From the NCBI GenBank assembly GCA_017615275.1, contig JAGAAO010000046.1:1-64000 (forward strand): a DNA stretch of 64,000 nt, written 5' to 3'. The stretch is from Butyrivibrio sp. GTDB taxonomy: Bacteria > Bacillota > Clostridia > Lachnospirales > Lachnospiraceae. Under the pieces are notes generated by a model. It saw only the letters and a program-made list of their open reading frames with translations. It did no database searches and was not told where the DNA came from. This document shows positions 1 through 64,000 of this stretch, piece by piece (the stretch's first letter is position 1; each line of letters begins with the position of its first letter). The position numbers and the translations under genes were made by a program.

Positions 1-157
1 AATATAGTGATGATCTTCGTTTTTTGCAATTCATAGAGAATTTTTGCTTTATCTGTAGTAAAATAACAAAGTCAGATTTAATCTTAAATGATTCGAGGGT
101 GTTCTCCCTATTATCTTTTCCGAAAGTCACTTTACGCTATCAAGATGCAGATTATAA

Positions 158-186
158 TTGACAGCATCTATTATGGTGCGTATACT
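158..186 (+). promoter_or_regulatory. Strong sigma-A-type promoter
   Basis: TTGACA (158-163) is followed by a 17-base spacer and TATACT (181-186), close to the housekeeping consensus. It lies just upstream of a 33-codon ORF with a good ribosome site, and a terminator follows at 360-393, so it seems to drive a short transcript of about 200 bases. This is seen in the sequence only; no start site is measured. Confidence 0.65.
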
Positions 187-219
187 GATAACTAATATTT
201 TCGGAGGAAAGTTTATTAC

Positions 220-321
220 ATGACAAACACACGTCTCGTCAATCTAATGGTCAGAACAATGCTCGTGAATAATAATCAGGAGTATGGTTTTGCGTGCGAG
301 ATGAGGCTGTGTTATAGATGA
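220..321 (+). CDS. Possible 33-residue small protein
   Basis: This short ORF has an ATG, 33 codons and a TGA stop. A GGAGGAAA ribosome site ends about 10 bases before the ATG, a consensus-like promoter lies upstream and an intrinsic terminator downstream, so it looks like a self-contained transcription unit. The peptide is basic and mixed in character, with two cysteines (residues 26 and 31), four methionines and no clear membrane segment or signal peptide. I do not recognise it. It could instead be a chance ORF on a small RNA. No function is proposed. Confidence 0.45.
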   Translation: MTNTRLVNLMVRTMLVNNNQEYGFACEMRLCYR

Positions 322-359
322 ATATATTTTGAGATTCATAATAACCAAGTTTATTGAGA

Positions 360-393
360 CCTTATCAAGCTGATGTTTGATAAGGCCTTTTTT
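360..393 (+). terminator. Intrinsic terminator
   Basis: A 9-base stem CCTTATCAA / TTGATAAGG is followed by CC and a run of six T. It closes the short transcript from the promoter at 158-186 and precedes the acetyltransferase start at 445. Confidence 0.7.
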
Positions 394-444
394 AGTTCTG
401 GCGAGCGAACGCGAGAGCAGAACTTCATTTTTAGGAGGTGCAGA

Positions 445-1023
445 ATGAGAATCGAAGAAGAAAAAATCACACTGAAGGACGGTAGAATTCTATCGCTAAG
501 ATCCGCTGAGGAAAAGGATGCGCAGACAATGCTGGATTATCTTATTAAGACAGCTGAAGAGACGCATTTTCTTGTTAGATATCCGGAAGAAATAAGTCCT
601 GATCTTGAAAAAGAAAAGGAGATTATAAATAACACTCTTGAAGCTGAGGATTCGGTATGGTTTACAGTCTTCGATGGCGATAAGGCTGTAGGTAATTGCG
701 CGATTGCATGTCACAGGAATCAAATTAAGCTTAAGCACAGATGTGATTTTGCAATAGCGATTGAGCAGGCATATTGCGGTTGCGGTCTGGGAACAATACT
801 CATGACCAAAGCTATAGATAAAGCACGCGAACTTGGATTTGAGCAGTTGGAGCTTGGAGTTTTTGCAGATAACGAGAAGGGAATTGCCCTTTATAAGAAG
901 ATGGGATTTAAAGAAATGGGAAGAAATCTCAAGGCATTTAAGCAAAAGGACGGCACATATATTGATGAGATCAACATGATTCTGTTTTTATTTGAAATTT
1001 CTCCGAAATTCTTCTCCAAATAA
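445..1023 (+). CDS. GNAT-family N-acetyltransferase
   Basis: A 192-residue protein of the GCN5-related fold, which moves an acetyl group from acetyl-CoA to an amine. The acetyl-CoA loop is visible in the middle (CGCGLGTILMTKAIDKA, a variant of Q/RxxGxG/A), followed by the usual ELGVFADNEKGIALYKKMGF segment, the B-motif helix seen in many of these enzymes. The substrate cannot be told. The ATG at 445 is chosen because AGGAGG sits 8 bases upstream; an in-frame upstream extension to 373 runs back through the terminator and is unlikely. The nucleoside phosphorylase gene follows after 18 bases and may be co-transcribed. Confidence 0.85.
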   Translation: MRIEEEKITLKDGRILSLRSAEEKDAQTMLDYLIKTAEETHFLVRYPEEISPDLEKEKEIINNTLEAEDSVWFTVFDGDKAVGNCAIACHRNQIKLKHRCDFAIAIEQAYCGCGLGTILMTKAIDKARELGFEQLELGVFADNEKGIALYKKMGFKEMGRNLKAFKQKDGTYIDEINMILFLFEISPKFFSK

Positions 1024-1041
1024 AAAAATGATAGGAGGGCA

Positions 1042-1812
1042 ATGATGATTATAAAGAATGAGATACCCATATTGGAATACGATGATTGTTCCGCGGAAGT
1101 TATTGCGCCGAACCATGACTGTGAAGATCTGACTTTACCTAAGAAGTGTTTGGTAGCATTTCTTGGAGATGTGGTTCAGAAGTATGCGCAGGAAAAGAAA
1201 GCTGAGGTTGTGCAGGATTTTATTACATTTTCTCATATCGTAAAGGTATACGTTTTACATGATGAAGATGAGGATATCTGTCTGGTACAGCCTACAATCG
1301 GAGCGCCGGCAGCAGGTTCTTTGGTAGATTTTCTTGTAACGTGCGGTTGTGAAAAGATAATTGCGGTTGGCTCATGCGGAGTTTTGGCAGAGTTACCGGA
1401 GAATGCTTTTATAGTACCGGTTAGAGCATTAAGAGATGAAGGAACTTCATATCACTATCTTCCTGCTTCAAGATACATAGAGTTGGACAAAGAGCCGGTT
1501 GCGGCTATAGAAGCCTGTTTCAAAGATCATGATCTTCCTTTTACAACATGCACAACATGGTCTACTGACGGATTTTTTAGAGAGACAAAAGATATGGTTA
1601 AATATCGTCTGGAAGAAGGCTGCTCGGTTGTTGAGATGGAGTGTGCAGCCATGGCTGCTGTTTGCAGAAAACGAGGTGCTAAGTTTGGACAGTTCCTTTT
1701 TACAGCAGATTCTTTGGCTAATGTTCATGAGTATGAAGCCAGAGGCTTTGGAATGGATTCTCATGAAAAGGCATTGTTACTGGGACTTGATGTGCTTAGA
1801 GGTTATAATTAA
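1042..1812 (+). CDS. Nucleoside phosphorylase family protein (PNP/UDP superfamily)
   Basis: A 256-residue member of the purine/uridine phosphorylase superfamily, which cleaves the glycosidic bond of a nucleoside with phosphate or water. The superfamily marks are the IGAPAAG loop, the GSCGVL segment in the first half, and VVEMECAAMAAVC near residue 200, whose Glu normally contacts the ribose. Length fits the family. The base specificity is not evident; it is more divergent than typical uridine or purine phosphorylases. The ATG at 1042 has AGGAGG upstream; the adjacent ATG at 1045 is equally possible. Confidence 0.8.
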   Translation: MMIIKNEIPILEYDDCSAEVIAPNHDCEDLTLPKKCLVAFLGDVVQKYAQEKKAEVVQDFITFSHIVKVYVLHDEDEDICLVQPTIGAPAAGSLVDFLVTCGCEKIIAVGSCGVLAELPENAFIVPVRALRDEGTSYHYLPASRYIELDKEPVAAIEACFKDHDLPFTTCTTWSTDGFFRETKDMVKYRLEEGCSVVEMECAAMAAVCRKRGAKFGQFLFTADSLANVHEYEARGFGMDSHEKALLLGLDVLRGYN

Positions 1813-1827
1813 TTCGGAGGATGTATT

Positions 1828-2127
1828 ATGCAGTTTGGAATGCCTACACTTATTGAGAACAGAACATTGCAAGAAAACATTGATCTGTGCAGTAGTCTTG
1901 GACTCAACTTCATAGAACTTAATATGAATTTTCCTGAATATCAGGTTGAGTGTCTGGAGCAGATAGATCATTTAACAGAACCTGCTAAGAAGGCCGGTAT
2001 CTACTATACCATTCATCTTGATGAAAACTTGAATATTGCAGATTTTAATCACTTGGTCACTGATGCATATCTTGAAACTAAGACTATCGAGGCATTAAAA
2101 AAATCGGTCAAGTGGCTGAATAAGTAA
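1828..2127 (+). pseudogene. N-terminal fragment of a sugar-phosphate isomerase/epimerase-like TIM barrel
   Basis: The 99 residues begin like the xylose-isomerase-like TIM-barrel family: MQFGMPTLIE, then LCSSLGLNFIELNMNFPEY and a YYTIHLDENL strand. Full-length members usually run to about 250-290 residues, so only the first two or three beta/alpha units remain. The reading frame ends at an ordinary TAA, and the following DNA is a promoter region, so the rest of the gene seems deleted rather than frameshifted. It has a good ribosome site (GGAGG) 15 bases after the phosphorylase gene and may still be translated. Confidence 0.6.
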
Positions 2128-2140
2128 GTTTTTTTCCAAT

Positions 2141-2170
2141 CCTTATAAATTCCTTATAATTGTTTATTAT
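2141..2170 (+). promoter_or_regulatory. Tandem 11-base direct repeats and -10 element ahead of traX-like operon
   Basis: CCTTATAA occurs at 2141-2148 and again at 2152-2159, exactly 11 bases apart, followed by a TATTAT -10-like element at 2165-2170. Direct repeats one helical turn apart that replace the -35 are typical binding sites of OmpR/VanR-type regulators. The gene two places downstream encodes such a regulator, so autoregulation is a reasonable inference. Confidence 0.5.
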
Positions 2171-2196
2171 CCTCATTTTGTCAGGAGGATAATAAG

Positions 2197-3057
2197 ATGA
2201 TTACTAAAGAAAAAGGTTTAACAGGTTTTAATTTAAAGTATCTTGCATTGATATTTATGGTGCTGGATCACATTCACTATTTTTTTGAATTTACAGGAAA
2301 AGTGCCGATCTGCTTTTCGTGGATTGGAAGGCTGGCGGCACCGCTGTTCCTGTTCTGTTTTGTCGAAGGATTTATTCATACACATGACAGAAAAAAATAT
2401 TTCCTTAAGATTTATCTGATCTCCGTTATCATGGGAGCGATTCAGTTTGGATTCTACAATGTGTTGTCGCCTGCAGTAAGAGGCGATGGCTTTTTTCCCA
2501 AGAACGGGATGTTGTCTTCTTTTGCAATCTTGTTCGTTGTAATGCAGGGGATTGAGTGGATCAGGCAAAAGAAATTTGTAAAAGGATTAGCGGCTCTTAT
2601 CATTCCGTTAATTCTGCCGTTCATTATGGCTTATTGTGTATTTGTGCCGTTCGTCAATTCAAAAAATCAAGCCGGACTTTTTGCTGCAAATCTTATAAGC
2701 CTTTCTGTATTGCCGCTGCACACAGCGATTGTCGATGGAGGTACAGTGACTGTACTTGAGGGAATAATACTTCTTTTGTTCAGTTATTGTAAAAATAAGA
2801 AGATCCGTATCTATGCGTGGGCGATATTCAGTTTGCTGTTAAATGTTGCAGGGCTTGCATTGATGGGAGTAGGTCTGAGTGCAAAGACGCTGTTCTTTGA
2901 AGCATACGAGTGGATGAGCGTTTTTTCAATAATATTCATGTTATACTACAATGGAAAGCGTGGTGAGGGTAATGCGAAGTTGTTCTATTGGTTTTACCCG
3001 GTGCATGTCTATGCTTTGTACGGATTATCTTTTATTGTTTATTTGGTGATGCAATGA
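2197..3057 (+). CDS. TraX-like integral membrane protein
   Basis: A 286-residue polytopic membrane protein with about eight hydrophobic segments. The start (NLKYLALIFMVLDHIHYFF) and the IGRLAAPLFLFCFVEGF segment match the TraX/acyltransferase-like family. TraX acetylates F-pilin in enterobacteria, but Firmicute homologues have no established substrate. An acyl-transfer role at the membrane is therefore inference. AGGAGG lies 8 bases before the ATG. The stop overlaps the ATG of the response regulator gene (ATGA), so the membrane protein and the two-component pair form one operon. Confidence 0.75.
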   Translation: MITKEKGLTGFNLKYLALIFMVLDHIHYFFEFTGKVPICFSWIGRLAAPLFLFCFVEGFIHTHDRKKYFLKIYLISVIMGAIQFGFYNVLSPAVRGDGFFPKNGMLSSFAILFVVMQGIEWIRQKKFVKGLAALIIPLILPFIMAYCVFVPFVNSKNQAGLFAANLISLSVLPLHTAIVDGGTVTVLEGIILLLFSYCKNKKIRIYAWAIFSLLLNVAGLALMGVGLSAKTLFFEAYEWMSVFSIIFMLYYNGKRGEGNAKLFYWFYPVHVYALYGLSFIVYLVMQ

Positions 3058-3719
3058 GAATTTTGGCGATAGATGATGAGCAGGACATTCTGCAACTTAT
3101 AGAAAAAGCGTTAAGGGGGCAGTATCAGGTGGATACTGTCCATTTTCCTATACAGATGATTCCTGACGATCTGTCGGTTTACAACTTGATAATCATGGAT
3201 GTAATGATGCCAAAAGAAAGTGGTTACGAACTACTAATTAAGATCAGAGACATCGTTGATTGTCCTATTATATTTCTCAGCGCGAAGGCATTGGAAGAGG
3301 ACTTGGTGTACGGACTTTCAATAGGCGCAGATGATTATATCAGAAAACCGTTTTCGGTTGCGGAACTCAGAGCCAGAATTGCTGCCCACATCAGAAGAGA
3401 CAACAGAGAGCAGGTTGGCAATGTTATAAGAGATGAGCAAGTTATGATATATCCAAAAGAATGCGTGCTGAAAGTAAATGGGAATACGGTGGAACTTACT
3501 AAAAGTGAATTTGATATAGTGACGTTGCTGTTTAAAAACAAAGGGCAGATTTTTTCAAAAGGTCAGATCTATGAACTTATATACGGATATGACAAGGACG
3601 GAGATGAATCTGCAATCACGGAACATATAAAGAACTTAAGAAGAAAGCTGAAACAGTTTGGAATAGAACCTGTTGAAACAGTATGGGGTGTCGGATACAG
3701 ATGGAAAAAACAAATATAA
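3054..3719 (+). CDS. OmpR/VanR-family response regulator
   Basis: A 221-residue two-domain response regulator. The receiver domain (1-115) shows the acidic pair DDE near residue 7, the phosphoacceptor Asp in LIIMDVMMP, and the Lys in DDYIRKPF. The C-terminal winged helix (about 130-221) carries ELTKSEFDIVTLL and the typical VWGVGYRWK ending. The ATG at 3054 overlaps the TraX-like stop; a longer frame upstream has no ribosome site. It presumably receives phosphate from the adjacent kinase and may bind the 11-base direct repeats at 2141-2159. Confidence 0.9.
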   Translation: MRILAIDDEQDILQLIEKALRGQYQVDTVHFPIQMIPDDLSVYNLIIMDVMMPKESGYELLIKIRDIVDCPIIFLSAKALEEDLVYGLSIGADDYIRKPFSVAELRARIAAHIRRDNREQVGNVIRDEQVMIYPKECVLKVNGNTVELTKSEFDIVTLLFKNKGQIFSKGQIYELIYGYDKDGDESAITEHIKNLRRKLKQFGIEPVETVWGVGYRWKKQI

Positions 3720-4435
3720 AGCTGAGTGGAATTTTGGGACTATACCTATTGGTAATAGCAGTACTGATCGGTGTTGTGACTGTAGCCGCTGTTGTGATAT
3801 TCAGTAATGTTGCGATTACACGAGCGGATGATACAGAGAAACAGGTTGAGGATTGGATCGAAGCCTCTAAGGCAAGTGGCGAGTTTGACTTGGTTTCTTT
3901 TCCTGCAAAAGCGGATTATGTAATAGAGGCAGATGGAAAAGAAATCGGTTCACACATAAATAAGGGGAATGCTGAGAAGTTAGAAAAGTTTATTACAGGT
4001 TATAAAGCAAATGGGCAGGATAAACGGTTGAATGGGCAGGATGTATACAGGACTGTAGTCATCGGCGATTCGACAATTTATGTTCATTACAGTCTTGGAG
4101 TTCCCGGAGAATGGCTGGCATTTGGATTTACGGTTCTGGCATATATCGCTGTGATAGTGATTCCGTCAGTTATTCTTATAAGCAAGCTAAAGGAATTGAT
4201 CTATAAACTGGCTGAGGAAAAGTGGCGTAAAGAGTATGAAATAAAGCAGGAAATGGCGCAGATAGCACATGACCTGAAAACTCCGCTTACGGTTATAAGA
4301 GGAAACGCAGACTTGCTTTTGGAAAAAGAGCAGGATGATGACAGCAAAGAGAGCATCGAGGCTATCGTAAAAAATGCAGAGCGCATAGCAAGAAGCGTTT
4401 TGGAGATTTTGGAAAAAGATGAAACAGTTTTATAG
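3701..4435 (+). CDS. Truncated sensor histidine kinase lacking the ATPase domain
   Basis: The 244-residue protein has two membrane segments (about 8-31 and 139-161) around a roughly 105-residue extracytoplasmic region, then a dimerisation helix with the H-box HDLKTP (His190). It ends about 50 residues later with no N, G1 or G2 boxes, so the catalytic ATPase domain is absent. The downstream 230 bases encode no ATPase remnant in any frame I could see. The gene overlaps the regulator gene by 19 bases. It could work only if another kinase phosphorylates it, or it may act as a phosphatase or be a decayed kinase. Confidence 0.75.
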   Translation: MEKTNIKLSGILGLYLLVIAVLIGVVTVAAVVIFSNVAITRADDTEKQVEDWIEASKASGEFDLVSFPAKADYVIEADGKEIGSHINKGNAEKLEKFITGYKANGQDKRLNGQDVYRTVVIGDSTIYVHYSLGVPGEWLAFGFTVLAYIAVIVIPSVILISKLKELIYKLAEEKWRKEYEIKQEMAQIAHDLKTPLTVIRGNADLLLEKEQDDDSKESIEAIVKNAERIARSVLEILEKDETVL

Positions 4436-4529
4436 GAGCATTTTGTGAATAGGTAGCTACAATATAGTGTATTTAAAGAAAGCTAGTTATATTGAGAGAA
4501 TTTAAGGAATATAATATCTGGATATTATG

Positions 4530-4576
4530 AATCCCCTAAAGTTGGCGATATAAGCCGTCTTTAGGGGATTATTTTT
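4530..4576 (+). terminator. Intrinsic terminator after the two-component operon
   Basis: A 12-base perfect stem AATCCCCTAAAG / CTTTAGGGGATT (4530-4541, 4559-4570) with a 17-base loop is followed by ATTTTT. It separates the two-component operon from the NAD operon. Confidence 0.85.
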
Positions 4577-4596
4577 CAACTGAATAAACAACTGTC

Positions 4597-4625
4597 TTGT
4601 CAGTAGACTTTACATGTGGTAGACT
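4597..4625 (+). promoter_or_regulatory. nadA promoter with candidate NiaR-type direct repeat
   Basis: TTGTCA (4597-4602), a 17-base spacer and TAGACT (4620-4625) form a plausible promoter 40 bases before nadA. GTAGACT occurs at 4603-4609 and again at 4619-4625, the second covering the -10. A repressor bound to this pair would block the promoter. NiaR, encoded at the end of the operon, is the natural candidate; that link is inference. Confidence 0.5.
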
Positions 4626-4665
4626 GTGGGAAAAGAAACACATGAACTCGCGAAAGAGGTGAACC

Positions 4666-5577
4666 ATGACAGACGAGATTATTAAAGAAATTGAAAAACT
4701 GAAAAAAGAAAAGAATGCGGTGATACTGGCACACTATTATGTTGCCGACTGGGTGCAGGAAATCGCTGATTATGTCGGAGACAGTTACTACCTTGCAAAG
4801 GTAGCGGTTGACTTAAAAGAAAGTACGATTGTTTTCGCGGGAGTCAGCTTTATGGGAGAGTCAGCTAAGATTCTCAATCCGAAGAAGACGGTGCTTATGC
4901 CTGATATGCAGGCGGATTGCCCGATGGCACATATGGCTGATGTTAAGAGAATTGAGCAGGTAAGAAGAGAGTACGATGATGTTGCTGTTGTTTGCTACAT
5001 CAATTCGACGGCAGAGCTTAAGACACATTCGGATGTGTGCGTTACTTCTTCAAATGCGCTGAAGATTGTAAAGTCACTTCCTAATAAGAATATATTTTTT
5101 ATCCCGGATGAAAACCTTGGAAGATATATTGCAACAAAGGTTCCGGAGAAGAATTTCATTTTTAATGATGGTTTCTGCCATGTTCACAAGGGCATTGCAG
5201 TCGACGGTTTAAAGGCTGCAAAAGAAGCTCATCCTGATGCGGAGGTGCTTGCTCATCCTGAATGTCCTTTGGCAACACTTGAATTTGCAGATTACATCGG
5301 AAGTACGGCGGGAATTATAGATTACGCAGCCAAATCCGATAAGAAGGAATTTATTATTGCAACAGAGCTTGGTGTGCTTTATCAGCTGGAAACGAACAAT
5401 CCCGGAAAGAAGTTCTATTCGGCAGGAAGTCCCCAGACTTGTCCGAATATGAAGAAGGTGACTTTGAAGAAAGTCAGAGATTGTTTGAGAGACAATACAG
5501 GTGTGGTTGAAGTGAGCGACGAGAAGAGAGCCGCAGCACTGAAACCTCTTTCAAGAATGTTGGAGCTTGCAAAATGA
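4666..5577 (+). CDS. nadA: Quinolinate synthase NadA
   Basis: A 303-residue quinolinate synthase, which condenses iminoaspartate with dihydroxyacetone phosphate in de novo NAD synthesis. It has the family's repeated fold, and the three cysteines that hold the [4Fe-4S] cluster are visible as Cys85 (ADCPMA), Cys171 (DGFCHV) and Cys259 (PQTCPNM), at the expected spacing. LAHYYV near residue 22 and SMP-like MGESAKILNP are also typical. AGAGGTGA precedes the ATG at 4666. The stop overlaps the nadB start, showing translational coupling. Confidence 0.97.
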   Translation: MTDEIIKEIEKLKKEKNAVILAHYYVADWVQEIADYVGDSYYLAKVAVDLKESTIVFAGVSFMGESAKILNPKKTVLMPDMQADCPMAHMADVKRIEQVRREYDDVAVVCYINSTAELKTHSDVCVTSSNALKIVKSLPNKNIFFIPDENLGRYIATKVPEKNFIFNDGFCHVHKGIAVDGLKAAKEAHPDAEVLAHPECPLATLEFADYIGSTAGIIDYAAKSDKKEFIIATELGVLYQLETNNPGKKFYSAGSPQTCPNMKKVTLKKVRDCLRDNTGVVEVSDEKRAAALKPLSRMLELAK

Positions 5578-6887
5578 TGAGAAAAAAATATGATGTAGTA
5601 ATTGTAGGTACCGGTGCGGCAGGTCTTTTCTGTGCGCTTAGTTTACCAAAGGAAAAAAAGATTCTTTGCATTTCAAAAGATGCTCTTGACGGAAGTGACA
5701 GCTTTTTGGCGCAGGGCGGAATTTGCATGCTTAGAGATGATAATGACTACGCTTCCTATTTTGAGGATACAATGAAAGCAGGTCACTATGAGAATAGGAA
5801 GGAATCCGTTGAGATCATGATCAAAAGCTCTCAGCAGATAATTCATGATCTGGAAGGTTATGGTGTTGAGTTTGAAAAAGAGGATGGAAACTTCGTGTTT
5901 ACGAAGGAAGGAGCTCATTCAAACAACAGAATTCTTTTCCATGCGGATGTTACCGGAAGAGAAATTACAGGTAAGCTTTTGGACAGAGCGCAGGAGCGCG
6001 AGAACATCACTTTGATGGATTACACTACGATGGTAGATTGGGTATGCAAAGACAATGTTTGCTATGGTATCGTAGTTGTGGATAAAGACGGTAAGACAGA
6101 AGTTATTGAAGCAGATGTGACAGTTCTTGCCTGCGGAGGACTCGGAGGTGTTTATAGGCATTCGACAAACTTCCGCCATATTGCGGGAGATGCACTGGCT
6201 CTTTCACTGTACCACAATGTGCGATTGGAGAACTGCGATTACGTGCAGATTCATCCGACTACTCTTTATACACAGCAAAGTGGCAGAAGCTTCCTGATCT
6301 CAGAATCTGTAAGAGGAGAAGGCGCGGTTCTAAGGGACAAGAACGGTGAGCGATTTGTAGATGAGCTTCAGCCGAGAGATGTGGTCAGTCAGGCAATCTT
6401 TGCTAAAATGAAAGAGCAGGGCACAGAGCACGTGTGGCTTGATTTTTCTCCGATTCCCAAGGAGGAGATTCTAAATCATTTTCCTAATATCTACAAGCAC
6501 TGCTCGGAGGCGGGATTTAATCCGCTTGAGACATGGGTGCCGGTTGTTCCTGCTCAGCACTATTTCATGGGTGGAATATATGTGGACAAGGATTCCAAGA
6601 CCACAATGGAGCAGCTTTACGCGATCGGTGAAACGAGTTGCAACGGTGTGCATGGAAAAAATCGTCTGGCGAGCAATTCTCTTTTGGAGAGTCTTGTGTT
6701 CGCTAAGCGTGCGGCAGCAGATATCATTAATATAAAAGAAGTTAAGAAGACAGAAGACTTCGATACTCTTGTAAACTTGGATGATTATAATGACTTGCCG
6801 GCAATCATGGAAAAATATCATGCAATGGTAGTTAAAGAAATAAAAGAAGAAGCAAGATTACGTTCTTTGAAAGAGGAGGCAGTTTAA
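5574..6887 (+). CDS. nadB: L-aspartate oxidase NadB
   Basis: A 437-residue FAD enzyme that oxidises L-aspartate to iminoaspartate, the substrate of NadA. The FAD-binding GTGAAGLFCAL is at the N-terminus, followed by the SFLAQGGI segment, HADVTGREI, and the substrate-site region around QIHPTTLY and RPRD-like QPRDVVSQA. The enzyme is shorter than the roughly 530-residue enterobacterial protein because the C-terminal helical domain is reduced, as often seen in clostridia. The ATG at 5574 overlaps the nadA stop. Confidence 0.95.
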   Translation: MMRKKYDVVIVGTGAAGLFCALSLPKEKKILCISKDALDGSDSFLAQGGICMLRDDNDYASYFEDTMKAGHYENRKESVEIMIKSSQQIIHDLEGYGVEFEKEDGNFVFTKEGAHSNNRILFHADVTGREITGKLLDRAQERENITLMDYTTMVDWVCKDNVCYGIVVVDKDGKTEVIEADVTVLACGGLGGVYRHSTNFRHIAGDALALSLYHNVRLENCDYVQIHPTTLYTQQSGRSFLISESVRGEGAVLRDKNGERFVDELQPRDVVSQAIFAKMKEQGTEHVWLDFSPIPKEEILNHFPNIYKHCSEAGFNPLETWVPVVPAQHYFMGGIYVDKDSKTTMEQLYAIGETSCNGVHGKNRLASNSLLESLVFAKRAAADIINIKEVKKTEDFDTLVNLDDYNDLPAIMEKYHAMVVKEIKEEARLRSLKEEAV

Positions 6888-7739
6888 ATGAACGATATTA
6901 CTATGAAGTTAAATGCTGATGAGCTGATAAAGATGGCTCTCAGAGAAGATATTTCAAGCGAGGATGTTAGCACAAATGCGGTTATGCCAACGGCGCAGGC
7001 AGGTGTTGTTGAACTTATCGCCAAGCAGGACGGAATCATCTGCGGCATGGATGTTTATGAGAGAGTATTCAAGCTTCTTGATGACAGTACCGTTGTGGAA
7101 AAAAATGTCAAAGACGGTGATGAAGTAAAAAAAGGTCAGCTTATGGCTGTGGTAAAGGGCGATGTGAGAGTTCTTTTATCGGGAGAGAGAGTTGCTCTTA
7201 ATTATCTTCAGAGAATGAGCGGAATTGCTACATATACACACGAAGTCGCAGCTCTTTTGAAGGGCAGCAATACGGTTCTTCTTGATACCAGAAAGACAAC
7301 ACCCAATATGCGAATCTTTGAAAAATATGCGGTAAAATGCGGCGGCGGTCAGAATCACAGATACAATCTTTCTGACGGAATTCTTTTGAAGGATAATCAT
7401 ATCGGTGCTGCCGGTTCTGTTACCAAAGCAATACAGATGGCAAAAGAATATGCTCCGTTTGTAAGAAAGATAGAGATTGAGACAGAGACTTTGGATCAGG
7501 TAAAAGAGGCTGTAGAAGCAGGAGCTGACATTATCATGCTTGATAATATGGCTCCGGAAACAATGAAAGAAGCTGTAAAGATCATCGCCGGCCGTGCCAA
7601 AACAGAGTGCTCGGGAAATGTTACAAAAGAAAACATTTTAAATATTATCGATAGTGGAGTAGACTATATATCAAGTGGTGCTCTTACTTATGCTGCACCG
7701 ATCTTAGATATTTCAATGAAGAATTTACATGTAATATAA
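6888..7739 (+). CDS. nadC: Nicotinate-nucleotide pyrophosphorylase (carboxylating) NadC
   Basis: A 283-residue quinolinate phosphoribosyltransferase, converting quinolinate and PRPP to nicotinate mononucleotide. The signature region DTRKTTPNMRIFEKYAV followed by GGGQNHRYNLSDGILLKDNH is intact, as are the EIETETLDQ and DIIMLDNM motifs in the barrel. GAGGAGG overlaps the end of nadB and sits just before the ATG, so the genes are co-translated. It is the third enzyme of the nadABC pathway. Confidence 0.97.
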   Translation: MNDITMKLNADELIKMALREDISSEDVSTNAVMPTAQAGVVELIAKQDGIICGMDVYERVFKLLDDSTVVEKNVKDGDEVKKGQLMAVVKGDVRVLLSGERVALNYLQRMSGIATYTHEVAALLKGSNTVLLDTRKTTPNMRIFEKYAVKCGGGQNHRYNLSDGILLKDNHIGAAGSVTKAIQMAKEYAPFVRKIEIETETLDQVKEAVEAGADIIMLDNMAPETMKEAVKIIAGRAKTECSGNVTKENILNIIDSGVDYISSGALTYAAPILDISMKNLHVI

Positions 7740-7748
7740 GGAGGTATC

Positions 7749-8282
7749 ATGGAAGGACAGGCTAGAAGAAAAAAGATAATTGATATTGTAAAAAAGTCCG
7801 ACAAGCCTGTATCCGGTACATTTTTGGCACAGCAACTGAATGTCAGCCGCCAGGTGGTGGTCACAGATATTGCTCTTATCAGGGCAAACGGTGTAAATAT
7901 AATATCCACTAATCGAGGATATATCATAAATTCCGATAGTGGCAGATGTAAAAGGATAATAAAAAGCCATCATACAGATGAGCAGATTCTGGAGGAGCTT
8001 TTTATAATTGTTGATAACGGGGGTTGTGCAGAAAGTACCATTATAAATCACAGATATTATAATAGGCTGGAAGCGCCGCTCAATGTCAGCTCGCGTCGTG
8101 AAGCCAAGAAATTCATGGAAGCGATCGTATCGGGTAAATCAAAATCTTTAGGATCCGCTACCAGTGGATATCATTACCATGTTATCAGCGCAGACGATGA
8201 AGCTACATTGGACATCATCGAAGAAGAGCTGAAAGCCAAGGGCTTTTGGTTGCCGCTGGATGATTGGATTTCACAGGTTTAG
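7749..8282 (+). CDS. niaR: NiaR-type transcriptional repressor of NAD synthesis
   Basis: A 177-residue protein with an N-terminal HTH_11 winged helix (about 5-60; GTFLAQQLNVSRQVVVTDIALIR) and a C-terminal 3H domain named for its conserved histidines (HHTDEQILEEL, HRYYN, SGYHYHV). This is the layout of NiaR (YrxA), the niacin-responsive repressor of NAD genes in Firmicutes. It lies nine bases after nadC and probably binds near the nadA promoter. Confidence 0.9.
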   Translation: MEGQARRKKIIDIVKKSDKPVSGTFLAQQLNVSRQVVVTDIALIRANGVNIISTNRGYIINSDSGRCKRIIKSHHTDEQILEELFIIVDNGGCAESTIINHRYYNRLEAPLNVSSRREAKKFMEAIVSGKSKSLGSATSGYHYHVISADDEATLDIIEEELKAKGFWLPLDDWISQV

Positions 8283-8327
8283 TAAGGGCAGAAGGATAAC
8301 GGCTACAATATAATCATAAAAATATAA

Positions 8328-8370
8328 AAGGTATCTAACAGATAAAAATACTGTTAGATGCCTTTTTTTA
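8328..8370 (+). terminator. Intrinsic terminator of the nad operon
   Basis: The stem GGTATCTAACAG / CTGTTAGATGCC (8330-8341, 8351-8362, one G-T pair) is followed by seven T. It ends the nadABC-niaR transcript. Confidence 0.85.
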
Positions 8371-8453
8371 TTGCGTAAAAACAGATATAGTAGAAATTAA
8401 ATATCTGAAATTGTTGGAGCTAAGTGACAGATGTCAAGAATAAGGAGGCGCCA

Positions 8454-8675
8454 ATGAAATCTATTTTGATCAAGGATACTACAAGAGAAGAACGAGAGCA
8501 GATAGTGAAGTCATCACTTGATTGTGGCGGTGGATGTGAAAACTGCTCATCATGTTGGCTTGGCGGAGGTAGTCCATGGGATATTTACCAAGACTACATA
8601 GACGGCAAGAAGGAAATTCGCGAGATAAATCAGGAATATATGGAAAAGTATCGTCAGGACAGACAGATACATTGA
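8454..8675 (+). CDS. Small four-cysteine protein, paralogue 1
   Basis: A 73-residue acidic/basic mini-protein with a CX3CX2CX2C cluster (Cys24, 28, 31, 34) that could bind zinc or an iron-sulfur cluster, followed by a helical tail (DIYQDYIDGKKEIREINQEY). The next gene encodes a paralogue with the same cysteine spacing and a matching tail. The ATG at 8454 follows AAGGAGG; an upstream frame start at 8424 lacks a ribosome site. I do not recognise a characterised family. Confidence 0.7.
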   Translation: MKSILIKDTTREEREQIVKSSLDCGGGCENCSSCWLGGGSPWDIYQDYIDGKKEIREINQEYMEKYRQDRQIH

Positions 8676-8687
8676 GAGGGAGGAATT

Positions 8688-8891
8688 ATGGGAAATCCGC
8701 CTGAAATAACAGAGTCAACAGTAGAAGAGCGCAGAGCATATGTAAAAGAGAGGTTTCCATGCATTGCTGATTGTGATATGTGCGGTCTTTGCAAAGTTTT
8801 TCACGGTAAAGATGCTGAGACTGCGTATTTTGATTATATTCAGGGAAAACGAACATTTTTGGAAGTGTCGGAAGACTATAAAAGGATTTGA
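8688..8891 (+). CDS. Small four-cysteine protein, paralogue 2
   Basis: A 67-residue protein with CX3CX2CX2C (Cys25, 29, 32, 35), preceded by TVEERRAYVKERF and followed by AYFDYIQGKRTFLEVSEDY, both alignable with paralogue 1. GGGAGG lies just upstream of the ATG and the gap to the first copy is 12 bases, so they form a two-gene operon by tandem duplication. The sequences have diverged while the cysteine spacing is kept, which suggests metal or cluster binding. Function unknown. Confidence 0.7.
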   Translation: MGNPPEITESTVEERRAYVKERFPCIADCDMCGLCKVFHGKDAETAYFDYIQGKRTFLEVSEDYKRI

Positions 8892-8986
8892 GGTGGTTTC
8901 CGATGAGTTCATGGAAGACGGAATTCCTCATGTGAAGATGGAATTGCAGATTAAGATGGATAATGGCTATCCGGGGAGTGAATAAT

Positions 8987-9466
8987 ATGGAAATAGTGGA
9001 AATAAACTCTTCATACGATTTTGCACTTGCGGATCTTATTAGAGCTAATCTTAAGAAATATGCGTTGGATATTCCTGGAACTGTTTATTTTGATGATAAC
9101 CTGAATCATCTGAGTGATTTCTATTTGGCTGATCCTGCACGGCGATATTACTGTATTCTATCAGACGGCGATAAGAATCTTGTTGGAGGTATCGGTCTTG
9201 CGGAGTTTGAGCATATTGATGATTGCTGTGAACTTCAAAAGCTATATCTTGCAGATGAAGTTAAAGGTAGGAGACTTAGTTACAAACTCATTTCGCACAT
9301 AGAAGATAAGGCAAAAGAACTTGGATACAAGCGAATATATCTTGAGACTCATGACAATCTTGCGACGGCGATTCATGTATATAAGAAATGCGGTTATAAA
9401 GAAATAGAGAAGCCAGAAAGTATTGTGCATGCAATGATGAACAGATTTTATATAAAAGAGTTGTGA
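8987..9466 (+). CDS. GNAT-family N-acetyltransferase
   Basis: A 159-residue GCN5-type acetyltransferase. ELQKLYLADEVKGRRLSYKL corresponds to the beta4/alpha3 acetyl-CoA loop, although the usual Q/RxxGxG/A is weak (VKGRRLS). IYLETHDNLATAIHVYKKCGYKE is the typical C-terminal segment. The substrate is not known. The 95 bases before it hold the tail of an open frame without a start and nothing else I can support. Confidence 0.8.
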   Translation: MEIVEINSSYDFALADLIRANLKKYALDIPGTVYFDDNLNHLSDFYLADPARRYYCILSDGDKNLVGGIGLAEFEHIDDCCELQKLYLADEVKGRRLSYKLISHIEDKAKELGYKRIYLETHDNLATAIHVYKKCGYKEIEKPESIVHAMMNRFYIKEL

Positions 9467-9519
9467 GCGAGATTGCTTTTACTACCATTAGGTGGTATTC
9501 AAGCGGAGGTTACAAAAGC

Positions 9520-9579
9520 ATGAATAGAGCATTGAAAGTACCGAAGAGAAGTGGCAACCAAGAAAAGGTAACGGTGTAG
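9520..9579 (+). CDS. Possible 19-residue peptide
   Basis: ATG to TAG with 19 codons and a GCGGAGG ribosome site about 9 bases upstream. The peptide is strongly basic (five Lys/Arg pairs or singles) and hydrophilic. A terminator follows at 9604-9637. No promoter is clear, and it may simply be chance. Function unknown. Confidence 0.25.
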   Translation: MNRALKVPKRSGNQEKVTV

Positions 9580-9603
9580 AGTTAATGTTTTAATTATATT
9601 TAG

Positions 9604-9637
9604 AGCGGTGAATCATGATGAGACTCATCGCTTTTTT
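9604..9637 (+). terminator. Intrinsic terminator
   Basis: An 8-base stem AGCGGTGA / TCATCGCT with one G-T pair is followed by six T. It lies between the second acetyltransferase region and the glyoxalase-fold gene. Confidence 0.6.
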
Positions 9638-9660
9638 GAGTGATTAAGGAGGAGGGATTT

Positions 9661-10092
9661 ATGGTAAACGGAATCGGGCATGTTGCTTTTAATGTGAAGG
9701 ACATGGATAAAACCATCGAGTTTTATGAAAAAACGCTGGGGTTCAAAAAGGCTTTTGAAATCCGAAAGCCGGAGACAGGTGAACCTTGGATCGTGTATAT
9801 TTACGGTGGCAAAGGTCAGTTTATTGAACTGTTTTATGGAGCTACAAAAGAAAATCCATACAGTGATGAAAAAATAGGCTTTTTTCATATATGCGTGGCT
9901 GTTGATGATATACAGGATACATGGAAGAAAATTGTCGAAACGGATGCTCCACAGGACGATGCTCCAAAACAGGGGGCGGATTTCAACTGGCAGTGTTGGA
10001 CGCATGATCCTGACGGAGTGAAGATTGAATTGATGCAGATTAGCAGTGAAAGCCCGCAGATAAAATTTATCGAGAGCATACAAAAGGGATAA
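9661..10092 (+). CDS. VOC-superfamily (glyoxalase/dioxygenase fold) protein
   Basis: A 143-residue protein made of two beta-alpha-beta-beta-beta units of the vicinal oxygen chelate fold. The start GIGHVAFNVKDMDKTIEFYEKTLGF carries the first metal-ligand His position, FFHICVAVDDI the second strand, and DPDGVKIELMQ the last Glu ligand. The pattern fits a glyoxalase-I-like or lyase-type metalloprotein; the substrate cannot be assigned. AAGGAGGAGG precedes the ATG at 9661. Confidence 0.85.
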   Translation: MVNGIGHVAFNVKDMDKTIEFYEKTLGFKKAFEIRKPETGEPWIVYIYGGKGQFIELFYGATKENPYSDEKIGFFHICVAVDDIQDTWKKIVETDAPQDDAPKQGADFNWQCWTHDPDGVKIELMQISSESPQIKFIESIQKG

Positions 10093-10136
10093 TTACGGCT
10101 GAGAGAAAAGTTTAATACTGAAAGGAGAAGGTGTAT

Positions 10137-11111
10137 ATGGCAACGATAAAATGGGGCGTATTGGGAACAGCTAATATAGCAAGATGGTGTACAATCCCCG
10201 GAATGAAACTTGCTAAGGACTGTGAGCTTTATGCCATTGCAGGCAGAAGCCTTGAAAAGGCAGAGAGCTACAAGCAGGAATTCGGTTTCCGGAAGGCGTA
10301 CGGAAGTTATGCTGAGCTTATTGCAGATAAGGATGTGCAGGCAGTTTATATTCCGCTTCCGAATAACCTTCACCTTAAGTGGGTAAAAGAGGCTCTGAAT
10401 GCCGGAAAGCATGTGATATGTGAGAAACCGCTGGCGCTTAATGCAGGTGAAGCAAAAGAGATGTTTGATACTGCCAAAGCAAATGGCGTATATCTGATGG
10501 AGGCTTACGCATATCTTCACAGCCCCTATGTTGAGAGTTTAAAAAGAGATATAGCGTCAGGTGTTATTGGAGATGTTGATTATATTGAAACAGCTTTTGT
10601 TACGCAGGGTTATAAGGAAGACATAAGGCTTCATAAGGATATGGGTGGAGGTGCGATGTATGACCTTGGATGCTACTGCACAACAATGATTCTTTCTCTA
10701 ATTAACGCTGAACCGGGATATGTTAAAGCTGTTGCAGAGTTTACAGAGCTTGGAGTTGATTCAATGACATCAGCCATACTACGTTTCAGCAATGGTGTGA
10801 GGGCGGCGTTTAATGTAGGAATGGTTCTTGGTAAAAATACTGATTCAAGATATGACAGGTTATATATTCATGGCACTAAAGGCTCTATCAGGTCTGATGT
10901 GGAATATAATCAGCAGGGAGAAGGCTTTTATAAGATATTTACACAAGATGATGTTATAGAAAGAAAAGTTAATATTCCGCAGAACTACTCTCTTGAGATA
11001 GCACAGATGTGCAGATGCATAAATGGGGTGGAAACTCCGCATGTATCACCGGAGTTTTCGATAAAGAATGCGGAATTAATGGATAAGATACTAACTGAAA
11101 TAGGATATTAA
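10137..11111 (+). CDS. Gfo/Idh/MocA-family oxidoreductase
   Basis: A 324-residue NAD(P)-dependent sugar or inositol dehydrogenase-like protein. The Rossmann domain starts WGVLGTANIARW, and the family hallmark CEKPLALNAGEA is present near residue 95. The C-terminal alpha/beta domain includes the conserved GGGAMYDLGCY segment. The ATG at 10137 gives correct spacing to AGGAG; a GTG at 10131 is too close. Substrate unknown. Confidence 0.88.
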   Translation: MATIKWGVLGTANIARWCTIPGMKLAKDCELYAIAGRSLEKAESYKQEFGFRKAYGSYAELIADKDVQAVYIPLPNNLHLKWVKEALNAGKHVICEKPLALNAGEAKEMFDTAKANGVYLMEAYAYLHSPYVESLKRDIASGVIGDVDYIETAFVTQGYKEDIRLHKDMGGGAMYDLGCYCTTMILSLINAEPGYVKAVAEFTELGVDSMTSAILRFSNGVRAAFNVGMVLGKNTDSRYDRLYIHGTKGSIRSDVEYNQQGEGFYKIFTQDDVIERKVNIPQNYSLEIAQMCRCINGVETPHVSPEFSIKNAELMDKILTEIGY

Positions 11112-11118
11112 TATAGTC

Positions 11119-12492
11119 ATGGAAAAGAATAAAACTACAGTCATAAATGAACACACACACCTTTTGGTATTGGCAGGACCTATGTTTCTGGAACTTCTGC
11201 TCAATACAATGCTTCACAATGTTGATACAGTTATGCTGAGCCACTACGATGAATATGCTGTCGGAGCGGTTGGAAATGCAAATACCATCATGTTTATGAT
11301 GATCATACTTTTCAATATTATTGCTACAGCAACAAGTGTAGTTGTGGCGCAATATCTCGGTGCAAAAATGTATGATCGCATGAATATGATATACACGCTT
11401 GCAATCGTGGTGAATCTTGTATTTGGAATTGTGCTTAGCGCGGCTTTCTGCGCAGCAAATCCGTTTATTATGGATTTTCTACATGTATCACCTGAAATGC
11501 GTCCGCATTCAATGATATATATTTATATTGTCGGTGGCGGTGGATTTCTTATGGCTGTGTCAAATGTCATGCTTCAGATACTTAGATGCAACGGATATAC
11601 CAAGATTGGTATGTGGGTTACATTTAGTATCAATATTATCAATATCGTTGGAAACTATTGCTTCCTGTACGGCCCGTTAAAATTCTTAAATATGGGAGTT
11701 GCAGGTGTGGCAATATCGACAGTTGTGGCAAGATTTATCGCAGTGATAGTTCTTATCACTTTTTTCTATGTGACAAAGACGGGAAAACTTTCTCTGCGTT
11801 ATCTGAATCCGTTCCCGTTCAAACTTCTTTCAAGGATGATAAGGATAGGACTTCCCTCTGCAGGGGAGAATCTTACCTATAATCTTTATCAGACAACCCT
11901 TCTTGCTTTTGTTAATGCAATGGGAAATGACGCGGTTAATGCGAGGGCATACTGCAATACACTTATTTCTTTTGCAATGATCTTCTCGAATGCTTCTGCT
12001 ATGTCTACACAAATAATAACAGGGCATCTTGTAGGAGCTGACAAAACGGAAGAGGCGTACAAAAGAGTCTTTAGGACGCTTAGAACTTCTATGCCTATAA
12101 CAATAGCGTTGGCATGTATCAACGCAGTTATTTGCAGATATACGCTGCATATTTTTACGGATAATCTTAACATTATTGCACTCGGACAAAAGATAATGAT
12201 AGTTGATATTTTTGTTGAGATAGGGCGGTGCCTTAATATGACTTTTGTCAGCAGTCTCAAGGCTGCCGGAGCATATATTTTCCCGTTTATAGCAGGCGTT
12301 TTATGTAATTGGGGGCTTGGACTTACGACAGGATATTCACTAGGCGTTATGCTGGGACTTGGCGTTGCAGGGATATTCATCGGAACGGCAACGGATGAAT
12401 GTATTCGTGGATTGATTGTTATGTACTATTGGTATAAGAAGAAATGGCTTGGAAAGTCTGTAATCGACAGGAATGATGTTCTTGTTGAATAG
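11119..12492 (+). CDS. MATE-family efflux transporter
   Basis: A 457-residue multidrug and toxic compound extrusion family protein with about twelve membrane helices in two related halves (first LLVLAGPMFLELLLNTMLHNVDTVMLS, second IRIGLPSAGENLTYNLYQTTLLAFV). Members exchange Na+ or H+ for organic cations. It starts eight bases after the oxidoreductase gene, suggesting co-transcription. The substrate is not predictable. Confidence 0.9.
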   Translation: MEKNKTTVINEHTHLLVLAGPMFLELLLNTMLHNVDTVMLSHYDEYAVGAVGNANTIMFMMIILFNIIATATSVVVAQYLGAKMYDRMNMIYTLAIVVNLVFGIVLSAAFCAANPFIMDFLHVSPEMRPHSMIYIYIVGGGGFLMAVSNVMLQILRCNGYTKIGMWVTFSINIINIVGNYCFLYGPLKFLNMGVAGVAISTVVARFIAVIVLITFFYVTKTGKLSLRYLNPFPFKLLSRMIRIGLPSAGENLTYNLYQTTLLAFVNAMGNDAVNARAYCNTLISFAMIFSNASAMSTQIITGHLVGADKTEEAYKRVFRTLRTSMPITIALACINAVICRYTLHIFTDNLNIIALGQKIMIVDIFVEIGRCLNMTFVSSLKAAGAYIFPFIAGVLCNWGLGLTTGYSLGVMLGLGVAGIFIGTATDECIRGLIVMYYWYKKKWLGKSVIDRNDVLVE

Positions 12493-12503
12493 AATGGTGG
12501 GTT

Positions 12504-13349
12504 ATGAGAAGATTGGAAAATAAACTTGCCATTGTGACCGGAGCGAATTCCGGTATGGGTATGGCTACTGTTGAAGCTTTGAGTGATAAAGGGATTAAGG
12601 TCATTATGCTCTGCAGAAATGAAAAGCGTGGCAGGGAAGCTTTTCAGAAGCTAACGGAAAAGAAGGATAGGCAGATTGAGCTTATGCTTTGTGATCTGGG
12701 AGACTATTCCTCAATCCGTTCTTTTGTGGCGCAGATAAAAGAAAAGTACAAGAGGTTGGATATCCTTGTGAATAATGCAGGTTTTATTTCGCTCGACAGG
12801 CAGGAGACAAAGGAAGGACTGGAGCGTCAATTCGGAATTAATCATATCGGACATTTTCTTCTTACTACGCAGCTTCTTGACCTTATGGGAGAAGGATCTC
12901 GCATAGTGGTTGTTGCTTCAGGAGCGCATAAGGCAGGCAAGATTCATTTCGATGATATCAATCTTGAGCATGGATATAATGTGGTAAGAGCATACTCGCA
13001 GAGTAAGCTTGCAAATGTTCTTTTTACAAAGGAACTCGCAAAGCGGCTTAAAGATAGAGGAATCACGGTTAACTGCTGTCATCCCGGAGCGGTAGCTACA
13101 AATATGGGTGTTAGCAGAGAGACTGGATTTGGAAAGACAATAACCGGACTACTTAGACCGTTTTTTCAAACTCCTGCAGAAGGAGCGCGCACAGCAATTT
13201 TCCTTGCAACCGATGAGTCGGTAAAGGATGTCACGGGAGAATATTTTTACAGATGCAAAATTGCCAAATCTTCAAAGCTATCACAGGATTCTGAACTGGC
13301 AAAGAAACTGTACGAGTTCAGCGAGGAACTGGTAAAATCTTCGGTTTAA
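12504..13349 (+). CDS. Short-chain dehydrogenase/reductase
   Basis: A 281-residue classical SDR. The NAD(P)-binding TGANSGMGMATVEAL, the NNAG motif and the catalytic Tyr/Lys pair YSQSK are all present, with Ser in VVVASGAHK. The pattern with CRNEKRGREAF after the second strand favours NADP(H), as in the retinol dehydrogenase-like subgroup. The substrate is unknown. Confidence 0.88.
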   Translation: MRRLENKLAIVTGANSGMGMATVEALSDKGIKVIMLCRNEKRGREAFQKLTEKKDRQIELMLCDLGDYSSIRSFVAQIKEKYKRLDILVNNAGFISLDRQETKEGLERQFGINHIGHFLLTTQLLDLMGEGSRIVVVASGAHKAGKIHFDDINLEHGYNVVRAYSQSKLANVLFTKELAKRLKDRGITVNCCHPGAVATNMGVSRETGFGKTITGLLRPFFQTPAEGARTAIFLATDESVKDVTGEYFYRCKIAKSSKLSQDSELAKKLYEFSEELVKSSV

Positions 13350-13400
13350 TTTTCTTCTGATTTAGAATAGAACATTGGCAAAAGATAGGAGGAGAGAACT

Positions 13401-13796
13401 ATGACACTTGAAGAAAGAGCGCAGAAAGCAGTGGAATTAAAACAGTCCGGAAAATGTAACTGTGCGCAGGCGGTTACGGTGGCTCTTGCAGATCAGACCG
13501 GATTGAGCGAAGAACAGCTTCATATGATAGCAGCAGGATTTTGCGCAGGGATGGGCACCATGGAAGCAACATGCGGAGCTCTTATCGGAGCAGGAATGAT
13601 AGCCGGATTGAAAACTGAAGGCAAAGGTACCCTTGGTATGACCAAAAAGATTCAGGAAGAGTTTTATAAGAAGTGCGGTTCCATAAAATGTAAGGAATTG
13701 AAAGCCGTAACCGATGGAAAGCCGTTGTGCCCTTGCGAAGAATGTGTGAGAAACGCAGTCCTGATATACGGCGAAGCGATGGGGATGATAAAGTAA
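13401..13796 (+). CDS. C_GCAxxG_C_C family redox protein
   Basis: A 131-residue member of the C_GCAxxG_C_C family, common in anaerobes. Conserved cysteines are seen in CNCAQAV, FCAGMG, ATCGALIGAG, KKCGSIKC and CPCEEC. The cysteines and glycines suggest a redox or metal-binding role, but no reaction is established. It has a strong ribosome site (AGGAGAG) and stands between the SDR gene and a Dabb-domain gene. Confidence 0.85.
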   Translation: MTLEERAQKAVELKQSGKCNCAQAVTVALADQTGLSEEQLHMIAAGFCAGMGTMEATCGALIGAGMIAGLKTEGKGTLGMTKKIQEEFYKKCGSIKCKELKAVTDGKPLCPCEECVRNAVLIYGEAMGMIK

Positions 13797-13819
13797 TTGA
13801 AAGGATAAGGTGATTTGAT

Positions 13820-14122
13820 ATGGTAAAGCATGTGATTTTATGGACACTTAAGGATGAACTTTCTGCGGAGGAAAAGGTAGCGGTAAAGCAGGGAATCAAG
13901 GAAGGCCTCGAGGGACTGAAAGGGAAGGTTCCCGGAATTGTGAACATCAAAGTTAATATCAATGGTCTTGCGTCTTCCAATGCGGATCTGATGCTTGATT
14001 CAACTTTTGAGAATGAGGATGCACTCAAGGCTTATGCAGTTCATCCTGAGCATGTTGCTGTAGCAGATTCTAAGGTAAGACCATACACCAAGATCAGAAG
14101 CTGCCTGGATTATGAGGCTTGA
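13820..14122 (+). CDS. Dabb (stress-responsive A/B barrel) domain protein
   Basis: A 100-residue single-domain alpha/beta barrel protein. The start MVKHVILWTLKDE and the later HPEHVAVADSKVRPY are diagnostic of the Dabb family. These proteins form dimers; no enzymatic role is settled. It lies 23 bases after the redox protein gene. Confidence 0.85.
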   Translation: MVKHVILWTLKDELSAEEKVAVKQGIKEGLEGLKGKVPGIVNIKVNINGLASSNADLMLDSTFENEDALKAYAVHPEHVAVADSKVRPYTKIRSCLDYEA

Positions 14123-14133
14123 CGAGGTAGAAA

Positions 14134-14781
14134 ATGCTTATAGGAATCCTTTCAGATACGCATGGATTATTGAGGCAGGAAGTGATTGATGGCTTCAATG
14201 GAGTGGATCACATAATTCATGCCGGAGACATAGATAACAGAAAGATTATTGAGCGGCTTGAAAAGATTGCACCTGTAACAGTTGTAAGAGGCAATGCTGA
14301 CAAAGAGTGGGCTGAAAACCTTCCTGAGAGTGCTAACATTGATTTTATGGGCAATAAGATCTTTGTTATTCACAACAAAGGAATGATTCAGGATGATCTG
14401 ACTGATATAGCGATTGTCATCTATGGTCACAGTCATAAATACATTCTTGAAGAGAAGGAGGGAAAGATTTGGTTCAATCCCGGCTGTTGTGGGAAAAGAA
14501 AACCCGAACAGGAAGTGTCTTTTGCTCTTCTTGAAATATCCGGCTGCGGCAAATTTGAATTTAAGAAGATTGTCATAGATAATGAAGACTGTGGATCAAA
14601 ACTTCCCAAGGATATAGATAAGATTATTTCCAGAGCAATGAGCATGACTGACAAAGGCAAGTCATATCAAGAGATTGCAAAGAAACTGAAGATATCTGAA
14701 GATCTTGCGGAGAGCATCTGCAGGATGTATCTGACCCATCCGGGAGTTAATGTTGCGGGAATACTGCAAAGAATAAGCTGA
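14134..14781 (+). CDS. YfcE/MJ0936-type metallophosphoesterase with C-terminal helical extension
   Basis: A 215-residue protein. Residues 1-145 are a calcineurin-like phosphodiesterase: GILSDTHG, HAGDID, VRGNAD, IVIYGHSHK and NPGC supply the two-metal site. Residues about 160-215 form an extra helical segment (YQEIAKKLKISEDLAESICRMYLTHPG) that looks like a helix-turn-helix and is not part of the usual 160-residue enzyme. It may hydrolyse phosphodiesters; the extension suggests nucleic acid or protein binding, which is inference. Confidence 0.85.
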   Translation: MLIGILSDTHGLLRQEVIDGFNGVDHIIHAGDIDNRKIIERLEKIAPVTVVRGNADKEWAENLPESANIDFMGNKIFVIHNKGMIQDDLTDIAIVIYGHSHKYILEEKEGKIWFNPGCCGKRKPEQEVSFALLEISGCGKFEFKKIVIDNEDCGSKLPKDIDKIISRAMSMTDKGKSYQEIAKKLKISEDLAESICRMYLTHPGVNVAGILQRIS

Positions 14782-14798
14782 TCTAAAGGAGAAATAAA

Positions 14799-15170
14799 AT
14801 GAGATTTTTGGGTAACTTGATATGGATTTTGTGCGGAGGCCTTATAAGTGCCATCGGTTGGTGGATCGCCGGACTTCTTTGGTGCATAACGGTAGTGGGA
14901 ATTCCTGTGGGACTTCAGTGTTTTAAACTATCGTCAATATCGCTTAATCCTTTTGGAAAAGAAATCGAAGACGGAGGCGGAGCTTTTTCCTTGCTTCTTA
15001 ATATATTGTGGATCATTTTTTCGGGATGGGAACTTGCTTTGGGCAATTTAGTCATTGGTTGCCTTCTTTGCATCACTATAATCGGAATACCTTTCGGAAA
15101 GCAATTTTTCAAAATCGCAAGAGTAGCACTTTTACCGTTTGGTGCAAAAGTGGTAAGGCGAGCATACTGA
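14799..15170 (+). CDS. YccF-domain inner membrane protein
   Basis: A 123-residue protein with two copies of the YccF repeat: two hydrophobic hairpins each ending in a GIPxGxQxFK motif (GIPVGLQCFK and GIPFGKQFFK). The arrangement GGLISAIGWWIAGLLWCITVVGIP is typical. The family is widespread but without known function. Confidence 0.88.
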   Translation: MRFLGNLIWILCGGLISAIGWWIAGLLWCITVVGIPVGLQCFKLSSISLNPFGKEIEDGGGAFSLLLNILWIIFSGWELALGNLVIGCLLCITIIGIPFGKQFFKIARVALLPFGAKVVRRAY

Positions 15171-15213
15171 TGCGCAGCTCGCGGAGTGGTACATAATTGC
15201 TTCGCAATACCGC

Positions 15214-15247
15214 TCGCGCGCGAAAGAGTCGCTTGCGACTCTTTTTT
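15214..15247 (+). terminator. Terminator within a dispersed GC-rich repeat
   Basis: The 19-base core TCGCGCGCGAAAGAGTCGC (15214-15232) continues into GCGACTCTTT and more T, giving a hairpin of AAAGAGTCGC and GCGACTCTTT that ends the yccF transcript. The same core recurs at 43885-43903. Confidence 0.7.
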
Positions 15248-15337
15248 ATATGTATAAAAGTTGAGAAATCAAAAATAATAAATTAAAATAATCATAAAAT
15301 CGTTACTAAACTAATCAGAAAACGAGGAGTGATTAAA

Positions 15338-15796
15338 GTGAGATCTTATGGTGATACATTAAAATTATTATTGGCGAGTATTGTTACCAACGATATTATT
15401 ATTCTTATTGCGGCGATAGTGGCAGTGTGCTTGCTGGTGTTGACGGTTGTGCTGTCACGCCTTCTCAGAAAGAGCTGTGGTGATGCAAAGAAAAAGAATA
15501 AAAGGATTCCAAAGTTTTGGGTTTCATATACCAATATGTCATATAATATTTTTATCACCATGATATCTATATTTCCGCTGCTTGGAATGCTCGGAACGGT
15601 GTTTGGGCTTTTGGGACTTGATCTTGCAAGCGGCGATATGGACAACATAAAGAACAATTTCTTTATTGCACTTACGTCGACTGCGTGGGGCATCATCTTT
15701 TCCGTTATATTCAAGATACTTCATGCGGTGATAGCTTCAGGAGTTGAAGAAGTGCTGGAAATTGCCAAGCCTATGATCGAAGAAGACGGACAATAA
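15338..15796 (+). CDS. ExbB/TolQ/MotA-like proton-channel subunit
   Basis: A 152-residue membrane protein with one N-terminal helix (about 15-40) and two further helices. The signature of the ExbB/MotA family is visible as PLLGMLGTVFGLLG followed by NNFFIALTSTAWGIIFSV, the two helices that line the ion path. It is short for the family. The GTG at 15338 is chosen because GAGGAG lies eight bases upstream. Two ExbD-like genes follow directly, so the three likely form an ion-driven transducing complex. Confidence 0.75.
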   Translation: MRSYGDTLKLLLASIVTNDIIILIAAIVAVCLLVLTVVLSRLLRKSCGDAKKKNKRIPKFWVSYTNMSYNIFITMISIFPLLGMLGTVFGLLGLDLASGDMDNIKNNFFIALTSTAWGIIFSVIFKILHAVIASGVEEVLEIAKPMIEEDGQ

Positions 15797-15807
15797 GAGG
15801 TGTGCAT

Positions 15808-16389
15808 ATGAAGCGAAGAGAAATTTTTCTTGATTTTACCTCGCTGCTGGATGTGACGCTTATTGTTATTTTCTTCTTTGTATTATTCAGTCATCTTGAC
15901 AGTCAGGCGAACCAAGCCAGAACAGATGAGAAAGTGCAGGAATTGGATGTGGCTATTCAGCAGGCGGAAGCGCGGGAATCAAGTGCAGAAGAATTAGAGC
16001 AGCAGTTGCAAAAAGAAATGGAGATTCTTTCGAGATCGAACAACAGACAAGGTGAGAACAGCAAAGAGATTGTCAATTTCTTTCTTGGGGACAACATTAA
16101 GATTATCATGGAGACGGATTCGGATTCGTGGTACGTTCAGATAGTCAAGGATGGTGAGCTGCAGACTACGGTTTCGCCAGGTGATGATTTTAGCGTGAAA
16201 TTAAGATCGGCATTTAAAAACGCCGGATATGTTCCTGAAAATACGATTCTTTGCGAGCTTATTTATGACGGATCAAAAAAGGGTACAAATTCGGCTTACA
16301 ACGAAGTTAAAGATGGATTGAGTGAAATTATGGGTGAGTACAATCACCTTTATGTATCTGAAACAGATTTATCTGTAGGAGGAGAATGA
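15808..16389 (+). CDS. ExbD/TolR-like protein
   Basis: A 193-residue single-pass protein. The N-terminal helix contains the ExbD-type core FTSLLDVTLIVIFFFVLF with the membrane Asp that carries protons in ExbD/TolR. A coiled coil (about 38-75, heptads rich in Gln/Glu) and an extracytoplasmic domain follow. The start at 15808 has AAGAGGTG upstream. It is 11 bases after the channel gene and two bases before the next gene. Confidence 0.7.
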   Translation: MKRREIFLDFTSLLDVTLIVIFFFVLFSHLDSQANQARTDEKVQELDVAIQQAEARESSAEELEQQLQKEMEILSRSNNRQGENSKEIVNFFLGDNIKIIMETDSDSWYVQIVKDGELQTTVSPGDDFSVKLRSAFKNAGYVPENTILCELIYDGSKKGTNSAYNEVKDGLSEIMGEYNHLYVSETDLSVGGE

Positions 16390-16390
16390 C

Positions 16391-16789
16391 ATGAAGGAAA
16401 ATGACCTGAAAAAGAAGCTTCCGAGATGGATGATCATTGTTATAATTGTTGTTTTTTTTCTGTTGTTGCTGGGGATCGGTCTGGGCATAGGATCAGGAAG
16501 CGGTAACGGAGAAGGCGATGGCAAGGATACACAAATAGAGCGTAAGGTCGATTCTGAGATCTCTGTGGAATTTGAAGAAATAGAAAAAACGTATTTGAAA
16601 GTTACAGTCTCTGAAGGTGATTACTTTTTTGAAAACGAAAAGATGCAGCTTGACGAGCTGATCGGTAAGATTAATGAAACAGAAGGAAAAGCTGTTGTTG
16701 AGATTACGGACGATCAGGCGACTAAGAATGCGTATGATGCGTTGATAGAAGCGCTTAAGAATAACAACATTGAATATGTTGAAAAATAG
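16391..16789 (+). CDS. Second ExbD-like single-pass protein
   Basis: A 132-residue protein with a cytoplasmic lysine-rich start, one membrane helix (13-36), a Gly/Ser/Asp-rich linker and a small outer domain. The end, VVEITDDQATKNAYDALIEALKNNNI, resembles the last part of the ExbD/TolR periplasmic domain, but the membrane Asp is missing, so it may be a structural partner rather than the proton carrier. It follows the first ExbD-like gene with a GGAGGA ribosome site. Confidence 0.55.
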   Translation: MKENDLKKKLPRWMIIVIIVVFFLLLLGIGLGIGSGSGNGEGDGKDTQIERKVDSEISVEFEEIEKTYLKVTVSEGDYFFENEKMQLDELIGKINETEGKAVVEITDDQATKNAYDALIEALKNNNIEYVEK

Positions 16790-16820
16790 AATATCCGGTG
16801 AAGTTGGAAGGTATTAGTTT

Positions 16821-17816
16821 TTGAGTAAAAAGATTTTGATAATAAACACAGGCGGAACGCTGTCTTCAGTAATGAAAAGAAATGGTCTTCTTCCGGGGCT
16901 GTCTATATATGACATGCAAAAAGAGCTACAGATGGTATCGGGAGAAACGAATATCGAGATAGAAGATTTTTGTTCCCTTGATAGTGCAAATATTTTTCCG
17001 GAGGATTGGAGCGCACTTGCACAGCGCATCAGCGATTGCAGAAATGATTATGATGGCATCGTTGTAATACACGGAACGGATACATTGGCATATACTTCTT
17101 CAATGCTTTCATATATGCTTCGCAATATAGGAATACCTGTTGTGATCACGGGATCGCAGTTGTCTATCACAAATCCTGTTGCTGATGCAATGGAGAATTG
17201 CAGATGTGCCATTCATATGGCGGCAAGTCAGATTCCGGGAGTGTTTGTTGCTTTTAACAGAAAAGTTATGCTGGGATGCAGGGCGTCTAAAGTGCGTTCG
17301 TTAAGTTTTGATGCTTTTGAAAGTATAAATTATCCCAATATTGCCACGATAAGTTCTCTTGGAATGAAGATAGATACTGCGTCGGTTCCGGAGAGAACAG
17401 GGATTTTTAAGCTTGCCAATACATATTCTGATAAGGTATGTATGATAAAGATGTTTCCCGGAATACACAGGAGTTTGATTGAGTCGATTGCTGCGCAGGG
17501 ATACAAAGGTCTTTACATTGAGGCGTATGGAATAGGCGGAATGCCATTTCTTAAGCATGATTTTATCGGTACGCTTGATAAGCTTATACAGGGTGGCTTG
17601 ACGGTAGTTGTCGGTACTCAGTGCAGATATGAAGGCTCCAAGATGGATGTGTATGAGACTGGAAAAAGAGCACTTGAAATAGGAGCGCTTCAGGCACACG
17701 ATATGACAGGCGAAGCCGCGCTTACTAAGCTTATGTGGATTCTTGGTATGACTGACGATATCTCTGAGATTAGAGATTACTATTCGATAAATGTTGCAGG
17801 TGAGATGAGCTGCTGA
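16821..17816 (+). CDS. ansA: Type I L-asparaginase
   Basis: A 331-residue asparaginase that hydrolyses L-asparagine to aspartate and ammonia. Both catalytic threonine motifs are intact: INTGGTLSS at the N-terminus and VVIHGTDTLAYT near residue 85. There is no signal peptide, so it is the cytoplasmic type. Translation seems to begin at TTG 16821, nine bases after GGAAGG; no ATG is available before the first motif. Confidence 0.92.
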   Translation: MSKKILIINTGGTLSSVMKRNGLLPGLSIYDMQKELQMVSGETNIEIEDFCSLDSANIFPEDWSALAQRISDCRNDYDGIVVIHGTDTLAYTSSMLSYMLRNIGIPVVITGSQLSITNPVADAMENCRCAIHMAASQIPGVFVAFNRKVMLGCRASKVRSLSFDAFESINYPNIATISSLGMKIDTASVPERTGIFKLANTYSDKVCMIKMFPGIHRSLIESIAAQGYKGLYIEAYGIGGMPFLKHDFIGTLDKLIQGGLTVVVGTQCRYEGSKMDVYETGKRALEIGALQAHDMTGEAALTKLMWILGMTDDISEIRDYYSINVAGEMSC

Positions 17817-17829
17817 TTATGGAATATTA

Positions 17830-17858
17830 GAAACTTCCGAAAGGAGGTTTCTTTTTTT
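17830..17858 (+). terminator. Intrinsic terminator after asparaginase
   Basis: GAAACTTCC / GGAGGTTTC with a GAAA loop and seven T forms a standard terminator 14 bases after the asparaginase stop. Confidence 0.85.
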
Positions 17859-17979
17859 GCGTTTTTTTATCCATAAAACAGATTTAATAATGATTATAGT
17901 AATTACTATAAATTAATCTATTATGTTGATAAAAGTAATTACTTTTGAGATAATTGTAAATGGAAAGGTGGGTAATTCA

Positions 17980-18171
17980 ATGGGAAGTAAATATATCATA
18001 CCTAACCATCATCAGATGACGGAGTTTTTACGCGGTCAGGCATCAAAAATATTTGATGATGTAGCAAAAAATGACAAGGTTGTGCTGGTGAACAAGAACA
18101 GTAAACCACAGAACATCATTATTTCTTACGACAGATATTGCCGTTTGAAAGAAAGCGGAGCAGACATTTGA
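17980..18171 (+). CDS. Phd/YefM-like antitoxin-type protein, no toxin partner seen
   Basis: A 63-residue protein resembling the DNA-binding part of Phd/YefM antitoxins: NHHQMTEFLRGQASKIFDDVAKNDKVVLVNKNSKPQNIIISYDRY matches the family's fold and its usual strand VVLVNKNGKP. A toxin gene (Doc, YoeB or Fic) would normally follow; instead a secreted peptidase gene starts 9 bases later, so it is an orphan regulator. The ATG at 17980 has GGTGGG upstream. Confidence 0.65.
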   Translation: MGSKYIIPNHHQMTEFLRGQASKIFDDVAKNDKVVLVNKNSKPQNIIISYDRYCRLKESGADI

Positions 18172-18180
18172 GGAGGTATA

Positions 18181-19392
18181 ATGCTTTTTTTACATGCAAA
18201 AAAGATATTGGCAGCTATAACAATAATTGTCATGACGGCGCCCATTACGTCCTTTGCCACCAATAACCGTGCGGAATTACCGGAAGATCATATTCCCGTA
18301 AGTAAAGCTTCGGCTGTGATCGGAAGACTTACGAGCCCTGTCACAAGTGCAAATCGCACGGCATATGATTACACAGACAAGGCTATGGAATATCTGGAAT
18401 ATATAGGAACCCACCTTAAGGACAGAGGCAGCAGAACGCCGGATTCCAATGAACATGATAAAGCAGCGGACTGGATTGTATCCGAATTGAAGGCGGCAGG
18501 ATATGATGATGACCGGATTGTTGAACAGGAAGCTGAAGTTGAGAGAAGGAATACTACATATAAAGTCCGTAATATTATTCTCACGGTGCCCGGAGAAGAT
18601 GAGTCAAAGCAGATAATAGCAGGGGCGCATTATGATGGCGACGGTGTAGGTGATAACTGTTCGGGAACGGCGCTCCTTCTTGCGAATGCCGTGGGCCTGA
18701 AAAATAAAAAGCCACATTACACGGTTAAATATATTTTTTTCGATGCAGAGGAAGTGGGACTTATCGGAAGCACTTACTACGCTGAGAATATGACTAATGA
18801 AGAAGTAAATAAGACTATTTATATGATCAATCTGGATGCGCTTGCATTCGGTGATTATGCAAATGTTTATGGCGGTGCGTATTTATATGGTGGAAAATAT
18901 CTGCTTGATGACAACACTCCTGCAGAGGCGGAAGGATATTACTATGCCATGCAAAATGCGAAGAATCTTGGCATTAAGGTTCAGGGGCCTAAGGAACTTG
19001 ACGGATATTTCAACAGGAATGGGACAGGTCCTGCTATAGAGAACGGAACACTTTATACCAATCCTTGGACTTATGCAAATCCTGCGCCGGATAACAGCTG
19101 TGCGTTTTCTCCTGCAACAATCCCGCAGAGCGATCATCGTGAATTTATGCTAAGAGGAATACCGTACATTTATTTTGAAGCAACCAACTGGTTTGCGGCC
19201 TTTGAAGATGATGATCTGTATGCGTATACCGGATATATTGAAACTTATGATCAAAGCCTTGGAGATAACGGAATGTTCATGAATACAGAGTATGACACAC
19301 TTGAAAATCTTGAGAGCATTTTTCCGGGAAGAGTGGAAGCGCATTATCATATGTATTCGCCGCTTCTGTCATCGCTGCTTCTCTCTGAGTAA
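18181..19392 (+). CDS. Secreted M28-family metallopeptidase
   Basis: A 403-residue exported peptidase. A signal peptide (about 1-26, cleavage after SFA) is followed by a roughly 60-residue linker and the M28 aminopeptidase domain. Zinc ligands are recognisable: His and Asp in AGAHYDGDGVGDNCSGT, the catalytic Glu pair in FFDAEEVGLIGS, Asp in NLDALAFG and His in QSDHREF. It likely removes N-terminal residues from peptides outside the cell. The GAGGAGG site sits just before the ATG and after the antitoxin-like gene. Confidence 0.9.
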   Translation: MLFLHAKKILAAITIIVMTAPITSFATNNRAELPEDHIPVSKASAVIGRLTSPVTSANRTAYDYTDKAMEYLEYIGTHLKDRGSRTPDSNEHDKAADWIVSELKAAGYDDDRIVEQEAEVERRNTTYKVRNIILTVPGEDESKQIIAGAHYDGDGVGDNCSGTALLLANAVGLKNKKPHYTVKYIFFDAEEVGLIGSTYYAENMTNEEVNKTIYMINLDALAFGDYANVYGGAYLYGGKYLLDDNTPAEAEGYYYAMQNAKNLGIKVQGPKELDGYFNRNGTGPAIENGTLYTNPWTYANPAPDNSCAFSPATIPQSDHREFMLRGIPYIYFEATNWFAAFEDDDLYAYTGYIETYDQSLGDNGMFMNTEYDTLENLESIFPGRVEAHYHMYSPLLSSLLLSE

Positions 19393-19418
19393 GCGAGGCT
19401 GTAAAAGAAAAATAGTTG

Positions 19419-19447
19419 TTGAAAAAAACGACAAAACTGAATATAAT
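19419..19447 (+). promoter_or_regulatory. Consensus-like promoter in intergenic region
   Basis: TTGAAA (19419-19424), a 17-base spacer and TATAAT (19442-19447). No ORF of note follows before the terminator at 19565-19610, so it may drive a small RNA. Confidence 0.55.
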
Positions 19448-19453
19448 ATTCAA

Positions 19454-19610
19454 AACAGACCGAATAGGTTTGTATGTTAAATCGATAAGGCTGTTAGTAA
19501 CAAGATTGCAACAGACACGCATGAAGCTTTAAAAAGTGCGGTATAGGACAGAACTTTAAGACTAAAAGAGTCACTTTTTAAAATGAAATTTAGAAAGAGG
19601 CTCTTTTTTT
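19454..19610 (+). ncRNA. Candidate small RNA
   Basis: The stretch between the promoter at 19419-19447 and the terminator at 19565-19610 contains only stop-riddled frames (an ATG at 19474 runs four codons). The inferred transcript is about 155 bases. I do not recognise it as 6S, SRP, RNase P or tmRNA. The rest of the intergenic region, 19611-19744, shows nothing I can name. Confidence 0.35.
19565..19610 (+). terminator. Intrinsic terminator
   Basis: AAAGAGTCACTTT pairs with AAAGAGGCTCTTT (one G-T pair, one mismatch) and is followed by a T run. Confidence 0.75.
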
Positions 19611-19744
19611 GTGCGCTTATATTATTAAAACGGTGAAATAGAGTCTTTTAATTTACCGATACGGATATATATTTTTTAGTCCGAAGATCATATCTTGGAT
19701 ATATAAGCAAGCAACGTTTTATGGCATGGTTTGAGGAAAGGAAA

Positions 19745-20155
19745 ATGGATAAGAAATTAGCGGGAAGGATCAAACAGTTTCCCGAAGAGATACTAAGGAT
19801 TCAGGATGCGCTGCAGGATATTTTGAATAAGATATCCGCAAGTACAAAAAGCGGCGATGATATGCAGCTTAGGTTGATTATGCCAAGGCTTAGGTATCTT
19901 AAATCTATGATCGATGCCTTAAGAAGCGATATGAACAATGTGCTTGCACAGATAGGTGAAGCCGATTCTGTGACAAAGCAGATAGTTATGCAGCAGATAC
20001 TTACGCTGGAAAGCTTGGATGGGCAGCTTTCCGGAATTACAGATACTATAAGCACATCTCTTAAAACACTGGACGAGTCTGACAAACGGGTACTTATGGC
20101 TGAAATAATAAAAAGGTGCAGAGACCTTGAGGCTGCAGCTAAGGAGCTAAAATGA
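19745..20155 (+). CDS. Coiled-coil protein of unknown function
   Basis: A 136-residue, almost entirely helical, soluble protein with heptad patterns throughout (for example LRYLKSMIDALRSDMNNVLAQI and ESLDGQLSGITDTISTSLKTL). The ATG at 19745 is preferred because GAGGAAAGG sits just upstream; a frame start at 19721 has no ribosome site. The stop overlaps the next gene, which encodes a membrane coiled-coil protein, so the two products probably interact. I do not recognise a family; a distant link to XpaC/TelA-type stress operons is possible. Confidence 0.6.
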   Translation: MDKKLAGRIKQFPEEILRIQDALQDILNKISASTKSGDDMQLRLIMPRLRYLKSMIDALRSDMNNVLAQIGEADSVTKQIVMQQILTLESLDGQLSGITDTISTSLKTLDESDKRVLMAEIIKRCRDLEAAAKELK

Positions 20156-20958
20156 ATAAGGATGTTTTACAGGAGAAATTGAATAAGAATGGATCAAAAT
20201 TGAAGATCGGTGCGGTTGTTTTAGCTATCGCTCTGGGTTTGAAATTTTTGGTATCGGCAAATGAAGATTCGCTGATAGTTGATGTCGGAATAAGGATTTT
20301 CGGAATTCTCTCTATTATTGCTACAGCGGTCTTGGTAGTTGTTGCGTTAGGATTTGTGGTTATTCTTGCCATGTTTTTGACGGCATCTGCTGCACTTAAA
20401 AAGCAGAAGATCATTGAAGAAGCCGATTCAAATGTAGGTCCTGTTTTGAAAGTTAAGGGTAAACTTGATCCGACACAGATCAGAAACAGTCTTTTGGCAG
20501 AAGGCGATAATTGGATAAAAGCCATTACAGCGGCTAATCCAAAAGAAGCTGATGAGATGGAGGAAGCTCTCTCAAATGTCAGACAGACAATGACTAAAAT
20601 GGATGATTATCAGCAAAGACTCAAGAATCTTTTGGACAGCAACGGAGCTGATGCACTAAGAGATACTGAGGAAGTTCTGGATAGAGTTGAGCAGCATTTA
20701 TGCAGAAATGTAAGAAAGCTTCTCAACATAATGACGGTATCAAGTCCCAATACACAGAATGACCTCGATGTTGTTGAACTTACAGCGAAGAATTGCGCGG
20801 AGGACAACGACAGATTGTTAAAGACTACAAAGGAATTTATCGTTGCTGTTACAGAATTCCTGAATTCACAGGGAGACAGCGGCAGTGACATAAATGAGGT
20901 TGAAGTATATAAGAATGCTCTTACTACACAGATAGAAGAGGGAGGAATTTATTCATGA
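20152..20958 (+). CDS. Membrane-anchored coiled-coil protein
   Basis: A 268-residue protein with two membrane helices (about 18-35 and 45-78) and a long cytoplasmic helical domain (100-268) rich in heptads. The start codon overlaps the previous stop (ATGA), and its own stop overlaps the start of the VWA lipoprotein gene. This coupling says the three products are made in fixed proportion. No known family is recognised. Confidence 0.6.
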   Translation: MNKDVLQEKLNKNGSKLKIGAVVLAIALGLKFLVSANEDSLIVDVGIRIFGILSIIATAVLVVVALGFVVILAMFLTASAALKKQKIIEEADSNVGPVLKVKGKLDPTQIRNSLLAEGDNWIKAITAANPKEADEMEEALSNVRQTMTKMDDYQQRLKNLLDSNGADALRDTEEVLDRVEQHLCRNVRKLLNIMTVSSPNTQNDLDVVELTAKNCAEDNDRLLKTTKEFIVAVTEFLNSQGDSGSDINEVEVYKNALTTQIEEGGIYS

Positions 20959-22628
20959 GAAGAAGAGTTTTATCTGTAATTGTCAGTGCAGCAATGATCG
21001 TAGCGTCTCTTTCGGGATGCGGCAATGCTCACGGCGACGGAACTGAAAGCAGACTTACTGAAGATCAGGCCAAGAAAGAGCTTAAGTCTCTTATGACAAA
21101 GGTTAACGTAACCACAAACAATAATCCTACTTTGGACATTTACGCAGAGGATGTTTCTACTGCAGATACCCTTGCGGATATCGATACTTTCCCTATTACC
21201 GTGACCGGTGACGGAGAGATCAATATCGAGATAGCGGCTGCAACAGAGCTTTCTGCAGAGTCACCTGACAACTGGATCAATGAAGTGGCTCAGAAGTTCA
21301 ACAAAGCCGGAAATGAGATCGATGGAAAGAGAGTTACTGTTTCTGTTCGTAAGATCACATCCGGTGAAGTTGTAACATACGTAACTGCAGGCGGATATCA
21401 GCCCGAAGTGTTCATTCCCAGTAACGCAGCATGGGGCATGATGCTTGATGCTTCAGGATGCAAGACTGAGATGGTTACCGACCGTATAGCAGGTAACACC
21501 GCAGGTATCCTTATTAAGAAGGATGCATATGACTCATTCATTGAGAAATACGGCGAAGTTACTGTAGGAAATGTTCTTAAAGCCGCTACAGCAGGTGATA
21601 TCACCTTTGCATACACAAACCCTTATACATCATCAACAGGACTTAACGTTCTTTGTGCTATGCTCGCATCATTTGATGCTGCAGATCCTCTTTCGGATAC
21701 TGCAAAGAACGCACTTATGGAGTATCAGAAGACATCTCCTCCGGTTGCTTATACAACAGCCGTACTCAGAAACCAGGCTGCAAAGGGCATTATCAATGCC
21801 ATGGTAATGGAGAAGCAGGCTTACGCTAATACTTCCGAGCTTAAGAATTACATTTATACACCTGTTGGAATCAGACACGATCATCCTGTTTATACTTTTG
21901 ACTGGACTACAGATGAAGAAAAAGAAGCAACAAAGATGTTCGTTGATTTCTGCAAGAGCGATGAAATGCAGAAACTTGCAACTGATAAGGGATTCAATCA
22001 GGACGATGATTATGCCGGTCAGGATACAGGAATGACAGGCGCTGATTATGTTGCTGCTCAGAAAGTATGGAAGCAGAATAAGAATGGTGGCAGACCCATC
22101 ATAGCAGTATTCGTAGCAGACGTTTCAGGTTCAATGGATGGAGAGCCGCTTAACTCACTTAAAGAGTCACTTATAAATTCATCAACATATATCAGTTCAG
22201 ACCACTATGTAGGACTTGTAAGCTATTCTGACGATGTTACCATTAACCTGCCTATAGCGCAGTTTGATTCCAAGCAGAGAGCATATTTCTCAGGTGAAGC
22301 CAAGAATCTTTCGGCAGGCGGCGGAACAGCAACTTACGATGCAGTACTCACAGGAATGCAGATGCTTGAAGACTATTCCGAGACAGTACCTGATGCAAAG
22401 CTTATGCTTTTCGTTCTTACAGACGGCGATCAGAATGTAGGATATCCTCTGAAACGTATCAAAGACGTTGTCGGCGGACTTAAGATTCCTGTATACACTA
22501 TCGCTTACAACTATAACAATGTAAAAGATCTTGAGACACTGTCGGGAATCAACGAAGCTGCTCAGATCAAAGCAAACAGTGATGACGTTATAAATCAGCT
22601 CAGAAATCTGTTTAATGTAAATCTGTAA
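20955..22628 (+). CDS. Lipoprotein with binding-protein-like and VWA domains
   Basis: A 557-residue exported lipoprotein. The signal ends in the lipobox SLSGC (Cys22). Residues about 75-370 resemble a solute-binding protein of the extracellular type (LSAESPDNWINEVAQKF, then SCKSDEMQK-like end). Residues about 380-557 are a von Willebrand A domain with a complete metal site: DVSGSMDG, a Thr in GGGTATYDAV and Asp in LTDGDQN. Fusions of this kind are found in Firmicutes and proteobacteria. The domain pair suggests ligand-dependent adhesion or assembly outside the membrane; the exact role is unknown. Confidence 0.8.
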   Translation: MRRRVLSVIVSAAMIVASLSGCGNAHGDGTESRLTEDQAKKELKSLMTKVNVTTNNNPTLDIYAEDVSTADTLADIDTFPITVTGDGEINIEIAAATELSAESPDNWINEVAQKFNKAGNEIDGKRVTVSVRKITSGEVVTYVTAGGYQPEVFIPSNAAWGMMLDASGCKTEMVTDRIAGNTAGILIKKDAYDSFIEKYGEVTVGNVLKAATAGDITFAYTNPYTSSTGLNVLCAMLASFDAADPLSDTAKNALMEYQKTSPPVAYTTAVLRNQAAKGIINAMVMEKQAYANTSELKNYIYTPVGIRHDHPVYTFDWTTDEEKEATKMFVDFCKSDEMQKLATDKGFNQDDDYAGQDTGMTGADYVAAQKVWKQNKNGGRPIIAVFVADVSGSMDGEPLNSLKESLINSSTYISSDHYVGLVSYSDDVTINLPIAQFDSKQRAYFSGEAKNLSAGGGTATYDAVLTGMQMLEDYSETVPDAKLMLFVLTDGDQNVGYPLKRIKDVVGGLKIPVYTIAYNYNNVKDLETLSGINEAAQIKANSDDVINQLRNLFNVNL

Positions 22629-22656
22629 GATTTATTGTAAAATATAATTACCTTAT

Positions 22657-22683
22657 AAGGGATCTCTTAGGAGGTCCCTTTAA
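22657..22683 (+). terminator. Likely intrinsic terminator
   Basis: AAGGGATCTC / GAGGTCCCTT with a TTAG loop and one G-T pair; only a short T run follows, so termination may be partial. Confidence 0.6.
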
Positions 22684-22730
22684 TAATATTTGATAATAAA
22701 ATGGGGGATATAGATAAGGAGGGCAAAGCC

Positions 22731-23048
22731 ATGTCACTTGAAACAGTTTTATCCAAGGTGAGAGAAAAGGCCGAGAAGGCAGATGTTTCCAAGGTTGGTT
22801 TTCTTGCGGTACAGGTTAATTTATCCGACTGCGATCCCGGGGTATTTTATGTTGAAGTTAAGGATCATAAGGTGAATGTGGAGCCGTATGATTATCATGA
22901 CAGAAACTGTGCTTTTACGATCAATTCCGATGATTTCAATAAGCTTATAGATGGAAAGCTTGATCCTATAGTTGCTTTTACCACGGGAAAACTTAAGATT
23001 GACGGAGATATCGAAAAGGCTTTGGAGTTTTCAAAATTGCTTAAATAA
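22731..23048 (+). CDS. SCP2 sterol-binding-domain protein
   Basis: A 105-residue single-domain protein with the SCP2 fold: the central strands GFLAVQVNLSDCDPGVFYVEV and the C-terminal DPIVAFTTGKLKIDGDIEKALEFSKLL, whose GKLKIxGD is the family signature. Such proteins bind lipids or fatty acyl chains; the ligand is unknown here. The ATG at 22731 follows AAGGAGGG. Confidence 0.85.
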   Translation: MSLETVLSKVREKAEKADVSKVGFLAVQVNLSDCDPGVFYVEVKDHKVNVEPYDYHDRNCAFTINSDDFNKLIDGKLDPIVAFTTGKLKIDGDIEKALEFSKLLK

Positions 23049-23067
23049 CAGGGGACACAATTTTTTT

Positions 23068-23631
23068 ATGAGAAGATTAAGGATAACATTCAATTCGCCG
23101 GTAGTGTTGGGATTTATTTTTCTAAGTTTGGCAGTACTGATCTTGGGATACTCGACTTTGAGTATCAGCACGCAGTTGTTGTTTATGTCATATCATTCTC
23201 CGCTGACAGATCCGCTTACGTATATCAGGATTTTTACACATGTACTTGGTCATCAGGACTGGAATCACTATATCGGAAATGCTTCGTACATTCTTCTGCT
23301 CGGACCAATGCTTGAAGAGAAGTACGGGTCAAAGAGCATTCTGCAGGTTATAGTGTGCACAGCGTTTGTGACCGGGCTTGTAAATTATATTCTTTTTTGG
23401 AACGTTGCGCTTTGCGGAGCAAGCGGAGTTGTATTTGCTTTTATACTTCTGACTTCTTTTACAAGTTTCAGAAGCGGGGAGATACCGATCACATTTATCC
23501 TGGTTGCAGTGATCTTCTTAGGGCAGCAGGTATATGAAGGGGTATTTGTTCAGGACAACATTTCAAATTTATCCCATGTAGTTGGCGGAATTATCGGATC
23601 GATAGTAGGATTCGGACATAAGAGGAATTGA
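23068..23631 (+). CDS. Rhomboid-family intramembrane serine protease
   Basis: A 187-residue membrane protein with six predicted helices. The catalytic Ser119 is in CGASGVVFAF and the catalytic His170 in NLSHVVGGIIG; the HxxxN-type element (His67 and Asn71) lies in the second helix, and the W-region is present. This is a minimal rhomboid core. It presumably cleaves membrane proteins within the bilayer. The ribosome site is weak (GGGG). Confidence 0.88.
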   Translation: MRRLRITFNSPVVLGFIFLSLAVLILGYSTLSISTQLLFMSYHSPLTDPLTYIRIFTHVLGHQDWNHYIGNASYILLLGPMLEEKYGSKSILQVIVCTAFVTGLVNYILFWNVALCGASGVVFAFILLTSFTSFRSGEIPITFILVAVIFLGQQVYEGVFVQDNISNLSHVVGGIIGSIVGFGHKRN

Positions 23632-23655
23632 CAGAAGGTATTTAGGAGGTTTTTT

Positions 23656-24261
23656 ATGGGAGTTTTTTCAAAAGTACATAGGTTCAGAGAGGCAGGTCAG
23701 GAGGCAAATGTAAATAACGTCGAGAGATTCGGGTATCCTGCAAAATCTTTATTTACTACAACAAAGATTATTACATTACATAAAGCAACAGATATTACGG
23801 ATGAAAATGAAAATGTGGTTTATCATTCTGAGACCAAATTTCCTTCAATTCGTGATAAGACAGATATTGTTGATGCACATGGAAATCATGTTGCACACAT
23901 TGAGAAAAAGCTTTTATCTATTCACGAGAGACACTTTGTTACTATGTCAGACGGAACGGCATTTGAGATTTCCAATGAGATAATGCATATTGTAAAAGAT
24001 ATTACCAATATTGAAGGATTGGGATGGCAGCTGAGAGGAAATGCTCTGGGACTTAACTTTGAGCTGTATGATGAGAACGAAGAAATTATTGCTGTCATCG
24101 CTCAGAAAATGTTTTCCATGCACGATAAATATTGTATCGATATTTACAAACCCGAACATGAGAAGAGAGTTATTGCAATACTAATTACATTGCAGCATAT
24201 GATAAAAGACAGAGAGGCGGCAACAGGCTCTTCGGGCGGATCGTCATCTTCATCAAACTGA
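23656..24261 (+). CDS. LURP-one-related (LOR/YxjI) family protein
   Basis: A 201-residue protein of the tubby-like LOR fold: alternating strands with the repeated pattern seen in HVAHIEKKLLSIHERHFVTMSDG and VIAQKMFSMHDKYCIDIY. The tail is Ser/Gly-rich. Bacterial members (YxjI) have no settled function; the fold suggests phospholipid binding. It begins 24 bases after the rhomboid gene with AGGAGG. Confidence 0.82.
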   Translation: MGVFSKVHRFREAGQEANVNNVERFGYPAKSLFTTTKIITLHKATDITDENENVVYHSETKFPSIRDKTDIVDAHGNHVAHIEKKLLSIHERHFVTMSDGTAFEISNEIMHIVKDITNIEGLGWQLRGNALGLNFELYDENEEIIAVIAQKMFSMHDKYCIDIYKPEHEKRVIAILITLQHMIKDREAATGSSGGSSSSSN

Positions 24262-24270
24262 ATACATTTC

Positions 24271-24316
24271 AAAAGGCGTAGCTTAACGGAACTAACGTAA
24301 GTTGCGTCTTTTTTGT
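24271..24316 (+). terminator. Intrinsic terminator
   Basis: AAAAGGCGTAGCTTA pairs with TAAGTTGCGTCTTTT through about 15 positions with some G-T pairs, followed by more T. Confidence 0.7.
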
Positions 24317-24328
24317 GTAGAGCAGTGC

Positions 24329-24385
24329 CTTAAACAATTCTTAAAGATTTACCCTATTGGAACTTAAAAATTTTTTCAATACAAT
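24329..24385 (+). promoter_or_regulatory. Regulator-binding direct repeats and promoter
   Basis: CTTAAACAATT (24329-24339) and CTTAAAGATTT (24340-24350) are adjacent 11-base repeats, with a third copy CTTAAAAATTT at 24363-24373 where a -35 would be, and TACAAT (24380-24385) as -10. The layout fits an OmpR-family activator binding upstream of its own gene at 24425. Confidence 0.5.
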
Positions 24386-24424
24386 GTATTTATGATTAAT
24401 CATTGAAAATATACGGGAGAAAAA

Positions 24425-25159
24425 ATGAACAATATTCTTATTTGTGATGATGAAAGGGATATCGTCTCTGCGCTTAGAATTTATCTTGAAAGCGAAGGTA
24501 TGAGTGTTACTGCGGCTTTCAACGGAAGAGAAGCAGTTGAGATAATGCAGAGTCCGCTCGGAGACGACATACATCTGATCCTGATGGATGTGATGATGCC
24601 GGAGATGGACGGAATAGAAGCAATGGCGGAGATAAGGAAGATATCAAATGTTCCGATAATCATGCTCACTGCAAAAAGTGAGGATACGGACAAGGTTGTA
24701 GGGCTTACGGTCGGAGCAGATGATTATGTTACCAAGCCGTTTAATCAGGTTGAACTTATGGCGAGAGTAAAATCTCAGATCCGTCGTTATACAATGCTTG
24801 GCGCCAAAGGGACTTCGGAAAAGGCAAAAAATACAGATATTATCACCATGGGTGGTATTGAATTAAATGATAAGGCAAAAGAAGTAACTTTGGATGGAAA
24901 TCCTGTTTCACTCACTCCATTGGAATACGATATATTAAAGCTTTTGATGACTCACCCGGGTGAAGTTTTCTCTCCTAAAGAGATTTATAAAAGTGTCTGG
25001 AAAGAAACAATGATCGGCGCTGAAAGCACGGTTGCTGTTCATATCAGACATCTCAGGGAAAAATTGGAATATGACAGTACGAATCCCAGATATTTAATAG
25101 CTGTCTGGGGACGGGGATATAAAATGGAGGGGCGTGCGCCCCGAGAAAGGGAAAAATGA
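24425..25159 (+). CDS. OmpR/PhoB-family response regulator
   Basis: A 244-residue regulator. The receiver domain shows DDE at residue 8-10, the phosphoacceptor in LILMDVMMPEMDG and Lys in DDYVTKPF; the winged helix (about 140-240) has SLTPLEYDILKLL and AVWGRGYKME. The stop overlaps the start of the kinase gene, and the kinase is complete, so this is a functional pair. The tandem repeats upstream are probable autoregulatory sites. Confidence 0.92.
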   Translation: MNNILICDDERDIVSALRIYLESEGMSVTAAFNGREAVEIMQSPLGDDIHLILMDVMMPEMDGIEAMAEIRKISNVPIIMLTAKSEDTDKVVGLTVGADDYVTKPFNQVELMARVKSQIRRYTMLGAKGTSEKAKNTDIITMGGIELNDKAKEVTLDGNPVSLTPLEYDILKLLMTHPGEVFSPKEIYKSVWKETMIGAESTVAVHIRHLREKLEYDSTNPRYLIAVWGRGYKMEGRAPREREK

Positions 25160-27540
25160 AACGTTTTTACAGTAGAAAAGCAAAAATTTTATCGGCAATA
25201 GCATGCATATTTTTTGCTACGTGCTTTTTAATAAGTATGGCTGGCAATGTTGTGCTTAATACCGGGGAGTATGAATATGGAAATGTGTTTAGAAATCATA
25301 TATATGATAATGCGGGAGGAGCTTACGCTGCTCTGGCTCTCTCTGGATATGAATCAGGCTTCAATGCCGACCGTTTGAACGAAATGAATTGTTACTTTGG
25401 AATCATTGATGGAAAAGTAACCCAAAATACTGATTTAAATGATGACAAAATATATGTGTATCGGAATTTCGACGGTGTTCCTGTGCCGGAAGGGAATCAG
25501 TATTATAGTAAGGCATGTATTATCAACAAGAGTACGGTTTTTAAGACCGTTAATGATAGTAATTTTACAGATATATTTTTTGATGGCTACGATGATTACA
25601 TTGTTGAAAAAGATATTAGACAGACGACATATCATGACATACAAGGCATAGGATATGATATTGTCGGAAATAAGGCATATGTTTATGCAAATGACAAATT
25701 CTATGATCTGACAAGTAGGTATGAATTTGGTGAGAGTTATTCAAATAGAAACGTAAATGAGATAAAAAAATTGAATGACGCTTATAAACAAGTTTGGGAT
25801 AGCGGCAAGTTTTCTATTAATGATTACGTCAAATGTGATCCGATTTCAATGCGAGTGCCTGGAGCTAATCTATATTTGGAGTTAAATAACGGTATCGAGG
25901 TGTGTGTTCTTAGTGGGGATTATGTTGCAGATTTGGAGCCGCTTCATGATACTTTTGAGGATATGAAAAATAGTGCTGATCTGTTTATGGATACGCTTTA
26001 TGTAATGCCACGTGCGGATTTGAGGGATTATTCAACAATTGAAGCATTTGAGCCCAATCCCGAAAACAAATATTATACTTTCATTTGTTTCCCGAATGAA
26101 ACTAAGCTTTCCGCCAAAGATCATGTACATGATTATTATGCAGAGGCACATAAAATCGTTGGCGTGGCAAGCGCGGCACGACTTTTTCTTCCGGTAATGA
26201 GTATTATTGCTTTTATATTGGCGTGTGTTTGCTTTGTGATATTCCTGATCGCATCAGGCCATGTGGGACAAAGTGAAGAGATTGTGGCAGGCCCTATTGA
26301 TAATATGCCTATTGAGGTGATATTGTTTGGCGAAGTGGTCTTTGGGGGCTTTATTATCAATATATTAGATAGAGTGATTCCAAGTAGACACCTTGCTTTA
26401 AATATTTCTGCTCAAGTTATCGGCTGGATTTTGGCAATGGTAATGGGATTGATCTTCTGTTCAACAGTGGCGGTTAATGTTAAACTTCATAGAATGAACG
26501 AGAAGAGTTTGTTTTTAAAGCTGCAGAATTGGAAGACTCGGATATGGACAGCTTTTTTGGCAATACCTATGATCACGGTAGTTGTGATATATGATTTTAC
26601 TATGAATGGTTTTGGGGGAGCTGAGAGCCTTGCGGTTTCCTGTGTTGTAGTTATGGTTGTATTTGCAGCATTTATATTCTGGGGAATTCGAAGCTATTCA
26701 AAGATAAAAGACTCTGCAGAAAAACTTGCGGCGGGAGATATGACAGCACATGTTGATGTAAGGGGAATGCCACAGTTTATGGAAGAAACCGGAACAGCCC
26801 TCAACGATATTCAGGCGGGAATTGAGATTGCTTTGGCGGAGCGCACAAAGAGTGAGCGAATGAAGACAGAGCTTATTACAAATGTATCTCACGATATCAA
26901 GACGCCTATCACATCAATAATCAACTATGTCGATCTTCTAAATAAAGAGAATCTGGAAAATGAGAACGCAAAGGAATATCTTGAAGTTCTTAACAGGCAG
27001 TCGCTGCGCCTAAAAAAGCTGGTTGAAGATCTTATTGAAGCATCCAAAATCTCCACCGGAAATATTGAGCTTAATATGGAGAAAGTAAATGCAGAGGTTT
27101 TGCTTGATCAATCCATCGGAGAATTTGCGGAACGACTTAAGGAAAAGAAGATAGAGGTTGTTGTTAACAGCTGTGAAGGTGAGATGACCCTTATGGCAGA
27201 CAACAGGTATTTGTGGAGAGTGTTCGATAATATTATGAGCAATATTGTCAAATATGCTCAGGCAGATACCAGAGCATACGTAAATCTTGAAAAAGAAGAC
27301 AATAAGCTCAGATTTACTTTTAGAAATACATCCCGTGAACAATTAAATATCTCACCGGAAGAACTGATGGAAAGATTTGTCAGAGGCGATAAGTCGAGAT
27401 ATACAGACGGGAACGGGCTTGGACTGTCTATAGCGCATAGTCTTACCAAGTCTATGGGCGGAACAATGAACATATTCATAGACGGTGATTTCTTCAAGGT
27501 GATCCTCGAGTTTGATGCGATTACAGAAAGTGATGAATAG
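25156..27540 (+). CDS. Sensor histidine kinase with large extracytoplasmic domain
   Basis: A 794-residue kinase. An N-terminal helix (about 11-33) is followed by about 300 extracytoplasmic residues, then a cluster of membrane helices (about 335-370, 380-400, 415-440, 465-490, 500-520), a HAMP-like segment, the H-box SHDIKTPITS, the N-box DNIMSNIVKYA and the G2 box DGNGLGLSIAHS. All catalytic boxes are present. The outer domain is not recognised, so the signal is unknown. The start overlaps the regulator stop (ATGA). Confidence 0.9.
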   Translation: MKRFYSRKAKILSAIACIFFATCFLISMAGNVVLNTGEYEYGNVFRNHIYDNAGGAYAALALSGYESGFNADRLNEMNCYFGIIDGKVTQNTDLNDDKIYVYRNFDGVPVPEGNQYYSKACIINKSTVFKTVNDSNFTDIFFDGYDDYIVEKDIRQTTYHDIQGIGYDIVGNKAYVYANDKFYDLTSRYEFGESYSNRNVNEIKKLNDAYKQVWDSGKFSINDYVKCDPISMRVPGANLYLELNNGIEVCVLSGDYVADLEPLHDTFEDMKNSADLFMDTLYVMPRADLRDYSTIEAFEPNPENKYYTFICFPNETKLSAKDHVHDYYAEAHKIVGVASAARLFLPVMSIIAFILACVCFVIFLIASGHVGQSEEIVAGPIDNMPIEVILFGEVVFGGFIINILDRVIPSRHLALNISAQVIGWILAMVMGLIFCSTVAVNVKLHRMNEKSLFLKLQNWKTRIWTAFLAIPMITVVVIYDFTMNGFGGAESLAVSCVVVMVVFAAFIFWGIRSYSKIKDSAEKLAAGDMTAHVDVRGMPQFMEETGTALNDIQAGIEIALAERTKSERMKTELITNVSHDIKTPITSIINYVDLLNKENLENENAKEYLEVLNRQSLRLKKLVEDLIEASKISTGNIELNMEKVNAEVLLDQSIGEFAERLKEKKIEVVVNSCEGEMTLMADNRYLWRVFDNIMSNIVKYAQADTRAYVNLEKEDNKLRFTFRNTSREQLNISPEELMERFVRGDKSRYTDGNGLGLSIAHSLTKSMGGTMNIFIDGDFFKVILEFDAITESDE

Positions 27541-27544
27541 TGAC

Positions 27545-27616
27545 ATGCTATTTCTTATATTTTTGCTCTGTATGAGTGCCGGAATTATTTTAGCGCTTGC
27601 AGTAGGTGCAGATTAA
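27545..27616 (+). CDS. Possible 23-residue membrane peptide
   Basis: The ORF begins four bases after the kinase stop and encodes a single hydrophobic helix (LFLIFLLCMSAGIILALAVGA) ending in Asp. No strong ribosome site is visible, but coupling from the kinase gene would allow translation. Function unknown; it could be chance. Confidence 0.3.
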   Translation: MLFLIFLLCMSAGIILALAVGAD

Positions 27617-27748
27617 TGAACGGAAGTTTATTTTGCCAAAATGGCGAAATAAGAGATTAGAATTTGCAGATGTCGATATGTATCGGACATACCCTTTCGA
27701 ATATAATCATATTCATCAACAAACAGTAATGACGAAAGGGTGAAAGCT

Positions 27749-27958
27749 ATGATTACATTTCTATTTTTAGTTTTTTTATTTGGCATACTTGGCAGGCTTT
27801 TATGCTTCACATGCAAGGCAACATGGAGCATCATGAAGATGGTTATGTTCATGGTAATCTTTCCGCTTGTAGTTGTAATGATGATCAGTGGTCTGATATA
27901 CATTGCATTGCCTATTCTAGTAGTGACCGGGATTATTGGCCTACTCAGACATATATAA
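27749..27958 (+). CDS. Small membrane protein
   Basis: A 69-residue, very hydrophobic protein with two helices (1-20 and about 28-65) and a CxxC-like pair at LLCFTCKA. The ATG at 27749 follows GAAAGGG. A TATAAT at 27702-27707 may be its -10. It is followed by a bidirectional terminator. Not recognised. Confidence 0.55.
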   Translation: MITFLFLVFLFGILGRLLCFTCKATWSIMKMVMFMVIFPLVVVMMISGLIYIALPILVVTGIIGLLRHI

Positions 27959-27981
27959 AAAATAAAAAAATAATGACAAAC

Positions 27982-28029
27982 AAAAAACGCGCTTCGGAAC
28001 TGTGATATCAATTCCGGAGCGCGTTTTTT
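27982..28029. terminator. Bidirectional terminator
   Basis: AAAAAACGCGCTTCGGAA and TTCCGGAGCGCGTTTTTT are near-perfect inverted repeats with A and T tracts at the ends, so the hairpin serves the + strand small gene and the - strand lipase gene. Confidence 0.9.
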
Positions 28030-28033
28030 GTAT

Positions 28034-28855
28034 TTAATACCCTTTTTCTGCCAACTCTTGTACAACGCCAAGATAGAAATCCGGAATGTCCGAAACTCCG
28101 TCGCCGGTCTTTTTTGTAAAGCGCATGCGGCGCATGTCGACTTCGTCGCAATGTGATATGCCGCGTCTTGAGTTGCTTTTAAGTATTCCTCTGAAATTTC
28201 CCCATTTTACCGAGTCGGGAGTAAGGAGCCCGTCGTTTGGTCCGTCCAGAAGCCAGATAACAAGGCTTGGAAACCACAGGAAAATATCACCGAAGGGAGA
28301 CTTCATCACAAATGCATAACTCTGATAGTAGGTTTCGGGTGCATCGGGATGTTCCCTGTTAAACTTATCGGATTCAGCTGTGGTGAACAGCTTGAAAACA
28401 CTGTATGCATCGGGTTTTTCATCACCGAGTACCGCAAATACAAGATCGGTGAATATTGCGGCGATTCTCACGAGACAATCCGGAAGCTTTAGGAGCTTAT
28501 CCACTGTACGGGAACCGTGGTGAGGCGTGTTTATCGTTGTTACGGAAGCGATTTTTTCTCCGAGTCCGTATTTTGATATTGCGCATCTGATATCAAGGCC
28601 GCCTTTTGAATGAGCTATGACATTGAGTTTTTCGGCGCCTGTTTCTTTGAGGATCTCTTCTATACGCTCTTTCAGACATTCTGCATTTGTTTCAACAGAA
28701 GCGGTACTGTCCTGATTGCCGTAGAATATCTTACAGCCTGCTTTTTCGAGCGCTCCCGGTATTCTTCCCCAATAATTTAAGTGCTTATGATCGCGAAAAC
28801 CCATTCCGTGTACCATGAGGATAGGGTATTTTAATTTAATTTCCGATGTTATCAT
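28034..28855 (-). CDS. Alpha/beta-hydrolase lipase-like protein
   Basis: A 273-residue hydrolase. PILMVHGMGF is the oxyanion-hole segment of lipases, and AHSKGGLD (Ser83) the nucleophile elbow, in the HSKGG form seen in bacterial triacylglycerol lipases and PGAP1-like proteins. TTINTPHHGS follows in the usual place, and CDEVDM near the end may hold the catalytic acid/His region. No signal peptide. The ATG at 28855 has GGAGGG four bases upstream; the alternative at 28867 has no ribosome site. It is one of few - strand genes. Confidence 0.78.
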   Translation of the reverse strand: MITSEIKLKYPILMVHGMGFRDHKHLNYWGRIPGALEKAGCKIFYGNQDSTASVETNAECLKERIEEILKETGAEKLNVIAHSKGGLDIRCAISKYGLGEKIASVTTINTPHHGSRTVDKLLKLPDCLVRIAAIFTDLVFAVLGDEKPDAYSVFKLFTTAESDKFNREHPDAPETYYQSYAFVMKSPFGDIFLWFPSLVIWLLDGPNDGLLTPDSVKWGNFRGILKSNSRRGISHCDEVDMRRMRFTKKTGDGVSDIPDFYLGVVQELAEKGY

Positions 28856-28941
28856 TTTTCCCTCCATAGAAAAAATTATATATGTTTTTTTAAAAAATGG
28901 AAAAAATATCCATTATTTGGATATTTTTTGTATATAAGATT

Positions 28942-28970
28942 GTGACAAAGTACAAAATATAGATTATAAT
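28942..28970 (+). promoter_or_regulatory. Promoter of the sugar transferase gene
   Basis: GTGACA (28942-28947), 17-base spacer, TATAAT (28965-28970). It leaves a leader of about 147 bases before the gene at 29124; that leader contains a small ATTGG/CCAAT hairpin but no riboswitch I recognise. Confidence 0.55.
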
Positions 28971-29123
28971 ATAAACGTAAAATAACAATAGTTCTGAAAA
29001 ATTTAAATTATTTCGAAAATTTTCGGCTATAGCATTCAATTATTTCAAAATTGTGCCGATACATGTATTGGATATACCAATATGGAGTGTCCCGGTAATA
29101 ACAGCCTATGAGGGGGTTATGGA

Positions 29124-29825
29124 ATGGCAAGAACGAATGCGCTTCTGGCTGAGAAGGTAGTACGGACTCGAGGAAAAAAGATTATAGAGCTCAATTATTG
29201 GGAGATCTATGATCATAAAACAAATATTTATAAATGGCTCAAGAGAGCCTTTGATGTTGTTGCGGCAACAGCAGCGCTTATTGTGCTCTTGCCGGTTTTT
29301 CTGATAACGGCTGTTGCTATATTCTTTGAAGATGGAGGCCCTATTTTCTTTACCCAGCAAAGAGCGGGCAAAGATATGCAGAGCTTTAAGATCTATAAAT
29401 TCAGGAGCATGTATAGAAATGCAGAAGCTCTTTTTGAGAAGATGCAATCTCAGAATGAGCAGACGGGACATGCGTTTAAGATTAAGAATGACCCGAGAGT
29501 AACACGTGTTGGCAGATTTATCAGAAGATTTTCAATCGATGAATTACCCCAGCTATTTAATATAATAAAAGGTGACATGAGCATCGTCGGACCAAGACCT
29601 ATTCTGTATTCTCAGATGGAAGAATGTAACGCATATGAGAAACAGCGCTTGATCGTTAAGCCCGGACTTACCTGCTACTGGCAAGTGTCGGGAAGAGCAG
29701 ATATCAAGTGGGACAGATGGGTTGAACTGGACCTGCAGTACATTGAGGATATGAGTTTGATAAAAGATCTTGAACTGATTCTAAGGACATTCCCGGTAGT
29801 ATTTGGGCAGGACGGAGCTTATTAA
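29124..29825 (+). CDS. Polyprenyl-phosphate sugar phosphotransferase (initiating glycosyltransferase)
   Basis: A 233-residue bacterial sugar transferase of the WcaJ/PglC-like family, which starts exopolysaccharide synthesis by moving a sugar-phosphate from a UDP sugar to undecaprenyl phosphate. One membrane helix (about 42-65) is followed by the catalytic domain: GPIFFTQQRAGK, FKIYKFRSM, the DELPQLFNIIKGDMSIVGPRP block with the key Asp-Glu, and PGLTCYWQVSGR. It lacks the extra N-terminal helices of WcaJ, so it is the short form. An O-antigen-ligase-like gene lies 3 kb downstream. Confidence 0.92.
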   Translation: MARTNALLAEKVVRTRGKKIIELNYWEIYDHKTNIYKWLKRAFDVVAATAALIVLLPVFLITAVAIFFEDGGPIFFTQQRAGKDMQSFKIYKFRSMYRNAEALFEKMQSQNEQTGHAFKIKNDPRVTRVGRFIRRFSIDELPQLFNIIKGDMSIVGPRPILYSQMEECNAYEKQRLIVKPGLTCYWQVSGRADIKWDRWVELDLQYIEDMSLIKDLELILRTFPVVFGQDGAY

Positions 29826-29838
29826 AATTAGAAAAAAG

Positions 29839-29871
29839 AGGCATGGATCAAGATCTGATCCATGCCTTTTT
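29839..29871 (+). terminator. Intrinsic terminator
   Basis: A 12-base perfect stem AGGCATGGATCA / TGATCCATGCCT with a 5-base loop and a T run closes the sugar transferase transcript. Confidence 0.9.
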
Positions 29872-30009
29872 GCTTGTAACATTTACATAAAAAGAAAATT
29901 AAAAAAGCGTAAAAATGCTATTTTTTTAGTGTTCACGGTGTAAAATTTTATTTGAGGCGTTATTTCGATAGCTTTTTGCGCGAAGGATTTTTGCATGGAG
30001 GTGTCTACG

Positions 30010-32061
30010 ATGGCGAGTACTGGTGTAAAAAAGAAAAAGAGCGGAAAGATCAAATTGAAAGATAGCATAAAGACCAAACTAATCTTGATATTGCTTGCCG
30101 TTGCGGCAGTTCCTCTGCTAATTGCAGTTGGTGTCAGCTACAAAACTTCTACAGGAAAAGCTAAGAAAGATGCATTGGATCTGTTGGAATCGGATGCAAA
30201 AGTTGTAGAAGGCAGATTCAGTACCATTGTTCAGCAGAATTATATTGCGCTTAGAACATGCGCATCTGCTCAGAGTACCATTGATTATGTAAAGTCGTAC
30301 AATAAAGATGCAGATGGTGCGGATACGCTTCGTCAGAGACAGATAATCCTAAAACAGATGGACAAGATCAACGAAAACATCAATGATGGAAATTCAAACT
30401 GTATTTTGTCCATTCCAAGTGGTGATCAGCTTATAAGAACAGACCGCAAAGATTCAACCAATATAGCTGACAGAGAATATTTCCAGGAGTGTTTTACCAA
30501 AAAAGTACCGACTGTTTCCAACATTGTTGTAAGTAAGGCAGCAGGAAACAGAATCTGTATTATCATCGTTCCTGTTTTTGATAACGAGACCGGTCAGATG
30601 ATAGGATCACTGCAGCGAAGCTTTGATCTTAATGTATTGCATGAATTTCTTGTTGAGAACGTAGAGAACGGATATATAGTAGATAAAGCAGGTACGGTTG
30701 CAGCACATTCTCAGTTCGAGATCGCGCCTGAAGATGAGCCTATAGAGCATACCGAAGATGAATATATGACTTCGGAATTGGAGAGTAATACATACACAAG
30801 CATTATAGACGGTAAGCTTACTTATACATCATGGGTAAGGGAACCTACTACAGGATTCGTTGTTGCGGTATCCAAGACAAGCAGTGAAATAATGTCGTCG
30901 GCAATCCGCTCAGCACTTATAGTTGTTGTGCTCGGCCTGATCTTGCTTGCTGTTGCCGTTGTAATCTCGTTGCTTATGGCAAAGAGCTTCACAGAGCCGA
31001 TAGCTGCGGTTAATGATTCACTTGGCGCACTTGCAGACGGACGTTTTGTTAAAGTTTCAAAATATGACAAAAGAAAAGATGAATTTGGAGCTATTTCAAA
31101 GGCTACTAATTCAGTTATCGAAAAACTTGATGAGATTGTCAGTCATATAAAAGAATCAGCAGAAAATGTAGGAACATCTTCCGGAGAGCTGTCCGATATG
31201 GCGAATCAGATCTCACAGACAGCAGATGACGTATCAAATGCCGTTCAGGAAATTGCTTCCGGAGCTACGCAGCAGGCTGATGAGATCCAAAATGCTTCAA
31301 ATAATGTAGATCGTATCGGTGATGCGGTCAATGATGTACAGACATCTACCGGAAATCTTTCGGGACTTGCGGATAAGATGAAGGAAGCATCCGAAGTATC
31401 AAGTACTTCGCTTGCAACACTCAGAGAGTCGTCCATTGAGATGACGACCAAGATAGATGATATTGCCAATACTATTCAGGCAACTCAGGAAGCCGTTGAC
31501 ATTATCAGCGATAAAGTTGAAGGTATTACATCTATTGCAACTCAGACAAACCTTCTTTCTCTCAATGCTTCAATTGAGGCTGCAAGAGCCGGAGAAGCAG
31601 GAAAAGGATTTGCTGTCGTTGCTGAAGAGATCGGAAAACTTGCCGATGATTCCAAGGCAATGGCTGATGAGATCATGAAGGAAATGACTACACTTCTTGA
31701 GCAGAGTAAAGCCGCGGTTGCAGCTGCCGAAGACGTCAAGAACGGAAACAACGAGCAGCAGATAGCTATTGGCGAGACTCTTGATGCAGTTAACGGAATG
31801 CTTCAGGATATAGGCAGTACCGTAGACGGAGTTAAACTTATTTCACAAGGCGCGGAAACCTGCGCATCTTCCAAAGATGCAGTGGTTGACACAATGAGTG
31901 CACTTTCTGCGATTTCAGAAGAAAATGCAGCTTCTTCTGAAGAAACAGGCGCATCAATGGAGGAACTTTCAGCTACGGTTACATCACTTGCAAGTTCGGC
32001 AGACAAATTGAAAGAGATTGCTGAAGAACTTAATGAAAACATGAAGTTCTTTAAAGCATAG
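30010..32061 (+). CDS. Methyl-accepting chemotaxis protein
   Basis: A 683-residue chemoreceptor. The N-terminal helix (about 25-47) and a second near 300-325 bracket an extracellular Cache-type sensor domain with [15 protein letters not shown] and [14 protein letters not shown] domain follows, then the long signalling coiled coil with the conserved tip [31 protein letters not shown]. No C-terminal CheR pentapeptide is seen. The ATG at 30010 fits GGAGGTG; the in-frame ATG at 29995 overlaps that ribosome site. Confidence 0.93.
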
Positions 32062-32094
32062 AAATTGTTGTTGTTTAGCAAGGAGGGATGTGTA

Positions 32095-32733
32095 ATGTAT
32101 TTGAGAAAGACCTTTAAGTATGCGATGGCTGCAGTGCTTGTAGGCTTGATCACATTGTCACCTGTAACCAACGCGATTGTAGCTGCGACCGGAGAATCTC
32201 AGGAAGAGCTTGCTGAGAAAGCAAGACAGGAGAGGGTTGCAAAAGAAAGAGAAGAGTTCGTTGCTGAAGCTACTTCACCTGTAAATAAGACTGTTGCAGG
32301 TGTTAAGTCGGATGTAGACGGATATTATATGGCAAAGAAGGTTCAGGGCGTAGCGCTTAAGCCCACAACTCCCGAGAGCGGAGCTTTTGTTAAGGTAATG
32401 GATGCCGACGTAAAGAAAAGTACGGCAGCTTATGCTGTAGCTCAGAGTGCTGCTCAGGGACTGGGCGGAACAGTCGGCCCTTGTATAAATGTTTATTACG
32501 GAAAGATGGTTGGCGGCGTATATACAGCCGGTACTGATGCATCTGCCGGAGCAATAAGCATAGGAATTCCCGCAAACTTCCGTACAGAAGGTGCGAAATA
32601 CTCTGTAGTTGCGGTATATGCAGGCGGTGCAAGCAAAGTTTATGACAATGTCAGCACCGATCCCAATGTTATAACTGTAAACGTTGATGCGGCTCAGTCG
32701 CCCAATGTTATGTATGCAGTTGTAAAGCACTGA
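32095..32733 (+). CDS. Secreted protein of unknown function
   Basis: A 212-residue exported protein: a signal peptide (about 1-31), a charged helical stretch rich in Glu/Arg/Ala (about 34-60) and a predominantly beta C-terminal region with several Gly/Ala-rich strands. AAGGAGGG lies upstream of the ATG. It follows the chemoreceptor gene by 33 bases and may be co-transcribed. I do not recognise a family. Confidence 0.65.
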   Translation: MYLRKTFKYAMAAVLVGLITLSPVTNAIVAATGESQEELAEKARQERVAKEREEFVAEATSPVNKTVAGVKSDVDGYYMAKKVQGVALKPTTPESGAFVKVMDADVKKSTAAYAVAQSAAQGLGGTVGPCINVYYGKMVGGVYTAGTDASAGAISIGIPANFRTEGAKYSVVAVYAGGASKVYDNVSTDPNVITVNVDAAQSPNVMYAVVKH

Positions 32734-32772
32734 CCGTACGTGTAAAATAGAATATGAAGAGCTGAAATGCCG

Positions 32773-32801
32773 GGTCCCGCCTCAAGACATGAAGCGGGAC
32801 C
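32773..32801 (+). terminator. Weak terminator-like hairpin
   Basis: GGTCCCGC / GCGGGACC with a 13-base loop; only a short T-rich tail follows (TGCTTTAT), so it may be a stability hairpin. Confidence 0.45.
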
Positions 32802-32831
32802 TGCTTTATATGTACCATTATTTCGGAGACC

Positions 32832-34118
32832 ATGAAAAAAAGTAAAAATTATATTGCGCTTTTTTATGTATTGGCGATCTTTGTCGCAATACCGATCTTC
32901 AATAAGGGAACCTTCGAGAATATCACTGTTCACAAGACAGAGGTATTTTATTTAGTGAGCGTGCTGACGCTTATTCTTTATGTTCTATCCTCGGTTATTG
33001 ATGATGTTACCAAAAGAGCCGATGTTGAGCCGTTTAAGTTCGTGACTTCGCGTGTAAATATAGCAATGGGAATCTTTTGGGGAACAGTTCTTTTGTCTAC
33101 TGTTCTTTCGGGGGCTGTAAAAGAAGCTGTTTACGGCGTTTCGGGATTCAGTACCGGCGCTTTGTTTCTTACAATATTGGTCTTGTCATTTTTTTACATA
33201 TCCAAATATCTTGAATGTCGCGAGTGGATATTCCATACGATCGTGACAATATCAACGTTTCCGGCAATAGTTTCAATCGCAAACAGAATAGGAGCCGATC
33301 CGCTTCTGATGTATACGAGCGGTATTGAACCACAGTACAGTCTGTATGTATCGACATTTGGCAATTACAGCTGGTTCAGCGAATACCTGGCAGTGATCGT
33401 GCCTATAGCCATATATATGTTCATGATGACAAAGAGACTTCTGACAAGAGTGATGTACGGAGTATATCTGGTCTTGGCGGGAGTAGCGATTTGTCTTTGC
33501 TCCACCAAGATGCTTGTAGTTTCATGCCTCGCAGCATTTTTGATCGTGCTCGCATGGAAGTTTAAGCTTTCTGTGAAAAAAGACATATCGATACTTCCGG
33601 TGATTTTTATCGCAGGAACGATACTGTATTTTATTGTGGTTTTCATTGCGAGCGGGCATTACGATCTGGCAAACGGAAGGGGATATATATGGAGCCTTAC
33701 GCTAGATCTTTTCAAAAACTTTTCCGTCAGGGAAAAGTTTTTAGGTGTAGGGCCCAATCGATATATGTATGCACTTGAAGAATATTTGGGTGCACATCCT
33801 GACGCTGCGGCTACATTTTACGAGCGATTTAATAATGTCGCTCTTACTTCGGCGCACAGTGAGATTCTGGATTATCTTATAAACATTGGCGTAGTGGGGC
33901 TTTTGGCTTATCTATACATGCTTTATACCGTGGCGGCAACTTTTGTTAAAAGAGGTTTTGGCGATGAATGTAAGGAAATCGCTGCAGTTGTGGCGGTATC
34001 TTATTTTATCTTTACACTTTGCAATTTTTCCATAGTGTGTGCAGCGCCGTATTTCTTTGTGATGCTGGGGATAATTGCAGATGAGAAAACGCTTGTGAAA
34101 GGAGAAAGTGATGGCTGA
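32832..34118 (+). CDS. O-antigen ligase/polymerase-like membrane protein
   Basis: A 428-residue membrane protein with about eleven helices and one large extracytoplasmic loop. The loop ends in the WaaL/Wzy-type region (NGRGYIWSLTLDLFKNF, then FLGVGPNRYMYALEE and SAHSEILDYLINIGVVGLLAYLYML), whose His-containing AHSE segment is typical of the O-antigen ligase fold. It probably polymerises or ligates polysaccharide made with the sugar transferase upstream; that link is inference. Confidence 0.82.
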   Translation: MKKSKNYIALFYVLAIFVAIPIFNKGTFENITVHKTEVFYLVSVLTLILYVLSSVIDDVTKRADVEPFKFVTSRVNIAMGIFWGTVLLSTVLSGAVKEAVYGVSGFSTGALFLTILVLSFFYISKYLECREWIFHTIVTISTFPAIVSIANRIGADPLLMYTSGIEPQYSLYVSTFGNYSWFSEYLAVIVPIAIYMFMMTKRLLTRVMYGVYLVLAGVAICLCSTKMLVVSCLAAFLIVLAWKFKLSVKKDISILPVIFIAGTILYFIVVFIASGHYDLANGRGYIWSLTLDLFKNFSVREKFLGVGPNRYMYALEEYLGAHPDAAATFYERFNNVALTSAHSEILDYLINIGVVGLLAYLYMLYTVAATFVKRGFGDECKEIAAVVAVSYFIFTLCNFSIVCAAPYFFVMLGIIADEKTLVKGESDG

Positions 34119-34947
34119 GTGTAGTGTATGCTACAGACATTGCAAGATAGGGGAAGGCGGACACGGGTTCTGTGGTGTTAGGACATGCAAGGACGGGCGA
34201 GTTGTCCCTGAGAATTACGGGAAGATAACGTCCATTGCTCTTGATCCGATTGAAAAGAAGCCGCTTAACAGATTTTATCCGGGAAGCGCCATTCTTTCCG
34301 TCGGAAGTTACGGATGTAATCTGCGTTGTCCTTTTTGCCAGAACTATGAGATTTCCTGGGGCGACGAAGTTGAATTTGTCAAAAAAGAAGCCGAATATGT
34401 CTCACCGCAGCAACTTGCGGCAATTGCCAAAGAGCAGCAGGAACGTGGAAATATCGGTGTTGCTTTTACCTACAATGAACCGTTGATCTCTTTTGAATAT
34501 GTATTGGATACGGCAAAACTTCTTAAGCCGAAGAACTTAAAGACGGTTCTTGTGTCAAACGGAATGGCTGAAGTTGAAGCGGTGCAGGAACTTTTTCAAT
34601 ATGTCGATGCGATGAACATTGATCTTAAGGGATTTACCGACCGTTATTATGAGAATATCCTAAAGGGCAACAGGAAGATGGTCATGGACTTTATAACAGA
34701 GGCGGTCAAATATTCTCATGTGGAGCTGACAACGCTGATAATTCCGGGAGAAAACGATTCCGACGAAGAAATATTCGAGCTTAGCGCATGGATCGCTTCT
34801 CTTGATAAGGATATACCGCTGCATCTTTCCAGATTTTTCCCGAGGTTTAACATGACGGACAGAGATGCTACGCCTGTGGAAAAGATATATCATCTGAAAA
34901 CGGTTGCAGAAAAGAATCTGACATATGTATATACAGGAAACTGTTAG
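34111..34947 (+). CDS. amrS: AmmeMemoRadiSam system radical SAM enzyme
   Basis: A 278-residue radical SAM enzyme. The cluster motif CNLRCPFC lies near residue 70, preceded by a Cys-rich N-terminus (CSVCYRHCKIGEGGHGFCGVR), as in AmrS/PflA-like proteins of the AmmeMemoRadiSam set. FTYNEPLISFEYV and MNIDLKGF are family motifs. The next gene encodes a MEMO-AMMECR1 fusion, which completes the set. The chemistry of the system is not settled. It overlaps the end of the ligase gene by eight bases. Confidence 0.9.
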   Translation: MAECSVCYRHCKIGEGGHGFCGVRTCKDGRVVPENYGKITSIALDPIEKKPLNRFYPGSAILSVGSYGCNLRCPFCQNYEISWGDEVEFVKKEAEYVSPQQLAAIAKEQQERGNIGVAFTYNEPLISFEYVLDTAKLLKPKNLKTVLVSNGMAEVEAVQELFQYVDAMNIDLKGFTDRYYENILKGNRKMVMDFITEAVKYSHVELTTLIIPGENDSDEEIFELSAWIASLDKDIPLHLSRFFPRFNMTDRDATPVEKIYHLKTVAEKNLTYVYTGNC

Positions 34948-34975
34948 ATAAAATCGATTGCAAAGGGGGTAAAAC

Positions 34976-36361
34976 ATGGCAATACTTGCAGCATTTATGG
35001 TACCGCATCCGCCGCTTATAATTCCGGAAGTTGGAAAAGGCGGAGAGAACGCTGTTCGGGAAACTATAAGTTCATATGAAAATGTTGCGGAGCAGATAGC
35101 GGAGCTTAAGCCCGAGACAATTATAATCACAAGCCCGCACAGCACAATGTATTCCGATTATTTTCATATATCGCCCGGAGACCGTGCGGAGGGCTCGTTT
35201 GCAGGTTTCGGTGCACCGCAGGTTTCTTTTGACGAGGAATATGATGAGGAACTCAGGGAAGTTCTGTGCGATATAGCAGATGAGGGCGAATTTCCGGCGG
35301 GGATACTCGGGGAGAGAGAACCTGAGCTTGACCACGGCACGATGGTTCCGCTCTTCTTCATCAGGAAGAAGTATAAAGAGGGAAAAATAATTCGCATCGG
35401 GCTTTCGGGAATCGGACTTTTGGAGCACTACAAGCTCGGAGAGATGATAAAGGAAGCCGTGGATAAAACGGGAAGGCGCGTTGTGCTGGTTGCAAGCGGC
35501 GATCTTTCACATAAATTAAAGGAACACGGTCCTTACGGATTTGCCAAAGAAGGCCCTGAGTATGATGAGAAAATAATGGATGTTGCAAAGCGTGCCGCAT
35601 TTGGCGAGATGTTTGAGTTCGGAGAGGATTTCTGCTACAAAGCTGCGGAGTGCGGTCACAGGTCTTTTGTCATAATGGCGGGAGCTCTGGACGGAATGGC
35701 AGTTGAGGCGAAAGTCTATTCACATCAGGATGTTACAGGCGTTGGCTACGGAATTGCTTCTTTTTATCCCAAGGGAACTGATGAAACGAGGAGATTTCGC
35801 GCTGCTTACATGGAAAAGCTCATGGCAGGGTTAAAAGAAAAAGTGGCAAAATCGGATGAGTATGTGCGCCTTGCAAGAAAATCTCTTGAAAGCTACATTC
35901 TAAGTCGCGAAGTCATAGCTGTGCCCTCAGATCTTCCCGGTGAGATGCTCACGCAAAAAGCTGGTGCGTTTGTTTCAATACATAAGGCGGGTGAGCTAAG
36001 AGGTTGCATAGGAACCATACTTCCGACAACCGAGTGTGTGGCAAAAGAGATCATCAATAATGCTATCAGTGCTTCAACCAAGGATCCGCGCTTTATGCCG
36101 ATAAGTCCCGATGAATTGCCGCTTCTTGATATCAACGTTGATGTTCTCGGAGAGCCTGAAGAAATCTCATCTCCGGATGAACTTGATGTAAAGCGCTATG
36201 GAGTTATTGTATCCTGCGGAGCACGTCGAGGACTTCTTCTGCCCGATCTTGAAGGCGTCGATACGGTTGAGAGGCAGATAGAGATAGCGAGGCAGAAAGG
36301 CGGGATTGATGAAGATGAAGAGGTTAAACTTGAGCGTTTTGAAGTAGTCAGACACGTATAA
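34976..36361 (+). CDS. AmmeMemoRadiSam MEMO-AMMECR1 fusion protein
   Basis: A 461-residue two-domain protein. Residues about 1-265 are a MEMO/LigB-like dioxygenase fold (FMVPHPPLIIPEVGKG, TSPHSTMYSDYFHIS, ASGDLSHKL) with the His residues of its metal site. Residues about 285-461 are an AMMECR1 domain with the signature AGELRGCIGTILPT (the LRGCIG motif) and STKDPRFMPISPDELPLLDI. In many genomes the two are separate genes; here they are fused and placed 28 bases after the radical SAM gene. Confidence 0.92.
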   Translation: MAILAAFMVPHPPLIIPEVGKGGENAVRETISSYENVAEQIAELKPETIIITSPHSTMYSDYFHISPGDRAEGSFAGFGAPQVSFDEEYDEELREVLCDIADEGEFPAGILGEREPELDHGTMVPLFFIRKKYKEGKIIRIGLSGIGLLEHYKLGEMIKEAVDKTGRRVVLVASGDLSHKLKEHGPYGFAKEGPEYDEKIMDVAKRAAFGEMFEFGEDFCYKAAECGHRSFVIMAGALDGMAVEAKVYSHQDVTGVGYGIASFYPKGTDETRRFRAAYMEKLMAGLKEKVAKSDEYVRLARKSLESYILSREVIAVPSDLPGEMLTQKAGAFVSIHKAGELRGCIGTILPTTECVAKEIINNAISASTKDPRFMPISPDELPLLDINVDVLGEPEEISSPDELDVKRYGVIVSCGARRGLLLPDLEGVDTVERQIEIARQKGGIDEDEEVKLERFEVVRHV

Positions 36362-36388
36362 GGTATTTACATCACGGGAGAATTCCGA

Positions 36389-36414
36389 TAGCATATTTAA
36401 TGCTAAGTTTTTTT
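36389..36414 (+). terminator. Intrinsic terminator
   Basis: TAGCAT / ATGCTA hairpin followed by AG and seven T, located only about 20 bases before the next gene. Confidence 0.6.
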
Positions 36415-36432
36415 ATTTAACAGGAGGCTCCT

Positions 36433-37023
36433 ATGTTTTGTCCTAAATGTGGAAAGAATCTTTCGGATGATGAGAGGTTTTGCACCGAGTGCGGAACACC
36501 GTTGCTCAATCCGGAATTTGATTCCGCTGTCACTTCTTCTCAGATTTCAAATAACGCGCAAATGCCAAGTGCACCGATGCCACAGGTACCAAGTGCACCG
36601 ATGCAGCCGGCACCGTATTATCAACCTATGGGCTTCACACAACCGTCTTTTATATACAACACTTATATAAACAAGATGGATAGCTCCGCGAGTGCATGGA
36701 TGGTAGTTGCTATATTGCAGATTATATTTGGCGTAGTGACACTGATTGTCGGAGTAGGAATAGTACTGATTCTTATGGGCATCTGGAATATTTCGCAGAG
36801 TAATAAGCTCAGGAACAATGTAAATTATTTTCGCCGTACACCGGCAGGAATTGTCGAGTATGTCGATAGTTCGGGAAGCGGAATATTGTGCCTGATAATA
36901 AATATATTTATAGGTGGACTTCCCGGGATTATCGGTGCAGCTATAGACATGAGCACAAAGAGTTATGGAAAAAATAACCGTCAGGCTTTGTGGGCTGTCG
37001 AATTCGGCGGAGGAATGGGCTGA
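36433..37023 (+). CDS. Zinc-ribbon membrane protein
   Basis: A 196-residue protein. The N-terminus is a zinc ribbon (CPKCGKN...CTECGTP), followed by a Pro/Met-rich linker with a repeated PSAPM element and a C-terminal membrane part with two helices (about 90-120 and 152-177). Zinc-ribbon proteins with this layout are common in clostridia and not characterised. Confidence 0.75.
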   Translation: MFCPKCGKNLSDDERFCTECGTPLLNPEFDSAVTSSQISNNAQMPSAPMPQVPSAPMQPAPYYQPMGFTQPSFIYNTYINKMDSSASAWMVVAILQIIFGVVTLIVGVGIVLILMGIWNISQSNKLRNNVNYFRRTPAGIVEYVDSSGSGILCLIINIFIGGLPGIIGAAIDMSTKSYGKNNRQALWAVEFGGGMG

Positions 37024-37089
37024 GTTTTAGGCAATACCTAAGTGTTAATGAGACTGTTTTTCATGATATGATGCGAGGGGGTATTTAGT

Positions 37090-37617
37090 ATGAATGAGAC
37101 TTTGAAAGTATTGGAAAGTAGGCGTAGTTGCAGAAGTTTCAAGCCTGACATGATCAAAAAAGAAGAGCTTGATGCGATCATCAAAGCAGGCACATATGCT
37201 GCAACAGGTATGGGCAGGCAGAGCCCTATCATTATTGCTGTGACAAATAAAGAGCTTCGAGATGCTATCTCAGAGGAAAACAGGAAAATCGGCGGATGGG
37301 CTGAAGATGTCGATCCGTTTTACGGAGCGCCTGTCATTCTGATTGTCCTTGCGGATAAGAGTGCTCCGACTCATGTTTATGACGGATCGCTTGTAATGGG
37401 AAATCTCATGAATGCCGCAGCGAGTCTCGGTGTGAACAGTATATGGATTCACAGAGCCAAGGAAGAATTTGATTCTGCCTTCGGAAAAGAGCTTCTTAAG
37501 AAGCTCGGCATTACGGGAGACTATGAAGGTATCGGACATTGTGCGCTTGGATATGCTGATAAGCCCGTATCAGCACCTGCTCCGAGGAAAGAGAATTACG
37601 TTTATTACGTTGAATAA
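37090..37617 (+). CDS. Nitroreductase-family protein
   Basis: A 175-residue flavin-dependent oxidoreductase of the nitroreductase fold: the N-terminal ESRRSCRSFKPD (FMN phosphate site), ATGMGRQSPIIIAV, and the C-terminal GHCALGYAD segment with the FMN-binding region. The substrate is unknown. GAGGGGGT is the ribosome site. Confidence 0.87.
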   Translation: MNETLKVLESRRSCRSFKPDMIKKEELDAIIKAGTYAATGMGRQSPIIIAVTNKELRDAISEENRKIGGWAEDVDPFYGAPVILIVLADKSAPTHVYDGSLVMGNLMNAAASLGVNSIWIHRAKEEFDSAFGKELLKKLGITGDYEGIGHCALGYADKPVSAPAPRKENYVYYVE

Positions 37618-37637
37618 AATGAATTTGTAATGATATC

Positions 37638-37665
37638 AGTGCTCGTAGTAATGCGGGCACTTTTT
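37638..37665 (+). terminator. Intrinsic terminator
   Basis: AGTGCTCG / CGGGCACT with one G-T pair, an eight-base loop and five T, after the nitroreductase gene. Confidence 0.75.
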
Positions 37666-37782
37666 GAATAGGAAACTGTTACGAAACTGCTATTTGACAG
37701 TAAATATGATCCACTGTCGCCTGCGTATACTGCTGGGAGTGCTGGGCTTGCCTAGGGATACTACGAACACTACCGGTGGATC

Positions 37783-38014
37783 TTTACGTGAGAGCTTGCC
37801 TAAAAATGGGACAATTCACGTAAATTTTTTCGGAAATGGAGTTTCTTTACGTGAGAGCTTGCAAAAAAACAGAGAGATTCACGTAAATTTTTCCGGAAAT
37901 CGGAATATTTTACGTGAGGACTAGTGCAAAAGCTGGAGCTATTCACGTAAATCTTGTCGGAGATAGTAATATTTTACGTGAGACGTTACTCCAAAAACGG
38001 AACGATTCACGTAA
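37783..38014. repeat. Tandem array of four hairpin-forming 63-64 base units
   Basis: TTTACGTGA occurs at 37783, 37846, 37909 and 37973, and its complement TCACGTAA(A) at 37816, 37879, 37943 and 38007. Each unit is therefore a 9-base inverted repeat (8 in the last) with a 23-25 base loop, and the four units are spaced 63, 63 and 64 bases. The first three copies also share AGCTTGC, AAAAA and TTTTTCCGGAAAT-like interior parts. Flanking DNA 37666-37782 and 38015-38142 shows no gene I can support; open frames across the array are a consequence of the 63-base period. Confidence 0.85.
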
Positions 38015-38142
38015 GCTGGATTCAATCCGGTTTTAACAGCGAGATAGAGGGCAAGCCCTTTATTGTTGAACACCCGAGATTGCTAAGGAAACACAGATCA
38101 ATTCAGCGTAGGCAATCAATTAAACATAACAGGAGAAAAAAG

Positions 38143-38688
38143 ATGGAATTACATTTGGGGAGACCGGAATCAACCGAATGGCGCCTTCCGAGAGAGGCGC
38201 GTACATACGATTTTTTGGATAAGTTGGGGATTGAATACTACAGAACGGATCACGAGGCTGCGAGTACGATGGAAGCATGCAACGAGATAGACGGAATACT
38301 TGGAGTTGTTATTTGCAAGAATCTTTTTCTTTGCAACAGACAGAAGACCAATTTCTATTTACTTATGATGCCGGGCGATAAGAAGTTCAAGACAAAAGAG
38401 CTGTCGTCGCAGATCGGATCAGCAAGACTCTCTTTTGCAGAACCTGAAGATATGTTGAAATATCTTGATATCGAGCCCGGATCGGTAAGTGTGATGGGAC
38501 TTATGAATGACAAGGATCACGCGGTTCAGCTGCTTATTGATGAAGATGTACTGAAGGAAGAAAACCTCGGTTGCCACCCTTGTGTGTGCACTTCAAGCCT
38601 TAGGCTCAAGACTTCTGATGTTATAGAGAAGTTCTTACCGGCAACGGGTCACAGCTATAAGACGGTGCATCTTGTCGGCGAAGATTGA
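38143..38688 (+). CDS. YbaK/ProXp-type aminoacyl-tRNA deacylase domain protein
   Basis: A 181-residue single-domain trans-editing protein of the YbaK/PrdX type, which hydrolyses mischarged tRNA such as alanyl-tRNA(Pro). The fold starts YDFLDKLGIEYYRTDHEAA, then CKNLFLCNRQKTNFYLLMMPGDKKF with the conserved Lys, and ends around GCHPCVCTSSLRL, where the usual HP(N)xNxxT element is found in a modified form. The ATG at 38143 has AGGAG seven bases upstream. Part of the repeat array lies just upstream in the same frame but is not part of the gene. Confidence 0.85.
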   Translation: MELHLGRPESTEWRLPREARTYDFLDKLGIEYYRTDHEAASTMEACNEIDGILGVVICKNLFLCNRQKTNFYLLMMPGDKKFKTKELSSQIGSARLSFAEPEDMLKYLDIEPGSVSVMGLMNDKDHAVQLLIDEDVLKEENLGCHPCVCTSSLRLKTSDVIEKFLPATGHSYKTVHLVGED

Positions 38689-38696
38689 GTGAGTAT

Positions 38697-39218
38697 ATGG
38701 ATAAAAAAGATTTTTATGAATTTGAGGTTAAAGCCTCGGTTTTATGGAAAATAATTGGATTTTTTGTCGTGTCTTGCGTTGTGCTTATATGGCTTCCCTT
38801 TCTTTGTATGACAATCGAAGGTTTTAAGAATGGAGAAGCAATGGGGCTGATCTTTGTACCTTGGGTTTGGTGCTTTTTCTGTATAGATTATAGGATGGCC
38901 GATTTATTCTATAGCAGAATAAAAATTGATAAAAGAAATAGGACGATTGAAATAAGAAGATTATTCAGATTTAAGAAAGTAATTTCGGTAGATAATATAA
39001 AAAGATGGAGAAGAGTAAGCGTGCGTTCCCGCGGTGGGTATACAACTGAATGTATATATATGTACTATGGTAATTCCAAGCTTTTGTTAAATGAAGTTTA
39101 TAAAGATTATGTTCGCTTTAGTTGTTTTATACAGCAATATGCAGGGAATAAGTGTGTTATGAGAACCTCTTTCCAAAATATGCTGGATGATATGAGATAT
39201 TTCTTGACGATAAATTGA
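38697..39218 (+). CDS. Membrane protein with PH-like domain
   Basis: A 173-residue protein with two membrane helices (about 15-37 and 46-66) followed by a soluble region of beta strands (SRIKIDKRNRTIEIRRLF, VISVDNIKRWRRVSV) that resembles bacterial PH domains. The ATG at 38697 is likely; a TTG overlapping the deacylase stop is the alternative. Function unknown. Confidence 0.6.
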   Translation: MDKKDFYEFEVKASVLWKIIGFFVVSCVVLIWLPFLCMTIEGFKNGEAMGLIFVPWVWCFFCIDYRMADLFYSRIKIDKRNRTIEIRRLFRFKKVISVDNIKRWRRVSVRSRGGYTTECIYMYYGNSKLLLNEVYKDYVRFSCFIQQYAGNKCVMRTSFQNMLDDMRYFLTIN

Positions 39219-39244
39219 AACACAAAAGCTAATGAAAAAAACTA

Positions 39245-39263
39245 TCATAGATTTGATCTATGA
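39245..39263. promoter_or_regulatory. Perfect 8-base inverted repeat before metE-like gene
   Basis: TCATAGAT (39245-39252) and ATCTATGA (39256-39263) with a 3-base spacer lie about 90 bases before the MetE-like gene. It could be an operator or the terminator of the previous gene; there is no T run. A TAGAAT at 39308-39313 may be the -10. No SAM riboswitch is visible. Confidence 0.35.
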
Positions 39264-39354
39264 ATAACATCAAAAACTAAATATTTTTAATTATAAAAAT
39301 TTACTGCTAGAATGTCCTCATTGAATCAAAGCACCGAACGGGAGGACATATATA

Positions 39355-40473
39355 ATGAGCAGAATAACAACACCACAGAGATATGATTTTGTCGGAAGCT
39401 TCCTTCGTCCGCAGGCACTTAAGGATGCAAAGGCGGCGTTTAACGAAGGTAAGATCAGAGAAGAGGAATTCAACAAAGTAGTTGAAGAAGAGATAAAGAA
39501 AGTTGTCGCTAAGCAGAAAGAGCTTGGCTATCACGTGATCACTGACGGTGAGTTCAGAAGAACATTCTGGCATCTTGATTTTATGTGGGGATTTGAAGGT
39601 GTGGATCACAAGGCTACGGGAAACGGAGTTCCTTTTAACGGAGAGCTTGCGGTACTTGATGATACATTCCTTACAGGTAAGATCAAGGCTAAGGCACATC
39701 CTTTTGTCGAGTATTACAAATTCCTTAAGCAGTTTGAGGATGAGAACACTGTTGCGAAGTACACGATCCCTTCGCCTGCTCAGACATTCCAGCAGATGAT
39801 CGTACCATATAATTACGAAAATACAAGAAAGTTCTATCCTACAAACGATGAGCTCATAGAGGATGTGGCTGCAGCGTATCGTGATGTGATAAAGCAGTTC
39901 TACGATGCAGGCTGCCGCAATCTTCAGTTTGATGATTGCACATGGGGCGCCATCGTTGGAGATGCCGCAGAACTCAGATATAAGGCTCTAGGTATAGATC
40001 TTGAGGAAGTTAAGGATCAGCTCCTTAAAGTCAACAACCTTGCACTTGAAGGTAAGCCCGCAGATATGGTTATCACGTCACACATATGCAGAGGTAACTA
40101 TCATTCAACTTACTTTACAAGTGGTGCATATGATACCGTTGCGAATCATGTATTTGCCAAAGAAAATGTTGACGCACTTTTCCTTGAGTATGACGATGAG
40201 CGTTCAGGCGGCTTTGCACCTCTTGCAAAGGTGTCACCCGATAAGAAAGTTGTTCTTGGACTTATCACAACCAAGTCACCCGTACTTGAGGATAAGGATG
40301 CGGTTATCGCAAGAATCAAGGATGCTGCGCAGTACGTACCGCTCGACAGGCTTTACTTAAGCCCTCAGTGTGGTTTTGCATCTTGCGAGATCGGAAATAA
40401 GCTTACTGAAGAAGAGCAGTGGGCTAAGCTCAAGCTTGTAAAAGAGATTGCGGAAGAAGTTTGGGGTAAATAA
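39355..40473 (+). CDS. MetE C-terminal-domain (cobalamin-independent methionine synthase-like) protein
   Basis: A 372-residue protein equivalent to the C-terminal catalytic barrel of MetE, like YxjG/YxjH of Bacillus. Zinc ligands are seen as His and Cys in SHICRGN, a Glu in LFLEYDDE and Cys in SPQCGFAS. FVGSFLRP and DGEFRR are also conserved. Without the N-terminal half it probably uses a methyl donor other than polyglutamyl-methyltetrahydrofolate. GGGAGG precedes the ATG. Its 3' end is duplicated at 41967-42105. Confidence 0.88.
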   Translation: MSRITTPQRYDFVGSFLRPQALKDAKAAFNEGKIREEEFNKVVEEEIKKVVAKQKELGYHVITDGEFRRTFWHLDFMWGFEGVDHKATGNGVPFNGELAVLDDTFLTGKIKAKAHPFVEYYKFLKQFEDENTVAKYTIPSPAQTFQQMIVPYNYENTRKFYPTNDELIEDVAAAYRDVIKQFYDAGCRNLQFDDCTWGAIVGDAAELRYKALGIDLEEVKDQLLKVNNLALEGKPADMVITSHICRGNYHSTYFTSGAYDTVANHVFAKENVDALFLEYDDERSGGFAPLAKVSPDKKVVLGLITTKSPVLEDKDAVIARIKDAAQYVPLDRLYLSPQCGFASCEIGNKLTEEEQWAKLKLVKEIAEEVWGK

Positions 40474-40497
40474 AGAGAAATCATCAGGATGTTCAAC

Positions 40498-40556
40498 AGA
40501 AGTGACATTTTTGCAATGACAAAATGTCACTTCTGCTATATAATAGTGTCACTTCT
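40498..40556 (+). promoter_or_regulatory. Promoter with 14-base palindromic operator
   Basis: AGAAGTGACATTTT (40498-40511) and AAAATGTCACTTCT (40521-40534) are perfect inverted repeats around a 9-base centre. ATGACA (40516-40521) and TATAAT (40539-40544), 17 bases apart, make the promoter, and a third half-site GTGTCACTTCT lies at 40546-40556. The operator covers the -35, so repression is likely, probably by the product of the gene it drives. Confidence 0.7.
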
Positions 40557-40571
40557 AATCAGGAGGGGCAT

Positions 40572-41930
40572 ATGGTGAATTTAGGAAAAGAGACAGAAAC
40601 ACTTGAATTTAAGAAAACGACAGGTGAGATGAAGGCTGCGATGATTTCAATTGCATCCATCTTAAACAAACATGGAGTAGGAACGCTGTATTTTGGAGTA
40701 AAACCCAATGGTGATGTTACTGGTCAAGAAGTATCAGAATCATCCTTGAGAGATGTATCTAGAGCAGTATATGAAACAATACGACCTCAGATTTATCCAG
40801 CAATACAGTAAGAGATGTTTGATGGAGTCAGTACTATAAAAGTTGAATTTAGCGGCGAATGTTCACCATATTCGGCTGGAGGAAGATATTATCTTAGAAC
40901 GGCAGATGAAGATCGAGAAGTGTCACCCGAGGAATTAAAGGTATTCTTTGGGGCTAATAAGTACCGCGAAAAGTGGGAAAAAGGCATATCGGAGCTTACT
41001 GAAAAACAAGTGGATCGTCATGCTGTAAAAAACTTTTGGCAAAATGCGGTTACTGCAGGAAGAATGCCAGAGGGAAGATATACTTGTTCAAACATTCTGA
41101 AGCGATTTGGACTTGTGAAAAATGGTTTTTTGACTCATGCAGGTGAAGCTTTATTTGGTAATAATCATCCTATAACATTGAAAGTGGGGATATTTGCTAC
41201 TGATGAAAAGTTGACCATCTTAGACATGAAAGTTATTGAAGACAATATTTTTAATTTGCTGAGACTTGCTGAGGAATACATACTTTCTAATATACGATGG
41301 AGAGTCGAAATTGGGAGTATGGAAAGGTATGAGATACCTGAAGTGCCAGTGGCTGTTGTCAGAGAAGTTTTGGCAAACAGTTTTGCTCATGCTATTTATG
41401 GAGGGAGAACAACACATGAGATTTGCATTCACCCGGGGAAGATTACAATCTATAGTCCGGGAGAATATGCCAGTAAATATAAGCCTGAGGATTATATAGA
41501 ACAGGATCTGGAATCTGAGATAAGAAATCCTATGATATCCAAAATTCTGTTTTTGAATAAGTCGATTGAAAAATTTGGAAGTGGTTTTAAGCGTATTGAC
41601 AGTTTGTGTAAAGATGCGGGTGTTGAGTATTCATATGTGAGTGGAGAAAACGGATTCAAATTTGTAATTAAGCGGAATCCGGTAAGTGGCATTACCAATG
41701 TCACTACTGATGTCACTACCAATGTCACTTCTGAGAGTGATTTAAATAACACAGAGAAGACGATATTAGCAATACTAAGGGTTCGACCAGATGCGTCAAG
41801 AGATGAACTTGCAGAAAAGACTTTTAAGACGGTTCGTACAGTACAGCGTACTTTGAACTCACTTAGAGAAAAAGGTTACATCGAACGCGAAGGAGCAAAG
41901 CAAAATACCATTTGGAAGATAAAAAAATAA
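40572..41930 (+). pseudogene. AlbA_2/Schlafen-like DNA-binding regulator with ATPase region, interrupted by a stop codon
   Basis: The frame of 453 codons is cut by one in-frame TAA at 40809-40811; the frame resumes directly with GAG ATG, so a single substitution is enough to explain it. Before the stop: an AlbA_2 domain (ETLEFKKTTGEMKAAMISIASILNK with GTLYFGV). After it: the GHKL-type ATPase region (EVPVAVVREVLANSFAHA, GSGFKRIDSLC) of the family's putative regulators and a C-terminal winged helix (RDELAEKTFKTVRTVQRTLNSL). The gene may be read through, or be made as two parts. An ATG at 40815 could restart. It is flanked by duplicated metE-like DNA, so it is an insertion. Confidence 0.8.
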
Positions 41931-41966
41931 AATGGTGTTGATTGTAGAAGGATTGGGAAATCGGTC

Positions 41967-42105
41967 CTTTTCCTTGAGTATGACGATGAGCGTTCAAGCA
42001 GCTTTTTGCATCTTGTGACATTGGAAATAAGCTTACTGAAGAAGAGCAGTGGGCTAAGCTCAAGCTTGTAAAAGAGATTGCGGAAGAAGTTTGGGGTAAA
42101 TAAAA
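41967..42105 (+). pseudogene. Duplicated and internally deleted 3' end of the metE-like gene
   Basis: 41967-41996 repeats 40177-40206 almost exactly (through GAGCGTTCA), and about 42003-42105 repeats about 40374-40477, including the TAA stop; the stretch between is lost, apparently by joining at TTTGCA-like sequences. A few substitutions show the copy is not brand new. The copy is on the far side of the AlbA-type gene, so it forms a direct repeat that brackets that gene. Confidence 0.85.
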
Positions 42106-42124
42106 AGCATTAGTATATAAATTA

Positions 42125-42159
42125 AGAAAACCTCGGGCCAAATATGCTCGAGGTTTTCT
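42125..42159 (+). terminator. Hairpin after the duplicated fragment
   Basis: AGAAAACCTCG / CGAGGTTTTCT, 11 bases perfect, with the A and T tracts inside the stem, so it could terminate from either side. Confidence 0.6.
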
Positions 42160-42170
42160 GATATAAAAAT

Positions 42171-42224
42171 TTACCAAGTAAGCCAGCCGACATCGCCCAC
42201 TCTTATCATGCCATAACCTTTCAT
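42171..42224 (-). pseudogene. N-terminal remnant of a zinc-dependent alcohol dehydrogenase
   Basis: On the - strand an ATG at 42224 with AAAGGAG about 8 bases upstream starts MKGYGMIRVGDVGW and stops after 17 codons. This opening is the signature start of the Zn-dependent NADP alcohol dehydrogenases of clostridia. The other 330 or so residues are missing; the DNA that should encode them is replaced by the terminator and the metE-like copy. Rearrangement at this junction is the simplest reading. Confidence 0.6.
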
Positions 42225-42273
42225 AACAAATGCTCCTTTCGCAACAAATTTTTAGTCATAATATCATTTTATA

Positions 42274-42285
42274 ACGAAATTTCGT
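42274..42285. promoter_or_regulatory. 12-base palindrome in the region between the dehydrogenase remnant and the MATE gene
   Basis: ACGAAATTTCGT is a perfect palindrome upstream of both the divergent dehydrogenase remnant and the MATE gene; possible operator. Nothing else is clear in 42225-42398. Confidence 0.3.
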
Positions 42286-42398
42286 CTGTCGCACAATTAA
42301 ATGGTATGAAAATAGCGTTAATTGCATAGACATGAAACACCACTTGATATATGGTTATAAAGCAATAATAAAATGATAGTTTAACGAAGGTGTTTCTT

Positions 42399-43811
42399 AT
42401 GTCCGGCAAAAAATTTGATTGGGTAGATTTCCTTAAAAAAGTTGCGGTTATAGCGCTTCCTGTTGCGCTTCAGAATCTTCTTACGACTACAGGCTCCATG
42501 GTGGATACCATGATGATAGCGTCAATAGGACAGATAGAAGTTGGCGCCGTGGGACTCTGCGCACAATTTTCATCCCTGATGTTCAGCGGATACTGGGGAT
42601 TTGTGGGCGGAGGAATGCTCTTTATCTCTCAGTTCTGGGGAAATAAAGACGAGGACGGAATCAACAGGTCCTATGGTCTTACTCTGTCCAGCATGATGGC
42701 GGTTGCAATTCTTTTTTGCATCATGGCGACCTGTTTTCCCGAGCTTGTTATGAAATTATATACCGATAAAGAGTCTATCAGACAGGTTGGAGTGCAATAT
42801 CTTAGGATTGCAGGTTTTGCGTATCCTCTTATGGTACTGTCAATGGCAATGGCGGTTATGCTTAGGTGTACGGAAAGAGTTCGCATCCCGCTTTATGGCT
42901 CTGTCGCTGCGGTTTCGACCAACATATTTCTTAACTGGGTACTCATCTTTGGGAATCTCGGAGCACCGAAGATGGGAGTAAGAGGAGCAGCACTTGCAAC
43001 AGTGATAGCACAGGCTGTGAGCATTGTCGTTATAGTCGCCTGCGCGATCGCAAACAGACATCCATATCTTCTTGCAATCCAAAGACATTTTAGATGGAAC
43101 GGAGAATTTCTGAGAGCATATTTTAAAAAGTGCGCTCCAATCATTGCAAATGAGGTGTTTCTTGGCGTCGCCAACATGGTAATAAACGTTGTGCTTGGAA
43201 GACAACCCGAAGAGGCTATTGCAGCGATTGCAGTATTTAGGACGCTTGAGGGACTTGTCATAGGATTTTTTGCAGGCTTTTCAAATGCATCATCAATTCT
43301 TGTGGGAAAAGAAGTTGGTTGCGGAAATATAGATACAGCCTACGCAAGAGCGTGGAGACTGGTATATATGTGTCAGGTTGTAATAGGAATTGTTGTTCTG
43401 TCCCTTATAGGGCTCCACACTCCGATACTTACTGTCATGAAGATGAACGGCGAGAGCTTCAGGATTGCCTTTGGCTTTATATGCATATTTGCCGTTGCTG
43501 CTTTTATACGAATGGGAAATTGGGCACAGAATGATACCTTTAGGGCGGCAGGAGATGCCACTTACGGAACTGTCTTGGAGATTGTGTTTATGTGGTTCAT
43601 GGTTCTTCCCATTGTCTGGGTAACCGGTATGATCTTAAAACTTCCGACACTTCTTGTGTTTGCGTGCTGCTACATAGATGAACCTATCAGATATGTGCTC
43701 ATGCAGATTCATCTGTATCGCGGCAAATGGATTAAGCCCGTTACTCCGGAAGGCAAGGCTGCTATGGTAGGTTGGAAGCCAAAATTGTGTGCAGGAAAGA
43801 AAAAAGAATAA
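42399..43811 (+). CDS. MATE-family efflux transporter
   Basis: A 470-residue MATE transporter with two six-helix halves (IALPVALQNLLTTTGSMVDTMMIA and CAPIIANEVFLGVANMVINVVLG). It is only distantly like the pump at 11119-12492, being closer to the NorM/VcrM-like clostridial group. The ATG at 42399 is chosen (AAGG upstream); a GTG at 42390 has poor spacing. Substrate unknown. Confidence 0.9.
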   Translation: MSGKKFDWVDFLKKVAVIALPVALQNLLTTTGSMVDTMMIASIGQIEVGAVGLCAQFSSLMFSGYWGFVGGGMLFISQFWGNKDEDGINRSYGLTLSSMMAVAILFCIMATCFPELVMKLYTDKESIRQVGVQYLRIAGFAYPLMVLSMAMAVMLRCTERVRIPLYGSVAAVSTNIFLNWVLIFGNLGAPKMGVRGAALATVIAQAVSIVVIVACAIANRHPYLLAIQRHFRWNGEFLRAYFKKCAPIIANEVFLGVANMVINVVLGRQPEEAIAAIAVFRTLEGLVIGFFAGFSNASSILVGKEVGCGNIDTAYARAWRLVYMCQVVIGIVVLSLIGLHTPILTVMKMNGESFRIAFGFICIFAVAAFIRMGNWAQNDTFRAAGDATYGTVLEIVFMWFMVLPIVWVTGMILKLPTLLVFACCYIDEPIRYVLMQIHLYRGKWIKPVTPEGKAAMVGWKPKLCAGKKKE

Positions 43812-43824
43812 TAGAAATATCAAG

Positions 43825-43862
43825 AGGAAACATCAGGCTTTGCTTGGTGTTTCTTCTTTTTA
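43825..43862 (+). terminator. Intrinsic terminator
   Basis: GAAACATCA / TGGTGTTTC (one G-T pair) with a loop containing GC...GC and a T-rich tail. Confidence 0.75.
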
Positions 43863-43884
43863 TTCTCGCGGGGTTAAATACCAT

Positions 43885-43915
43885 TCGCGCGCGAAAGAGT
43901 CGCAAGCGATTCTTT
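43885..43915. repeat. Second copy of the dispersed GC-rich hairpin
   Basis: TCGCGCGCGAAAGAGTCGC (43885-43903) matches 15214-15232 base for base and is followed by AAGCGATTCTTT, a hairpin with the same arms but one changed base. The upstream CTCGCGG and AATACC are also shared in weaker form. Confidence 0.7.
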
Positions 43916-44030
43916 GTATTATAACTGCGACTTATAACCACCTATAACCTATATCTTTTTTACATGGAACTTCTATGGCGATAGACTTATCTCATAAAGA
44001 GAAAAAACTTTTGACCTTATGGAGGGTAAC

Positions 44031-44654
44031 ATGAAAAAGATACTTGCATTTGGTGATTCAAATACATGGGGACTCATCCCCGGAACAACACCCTTTAAGA
44101 GATATCCCAGAAATGTAAGATGGACAGGGGTGCTTCAGAACAGACTTAGCGATGCAAAGGTTATAGAAGAAGGATTGTGCGGAAGAACTACGGTCTTTGA
44201 AGATGAGCACAGACCCGGAAGAAAAGGAATAAACTCATTAAACCAATATTTTGAAGGGCATGAATCTGTAGACTATGCAATTCTCATGCTTGGAACAAAT
44301 GATTGCAAGAGCTACTATCATGTGTCGGCGGACACCATCGGCGAAGGCATAGAGGAGTGCCTCGATGTACTTCTTAAACATCTTGAGCCGGAAAAGATAC
44401 TTCTCGTATCCCCTATAGCTCTTGGGGATGAAGTATGGAGACCTGACAAGGATCCCGATTTTGACAAGGAATCCGTTGTTGTAAGTAAGCAGTTAAAAGA
44501 TGTATATAAGACTGTAGCGGATTCCAGAGGTGTTCATTTCCTTGCGGCTGCAGATTATGTAACTGCAAGCGAAGTGGATAACGAGCACATGGATGGAGAT
44601 TCTCATAAAATTTTTGCGAACGTTGTATACGAGAGTTTGAAGGCAATAAGCTGA
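44031..44654 (+). CDS. SGNH/GDSL-family esterase
   Basis: A 207-residue cytoplasmic SGNH hydrolase. Block I is FGDSNTWG (Ser10), block III LGTNDCKSYY, and block V carries the Asp and His in DGDSHKIF. It resembles arylesterase/acyl-CoA-type hydrolases of this fold. GGAGGGT is the ribosome site for the ATG at 44031. It has no evident link to the sulfur genes that follow. Confidence 0.88.
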   Translation: MKKILAFGDSNTWGLIPGTTPFKRYPRNVRWTGVLQNRLSDAKVIEEGLCGRTTVFEDEHRPGRKGINSLNQYFEGHESVDYAILMLGTNDCKSYYHVSADTIGEGIEECLDVLLKHLEPEKILLVSPIALGDEVWRPDKDPDFDKESVVVSKQLKDVYKTVADSRGVHFLAAADYVTASEVDNEHMDGDSHKIFANVVYESLKAIS

Positions 44655-44681
44655 ATAATAATGCGTTTTGTGCACCAAACA

Positions 44682-44716
44682 CCTATTGACATACTATGTT
44701 GATGCATAGTATTATT
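44682..44716 (+). promoter_or_regulatory. cysK promoter with 8-base dyad between -35 and -10
   Basis: TTGACA (44687-44692), 18-base spacer, TATTAT (44711-44716). The spacer holds ATACTATG (44692-44699) and CATAGTAT (44706-44713), a perfect inverted repeat with a six-base centre, so a repressor there would block the polymerase. ACCTATTGAC (44682-44691) recurs at 54965-54974 before the second metY leader with the same -10 spacing. The Rrf2 protein at 54461 is the candidate. Confidence 0.6.
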
Positions 44717-44845
44717 TTGATAATTTTAGATTGCTAAAGCGCAAAAGTAACAAGGGTTTTAGCGGCGATTTACATAAATGTGTATTTTATAAAAAGTGTA
44801 AATGATCATATATATGACAATATAGAAACGGAGGAAATACAAAAA

Positions 44846-45778
44846 ATGGCGAATATTTATAAAGGCGCGTTGGGGCTTGTTGGAAATACCCCACTTGTAG
44901 AAGTTGTAAATATAGAAAAGGAGCTTTCACTTAAGGCGACGGTACTTGTTAAGCTTGAATATTTTAATCCCGCGGGAAGCGTAAAGGACAGAATTGCAAA
45001 AGCTATGATCGAAGACGCTGAGGCAAAGGGACTGTTAAAGGAAGGTTCGGTTATCATAGAGCCTACATCAGGTAACACAGGTATAGGTCTTGCTGCAATC
45101 GCTGCAGTAAAGGGATATCGTACTATTCTTACAATGCCCGAGACAATGAGTGTCGAGAGAAGAAGCATTCTTAAATCATACGGTGCAGAGATTGTTCTTA
45201 CAGAAGGACCTAAGGGAATGAAGGGGGCTATCGAGAAAGCGGAGGAATTTGCAAAAGAAATTCCTAATTCATATATTCCCGGGCAGTTTGTAAATCCTTC
45301 CAATCCGGCAGCGCACAAGGCAACAACAGGTCCTGAGATCTGGAAAGATACAGACGGGAAGGTTGATATATTCATAGCAGGTGTAGGCACAGGCGGAACT
45401 GTTACAGGAACCGGAGAGTATCTCAAAGAGCAGAATCCCAATATTAAAGTTGTAGCCCTTGAGCCTGCAGATTCACCTGTTTTGTCGGAAGGTAAAGCAG
45501 GAGCACACAAGATTCAGGGAATCGGTGCGGGATTTGTACCGGATGTTCTGAACACGGAAGTATACGATGAAGTTTTCAAGGCATCTAATGATGATGCTTT
45601 CGAAACTGCAAGACTTCTTGCAAGAAAAGAAGGAATATCAGTGGGAATCTCTTCGGGAGCGTCATTGTATGCAGCAATTGAATATGCCAAGAAACCCGAG
45701 AATGAAGGAAAAGTTATCGTAGCACTTCTTCCCGACAGTGGAGACAGATATTATTCCACAGCGCTCTTTACAAAATAA
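44846..45778 (+). CDS. cysK: Cysteine synthase (O-acetylserine sulfhydrylase)
   Basis: A 310-residue PLP enzyme that makes cysteine from O-acetylserine and sulfide. PAGSVKDRI carries the PLP Lys, TSGNTGIGLA the substrate loop, and GVGTGGTVTG the phosphate-binding loop; all are standard CysK. The ATG at 44846 has GGAGG nine bases upstream; the upstream in-frame GTG (44780) has none. It opens the sulfur island. Serine acetyltransferase, which supplies its substrate, is encoded at 51712. Confidence 0.96.
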   Translation: MANIYKGALGLVGNTPLVEVVNIEKELSLKATVLVKLEYFNPAGSVKDRIAKAMIEDAEAKGLLKEGSVIIEPTSGNTGIGLAAIAAVKGYRTILTMPETMSVERRSILKSYGAEIVLTEGPKGMKGAIEKAEEFAKEIPNSYIPGQFVNPSNPAAHKATTGPEIWKDTDGKVDIFIAGVGTGGTVTGTGEYLKEQNPNIKVVALEPADSPVLSEGKAGAHKIQGIGAGFVPDVLNTEVYDEVFKASNDDAFETARLLARKEGISVGISSGASLYAAIEYAKKPENEGKVIVALLPDSGDRYYSTALFTK

Positions 45779-45806
45779 AAAACTATTTTCCTAAGGAGAC
45801 GACTCT

Positions 45807-47054
45807 ATGGAGTTTAACACTAAGTTGTTACATGGAAGATCTATATCAAAGAATCCCGGGAAAGAGATATTACCGCCTGTTTCGCAGGTGACGGCCTTTC
45901 AATACGAGAGTATGGAGGAGCTTGAGAAAGTTTTTGCTCATAAGAGCATGGGATATGCATATTCCAGGATTGGAAATCCTACGCTTACAGCTTTTGAACA
46001 GAGAGTAAACGAACTCGAAGGAGGAGTTGGGGCAGTCAGTTGCAGCAGCGGAATGTCGGCGATCACAATTGCACTTCTTGCAGTCTGTAGCAGCGGTGAT
46101 GAAATAATCGTTGGAAGCGGATTGTACGGAGGGACGATTTCTCTTTTCCACGATCTGGAAAAGTTTGGTATACACACCATATTCGTTGATAAGCTGACCG
46201 CAGATTCGGTAAAAGAGCATCTCACAGACAAGACGAAGGTTGTTTTCGGTGAACTTATTTCCAACCCTTCGCTGAGAGTGCTTGATGTAGCTGAAGTTTC
46301 AAAAGTGGCACATGAGGCAGGTATTCCGCTTTTTGTGGATTCCACAACAGCGACACCGTATTTGGCAAGACCGCTTTCGCTGGGAGCAGATGTGGTGATC
46401 CATTCCACTTCCAAATACATAAACGGCGGAGGAAATTCCATCGGAGGAATCATTGTTGACGGAGGACGTTTTAGCTGGGATTTCGATAAGCATACAGCGC
46501 TTTCGGATTTTAGAAAATTTGGAAAAAGAGCTTTTCTTTTGAGACTTCGCACAGATATATGGGAGAATTTCGGCGGATGCATGGCTCCTGCCAATGCATA
46601 CCTCAGTTATATAGGGCTGGATACACTTGGGCTTAGGATGGAAAAAATATGCAGAAATACCGATGCGCTTGCAAAAGCCCTTGAAGGTATCTCAGGAATA
46701 GAGGTCTGTTATCTGACTCTGGACAGCCATCCCGATCACGGCTACGTAGAATCGGAACTTTCCGGATACGGAGGAGGAATACTTAATTTCAGAGCCGGTT
46801 CAAAAGAAAGAGCGTTTAAAATTATCAATTCTTTAAAGTATGCACTTATAGCAAGCAATATAGGTGATCTTAGAACTTTAGTAATACATCCTGCGTCAAC
46901 TCTTTACATTCATACAGGTAAAGAGGAAATGGAAGCCGCCGGTGTTTATGAGGACACTATAAGAGTAAGCGTCGGAATTGAGGACGCAGAGGACCTGATA
47001 GCAGATTTTAGGCAGGCTATCGAGAATGCAGATTTAAAAGATGAAAATGAATGA
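45807..47054 (+). CDS. Trans-sulfuration family PLP enzyme (MetY/O-acetylhomoserine sulfhydrylase-like)
   Basis: A 415-residue Cys/Met-metabolism enzyme. YSRIGNPTLTAFEQRVNELE is the PLP-phosphate region, FVDSTTATPYLARPL and HSTSKYINGGG hold the PLP aspartate and the Schiff-base Lys. It is nearer to O-acetylhomoserine sulfhydrylases than to cystathionine lyases because of the IGGIIVDGGRFSWDF segment, but lyase activity cannot be ruled out. It overlaps the JAMM gene by 14 bases, so its partner may be a carrier-bound sulfur donor. Confidence 0.85.
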   Translation: MEFNTKLLHGRSISKNPGKEILPPVSQVTAFQYESMEELEKVFAHKSMGYAYSRIGNPTLTAFEQRVNELEGGVGAVSCSSGMSAITIALLAVCSSGDEIIVGSGLYGGTISLFHDLEKFGIHTIFVDKLTADSVKEHLTDKTKVVFGELISNPSLRVLDVAEVSKVAHEAGIPLFVDSTTATPYLARPLSLGADVVIHSTSKYINGGGNSIGGIIVDGGRFSWDFDKHTALSDFRKFGKRAFLLRLRTDIWENFGGCMAPANAYLSYIGLDTLGLRMEKICRNTDALAKALEGISGIEVCYLTLDSHPDHGYVESELSGYGGGILNFRAGSKERAFKIINSLKYALIASNIGDLRTLVIHPASTLYIHTGKEEMEAAGVYEDTIRVSVGIEDAEDLIADFRQAIENADLKDENE

Positions 47055-47481
47055 AGAATTTATTCTTTTTAATGAGGCATACAGAGAAATAAAGCATCGC
47101 GCTTTAATGCAATATCCCAATGAAGCATGCGGACTGTTATTGAGTAGATGGAGCGATCATGCTATTGAGATTGCTTCAGTCGCAGACAACAAGGCAGATG
47201 GGGAAGAGAAAGCCGGTTATTTCAAAATCGACCCGATTCAGCTGTATGAGATGGAGCGGGAGATTGAGGAAAAAGGATATGAAGTTATTGGCTTTTTTCA
47301 TTCTCACCCTGACAAGCAGGCGGTTCTGTCTTATGCAGACAACAAAAATATGATTCCGGGAATGGTGTATATCATAGTTTCGGTTACAGAAGATACCGTA
47401 CACGATCTAAGAGGATACATGAAAGATACACCTGAAGGGGATGTTTACGAGATACGGATTGAGGAGGAATCCATATTATGA
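47041..47481 (+). CDS. JAMM/MPN+ metalloprotease (Mec/HcyD-like)
   Basis: A 146-residue zinc protease. The full motif is present: Glu28 in NEACGLL, then HSHP (His87, His89), Ser97 and Asp100 spaced exactly HxHx7Sx2D. Single-domain bacterial JAMM proteins of this kind cleave after the C-terminal glycine of ubiquitin-like sulfur carriers, either to mature them or to release the new amino acid (Mec in mycobacteria, HcyD in Wolinella). Here it overlaps both metY-like and the ubiquitin-like fusion gene, whose internal AGG site is the likely target. Confidence 0.9.
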   Translation: MKMNEEFILFNEAYREIKHRALMQYPNEACGLLLSRWSDHAIEIASVADNKADGEEKAGYFKIDPIQLYEMEREIEEKGYEVIGFFHSHPDKQAVLSYADNKNMIPGMVYIIVSVTEDTVHDLRGYMKDTPEGDVYEIRIEEESIL

Positions 47482-48935
47482 ATGTTTATATTTCGGCTAC
47501 GCTCCGAAACTTTTTTGGAAGAAATGCCAAGGTTTCGGTAACGGCAAGTACAGTCAGAGGCGTGCTTGATTTTTTGATAGATGAATATCCCGAATCAAAA
47601 AAGATAATTTTTGATGAGAGCGGAGAAATAAGAGATTTTATCAAAATATATATTGGTGATGAGGACAACACATCGAGTGATAAATGGGATCGTGCAATAC
47701 CACAAGATACAGAAGTATTGCTTCTTCCTGCTATAGCGGGAGGAGCACCGAATGACAGCATTATCTCAGATGAGAGAAGAAAAGAAGTTTCTTTTGATGA
47801 TTCGGAAGTAGAACGTTTTGGTAAGCATCTTTTGCTCAGAGAGATCGGTGTGAAGGGGCAGAAGAGAATAAAGGCCGCAAAGGTGGTCATCGCAGGTGCA
47901 GGTGCACTGGGATCTGCGGTTATACAGTATCTTGCGGCAGCAGGAGTGGGAACGATAAAGGTTGTAGATTTTGATGAGGTCTTTTTGGAGAATCTTCAAA
48001 ATCAGGTAATACACACGACAAGAGATCTTAAGAGGCCCAAGGTTGCATCCGCAAGAGATACGGTAAGAAACATTAATAGAAGTATTATTTTTGAAGCTGA
48101 GAATGCAAGGCTCGACAGCGAAAATATTATTGATATCATCTCGGGCTACGATCTTGTAATTGATTGCACAGACAACTACAAAGCCAGATATCTTATAAAC
48201 GATGCCTGTGCATTTTGTGCCATTCCGCTTGTGTTTGGAGCAATTTATCAGTATGAGGGACAGGTGGGAATATTTAACCTTAACGGCGGACCGTGCTACA
48301 GATGTGCGTTTCCCGCACCTCCTCCGGCAGGTCTTGTACCTACATGTTCAGAGGGTGGCGCAATTAGCCCTCTTCCCGGAATTATAGGAAGTATTCAGGC
48401 TAACGAAGCACTTAAGTTGATAATAGGCATAGGAGAGCATCTTGACGGAAAGCTCCTTGTAGTGGACAGCCTTTATCTTCATACAAGAATAATCAATATA
48501 GAAAAAGACAGTAAATGTCCTTTATGCGGAGAACATCCGACTATTACGGGAGTGCAGGAATTTGATTACGATGATTTCTGCGGACTTAAAGAAAATCAGG
48601 AAGAAGCGGCAATTGAGGGCTTCACTCCGGAAGAGCTTGCAAAGCGCATAGAGGATCAGGATTCAATAACTATAGTGGATGTGCGTGAACCTCATGAAAG
48701 AGCAATACTCAGGTTCCCAAATGCGATAGTCATACCTATAGGTCAGCTTGTGCGTAGAATGAACGAGCTTAACCCGGATCAGGATACGATATTTATCTGT
48801 AAGCAGGGACAGAGAAGTATACTTGCGATCAATACATTAAGAGAAGCCGGATATACAGGACCACTCTATAACTTAAAGGGTGGACTTGATGCTATGAAGG
48901 ATATTGTCTTCTCACATGAAGGTGCATGGTTGTAA
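47478..48935 (+). CDS. Fusion of ubiquitin-like sulfur carrier, E1-like enzyme and rhodanese
   Basis: A 485-residue three-domain protein. Residues 1-89 are a MoaD/CysO-like beta-grasp domain ending in LLLPAIAGG (Gly88-Gly89). Residues about 108-370 are a ThiF/MoeB adenylating domain with the nucleotide loop GAGALGS, zinc cysteines in CYRC and CPLC, and the catalytic-region PTCSEGG. Residues about 385-485 are a rhodanese with active-site Cys in FICKQGQRS. Carrier, activator and sulfur donor are normally separate proteins. For thiocarboxylate to form, the chain must be cut after Gly89, presumably by the overlapping JAMM gene. Confidence 0.9.
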   Translation: MNVYISATLRNFFGRNAKVSVTASTVRGVLDFLIDEYPESKKIIFDESGEIRDFIKIYIGDEDNTSSDKWDRAIPQDTEVLLLPAIAGGAPNDSIISDERRKEVSFDDSEVERFGKHLLLREIGVKGQKRIKAAKVVIAGAGALGSAVIQYLAAAGVGTIKVVDFDEVFLENLQNQVIHTTRDLKRPKVASARDTVRNINRSIIFEAENARLDSENIIDIISGYDLVIDCTDNYKARYLINDACAFCAIPLVFGAIYQYEGQVGIFNLNGGPCYRCAFPAPPPAGLVPTCSEGGAISPLPGIIGSIQANEALKLIIGIGEHLDGKLLVVDSLYLHTRIINIEKDSKCPLCGEHPTITGVQEFDYDDFCGLKENQEEAAIEGFTPEELAKRIEDQDSITIVDVREPHERAILRFPNAIVIPIGQLVRRMNELNPDQDTIFICKQGQRSILAINTLREAGYTGPLYNLKGGLDAMKDIVFSHEGAWL

Positions 48936-49010
48936 TAGAAACATTATTACATCGCAATTAGGCCACACCGGCTTAATAATATACAAATACATAATAAATG
49001 GAGGAATGAT

Positions 49011-49970
49011 ATGGCAAACGAGAAAGTACAGGCAAAAGAAGGAATTAACGCTTTAAGTGCAAAAGCTGCTTATAATCTGGCCAATGTCACAAAGACAAAA
49101 CCCCAGTATGGAGCATTGACTCCCAAGTGGCTTACCAAATTCCTTGAGTTCAAGGGACTTGAAACAGGTATCTTTAGAGTAAACAAGGTTGTTGAAGGCG
49201 AGACACCGCTTGATGTTTTGTGCAGTCAGACAAAGAAGTCAGACATTATCCCCGATGGTTATGTAGAGTATCAGACAGAGCCACGTGAATATGTTCTGAA
49301 TTCAATTTCTACTATCATCAACGTTAACACTGCAGTTGAAGATGTTTACAGCGCTCCTTACGATCAGGTTCAGGAGCAGCTCAGTCTTGCTATCGATTCT
49401 TTGAGAGAGAGACAGGAGAGTCAGCTTATCAATAATGATGACTACGGTCTTCTCAAGAACGTTGCAGATTCACAGAGAATTCAGACCAGAAACGGTGCAC
49501 CTACTCCTGATGATTTTGATGAGCTTATCACAAAGGTATGGAAAGAACCTTCATTCTTCCTTGCTCATCCACGTGCGATCGCTGCATTTGAAAGAGAATG
49601 TACAAAGAGAGGTGTTCCGCCTGTAACTGTAAATATCGCAGGAGGCACATTCCTTTCATGGAGAGGAATTCCTATCATTCCTACAGATAAACTTCTTGTA
49701 GACGGACTCAAGAATCCTAAGTCACAGAGCGGAAAGACCAATATTCTTCTTGTTCGTACAGGAGAAGCTAAGAGAGGCGTAATCGGTCTGTTCCAAGCCG
49801 GTCTTAAGAATGAACATTCAAGAGGACTTTCTGTTCGTTTCAGAGGAATTGATGATAAGGGAGTTGCATCTTATCTTTTATCTTTATACTGCTCTGCAGC
49901 AATTCTTGCAGATGATGCTATTGCAGTATTGGAAGATGTAGAGGTAGGTGAGTACTATGACTACGATTGA
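49011..49970 (+). CDS. Family 2A encapsulin shell protein
   Basis: A 319-residue HK97-fold shell protein of the encapsulin Family 2A group, the sulfur-metabolism type typified by SrpI. It begins with the N-terminal arm typical of Family 2 (residues 1-60, NLANVTKTKPQYGALTPKWL), then the conserved RERQESQLINNDDYGLL, APTPDDFDELITKVWKEP and FFLAHPRAIAAFERECTKRG blocks, and ends with LSLYCSAAILADDAIAVLEDVEVG. No Family 2B cNMP-binding insertion is present. The next gene, whose start overlaps, encodes a cysteine desulfurase cargo, and serine acetyltransferase follows, which is the known Family 2A neighbourhood. Confidence 0.95.
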   Translation: MANEKVQAKEGINALSAKAAYNLANVTKTKPQYGALTPKWLTKFLEFKGLETGIFRVNKVVEGETPLDVLCSQTKKSDIIPDGYVEYQTEPREYVLNSISTIINVNTAVEDVYSAPYDQVQEQLSLAIDSLRERQESQLINNDDYGLLKNVADSQRIQTRNGAPTPDDFDELITKVWKEPSFFLAHPRAIAAFERECTKRGVPPVTVNIAGGTFLSWRGIPIIPTDKLLVDGLKNPKSQSGKTNILLVRTGEAKRGVIGLFQAGLKNEHSRGLSVRFRGIDDKGVASYLLSLYCSAAILADDAIAVLEDVEVGEYYDYD

Positions 49971-51642
49971 GAGCTTGGCAGGAGTACCAAGCGCGGCTGA
50001 ACTGAATGCTTTGGCTAACGAGCTCTTTCCGGATTTTACGGAAAGTGTATCTGCGGTGCCTGAACAGGGCGCTTCAGTTCCGGAGGTGAATGCTTCCGAA
50101 GAGACATTTGGATATGCAAACATTCCAAGTGCATCAGTCGGAGGTTTTGATTGGGAGCACCCCTTTGGATACGGCGGAGAATCTACCGATGAGTGGCTTA
50201 GAACTGTTGAGGGTGTGTCTGCACCCGAGGCGGAATTTTTGCCCGGTGAGGGAGATGTTTCTGCGGTAACGGATACCGGAAGCGTATCATATTCTCCTGT
50301 TGTAGTGTCACAAGCGCAGGCGAAGGAAGGTGACAGAAAGATTGATGCGCCCACTTCACTTGACGGAGACGGCGTTACCAAAAAAGAAGGAAATGATGCA
50401 CCATATTCATCTCGCGATGAGTCAATACGTATCGGTTCAAAAACGCTTGCACAGATCAGAAGTGATTTTCCGATCCTTTCGGAAAAGATTAATGGAAATA
50501 ATCTTGTGTGGCTTGATAACGGAGCTACTACGCAGAGACCAAAGGCAGTAATAGATCGCCTTACTTATTACTATGAACATGAAAATTCAAATGTTCACAG
50601 AGGTGCGCACACTCTTGCGGCAAGATCTACAGATGCCTACGAAGGTGCAAGAGATATTGTCAGAGATTTCATAGGAGCTTCTTCGTCTGAAGAGATAGTT
50701 TTTGTAAGAGGTACGACGGAAGCAATAAACCTGGTTGCCAATGCTTACGTAAAGCCTATACTTGAGCCCGGAGATGAGATAATTGTTTCTATTCTTGAAC
50801 ATCACGCAAACATTGTTCCTTGGCAGCTGATAGCACAGCAGACAGGAGCGGTGATAAAGGTTATTCCCTGTGATGAATCGGGACAGTTAAAGCTTCATGA
50901 GTATGAAAAGCTGTTTACTACAAAGACTAAATTTGTATCTGTGACACATGTATCAAATGTTCTCGGCACGGTTACACCTGTTGCGGAGCTCATTGCCATT
51001 GCTCACAGACATGGAGTTCGCATACTTATAGACGGTGCGCAGTCCGTAGCGCATATACCCGTAAACGTTACTGCGCTTGATGCAGATTTCTTTGTTTTTT
51101 CCGGACACAAGATATTTGCTCCTACGGGTATCGGTGTTGTATACGGAAAAAAAGAGCTTCTTGAAGCAGCGCAGCCATATCACGGCGGTGGAAATATGAT
51201 CGCTGATGTTACATTTGAGCGCACGATATATAATCCCATTCCCAATAAGTTTGAAGCAGGTACGGGAAGTATTGCTGATGCTGTGGGACTTGGAGCAGCG
51301 CTTAATTATCTTTCTGAGATCGGAATGCCCTGCATATACAGATGGGAGCATGAACTTCTTCAGTATGCAATGAAAGAAATGAAGAATATTAAGGGACTGC
51401 ATCTTATCGGAACAGCACTTAACAAGGCTTCCGTGCTTTCATTTAAACTTGACGGTTATTCGGACGAAGAGGTCGGAAATCGCCTCAATTCATACGGTAT
51501 AGCTGTTCGTACAGGTCATCATTGTGCACAGCCTGTCCTTAGACACTTTGGATACGAGGGATCCGTAAGACCGACACTTGCACTATACAATTCACCTGAC
51601 GATATTGATGCTTTGGTAAAAGTACTTAAGACATTTGCATAA
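49957..51642 (+). CDS. Encapsulated cysteine desulfurase with long N-terminal cargo-loading region
   Basis: A 561-residue protein. Residues 1-165 are low in hydrophobicity, rich in Ser, Glu, Ala, Val and Gly, and predicted disordered; a short amphipathic stretch (SAAELNALANELFPDF, 12-27) and GGFDWEHPFGYGG (62-74) stand out. Residues 166-561 are a SufS-type desulfurase: PLP Lys385 in SGHKIFAPTG and catalytic Cys523 in RTGHHCAQP. It removes sulfur from cysteine as a persulfide. In Family 2A systems the disordered N-terminus loads the enzyme into the shell. The gene overlaps the shell gene by 14 bases. Confidence 0.93.
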   Translation: MTTIESLAGVPSAAELNALANELFPDFTESVSAVPEQGASVPEVNASEETFGYANIPSASVGGFDWEHPFGYGGESTDEWLRTVEGVSAPEAEFLPGEGDVSAVTDTGSVSYSPVVVSQAQAKEGDRKIDAPTSLDGDGVTKKEGNDAPYSSRDESIRIGSKTLAQIRSDFPILSEKINGNNLVWLDNGATTQRPKAVIDRLTYYYEHENSNVHRGAHTLAARSTDAYEGARDIVRDFIGASSSEEIVFVRGTTEAINLVANAYVKPILEPGDEIIVSILEHHANIVPWQLIAQQTGAVIKVIPCDESGQLKLHEYEKLFTTKTKFVSVTHVSNVLGTVTPVAELIAIAHRHGVRILIDGAQSVAHIPVNVTALDADFFVFSGHKIFAPTGIGVVYGKKELLEAAQPYHGGGNMIADVTFERTIYNPIPNKFEAGTGSIADAVGLGAALNYLSEIGMPCIYRWEHELLQYAMKEMKNIKGLHLIGTALNKASVLSFKLDGYSDEEVGNRLNSYGIAVRTGHHCAQPVLRHFGYEGSVRPTLALYNSPDDIDALVKVLKTFA

Positions 51643-51648
51643 GTTAAT

Positions 51649-51679
51649 TCCTGCCGGATGAGAGCCTCTTCCGGCAGGA
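51649..51679 (+). other. Very stable intercistronic hairpin
   Basis: TCCTGCCGGA and TCCGGCAGGA frame GAG/CTC, giving about 13 paired bases with one mismatch and a 3-base loop. No T run follows, so it is more likely an mRNA-processing or stability element or partial terminator between the desulfurase and acetyltransferase genes. Confidence 0.7.
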
Positions 51680-51711
51680 GAAATGCAAATATTGGGGAGG
51701 CTGGGAAATTC

Positions 51712-52671
51712 GTGAGCGGAATAATCAATGAAGATGAGATCAATAAGATCGTTCTAAATGTTTTTAAAGACTTTGAAGGTGGCAAGACTATAGATGCCAT
51801 TGATATCTACAATAAACCTGACAAGGCGGAAGTCAGGGAACTTGTCGATGATTTTTTTAGAATAATTTTCCCGGGATATTTCAGGGATCGTTCATACAAG
51901 ATTTTTAATCCAAAGAACAGTTTTGCCGTTACTTTGGAGGACATTTTTTATCATCTCAACAAGCAGGTAACTCTTGCTCTTGATTTCTGTAATAAGAGGG
52001 GAACTCTTACCGAAAAACAGCGCCGGGAAGAGAGCTACAGAGTATGCAAGATTTTTTTCGAGCGCATTCCTGCTGTCAGAGAATATGTAGAATCAGATTT
52101 GATCGCTGCTTATGACGGGGATCCCGCAGCCGGTTGTATGGAAGAGATAATTCTTGCTTATCCGGGACTTATGGCGATTACCGTTTACAGAATAGCGCAT
52201 GAGCTTTACAAGTTGCAGATTCCTGTGCTTCCGAGACTTATGACCGAGTATGCTCATTCTGAGACGGGGATAGATATTCACCCCGGAGCACAGATAGGAA
52301 AATACTTTTTTATCGATCACGGAACGGGCATTGTCATCGGGGAGACCGCTGTTATCGGTGAGCACGTGAAAATATATCAGGGTGTCACAATAGGAGCGTT
52401 ATCTACAAAAGGCGGACAGAAACTATCCGGAGTTAAGAGACATCCCACAATCTGTGATAATGTTACTATCTACGCCGGAGCGTCAATTTTGGGCGGAGAT
52501 ACAATAATAGGCGAAAATACTGTTATCGGCGGTAATACATTCATAACAAGATCGATAGGTGCAGACACAAGAGTAAGCATGAAGAATCTTGAAATGGAAT
52601 ATCGCACAAATAACAATGAAAGAAAAATAGAAGAGTTGAAACAGGGTGATCAGTGGTATTACGTGATCTGA
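51712..52671 (+). CDS. cysE: Serine O-acetyltransferase
   Basis: A 319-residue acetyltransferase that makes O-acetylserine for CysK. The N-terminal helical domain is followed by the left-handed beta helix with hexapeptide repeats: HPGAQIGKYFFIDHGTG, VIGETAVIGEHVKIYQGVTIGA and NVTIYAGASILGGDTIIGENT. It is of the longer (EpsC/SrpH-like) type often found next to Family 2A encapsulins. The GTG at 51712 follows GGGGAGG; the in-frame ATG at 51658 sits inside the hairpin. Confidence 0.92.
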   Translation: MSGIINEDEINKIVLNVFKDFEGGKTIDAIDIYNKPDKAEVRELVDDFFRIIFPGYFRDRSYKIFNPKNSFAVTLEDIFYHLNKQVTLALDFCNKRGTLTEKQRREESYRVCKIFFERIPAVREYVESDLIAAYDGDPAAGCMEEIILAYPGLMAITVYRIAHELYKLQIPVLPRLMTEYAHSETGIDIHPGAQIGKYFFIDHGTGIVIGETAVIGEHVKIYQGVTIGALSTKGGQKLSGVKRHPTICDNVTIYAGASILGGDTIIGENTVIGGNTFITRSIGADTRVSMKNLEMEYRTNNNERKIEELKQGDQWYYVI

Positions 52672-52703
52672 TCACACAAAAGTAAAATTATAAGGAGACC
52701 AAT

Positions 52704-52910
52704 ATGAAGATTACAGTTGCAGGAGAAAAAAAAGAATTTGCTGACGGAATTACAGTTTCTGAGCTCATTGAACTTGAGCAGGTAGAGACACCGCAGTATG
52801 TCACAGTTTCCGTAAATGAGGAATTTATAAATGCCGAGGATTTTGAAACACATAAACTCAGTGAGGGCGATGAGGTTGAATTCCTGTACTTTATGGGAGG
52901 AGGAAGATAA
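52704..52910 (+). CDS. ThiS/HcyS-like sulfur-carrier protein with an extra C-terminal Arg
   Basis: A 68-residue beta-grasp protein: MKITVAGEKKEF, TVSELIELE and a C-terminal GDEVEFLYFMGGGR. Sulfur carriers of this type are activated at a terminal Gly-Gly, but here Arg68 follows Gly65-67, so one residue must be removed before adenylation, as the Ala is removed from HcyS of Wolinella. The stop overlaps the E1 start. The next JAMM gene is the likely trimming enzyme. It is shorter than the fused carrier domain. Confidence 0.9.
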   Translation: MKITVAGEKKEFADGITVSELIELEQVETPQYVTVSVNEEFINAEDFETHKLSEGDEVEFLYFMGGGR

Positions 52911-53719
52911 TGGCATTTACCAATGAACAGCTTGAAAGATATTCAAGGCATATTATTTTAAAAGAGATTGGTGTAAAGGGGCAAAAGAAGCTTCTGAATG
53001 CGAAGGTGCTCATTATCGGAGCAGGCGGACTCGGAGCCCCGGCAGCTCTTTATCTTGCTGCAGCCGGAGTTGGAACAATCGGCATTGTCGACGCAGACGT
53101 AGTCGATCTTTCCAATCTTCAGAGACAGGTTATCCATACAACAAATGATATAGGGAAAAAGAAGGTCGAATCAGCAGCCGAGACCATGCGCCAAATTAAT
53201 CCCGATGTCACTGTAAACACATATTATCAATTTGTAAGCAGCGATAATATTCTTGATCTGATAAAAGATTATGATTTTGTTATTGACGGAACAGACAATT
53301 TCGCAGCTAAGTTCCTTATCAATGATGCCTGCGTAATGGCAAAGAAACCACTTTCACATGCGGGAATCATCAGATTCAAGGGACAGCTTACGACGATCAT
53401 TCCGGGAGAAGGTCCTTGCTACAGATGTATATTCAAGGATCCGCCGCCAAAGGATGCGGTACCTACCTGCAAGCAGGCAGGAGTTATAGGTGCTATGGGA
53501 GGTGTTATCGGCTCACTTCAGGCTATGGAAGCAGTTAAGTACATTACGGGAGTAGGAGATCTTCTTGTGGGATATCTTCTTACTTATGATGCGCTTAAAA
53601 TGGAATTCCATAAGATCAAGCTTCCGCCCAGAGGAAAGGGCTGTGCGGTATGTTCGGATGAACCTACTATCACAGAGCTTATAGATTACGAGCAGCCTGC
53701 ATGTGATTTAAAGCATTGA
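52910..53719 (+). CDS. ThiF/MoeB/HcyF-type E1-like adenylating enzyme
   Basis: A 269-residue single-domain E1-like enzyme that adenylates the C-terminal Gly of the carrier. GAGGLGAPAALYLAAAGVG is the ATP loop, RQVIH the Arg finger, CYRC and CAVC the zinc cysteines, and PTCKQAG the active-site Cys region. There is no rhodanese domain, unlike the fusion protein at 47478. It shares a one-base overlap with the carrier gene, and a JAMM gene follows. Confidence 0.92.
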   Translation: MAFTNEQLERYSRHIILKEIGVKGQKKLLNAKVLIIGAGGLGAPAALYLAAAGVGTIGIVDADVVDLSNLQRQVIHTTNDIGKKKVESAAETMRQINPDVTVNTYYQFVSSDNILDLIKDYDFVIDGTDNFAAKFLINDACVMAKKPLSHAGIIRFKGQLTTIIPGEGPCYRCIFKDPPPKDAVPTCKQAGVIGAMGGVIGSLQAMEAVKYITGVGDLLVGYLLTYDALKMEFHKIKLPPRGKGCAVCSDEPTITELIDYEQPACDLKH

Positions 53720-53735
53720 TAACGGAGAATGTATT

Positions 53736-54173
53736 ATGAAGATAACAATTACAAGATCTGATCTTGACAGGATTGTTGAGCATGCTCTTTTGGAAAGACC
53801 GGATGAGGCATGCGGACTTATAGCCGGAACAGACAATGAGGACGGAATCAGAGAGATAAAGAAAGTGTATCTTTTGACTAATATAGATCACACTAATGAG
53901 CATTTTTCCATAGATCCGAAAGAACAGCTTAAGGCTATTAAGGATATGCGTGCAAACGGGCTTAAGCCAATCGGAAACTGGCATTCTCATCCTGAGACAC
54001 CTTCACGTCCTTCAGAAGAGGATAAAAGACTTGCAAATGACAGTAAAGCAAGTTATCTTATCCTTTCTCTCATGGAGGAAGGAAATCCTGTCTTAAATGC
54101 TTTTCATGTGGAAAGCGTTAACGGTGAGAAGGAAGTCCGAAAGGAAGAACTCATCATTAAGGAGGATAAATAA
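53736..54173 (+). CDS. JAMM/MPN+ metalloprotease (second copy)
   Basis: A 145-residue zinc protease: Glu24 in DEACGLI, HSHP with His83 and His85, Ser93 and Asp96, exactly HxHx7Sx2D. It is only moderately like the first copy at 47041, so the two probably serve different carriers. The placement between E1 and TusA-like genes fits the HcyD role: trimming the carrier's extra Arg and later hydrolysing the carrier-amino acid conjugate. Confidence 0.9.
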   Translation: MKITITRSDLDRIVEHALLERPDEACGLIAGTDNEDGIREIKKVYLLTNIDHTNEHFSIDPKEQLKAIKDMRANGLKPIGNWHSHPETPSRPSEEDKRLANDSKASYLILSLMEEGNPVLNAFHVESVNGEKEVRKEELIIKEDK

Positions 54174-54425
54174 ATGGCAGATATAGAATTTAATGTTGAT
54201 GATACGGTTGATATTACAGATGTACAGTGCCCTGTTACTTTTGTTAAGACAAAGGTGGCACTTGAAGAGCTTGATGACGGCCAGATTCTTCAGGTTCATA
54301 TAAATGACGGTGAGCCTATACAGAATGTACCAAGAAGTGTCAAAGAAGAAGGACACGAGGTGCTTAAGATACAGGATAATGGCGATGGTACCTTTGAACT
54401 GTTTATAAAGAAAGTCGGAGATTGA
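54174..54425 (+). CDS. TusA/SirA-like sulfurtransferase
   Basis: An 83-residue TusA-family protein. The family start is seen in ITDVQCPVTFVKTKVALEELDDGQILQV, with Cys19 in the CPxx motif that holds the persulfide; the usual second Pro is replaced (CPVT). TusA accepts sulfur from a cysteine desulfurase and hands it on, so here it could link the encapsulated desulfurase with the carrier. It follows the JAMM stop with no gap and a GGAGG inside the previous gene. Confidence 0.9.
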   Translation: MADIEFNVDDTVDITDVQCPVTFVKTKVALEELDDGQILQVHINDGEPIQNVPRSVKEEGHEVLKIQDNGDGTFELFIKKVGD

Positions 54426-54444
54426 TATTTCGACTTAAGAAAAT

Positions 54445-54486
54445 AGCGACCTGCTCATGATCAGAGCAGATCGCTTAATTTTTTTG
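54445..54486 (+). terminator. Terminator at the end of the encapsulin/carrier operon
   Basis: AGCGACCTGCTC / GAGCAGATCGCT (one mismatch) with a 7-base loop and a T run. The right arm overlaps the last codons of the convergent Rrf2 gene. Confidence 0.8.
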
Positions 54487-54856
54487 CATAAAAGAAATTT
54501 CTCTCAAGTTCGTAGAATTCATTCCACATCGATAGTGTCTTGCATTTATCCGAACGGTCACATTTTGCGGCGTTGTCTTCAAGGCACACCACGGGAGCAA
54601 ATGAACCTTCCATATGTTCTATTATTTCTCCGACAGAGTACTCGGAAGGTTCTCGAATAAGCTTATAACCGCCGTGTTTGCCGCTTGCGCTTGATATAAG
54701 CCCGCTTGATACAAGCTCTTTTGCGATTATCTCCAGGTATTTTTTGGAAATATCTTGTCTTTCGGCTATATCTTTCAGCGGGATGAGACCTGAATCTTTG
54801 TTGGAGGCAAGATCTATCATGAGCCTTAATGCATATCGCCCTTTGGTCGTAAACAT
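54461..54856 (-). CDS. Rrf2-family transcriptional regulator (CymR/IscR-like)
   Basis: A 131-residue winged-helix regulator: MFTTKGRYALRLMIDLA start, ERQDISKKYLEIIAKEL recognition helix and SGKHGGYKL wing. Three cysteines, Cys91, 99 and 105 (CX7CX5C), occupy the region that binds an iron-sulfur cluster in IscR-type members, so it may sense cluster or sulfide status; CymR, the cysteine regulator, works with CysK. It is divergent from the leader-metY unit and sits in the middle of the sulfur island. The ribosome site is AAGGAGGG. Confidence 0.88.
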   Translation of the reverse strand: MFTTKGRYALRLMIDLASNKDSGLIPLKDIAERQDISKKYLEIIAKELVSSGLISSASGKHGGYKLIREPSEYSVGEIIEHMEGSFAPVVCLEDNAAKCDRSDKCKTLSMWNEFYELERNFFYAKKLSDLL

Positions 54857-54964
54857 GTAAGTCCCTCCTTATTCTTTTCTCTTTTATTAAAGATAACGTA
54901 TTACCCGGCTTTTTTTGAATTAGGCTTAGGTTATCACCGGGGATAAGTTTTAGTTATCGTAAAA

Positions 54965-54999
54965 CCTATTGACGAACTAGGTGAATATGTTTTATCATC
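54965..54999 (+). promoter_or_regulatory. Promoter of the leader-metY unit, sharing a motif with cysK
   Basis: ACCTATTGAC (54965-54974) is identical to the stretch over the cysK -35. TTGACG (54970-54975), 18-base spacer, TATCAT (54994-54999). The spacer repeats part of the cysK pattern (ACTA). The remainder of 54857-54964 shows GATAAC/GTTATC half-sites but nothing I can assign. Confidence 0.5.
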
Positions 55000-55032
55000 T
55001 TTTCAAGATAAATGCAAGGGAGAAAAAAAGAT

Positions 55033-55116
55033 ATGAATAATTTTTCTACAGTTTCTTTTAACCGAATGCGATGTTGCCGAATGTGTTTTGACCGAATGTG
55101 CTGTTGTCGAATGTGA
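55033..55116 (+). CDS. Cysteine/methionine-rich leader peptide built from 15-base repeats
   Basis: A 27-codon ORF with AAGGAG ending 10 bases before the ATG. The peptide holds six Cys (14, 15, 18, 23, 24, 25) and five Met (1, 12, 17, 22, 27) in a repeated five-residue RMxCx pattern, encoded by four tandem 15-base units (start at 55062, 55077, 55092, 55107; core CCGAATGYG). The stop is 86 bases before metY. High Cys/Met content in front of a homocysteine synthesis gene suggests ribosome stalling when these amino acids are short, as in polycysteine leaders of mycobacteria. No clear terminator/antiterminator is seen downstream. Confidence 0.65.
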   Translation: MNNFSTVSFNRMRCCRMCFDRMCCCRM

Positions 55117-55202
55117 CAGGCATCGGAGTAATAAGAAAAAAGCAACTTATATATAAATAAATAGAAATCATAAATCTTAAATAGTATAGGAGAGAAATAA
55201 TC

Positions 55203-56486
55203 ATGAGTAATTATAAATTTGAAACACTTCAGTTACACGTTGGACAGGAACAGCCCGATCCCGCTACAGATGCAAGAGCGGTTCCGATTTACCAGACTAC
55301 ATCATATGTATTTAGAAATTCACAGCATGCAGCAGACAGATTCGGACTTGCTGATGCAGGAAACATATACGGAAGACTTACAAATTCAACACAGGATGTG
55401 TTCGAGAAGAGAATCGCCGCACTTGAAGGCGGAAGCGCAGCACTTGCGGTTGCATCAGGAGCAGCAGCGATCACATATACAATACAGGCGCTTGCAGCAA
55501 ACGGCGGACACATAGTAGCACAGAAGACAATCTACGGCGGAAGCTACAATCTTCTTGCACACACACTTCCTCAGTATGGAATAACAACTACATTTGTAGA
55601 TGCACATAATCTTGCTGAGATCGAGGGCGCGATCAAAGAGAACACAAGAGCTATCTATCTTGAGACTTTGGGAAATCCCAACAGTGATATCCCGGATATC
55701 GATGCTGTTGCTGAGATAGCTCACAAGCACGGACTTCCTCTTGTGATCGACAATACTTTCGGAACACCTTATCTCATCAGACCTATCGAGCACGGTGCAG
55801 ATATCGTAGTTCATTCAGCTACAAAGTTTATCGGCGGACACGGAACAACACTTGGCGGAATCATCGTTGAGTCAGGTAAGTTCAACTGGAAAGAGAGCGG
55901 CAACTATCCTCAGATAGCAGCGCCCAATCCAAGTTACCACGGTGTATCTTTCTATGATGCCGTTGGCCCCGCTGCTTTCGTTACATACATAAGAGCAATT
56001 CTTTTAAGAGATACAGGAGCTACTATTTCACCTTTCAACGCATTCCTGCTTCTTCAGGGTGTTGAGACACTTTCACTTCGTCTCGACAGACATGCAGAGA
56101 ATACCAAGAAAGTAGTTGAGTTCCTTTCAAAGCACCCTCAGGTTGAGAAGGTTAATCACCCTTCAATCGCAGATCATCCCGATCACGCTTTGTATGAGAA
56201 GTATTTCCCGAACGGTGGAGCTTCTATCTTTACATTCGAGATCAAGGGCGGCAAAGAGGCAGCTTGGAAGTTCATCGACAATCTCGAGATCTTTTCACTT
56301 CTTGCTAACGTAGCAGATGTAAAGAGCCTTGTTATCCATCCTGCAAGCACAACACACTCACAGCTTACAGATGAGGAACTTGAAGATCAGGGAATCACAC
56401 AGAGCACTATCAGATTGTCAATCGGAACAGAGCACGTTGACGATATCATTGCAGATCTTGAGAAAGGTTTTGCGGCAGCAAAATAA
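55203..56486 (+). CDS. metY: O-acetylhomoserine sulfhydrylase
   Basis: A 427-residue PLP enzyme that adds sulfide, or carrier-bound sulfur, to O-acetylhomoserine to give homocysteine. It matches MetY from start to end: ETLQLHVGQEQPDPATDARA, YGRLTNSTQDVFEKRIAALE, the PLP Lys in HSATKFIGGHG, and GNYPQIAAPNPSYHGVSF, a long insertion typical of MetY. GGAGAG precedes the ATG. Codon use is rather biased to frequent codons, suggesting high expression. It is downstream of the Cys/Met leader and next to the carrier genes. Confidence 0.95.
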   Translation: MSNYKFETLQLHVGQEQPDPATDARAVPIYQTTSYVFRNSQHAADRFGLADAGNIYGRLTNSTQDVFEKRIAALEGGSAALAVASGAAAITYTIQALAANGGHIVAQKTIYGGSYNLLAHTLPQYGITTTFVDAHNLAEIEGAIKENTRAIYLETLGNPNSDIPDIDAVAEIAHKHGLPLVIDNTFGTPYLIRPIEHGADIVVHSATKFIGGHGTTLGGIIVESGKFNWKESGNYPQIAAPNPSYHGVSFYDAVGPAAFVTYIRAILLRDTGATISPFNAFLLLQGVETLSLRLDRHAENTKKVVEFLSKHPQVEKVNHPSIADHPDHALYEKYFPNGGASIFTFEIKGGKEAAWKFIDNLEIFSLLANVADVKSLVIHPASTTHSQLTDEELEDQGITQSTIRLSIGTEHVDDIIADLEKGFAAAK

Positions 56487-56509
56487 GAAGAAATAGGGAG
56501 TAAATTATT

Positions 56510-57436
56510 ATGAAAAAGAATCTTTTAAACAAATTGGGAACAATTATTACATCGGCAGCACTTCTCGGAGCATCACTTACAGGATGCGGAAGTGCCGGTG
56601 CTGAGAATACAGCAGCAAGTGAAGACGTAACCATAGCTGACGCAGAGGTTGCAAAGGCAGAGTCTGCGGAAGAAACTGCTACAGTTTACAGAACTCTCGA
56701 CGAGATCAAGGAGAGCGGAACGATCAATATCGGTGTGTTCTCCGACAAGAGCCCCTTCGGATACGTTGATGAGAACGGCGAGTATGCAGGATATGATGTT
56801 TATTTTGCAGAGAAGATCGGGGAGGATCTCGGAGTAAAGATCAACTATGTTTCAACAGAAGCTGCCAACAGAATTGAGTATCTCCAGACAGGAAAGGTGG
56901 ATATCATTCTTGCCAATTTCACCGTAACTGAAGAGAGAGCTCAGGAAGTTGATTTTGCACTTCCTTACATGAACGTTGCACTCGGTGTTGTTTCACCCGA
57001 AGACAAAGTAATCGAGAGCCTTGATAATGTCGGAGCAGACGACAAGATCATCGTTATTTCGGGAACAACAGCAGAGACTTATCTTGAGAAGAACTATCCA
57101 AACATCAAGCTTCAGAAGTACGATGCGTACGCAGAGGCAAAGACAGCGTTTGAGAACGGAAACGGTGTTGCTTGGGCAAATGATAATACAGAGGTAATCG
57201 CTTTCGCACTTGAGAACGAGGGCTACAAAGTAGGAATTCCTTCACTCGGAAGTGCAGACACGATCGCACCTGCTGTAACAAAGGGCAACGAAACACTTCT
57301 TACATGGCTCAATGAAGAGATTGAGACAATCGGAAAAGATAACTTCTTCCACAAGGACTATGAAGAGACACTTCTTGAGACATACGGAAAAGATTATGAA
57401 GACACACTCGTAGTTGAGAGTGGTAAGGTTCAGTGA
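56510..57436 (+). CDS. Amino-acid (probably cystine) ABC transporter substrate-binding lipoprotein
   Basis: A 308-residue lipoprotein: signal with lipobox SLTGC, an Ala/Glu-rich linker, then a SBP_bac_3 fold (SGTINIGVFSDKSPFGYVDENG, GYDVYFAEKIGEDLG, LQTGKVDIILANFTVTEERA). Cystine is inferred from its position between metY and the permeases in the sulfur island; the binding site itself does not prove it. Confidence 0.88.
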   Translation: MKKNLLNKLGTIITSAALLGASLTGCGSAGAENTAASEDVTIADAEVAKAESAEETATVYRTLDEIKESGTINIGVFSDKSPFGYVDENGEYAGYDVYFAEKIGEDLGVKINYVSTEAANRIEYLQTGKVDIILANFTVTEERAQEVDFALPYMNVALGVVSPEDKVIESLDNVGADDKIIVISGTTAETYLEKNYPNIKLQKYDAYAEAKTAFENGNGVAWANDNTEVIAFALENEGYKVGIPSLGSADTIAPAVTKGNETLLTWLNEEIETIGKDNFFHKDYEETLLETYGKDYEDTLVVESGKVQ

Positions 57437-57437
57437 T

Positions 57438-58097
57438 ATGGATATAAATGTGCTAATAACGTATATACCTCTGTATAATGAAGCACTTCTCCTTACATTT
57501 AAGATTGGTATGCTTGGCATCCTGACAGCCTTCGCCATAGGGCTGTCAGGGGCAGCAGCCGTTTATTTCAAAGTTCCTGTAGTTAAAAAAATATTGGAAA
57601 TATACATTGAGCTGTTCAGGAATACACCATTACTTGTGCAGCTTTTTTTCATTTATTTTGCACTTCCGAAACTTGGAATAAGAATTGACGCAGAGACCTG
57701 CGGAGTGCTGGGACTTGGACTTATAGGCGGAGCGTACATGATTGAGACGCTTAGGAGCGGTTTTGAATCTATCGACAAAGTGCAGAGTGAAAGCGCTCTT
57801 TCACTTGGAATGACAAGGAGGCAGATGTTTGGAAGTATCATACTTCCGCAGGCTTTTTCCGTAAGTATGCCCGGAATCATGGCGAACGTCATCTTCCTGT
57901 TAAAAGAAACTTCGGTGTTCTCTACGATAAGTCTTATGGATCTGATGTTTACAGCCAAAGATCTGATAGGTATGTATGCAAAGACTATAGAGTGCCTTTT
58001 CCTTTTGGTTGTCTATTACCTCATCATGCTCCTTCCTATATCTGTTCTTGGATCATTCATAGAAAGGAGAGTACGCTATGCACAATTTGGGGATTGA
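57438..58097 (+). CDS. Amino-acid ABC transporter permease
   Basis: A 219-residue polar amino-acid permease of the HisM family with about five helices. FRNTPLLVQLFFIYFALPKLG and the EAA-type loop ALSLGMTRRQMFGSIILPQAF are the family features. The ATG follows the SBP stop by one base. Overlaps the next permease gene by 20 bases. Confidence 0.9.
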   Translation: MDINVLITYIPLYNEALLLTFKIGMLGILTAFAIGLSGAAAVYFKVPVVKKILEIYIELFRNTPLLVQLFFIYFALPKLGIRIDAETCGVLGLGLIGGAYMIETLRSGFESIDKVQSESALSLGMTRRQMFGSIILPQAFSVSMPGIMANVIFLLKETSVFSTISLMDLMFTAKDLIGMYAKTIECLFLLVVYYLIMLLPISVLGSFIERRVRYAQFGD

Positions 58098-58752
58098 TGT
58101 TCTTTTCAAAGGAACCAATATGATAAGACTTCTCAAAGGGTTATGGGTATCTGTAGAGATAAGTCTCATCGCGGTTTTGATAAGCATCGTGCTTGGACTT
58201 GTGATGGGCATACTCATGACATCCAAGAGTAAAGTAATAAGATTTATCTTAAGAGTGTATCTTGAGGTAGTCAGGATCATGCCTCAGATGGTCCTGTTGT
58301 TTATAGTCTATTTCGGTACAACAAGAGTTTTCGGTCTTAATATTTCTGCGGAAGCTTCGGCGATAATTGTATTTGTTTTCTGGGGAACTGCTGAAATGGG
58401 CGATCTTGTGAGGGGATCAATAAAAAGCATACCGAAGATACAGTATGATTCGGCGTATGCGCTTGGAATGGACAAAATTCAGGTGTACACGGCGATCATA
58501 CTTCCGCAGACAATAAGGCGACTGATACCGCTTTCCATCAATCTTGTCACCAGAATGATAAAGACGACATCGCTTGTGATGATGATAGGAATAGTTGAAG
58601 TGTTAAAGGTTGCCCAGCAGATAATAGAAGCCAACAGAAAAGCTTCGCCCAACGCGGCATTCGGAGTGTTCGCGGTGGTATTTCTTTTGTATTTTGTAGT
58701 ATGCCGGACAATTAGCGGATTTGCGGTAAAGCTTGAGAAAAGGTGGACATAG
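58078..58752 (+). CDS. Amino-acid ABC transporter permease
   Basis: A 224-residue second permease of the same family. LEVVRIMPQMVLLFIVYFG and the coupling loop AYALGMDKIQVYTAIILPQTI are visible. With the partner at 57438 it would form a heterodimeric channel, as in many cystine importers. AAAGGAGAG lies before the ATG. Confidence 0.9.
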   Translation: MHNLGIDVLFKGTNMIRLLKGLWVSVEISLIAVLISIVLGLVMGILMTSKSKVIRFILRVYLEVVRIMPQMVLLFIVYFGTTRVFGLNISAEASAIIVFVFWGTAEMGDLVRGSIKSIPKIQYDSAYALGMDKIQVYTAIILPQTIRRLIPLSINLVTRMIKTTSLVMMIGIVEVLKVAQQIIEANRKASPNAAFGVFAVVFLLYFVVCRTISGFAVKLEKRWT

Positions 58753-58754
58753 AT

Positions 58755-59519
58755 TTGAGTGAAAAAGATATTGAGCAGGCAGAAATGCTCGTGGAAGTAA
58801 AAAACTTACATAAAGAATTTAACGGGAATGTCATCCTTGGGGATATCAACCTTTCCGTAAAAAAGGGTGAAGTGGTGGTTGTTATTGGTCCCTCCGGATG
58901 CGGAAAGAGTACGTTCCTTAGGTGCCTCAACGGCCTTGAGAAGATCCAGGGCGGAACCATTGCCGTTGACGGACTTTATGTGGAACCCGATAAAAAAGAT
59001 ATTACCAAGATCCGCCAGAAGATCGGAATGGTATTTCAGTCATATGAACTTTTTCCTCACAAGACTGTCCTTGATAACGTGATACTCGCACCTGTCATGG
59101 TACAAAAGAGGGATAAGAAAGATGCGACTAAAGAGGCTTTGGAACTTCTTGAGAAAGTCGGACTTGCTGATAAAAAAGATTACTATCCGCGTCAGCTCTC
59201 CGGTGGACAGAAGCAGAGAGTTGCGATAGTCAGAGCTCTTTTGATGCATCCTGAAGTTCTGTTGTTTGATGAAGTAACGGCGGCTCTCGATCCCGAAATG
59301 GTTCACGAGGTTTTGCAGACAATGCTTGAGCTTGCAAAGTCAGGATCCACCATGATAATCGTCACTCACGAAATGGCTTTTGCCAAAGCTGTCGCCGACA
59401 GAGTTGTATTTTTTGACGGAGGCGAGATTGTTGAAGAATCCTCCGACGTAAAGAACTTCTTCGAGAATCCTTCGACCGAAAGGGCAAAGAGATTTTTGAA
59501 GACATTTGCGTATGAATAA
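58755..59519 (+). CDS. Amino-acid ABC transporter ATP-binding protein
   Basis: A 254-residue ATPase. Walker A is GPSGCGKST, the signature LSGGQKQR and Walker B LLFDEVTAALD. In the D-loop region the usual DEPTSALD is DEVTAALD, unlike the second ATPase at 63125. The TTG at 58755 has AGGTGG eight bases upstream; the alternative GTG at 58743 would overlap the permease stop. It ends the transporter operon. Confidence 0.9.
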   Translation: MSEKDIEQAEMLVEVKNLHKEFNGNVILGDINLSVKKGEVVVVIGPSGCGKSTFLRCLNGLEKIQGGTIAVDGLYVEPDKKDITKIRQKIGMVFQSYELFPHKTVLDNVILAPVMVQKRDKKDATKEALELLEKVGLADKKDYYPRQLSGGQKQRVAIVRALLMHPEVLLFDEVTAALDPEMVHEVLQTMLELAKSGSTMIIVTHEMAFAKAVADRVVFFDGGEIVEESSDVKNFFENPSTERAKRFLKTFAYE

Positions 59520-59534
59520 AAATATTTACTGTTG

Positions 59535-59574
59535 AAAAACCGTAGCTGCAAATATGTATGTCTACGGTTTTTTT
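59535..59574 (+). terminator. Intrinsic terminator of the metY-transporter operon
   Basis: AAAACCGTAG / CTACGGTTTT with a 16-base loop and a seven-T tail. Confidence 0.85.
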
Positions 59575-59685
59575 ACGTTATCATTGATATAACATTTTGC
59601 AATAATTGTTCCGTCGGCTTAATATATAAAGAGTAACAAAAAACATTAGTGTTCATAAAAAAGAAAGGCAGTAATAGCAATAACT

Positions 59686-60792
59686 ATGATTAAAAAGAGT
59701 ATTTTTTTATCTGTTGCAGCAATGTTAATAATGACAGGCTGCGCGAATAATGGGGGAAATATTGAGCCTGAAACAACTGAGCAGGCAGACAATTCAGATG
59801 TAAATGAGGCAGGAGCTTCCGAGAGCATTCCGGAAACGCTTCCGAGCACATGGGAAGATATCACAGAGGAAGAGGCTAATGAGGATACGGTAAGACTCTT
59901 TAAGATTCCCGAAGGTGCTGAAAATGTGCAGTGGAGCATGAAAGGAACAGGGGATAGTGAGTATCCTCTTATACAGGCCAAATTTGTTTTGGACGGTGTT
60001 GAATATACGGCAAGAACACAGTACGGAGCTTCTGAGAACAGTGATATCTCGGAATTGGATAACGAATGGGCAACAACAGAAACCGGAAATATTGGATGGT
60101 ACGACGGCAACATGGAAGCCAGATTCTGCAGTTATGTAGGCGATGAGAGCATCAATCTTTGTACATGTTATGACTTTGAGATCGGCATTGCATACAGCTT
60201 CGAGGCTAAGGCAAAGGATCTTGAAGGGTTTGATATTACATCGGTTGTAAATTTGATGGAGCCTGAAATGGAACATATGCTTTCATCTTTTGTTGAACAG
60301 GCGGCCGGAAAAGATTCTTTTTCAAGTTATGATGAAGTAATCTCATATCTTACAAAGGGACAGGGATATACATACATAAAGCTCACAGGATCTGAAAGTG
60401 ATCTCCTTATCGTAACGGAGAAAACTTATAAGAGCGGTGATAAAAACGTTTCTACAGATGCATATATTTTTGTAAATAATAACGGCAAAATTATGTCTTC
60501 TTCGAGCTTATACACTACGGATGAAAAATATCCGTTGACGGTAAGAGACGGTATCCTTTATGAGTGCAAGCCCAATGAGTATGCAACATGGGTTGTGGGC
60601 CCCGACGGAGACGGAATAATGATGAAAGATTGCATCACCAAATATCCTGATACCGGCTCATATGTAGGATTTACAAGAGAAAGCAATGATTTTGAGAGCA
60701 CTGTTGATTTTACAGGCGGTGAAAAAGAGTACAAGGCATATTGGGAGAATTATAATACGGAAGATGCAATAGACTTCACAGTTGTTGAGTAA
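59686..60792 (+). CDS. Lipoprotein of unknown function
   Basis: A 368-residue exported lipoprotein with lipobox MTGC (Cys19), an acidic linker (about 20-60) and a soluble domain without motifs I can recognise. It has an aromatic-rich C-terminal half (TDAYIFVNNNGKIM, SYVGFTRESNDFE). The gene is preceded by a weak AAAGAAAGG ribosome site and is likely monocistronic or leads into the CAT-like gene 38 bases later. Confidence 0.65.
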   Translation: MIKKSIFLSVAAMLIMTGCANNGGNIEPETTEQADNSDVNEAGASESIPETLPSTWEDITEEEANEDTVRLFKIPEGAENVQWSMKGTGDSEYPLIQAKFVLDGVEYTARTQYGASENSDISELDNEWATTETGNIGWYDGNMEARFCSYVGDESINLCTCYDFEIGIAYSFEAKAKDLEGFDITSVVNLMEPEMEHMLSSFVEQAAGKDSFSSYDEVISYLTKGQGYTYIKLTGSESDLLIVTEKTYKSGDKNVSTDAYIFVNNNGKIMSSSSLYTTDEKYPLTVRDGILYECKPNEYATWVVGPDGDGIMMKDCITKYPDTGSYVGFTRESNDFESTVDFTGGEKEYKAYWENYNTEDAIDFTVVE

Positions 60793-60830
60793 GAATACTC
60801 TGCAGTGATGTGGTTTTGCGAGGTTTGGTT

Positions 60831-61499
60831 ATGAATTACAGAACTATTGATATGACAACTTATCCAAGAAAGGAACATTTCGATCACTTCCGAAACATGG
60901 AATATCCGTTTGTTACGATGACAGTTCAGGTGGATATAAGTGATTGGATAGTTCGTCTGAAAAAGGCAGGATACCCTCTTTTTCTGTGTTTCCAGTACGC
61001 AGTCGCACAGGCAGCCAATAAAGTACCTGAGTTTAGACAGCGAATAGTCGATGACGGAATCATTGAATATGAGCATTGCAACCCGTCATATACTGTTGCG
61101 CTTCCCGATGAGACTTACAGGTATTGCATGGTTAATACCAATCAGCCGCTTAAGGACTATCTGGAAGAAGCCAAAATAAAGCAGGACAAAGCACTTCATG
61201 CCGAGCACCTTGAGGAAGAGGGCGAGCCCATGAGCCACCTGTTTACTTCTTGTGTTCCGTGGCAGGATTTTACCGGAGGCACAATGCCTTACCCGGATTC
61301 TCATTTTTCCATACCTAATGTGGTCTGGGGAAAATATAAGACGGAACCGTATCTTGCATTGGAAGATGGTAAGGTTGTTGAAAAAATGAAGACTACCATC
61401 CCTGTGGTTATTTTTGTAAACCACGCACTTATTGACGGTCTTCATATATCCAAGTTCTACTCCAATCTGGATGAGGAGCTTGCAAAAATGGAATTTTAA
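60831..61499 (+). CDS. Chloramphenicol acetyltransferase-like protein
   Basis: A 222-residue CAT-fold acetyltransferase. The catalytic His is in VNHALIDGLHISKF (His198, the HxxxDG motif), and FTSCVPWQDFTG, YPLFLCFQYAVAQAANKVPEFR and IPVVIFVNH match the CAT family. Many such chromosomal proteins do not act on chloramphenicol, and no resistance should be concluded from this alone. It could acetylate another small molecule. Confidence 0.85.
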   Translation: MNYRTIDMTTYPRKEHFDHFRNMEYPFVTMTVQVDISDWIVRLKKAGYPLFLCFQYAVAQAANKVPEFRQRIVDDGIIEYEHCNPSYTVALPDETYRYCMVNTNQPLKDYLEEAKIKQDKALHAEHLEEEGEPMSHLFTSCVPWQDFTGGTMPYPDSHFSIPNVVWGKYKTEPYLALEDGKVVEKMKTTIPVVIFVNHALIDGLHISKFYSNLDEELAKMEF

Positions 61500-61508
61500 G
61501 AAAGAGTT

Positions 61509-62327
61509 ATGAAAGAAAAGAAGAATAAATTATTTTATATAGTTATAGCGTTGGTTGTATTAATACCGATTGTTTCATTTTTGATGCCAAAAGGTGAAGT
61601 GCATGTTCCGCAGACCACCAAGGGAGTTTTCGTATATGATGAGGCGGATATGATAGACGCCGATACGGAAGATGAGATCAACAGCATCCTTGTAACTTTG
61701 GAAGAAGAAACAACGGCAGAAGTCGCAGTTGTTTCCTATGTTGATTCGAATCTGTCCATTGAGGAATATGCGACAAAGCTCATGAATGAAATGGGAGTCG
61801 GCAAAGAAGATACAAATAACGGAATTCTTTTGCTTATGCAGAAGCAGGGAAATCATGTGCGCCTTGAAGTCGGAAGAGGAATAGATGACGATCTGACAGA
61901 TGAAATGGCAGGCGACATACTTGATGAATACTATGTTCCTTACAGAGACAGCAGTACATCAAGAGCGGCGCTTGAAACGACAAAGGCAGTTGCGGGGTTT
62001 TTCTATAATTACTACGGCATCAGTAATGAATATTCAACTGTAAGAAGTCACAAGCACGCTGAGGAAGACGCACCCGATCCCGTATTTTGGCTTATAATGC
62101 TCGGAGTTCCTGTTGCTCTTACACTTGGAATTATCGGGATTGATAAGTACGATAAGAAAAGATCACGTAATAAAAGTCGCCTTATTCTTCCTAACGAGAG
62201 AAAACGTAAAGGAAAGTTCGGAAGAGCTTTTGGCGATTTTATAGACTTTAATTATAACGACTATGGCGGAGGCTACGACGGCGGCTTTGGTGGAGGCGGT
62301 TCCGATGGCGGAGGCGCGAGCAGATAA
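61509..62327 (+). CDS. TPM-domain (YgcG-like) membrane protein
   Basis: A 272-residue protein: an N-terminal signal anchor (about 9-26), a TPM domain (VYDEADMIDADTEDEINSILVTLEEET..., with RLEVGRGIDDDLTDEMAGDILDEY), a second membrane helix (about 196-215) and a Gly/Tyr-rich tail (GGGYDGGFGGGGSDGGGAS). This layout is standard for the YgcG/TPM phosphatase family, whose role is not settled. It starts ten bases after the CAT-like gene. Confidence 0.87.
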   Translation: MKEKKNKLFYIVIALVVLIPIVSFLMPKGEVHVPQTTKGVFVYDEADMIDADTEDEINSILVTLEEETTAEVAVVSYVDSNLSIEEYATKLMNEMGVGKEDTNNGILLLMQKQGNHVRLEVGRGIDDDLTDEMAGDILDEYYVPYRDSSTSRAALETTKAVAGFFYNYYGISNEYSTVRSHKHAEEDAPDPVFWLIMLGVPVALTLGIIGIDKYDKKRSRNKSRLILPNERKRKGKFGRAFGDFIDFNYNDYGGGYDGGFGGGGSDGGGASR

Positions 62328-62424
62328 GGGTGACATAAGTTCGTGTTGAAAAATGCATAATTATGTGGTATTTTTGCATAAGTAATTAAATGAGTGACTC
62401 AGATGAGTTGGAGAAATTTTTAAT

Positions 62425-63114
62425 ATGAATGAGTGGTTTGCAAAATTGGCTGAGGATTTCAGCCGTTGCTTTATCGAAGAAAATAGGTACATGATGCTGA
62501 TCGAGGGTATCGGAGTGACAATCAAGGTTTCTCTGGTAGCTGTAGTTATCGGTATTGTCATTGGATTTTTGATCGCGATGTGCAATATGTCATCCAACAA
62601 GATCCTTAAGGCGATAGGAACTGTTTATACGGATGTAATTAGAGGAACACCTTCGGTTACGCAGCTGATGATAATCTATTTCGTAGTATTTGCCGCTGTG
62701 CGCTGGCCTAAGTGGATCATCGCCGCGATTGCATTCGGAGTGAATTCCGGTGCATATGTTTCTGAGATTGTTCGTGCAGGTATCCAGTCTATCGACAAAG
62801 GACAGACTGAGGCAGGAAGATCCCTTGGACTTAACGCAAGACAGACTCTTATGGGAATCGTAATTCCTCAGGCTATCAAGAATATTTTTCCCGCACTTTG
62901 CAATGAGTTTATCGTGCTCATAAAGGAGACGGCTATCGTTGGATACGTTGGTCTTATGGATATTCAGAAGGCCGGCGATTTCATAAAGAGTTCAACATTT
63001 TTGGCATTCATGCCTTTGATCGGAACAGCAATTATTTATTATGTTCTGATAAAGATACTGACAATGGCACTTAAGAGAGTTGAGAATGCTCTCCGTAAGT
63101 CAGATGTACGATGA
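62425..63114 (+). CDS. Amino-acid ABC transporter permease
   Basis: A 229-residue polar amino-acid permease ([42 protein letters not shown]). A single permease gene implies a homodimer, in contrast to the two-permease operon at 57438. The leader 62328-62424 carries two TGCATAA repeats 26 bases apart, possible operator half-sites. Confidence 0.9.
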
Positions 63115-63124
63115 GGAGAATGCC

Positions 63125-63856
63125 ATGAGTGATATGATTGAAGTAAAGAATCTTAAAAAGAAATTTGAAGACCTGAATGTTTTAAACGGCATAACAACAT
63201 CCATTAAGCAAGGAGAGGTTGTTGTTGTCATAGGACCTTCGGGATCGGGAAAGAGTACATTTCTTCGTTGCCTTAACAGGCTTGAAGAGATAACGGACGG
63301 TGAAGTTTTTCTGGATGGTCAGAAGATAAACGATCCCGCGACGGACATCAACAAGATCCGTCAGAAGATGGGAATGGTATTTCAGCATTTCAATCTTTTC
63401 CCACATATGACTATTATAGATAATGTCACATACGCACCGGTTAAACTCGGTAAGATGACTAAGGAAGAGGCGCACAATAAGGCGCTTGAACTTCTTGAAA
63501 GAGTCGGACTGAAAGAAAAAGCAGACAATTATCCGATACAGTTGTCAGGCGGGCAGAAGCAGCGAGTAGCCATAGCAAGAGCACTTGCGATGTCTCCTGA
63601 AGTTATGCTTTTTGATGAACCCACATCGGCGCTTGATCCTGAAATGGTAGGAGAAGTTCTCGATGTTATGAAGAAACTTGCAGATACAGGAATGACTATG
63701 GTCATAGTCACACATGAGATGGGATTTGCAAGGGAAGTTGCAGACAGAGTTCTTTTCATGGATGAAGGAATCATAATGGAGGAAGGTTCTCCGGAGAAGA
63801 TATTCAATAGTCCGACAAGCGACAGAGCAAAGCTGTTCTTGAGCAAGGTCTTATAA
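63125..63856 (+). CDS. Amino-acid ABC transporter ATP-binding protein
   Basis: A 243-residue ATPase of the GlnQ/HisP type: Walker [10 protein letters not shown], signature LSGGQKQR, Walker [12 protein letters not shown], and H-loop THEMGFA. It is a canonical member, unlike the DEVTAALD copy upstream. The ATG at 63125 follows AGGAGA; an in-frame start upstream overlaps the permease. Confidence 0.94.
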
Positions 63857-63884
63857 TAGTAAAAATGTTTAAAGGGAGAAAAAA

Positions 63885-64000
63885 ATGAAAAAAAGATTTT
63901 TGGCAGTTGCACTTACGGCAGTTTTAAGCTTCACAGCTCTTATGGGCTGCGGATCTTCAGCTTCATCTTCAGACAAGATTGTTTTTGGAACAAACGCAGA
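63885..64000 (+). CDS. Substrate-binding lipoprotein of the second amino-acid transporter (partial)
   Basis: The gene starts with AAAGGGAG and ATG at 63885 and runs off the window after 38 codons. The signal has the lipobox LMGC, then a Ser-rich linker and DKIVFGTNA, which is how SBP_bac_3 proteins begin. It completes the permease-ATPase-binding protein operon. Confidence 0.85.
   Translation, partial: MKKRFLAVALTAVLSFTALMGCGSSASSSDKIVFGTNA

Follow-up and report, generated by a model that had tools for sequence, protein, structure and literature searches.

A conserved gene set joins a family 2A encapsulin and its cysteine desulfurase to two ubiquitin-like sulfur-carrier modules

Family 2A encapsulins with desulfurase cargo are known (SrpI of Synechococcus elongatus, and the Acinetobacter and Burkholderia types), and work by Benisch et al. 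in 2024 reportedly concerns sulfur in encapsulin shells. In Wolinella, HcyS, HcyF, HcyD and MetY form a homocysteine pathway. Acetyltransferases and rhodaneses appear as the most enriched family 2A accessories in passages of Andreas and Giessen 2021 (PMC8346489). A section of PMC3227635 describes CysO, Mec, CysM and MoeZ as a cysteine pathway of Mycobacterium tuberculosis, and parts of Iyer et al. 2006 (PMC1779556) set out a type 4e neighbourhood that comprises a ThiS-like carrier, a rhodanese-less E1, a JAMM peptidase, SirA/TusA and O-acetylhomoserine sulfhydrylase, as well as a Pelobacter propionicus fusion of a ubiquitin-like protein to ThiF beside a sulfhydrylase and a cysteine synthase. 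According to excerpts of PMC4326299 and PMC8832034, MoaX and MoaD–MoaE fusions are cut at the C-terminal Gly of the carrier, which the cutting needs.

We analysed a window of 64,000 nucleotides of a Butyrivibrio genome, in which a family 2A shell gene lies among genes for two such carriers. The features are as follows.

44686..44715, + strand: promoter-like site TTGACA-18-TATTAT before cysK (consensus scan, 11/12 matches)
44846..45778, + strand: cysK, O-acetylserine sulfhydrylase A (TIGR01139, 451 bits; cut-off 351)
45807..47054, + strand: metYa, divergent O-acetylhomoserine/O-acetylserine sulfhydrylase (TIGR01326, 396 bits, below the cut-off of 495)
47041..47481, + strand: JAMM1 metallopeptidase, Mec-like by context (PF14464, 59.5 bits; cut-off 25; HSHP and S..D motif)
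47478..48935, + strand: carrier–E1–rhodanese fusion (ThiF 245 bits, cut-off 28; rhodanese 55, cut-off 22)
49011..49970, + strand: family 2A encapsulin shell protein (NF041162, 488.7 bits; cut-off 380)
49957..51642, + strand: cargo cysteine desulfurase, 561 aa (sufS 541 bits, cut-off 475; NF041166 781, just under 800)
51658..52671, + strand: serine O-acetyltransferase with N-terminal extension (TIGR01172, 164 bits, below the cut-off of 210.65)
52704..52910, + strand: carrier 2, ThiS-like, C terminus FMGGGR (TIGR01683, 66.5 bits; cut-off 37)
52910..53719, + strand: E1-like adenylyltransferase without rhodanese (PF00899, 299 bits; cut-off 28)
53736..54173, + strand: JAMM2 metallopeptidase, HcyD-like by context (PF14464, 93 bits; cut-off 25)
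54174..54425, + strand: TusA/SirA-like sulfur transferase, CPVTFV motif (PF01206, 73.6 bits; cut-off 29)
54445..54475, − strand: terminator-like hairpin between tusA and rrf2 (12 pairs, T-rich tail on the − strand)
54461..54856, − strand: Rrf2-family regulator, candidate CymR- or IscR-like (Rrf2 111 bits, cut-off 30; TIGR00738 122 bits, over cut-off)
55012..55113 (or from 55033), + strand: Cys/Met-rich leader peptide ORF (six Cys; 89 nt before metYb)
55203..56486, + strand: metYb, canonical O-acetylhomoserine/O-acetylserine sulfhydrylase (TIGR01326, 635 bits; cut-off 495)
56510..59519, + strand: amino-acid ABC transporter, with binding protein, two permeases and ATPase (domain models; cystine models below cut-off)

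Profile matches judged by curated cut-offs recovered every gene that a first-pass annotation had named, some of them just under or below the threshold. That annotation had also called the genes contiguous and largely overlapping; the 11 genes from cysK to tusA do share one strand, but overlaps occur at just 4 of their 10 junctions. The Rrf2 gene and metYb, which it had placed in the same run, are both present, but rrf2 is convergent on the opposite strand and metYb begins a separate unit that extends into the ABC transporter. Promoter-like sites are about as frequent in the region as chance predicts (24 seen, 25.8 expected), and terminator-like sites number 14 against 8.0 expected. None of the genes annotated at 42390–59519 is for sulfate or sulfite reduction.

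The shell protein (319 amino acids) matches the NF041162 family 2A profile over its full length, lacks a cNMP domain and has Major membrane protein I and SrpI as its nearest solved chains. The adjoining desulfurase, as in family 2A encapsulins, passes the sufS cut-off and carries a long N-terminal extension, here with the sequence LANELFPDF, together with a SufS-type RTGHHC loop. Its start is most likely ATG 49957 rather than GTG 49948, because that position is kept in relatives. By eye, the LANxxF motif of the extension also occurs in the cargo of Acinetobacter, Azospirillum and Methylosinus.

Immediately before the shell gene lies a fusion of a CysO-like carrier (carrier A; residues 1–89, ending LPAIAGG), a linker, an E1 domain (116–348) and a rhodanese (383–473) with active Cys441 in CKQGQRS. 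The N-terminal beta-grasp domain is shown by a match to 3dwg_C (E 2e-6), the best solved relative of the carrier, which we take to be M. tuberculosis CysO; both end LPA[IV]AGG. The Gly-Gly is internal here because the carrier is fused, and AGG is invariant in 34/34 aligned fusions. The rhodanese loop is kept in all 86 fusions, and 85 of the 86 loci where the carrier is fused have a JAMM gene, the lone exception beginning at a contig end. JAMM1 of the window has an intact metal motif (HSHP, S..D), as do 79/84 JAMM1 frames under a strict definition, the other five keeping HSH; JAMM1 may be the enzyme that cuts the fusion. Position suggests a cysteine module of cysK, JAMM1 and carrier A. As only 5 of 37 well-flanked loci have cysK close to the shell gene, the partner sulfhydrylase of carrier A does not seem to be fixed. 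The E1 part has two CxxC pairs, both invariant in the 34 aligned fusions; the part of PMC3227635 that defines MoeZR-type E1s has the second CxxC missing in them, and in Voss 2011 MoeZR alone served CysO, two pairs being the MoeBR pattern. We do not class this E1 as MoeZR, and the reading that the module works like CysO/Mec stands.

A second module is suggested by position to consist of the MetY-like enzyme, the ThiS-like carrier 2, the second E1, JAMM2 and TusA, and probably to make homocysteine. The type 4e combination of Iyer (ThiS-like carrier, JAMM, rhodanese-less E1, SirA/TusA and O-acetylhomoserine sulfhydrylase) is found here together, with the MetY-like protein below its family cut-off. 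Although metYa adjoins JAMM1, it probably belongs to this second module, because its neighbour is carrier 2, E1 or TusA in 14 rearranged loci (of which 13 are distinct, as L029 and L105 are one contig). The tail of carrier 2 runs past Gly-Gly in 65/65 frames, the JAMM2 motif is present in 59/59 JAMM2 frames and Cys-Pro is kept in 56/56 TusA frames; JAMM2 may trim the carrier 2 tail.

We compared the 80 nearest named loci of 567 relatives, whose agreement is partly kinship because they are the nearest; the tree used was a quick, midpoint-rooted one. The fusion adjoins the shell gene in all 68 of these loci whose upstream sequence reaches 3.5 kb or more, with JAMM1 there too in 65, and the desulfurase lies by the shell gene in 75/75 with 2 kb downstream. 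Across five gene orders, the fusion stays directly before the shell gene. Of the 37 loci flanked by 6.5 kb each way, 29 have module 2 and eight lack it nearby; by best label, 26 have it complete as four separate genes, and in three more (L038, L041 and L049) a single frame encodes both JAMM2 and TusA. The arrangement is conserved beyond the source genome, as the reading in the first-pass annotation required, and also outside Lachnospiraceae; the two carrier systems are both present, distinct from each other and conserved with the shell. The gene set occurs in some gut and rumen bacteria, including named Pseudobutyrivibrio strains.

The separate metYb unit begins with a leader peptide, MNNFSTVSFNRMRCCRMCFDRMCCCRM. 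Related leaders precede sulfur genes in relatives, although a pattern used to find them does not match the copy in the window. No Rfam family matched the window at gathering thresholds, which rejects a riboswitch. The fold between leader and metYb does not surpass those of shuffled sequences (z 0.91), so if the leader exerts control, it would do so by some means other than an intrinsic attenuator. The rrf2 product scores far below the cut-offs of both the CymR and IscR models. The ABC transporter probably takes up cysteine: its nearest solved chains are 1xt8 and 2yjp, and it matches, at 52%, a protein that carries a cysteine-binding annotation and lies near an Aliarcobacter encapsulin.

We favour, with moderate confidence, the reading that the locus is a sulfur buffer fed by cysteine and drained through protein-bound outlets. 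The desulfurase inside the shell would strip sulfur from imported or spare cysteine, and this sulfane sulfur would be kept in or at the shell. JAMM1 would cleave the fusion after the Gly-Gly at residue 89, giving the CysO-like carrier and an E1–rhodanese; the E1 would adenylate the carrier tail and the rhodanese would pass persulfide sulfur from the compartment to form a thiocarboxylate. CysK, with O-acetylserine from the acetyltransferase, could then yield carrier-bound cysteine, which JAMM1 would free. A second route would run alongside: JAMM2 would trim the ThiS-like carrier, the second E1 would charge it with sulfur delivered by TusA, and the MetY-like enzyme would use it to give homocysteine. 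The hand-over of sulfur from the shell through rhodanese or TusA to the carriers is an inference, and so are the partner of each carrier and the two products. A route that only regenerates the cysteine it started from gains nothing unless its steps happen at different times, which the model assumes. A bolder version, offered tentatively, is a sulfide-free circuit: the shell would be a sulfur bank with the two ubiquitin-like carriers as its only outlets, cysteine sulfur would reach homocysteine without free sulfide or cystathionine, and the JAMM-opened carrier–E1–rhodanese proprotein would be the dedicated exit port of the compartment.

It is possible, although we think it unlikely, that these are independent neighbours, with the shell and desulfurase serving sulfur storage or FeS/redox functions, the carriers using free sulfide or other desulfurases, and the clustering reflecting shared cysteine regulation and joint transfer. 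Common control is suggested by the Rrf2 gene and the Cys-rich leaders, and transfer by the close shells in other phyla; each part also occurs alone. Carrier A is missing from 6 of 19 shell-positive Lachnospirales genomes and, in a phylum sample of 398 genomes, from 5 of 7, so the shell does not require it; in turn, 74 of the 398 have carrier A-like genes and only two of those 74 are shell-positive, so the module does not require the shell. The claim that carrier A is exclusive to encapsulins thus holds in the Lachnospirales sample and is false in the phylum sample. Within Lachnospirales, by contrast, carrier A occurs in 13 of 295 genomes, all 13 shell-positive (Fisher 1.7e-18, kinship ignored), and 14/14 copies lie within 1.7 kb of a shell gene. 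JAMM2 accompanies it in 11 of the 13 genomes compared with 25 of 282 others, even where unlinked, as it is in five of these 11 (at a distance of about 950 kb in G218, and on another contig in G004, G009, G172 and G249). This distribution and the fixed place of the fusion before the shell gene across gene orders argue against independence.

It is improbable that the carriers are ubiquitin-like tags, with carrier A put on the shell or its cargo by the E1 and taken off by JAMM1 so as to gate assembly or turnover. Archaeal conjugation systems likewise consist of carrier, E1 and JAMM (SAMP1, HvJAMM1), and NCBIfam models for SAMP1, UbaA and desampylase match here, all below cut-off; nevertheless, the acetyltransferase and sulfhydrylase genes that sit with the modules, the conserved rhodanese loop and the presumed CysO relative of carrier A all point to sulfur transfer.

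We give very little credence to one or both carrier–E1 pairs serving thiamine synthesis in some genomes. Carrier 2 does exceed the ThiS cut-off, in G629 and G692 the models used matched ThiS but no ThiF by ThiG, and G629 carries its thi genes on the same contig as module 2. However, among the 24 genomes looked at, MoaE is absent from all and full-length ThiG (>300 bits) from 18; in the other six it stands beside its own ThiS, with ThiF in four of these six thi loci (13 of the 24 pass the low Pfam ThiG cut-off when short partial hits are counted). In the genome of the window, a separate set of ThiS, ThiF and ThiG lies on another contig. Cofactor synthesis is therefore not the main role and, as the earlier reading required, the carriers are not restricted to it; a thiamine or molybdopterin operon is rejected for most of these genomes. 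Chance or artefact is ruled out by the recurrence of the arrangement in named loci from many genomes.

Several known systems come close to this locus. Family 2A loci with desulfurase cargo have the same shell family and a motif-bearing N-terminal extension on the cargo, and in several an acetyltransferase, rhodanese or CysK is nearby, as here. Here, however, the rhodanese is the last domain of a carrier–E1 fusion, and the locus also has JAMM, a second carrier, a second E1 and TusA. None of 16 family 2 loci from outside the clade contains the fusion or these genes; in three of the 16 (L119, L120 and L137) the upstream sequence is about 1 kb or shorter, but their genomes are without carrier A. 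With CysO/Mec the locus shares a carrier ending LPA[IV]AGG, an E1–rhodanese and JAMM, whereas its carrier is fused to an encapsulin-linked E1 with both CxxC pairs; a CysK-type enzyme and an acetyltransferase suggest O-acetylserine rather than O-phosphoserine as substrate. The HcyS/HcyF/HcyD/MetY and type 4e sets have the same genes, here tied to a family 2A shell. As in MoaX and MoaD–MoaE, for which the excerpts name JAMM as the cutter in Deinococcus, an internal Gly-Gly would have to be exposed, but there the carrier is joined to MoaE and here to E1 and rhodanese, with an encapsulin. The fusion offers a naturally occurring example of a ubiquitin-like carrier that seems to be synthesized as a proprotein, with its own activating enzyme attached. 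The set joining shell, desulfurase, rhodanese–E1 and carriers is conserved and is open to test by reconstitution or in cultured rumen isolates. In the literature searched, the full combination is undescribed, as the first-pass annotation had supposed, and no paper pairs a family 2A shell with two carrier sets, although the supplementary neighbour tables of two encapsulin papers may list some of the genes. Each module alone is of a known kind, and encapsulin-less carrier modules are common elsewhere in the phylum; what is new is the union of carrier modules with a family 2A shell.

Eleven consecutive genes lie on contig C15 of a 3.18-Mb genome (99 contigs, 84.8% complete), in this order:

44846 (start), + strand, cysK
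+ strand, MetY-like gene (metYa)
+ strand, JAMM1
+ strand, fusion of a CysO-like carrier (carrier A), E1 and rhodanese
+ strand, family 2A encapsulin (shell)
+ strand, cysteine desulfurase
+ strand, serine acetyltransferase
+ strand, ThiS-like carrier (carrier B)
+ strand, E1
+ strand, JAMM2
54425 (end), + strand, tusA

We refer to cysK, JAMM1 and carrier A as module 1, and to carrier B, E1, JAMM2 and TusA as module 2, to which the MetY-like gene probably belongs as well. 3' of tusA come a hairpin resembling a terminator and an Rrf2 gene in convergent orientation, followed by a second unit of a Cys-rich leader, a canonical metY (metYb) and an ABC transporter. The closest solved chains to the transporter binding protein are 1xt8 and 2yjp, presumably cysteine-binding proteins, and it shares 52% identity with a protein that is encoded close to the Aliarcobacter encapsulin and carries a cysteine-binding annotation. 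Promoter-like sites in the cluster region are no more frequent than expected by chance, and the transcript borders are therefore a guess. A short MetE-like homocysteine methyltransferase gene (39355-40473; PRK06520, 390 bits, cut-off 313) occurs 4.4 kb before cysK; its product could form methionine from module 2 homocysteine as a final step. At 60810-61499 there is a CatA-like O-acetyltransferase (about 100 bits, far under the cut-offs of 300 and 270).

Searching genome contigs with the shell protein yielded at least 567 confirmed relatives, the best 80 of which were analysed (shell 88-95% identical, mainly rumen and gut Lachnospiraceae; judged by length, the same contig is counted under two handles in L006/L104, L015/L103 and L029/L105). 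The first-pass annotation had placed the shell beside carrier, E1 and JAMM genes, and this neighbourhood extends beyond the genome: among these closest relatives, whose agreement is partly kinship, 68 of the best 80 loci have at least 3.5 kb upstream, and the fusion is present in 68/68 and JAMM1 in 65/68. The three loci that lack JAMM1 (L022, L025 and L035) all have JAMM2 downstream. The desulfurase follows the shell gene in all 75 loci with 2 kb downstream. In the 37 loci with 6.5 kb on either side of the shell gene, we found the fusion (37/37), JAMM1 (36/37), serine acetyltransferase (34/37), the MetY-like gene (29/37), a same-strand Rrf2 gene (11/37) and cysK (5/37); module 2 is present in 29/37, as four separate genes in 26/37.

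The gene set is constant and its order variable. Module 2 is most commonly 3' of the acetyltransferase or desulfurase, and occurs 5' of JAMM1 (L002, L066, L076 and L079), downstream behind metYa (L029) or upstream, where its companions are cysK and rrf2 in L107-L109 and metYa and an acetyltransferase in L135 (from another class of the phylum). The MetY-like gene is grouped with module 2 genes, not with JAMM1, in 14 loci (13 distinct). JAMM2 and TusA form a single open reading frame in L038, L041, L049 and L050, and may act together. In other phyla, a locus recorded under the strain Treponema zioleckii kT3 (L078) has carrier genes and a shell 92% identical to that of the window, as does a Fibrobacter succinogenes MAG (L079; 88% identical, contamination possible); such close sequences suggest horizontal transfer of the cluster. 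On an Aliarcobacter cibarius plasmid, the order is cysteine synthase, JAMM, free carrier, E1, rhodanese, shell, desulfurase, acetyltransferase and cysK, with insertion sequences separating some genes.

Carrier A has the motif [LIV]P.[IV]AGG in all carrier frames compared. Five loci (L111, L113, L114, L116 and L121) encode it separately, with 1-5 residues after Gly-Gly, and in the others it continues into E1; carrier B extends 2-7 residues beyond its first Gly-Gly in 65/65 frames. From known E1 chemistry, neither uncut carrier would be adenylatable at Gly-Gly. A JAMM gene is present in 85/86 fusion loci, window included, and in the sole exception (L036) the contig starts at the fusion. The JAMM motif is intact in 59/59 JAMM2 frames and, in strict form, in 79/84 JAMM1 frames, the remaining five keeping HSH with the proline missing. 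The rhodanese loop CxxGxRS is conserved in all 86 fusions. The closest solved relative of carrier A is 3dwg_C, labelled 9.5 kDa culture filtrate antigen, which we take to be CysO. The fusion E1 keeps both CxxC pairs, the pattern that Voss 2011 (PMC3227635) describes for MoeBR, which argues against simple orthology.

Short Cys-rich leader peptides in Lachnospiraceae loci share the core MC[CW]CRM-x3-RA-xx-M-x-G:

L014, 2729-2851
L026, 4030-4155
L034, 2700-2819
L043, 535-654
L045, 5718-5828
L062, 3495-3614
L023, 14680-14799
L060, 14589-14699

Markov controls gave 1, 4, 1, 0 and 3 matches to the pattern, against 19 here, of which 11 sit 86-200 nt 5' of metY, cysK or JAMM1 and some of the others look like chance. 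The window leader (55012-55113) is Cys-rich, yet does not match, and none of seven leader peptides tested matched NCBIfam.

In a quick tree, carrier-gene loci fall within a single clade, which comprises 95 shells (SH-aLRT 100). Eight clade members were scored without carrier genes: the contig stops there in L020, L032, L065 and L072, and L112, L115, L118 and L134 have none despite at least 8.8 kb upstream. Outside the clade, we compared 16 family 2 loci (two Azospirillum, Methylosinus, Synechococcus, Acinetobacter, Variovorax, Burkholderia, Paraburkholderia, Kitasatospora (family 2B) and seven distant Bacillota). Shell and desulfurase are present in each, and the available flanks contain no carrier, E1 or JAMM genes; rhodanese occurs in 5/16. 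Upstream DNA is about 1 kb or less in three (L119, L120 and L137), and no carrier A was found in the whole genomes behind them (G098, G139 and G665).

Of 295 Lachnospirales genomes, including that of the window, 19 have a shell-family match, 16 of them over the cut-off. Carrier A occurs in 13, all shell-positive (Fisher p 1.7e-18, kinship ignored), and each of its 14 copies lies no more than 1.7 kb away from the shell gene; the fusion and module 1 thus occur only with the shell in this sample. Carrier A is missing from six shell-positive genomes (G014, G051, G098, G133, G139 and G141). JAMM2, our marker for module 2 (E 1e-20), occurs in 36/295: 11 of 13 carrier A genomes versus 25 of 282 others (p 1.3e-9), the two carrier A genomes lacking JAMM2 (G157 and G251) each being 86% complete. 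In G218 about 950 kb separate JAMM2 from the shell gene, and in G004, G009, G172 and G249 the two are on different contigs, so close linkage alone is insufficient to account for the association. The nine further genomes sampled from the window's genus (g1) all lack the shell; one of them, G166, has a close JAMM2 and is among the 25.

In a phylum sample of 398 genomes, 7 match the shell and 74 have carrier A-like genes (many weak matches); only the window's genome and G629 have both. We inspected 14 shell-less carrier places from 13 genomes. Five, from other Bacillota with no family 2A match, have the carrier-E1-rhodanese fusion with JAMM (L168, L169, L170, L176 and L177), accompanied in four by cysteine synthase, and therefore the fusion and module 1 range more widely than the shell link. 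Another (L179) has a carrier-E1 fusion with JAMM and cysteine synthase.

A molybdopterin role was rejected for most genomes examined: MoaE is absent from 24/24 core genomes, 13 of them reached through named loci without completeness figures and some others incomplete, and the control matches 11/14 known genomes. Thiamine synthesis fits few of them. ThiG matches in 17/24 (13 over Pfam's low cut-off), and full-length ThiG (>300 bits) occurs only in G000 (the window's genome), G158, G218, G629, G692 and G696; the remaining matches, partial and about 33 bits or less, were taken for other barrel proteins. In all six, ThiG adjoins its own ThiS, and ThiF was found in four (none in G629 and G692). The carriers are thus not confined to either pathway, and cofactor synthesis does not explain the cluster in most genomes examined.

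By analogy with family 2A, CysO and HcyS systems, sulfur would be stored in the shell and then handed over to the rhodanese and TusA, an order of events that we infer. Benisch reportedly described sulfur storage by encapsulated desulfurases in 2024. A 2025 paper (PMC12407261) also cites such storage in its introduction. ThiF, Mov34 and sulfur carrier are all absent from the main text of PMC8346489, as are ThiF and JAMM from that of PMC8049743. In the open-access literature we found no paper pairing encapsulin with thiocarboxylate, and none among the matches listed that pairs an encapsulin with a sulfur carrier, E1 or JAMM or, since 2021, with Butyrivibrio, Lachnospiraceae or the rumen. The gene cluster is real and conserved, and its individual parts are of known kinds; what is new, within the literature covered, is that a family 2A shell is combined with both a CysO-like carrier-E1-rhodanese fusion and a homocysteine-type carrier set.
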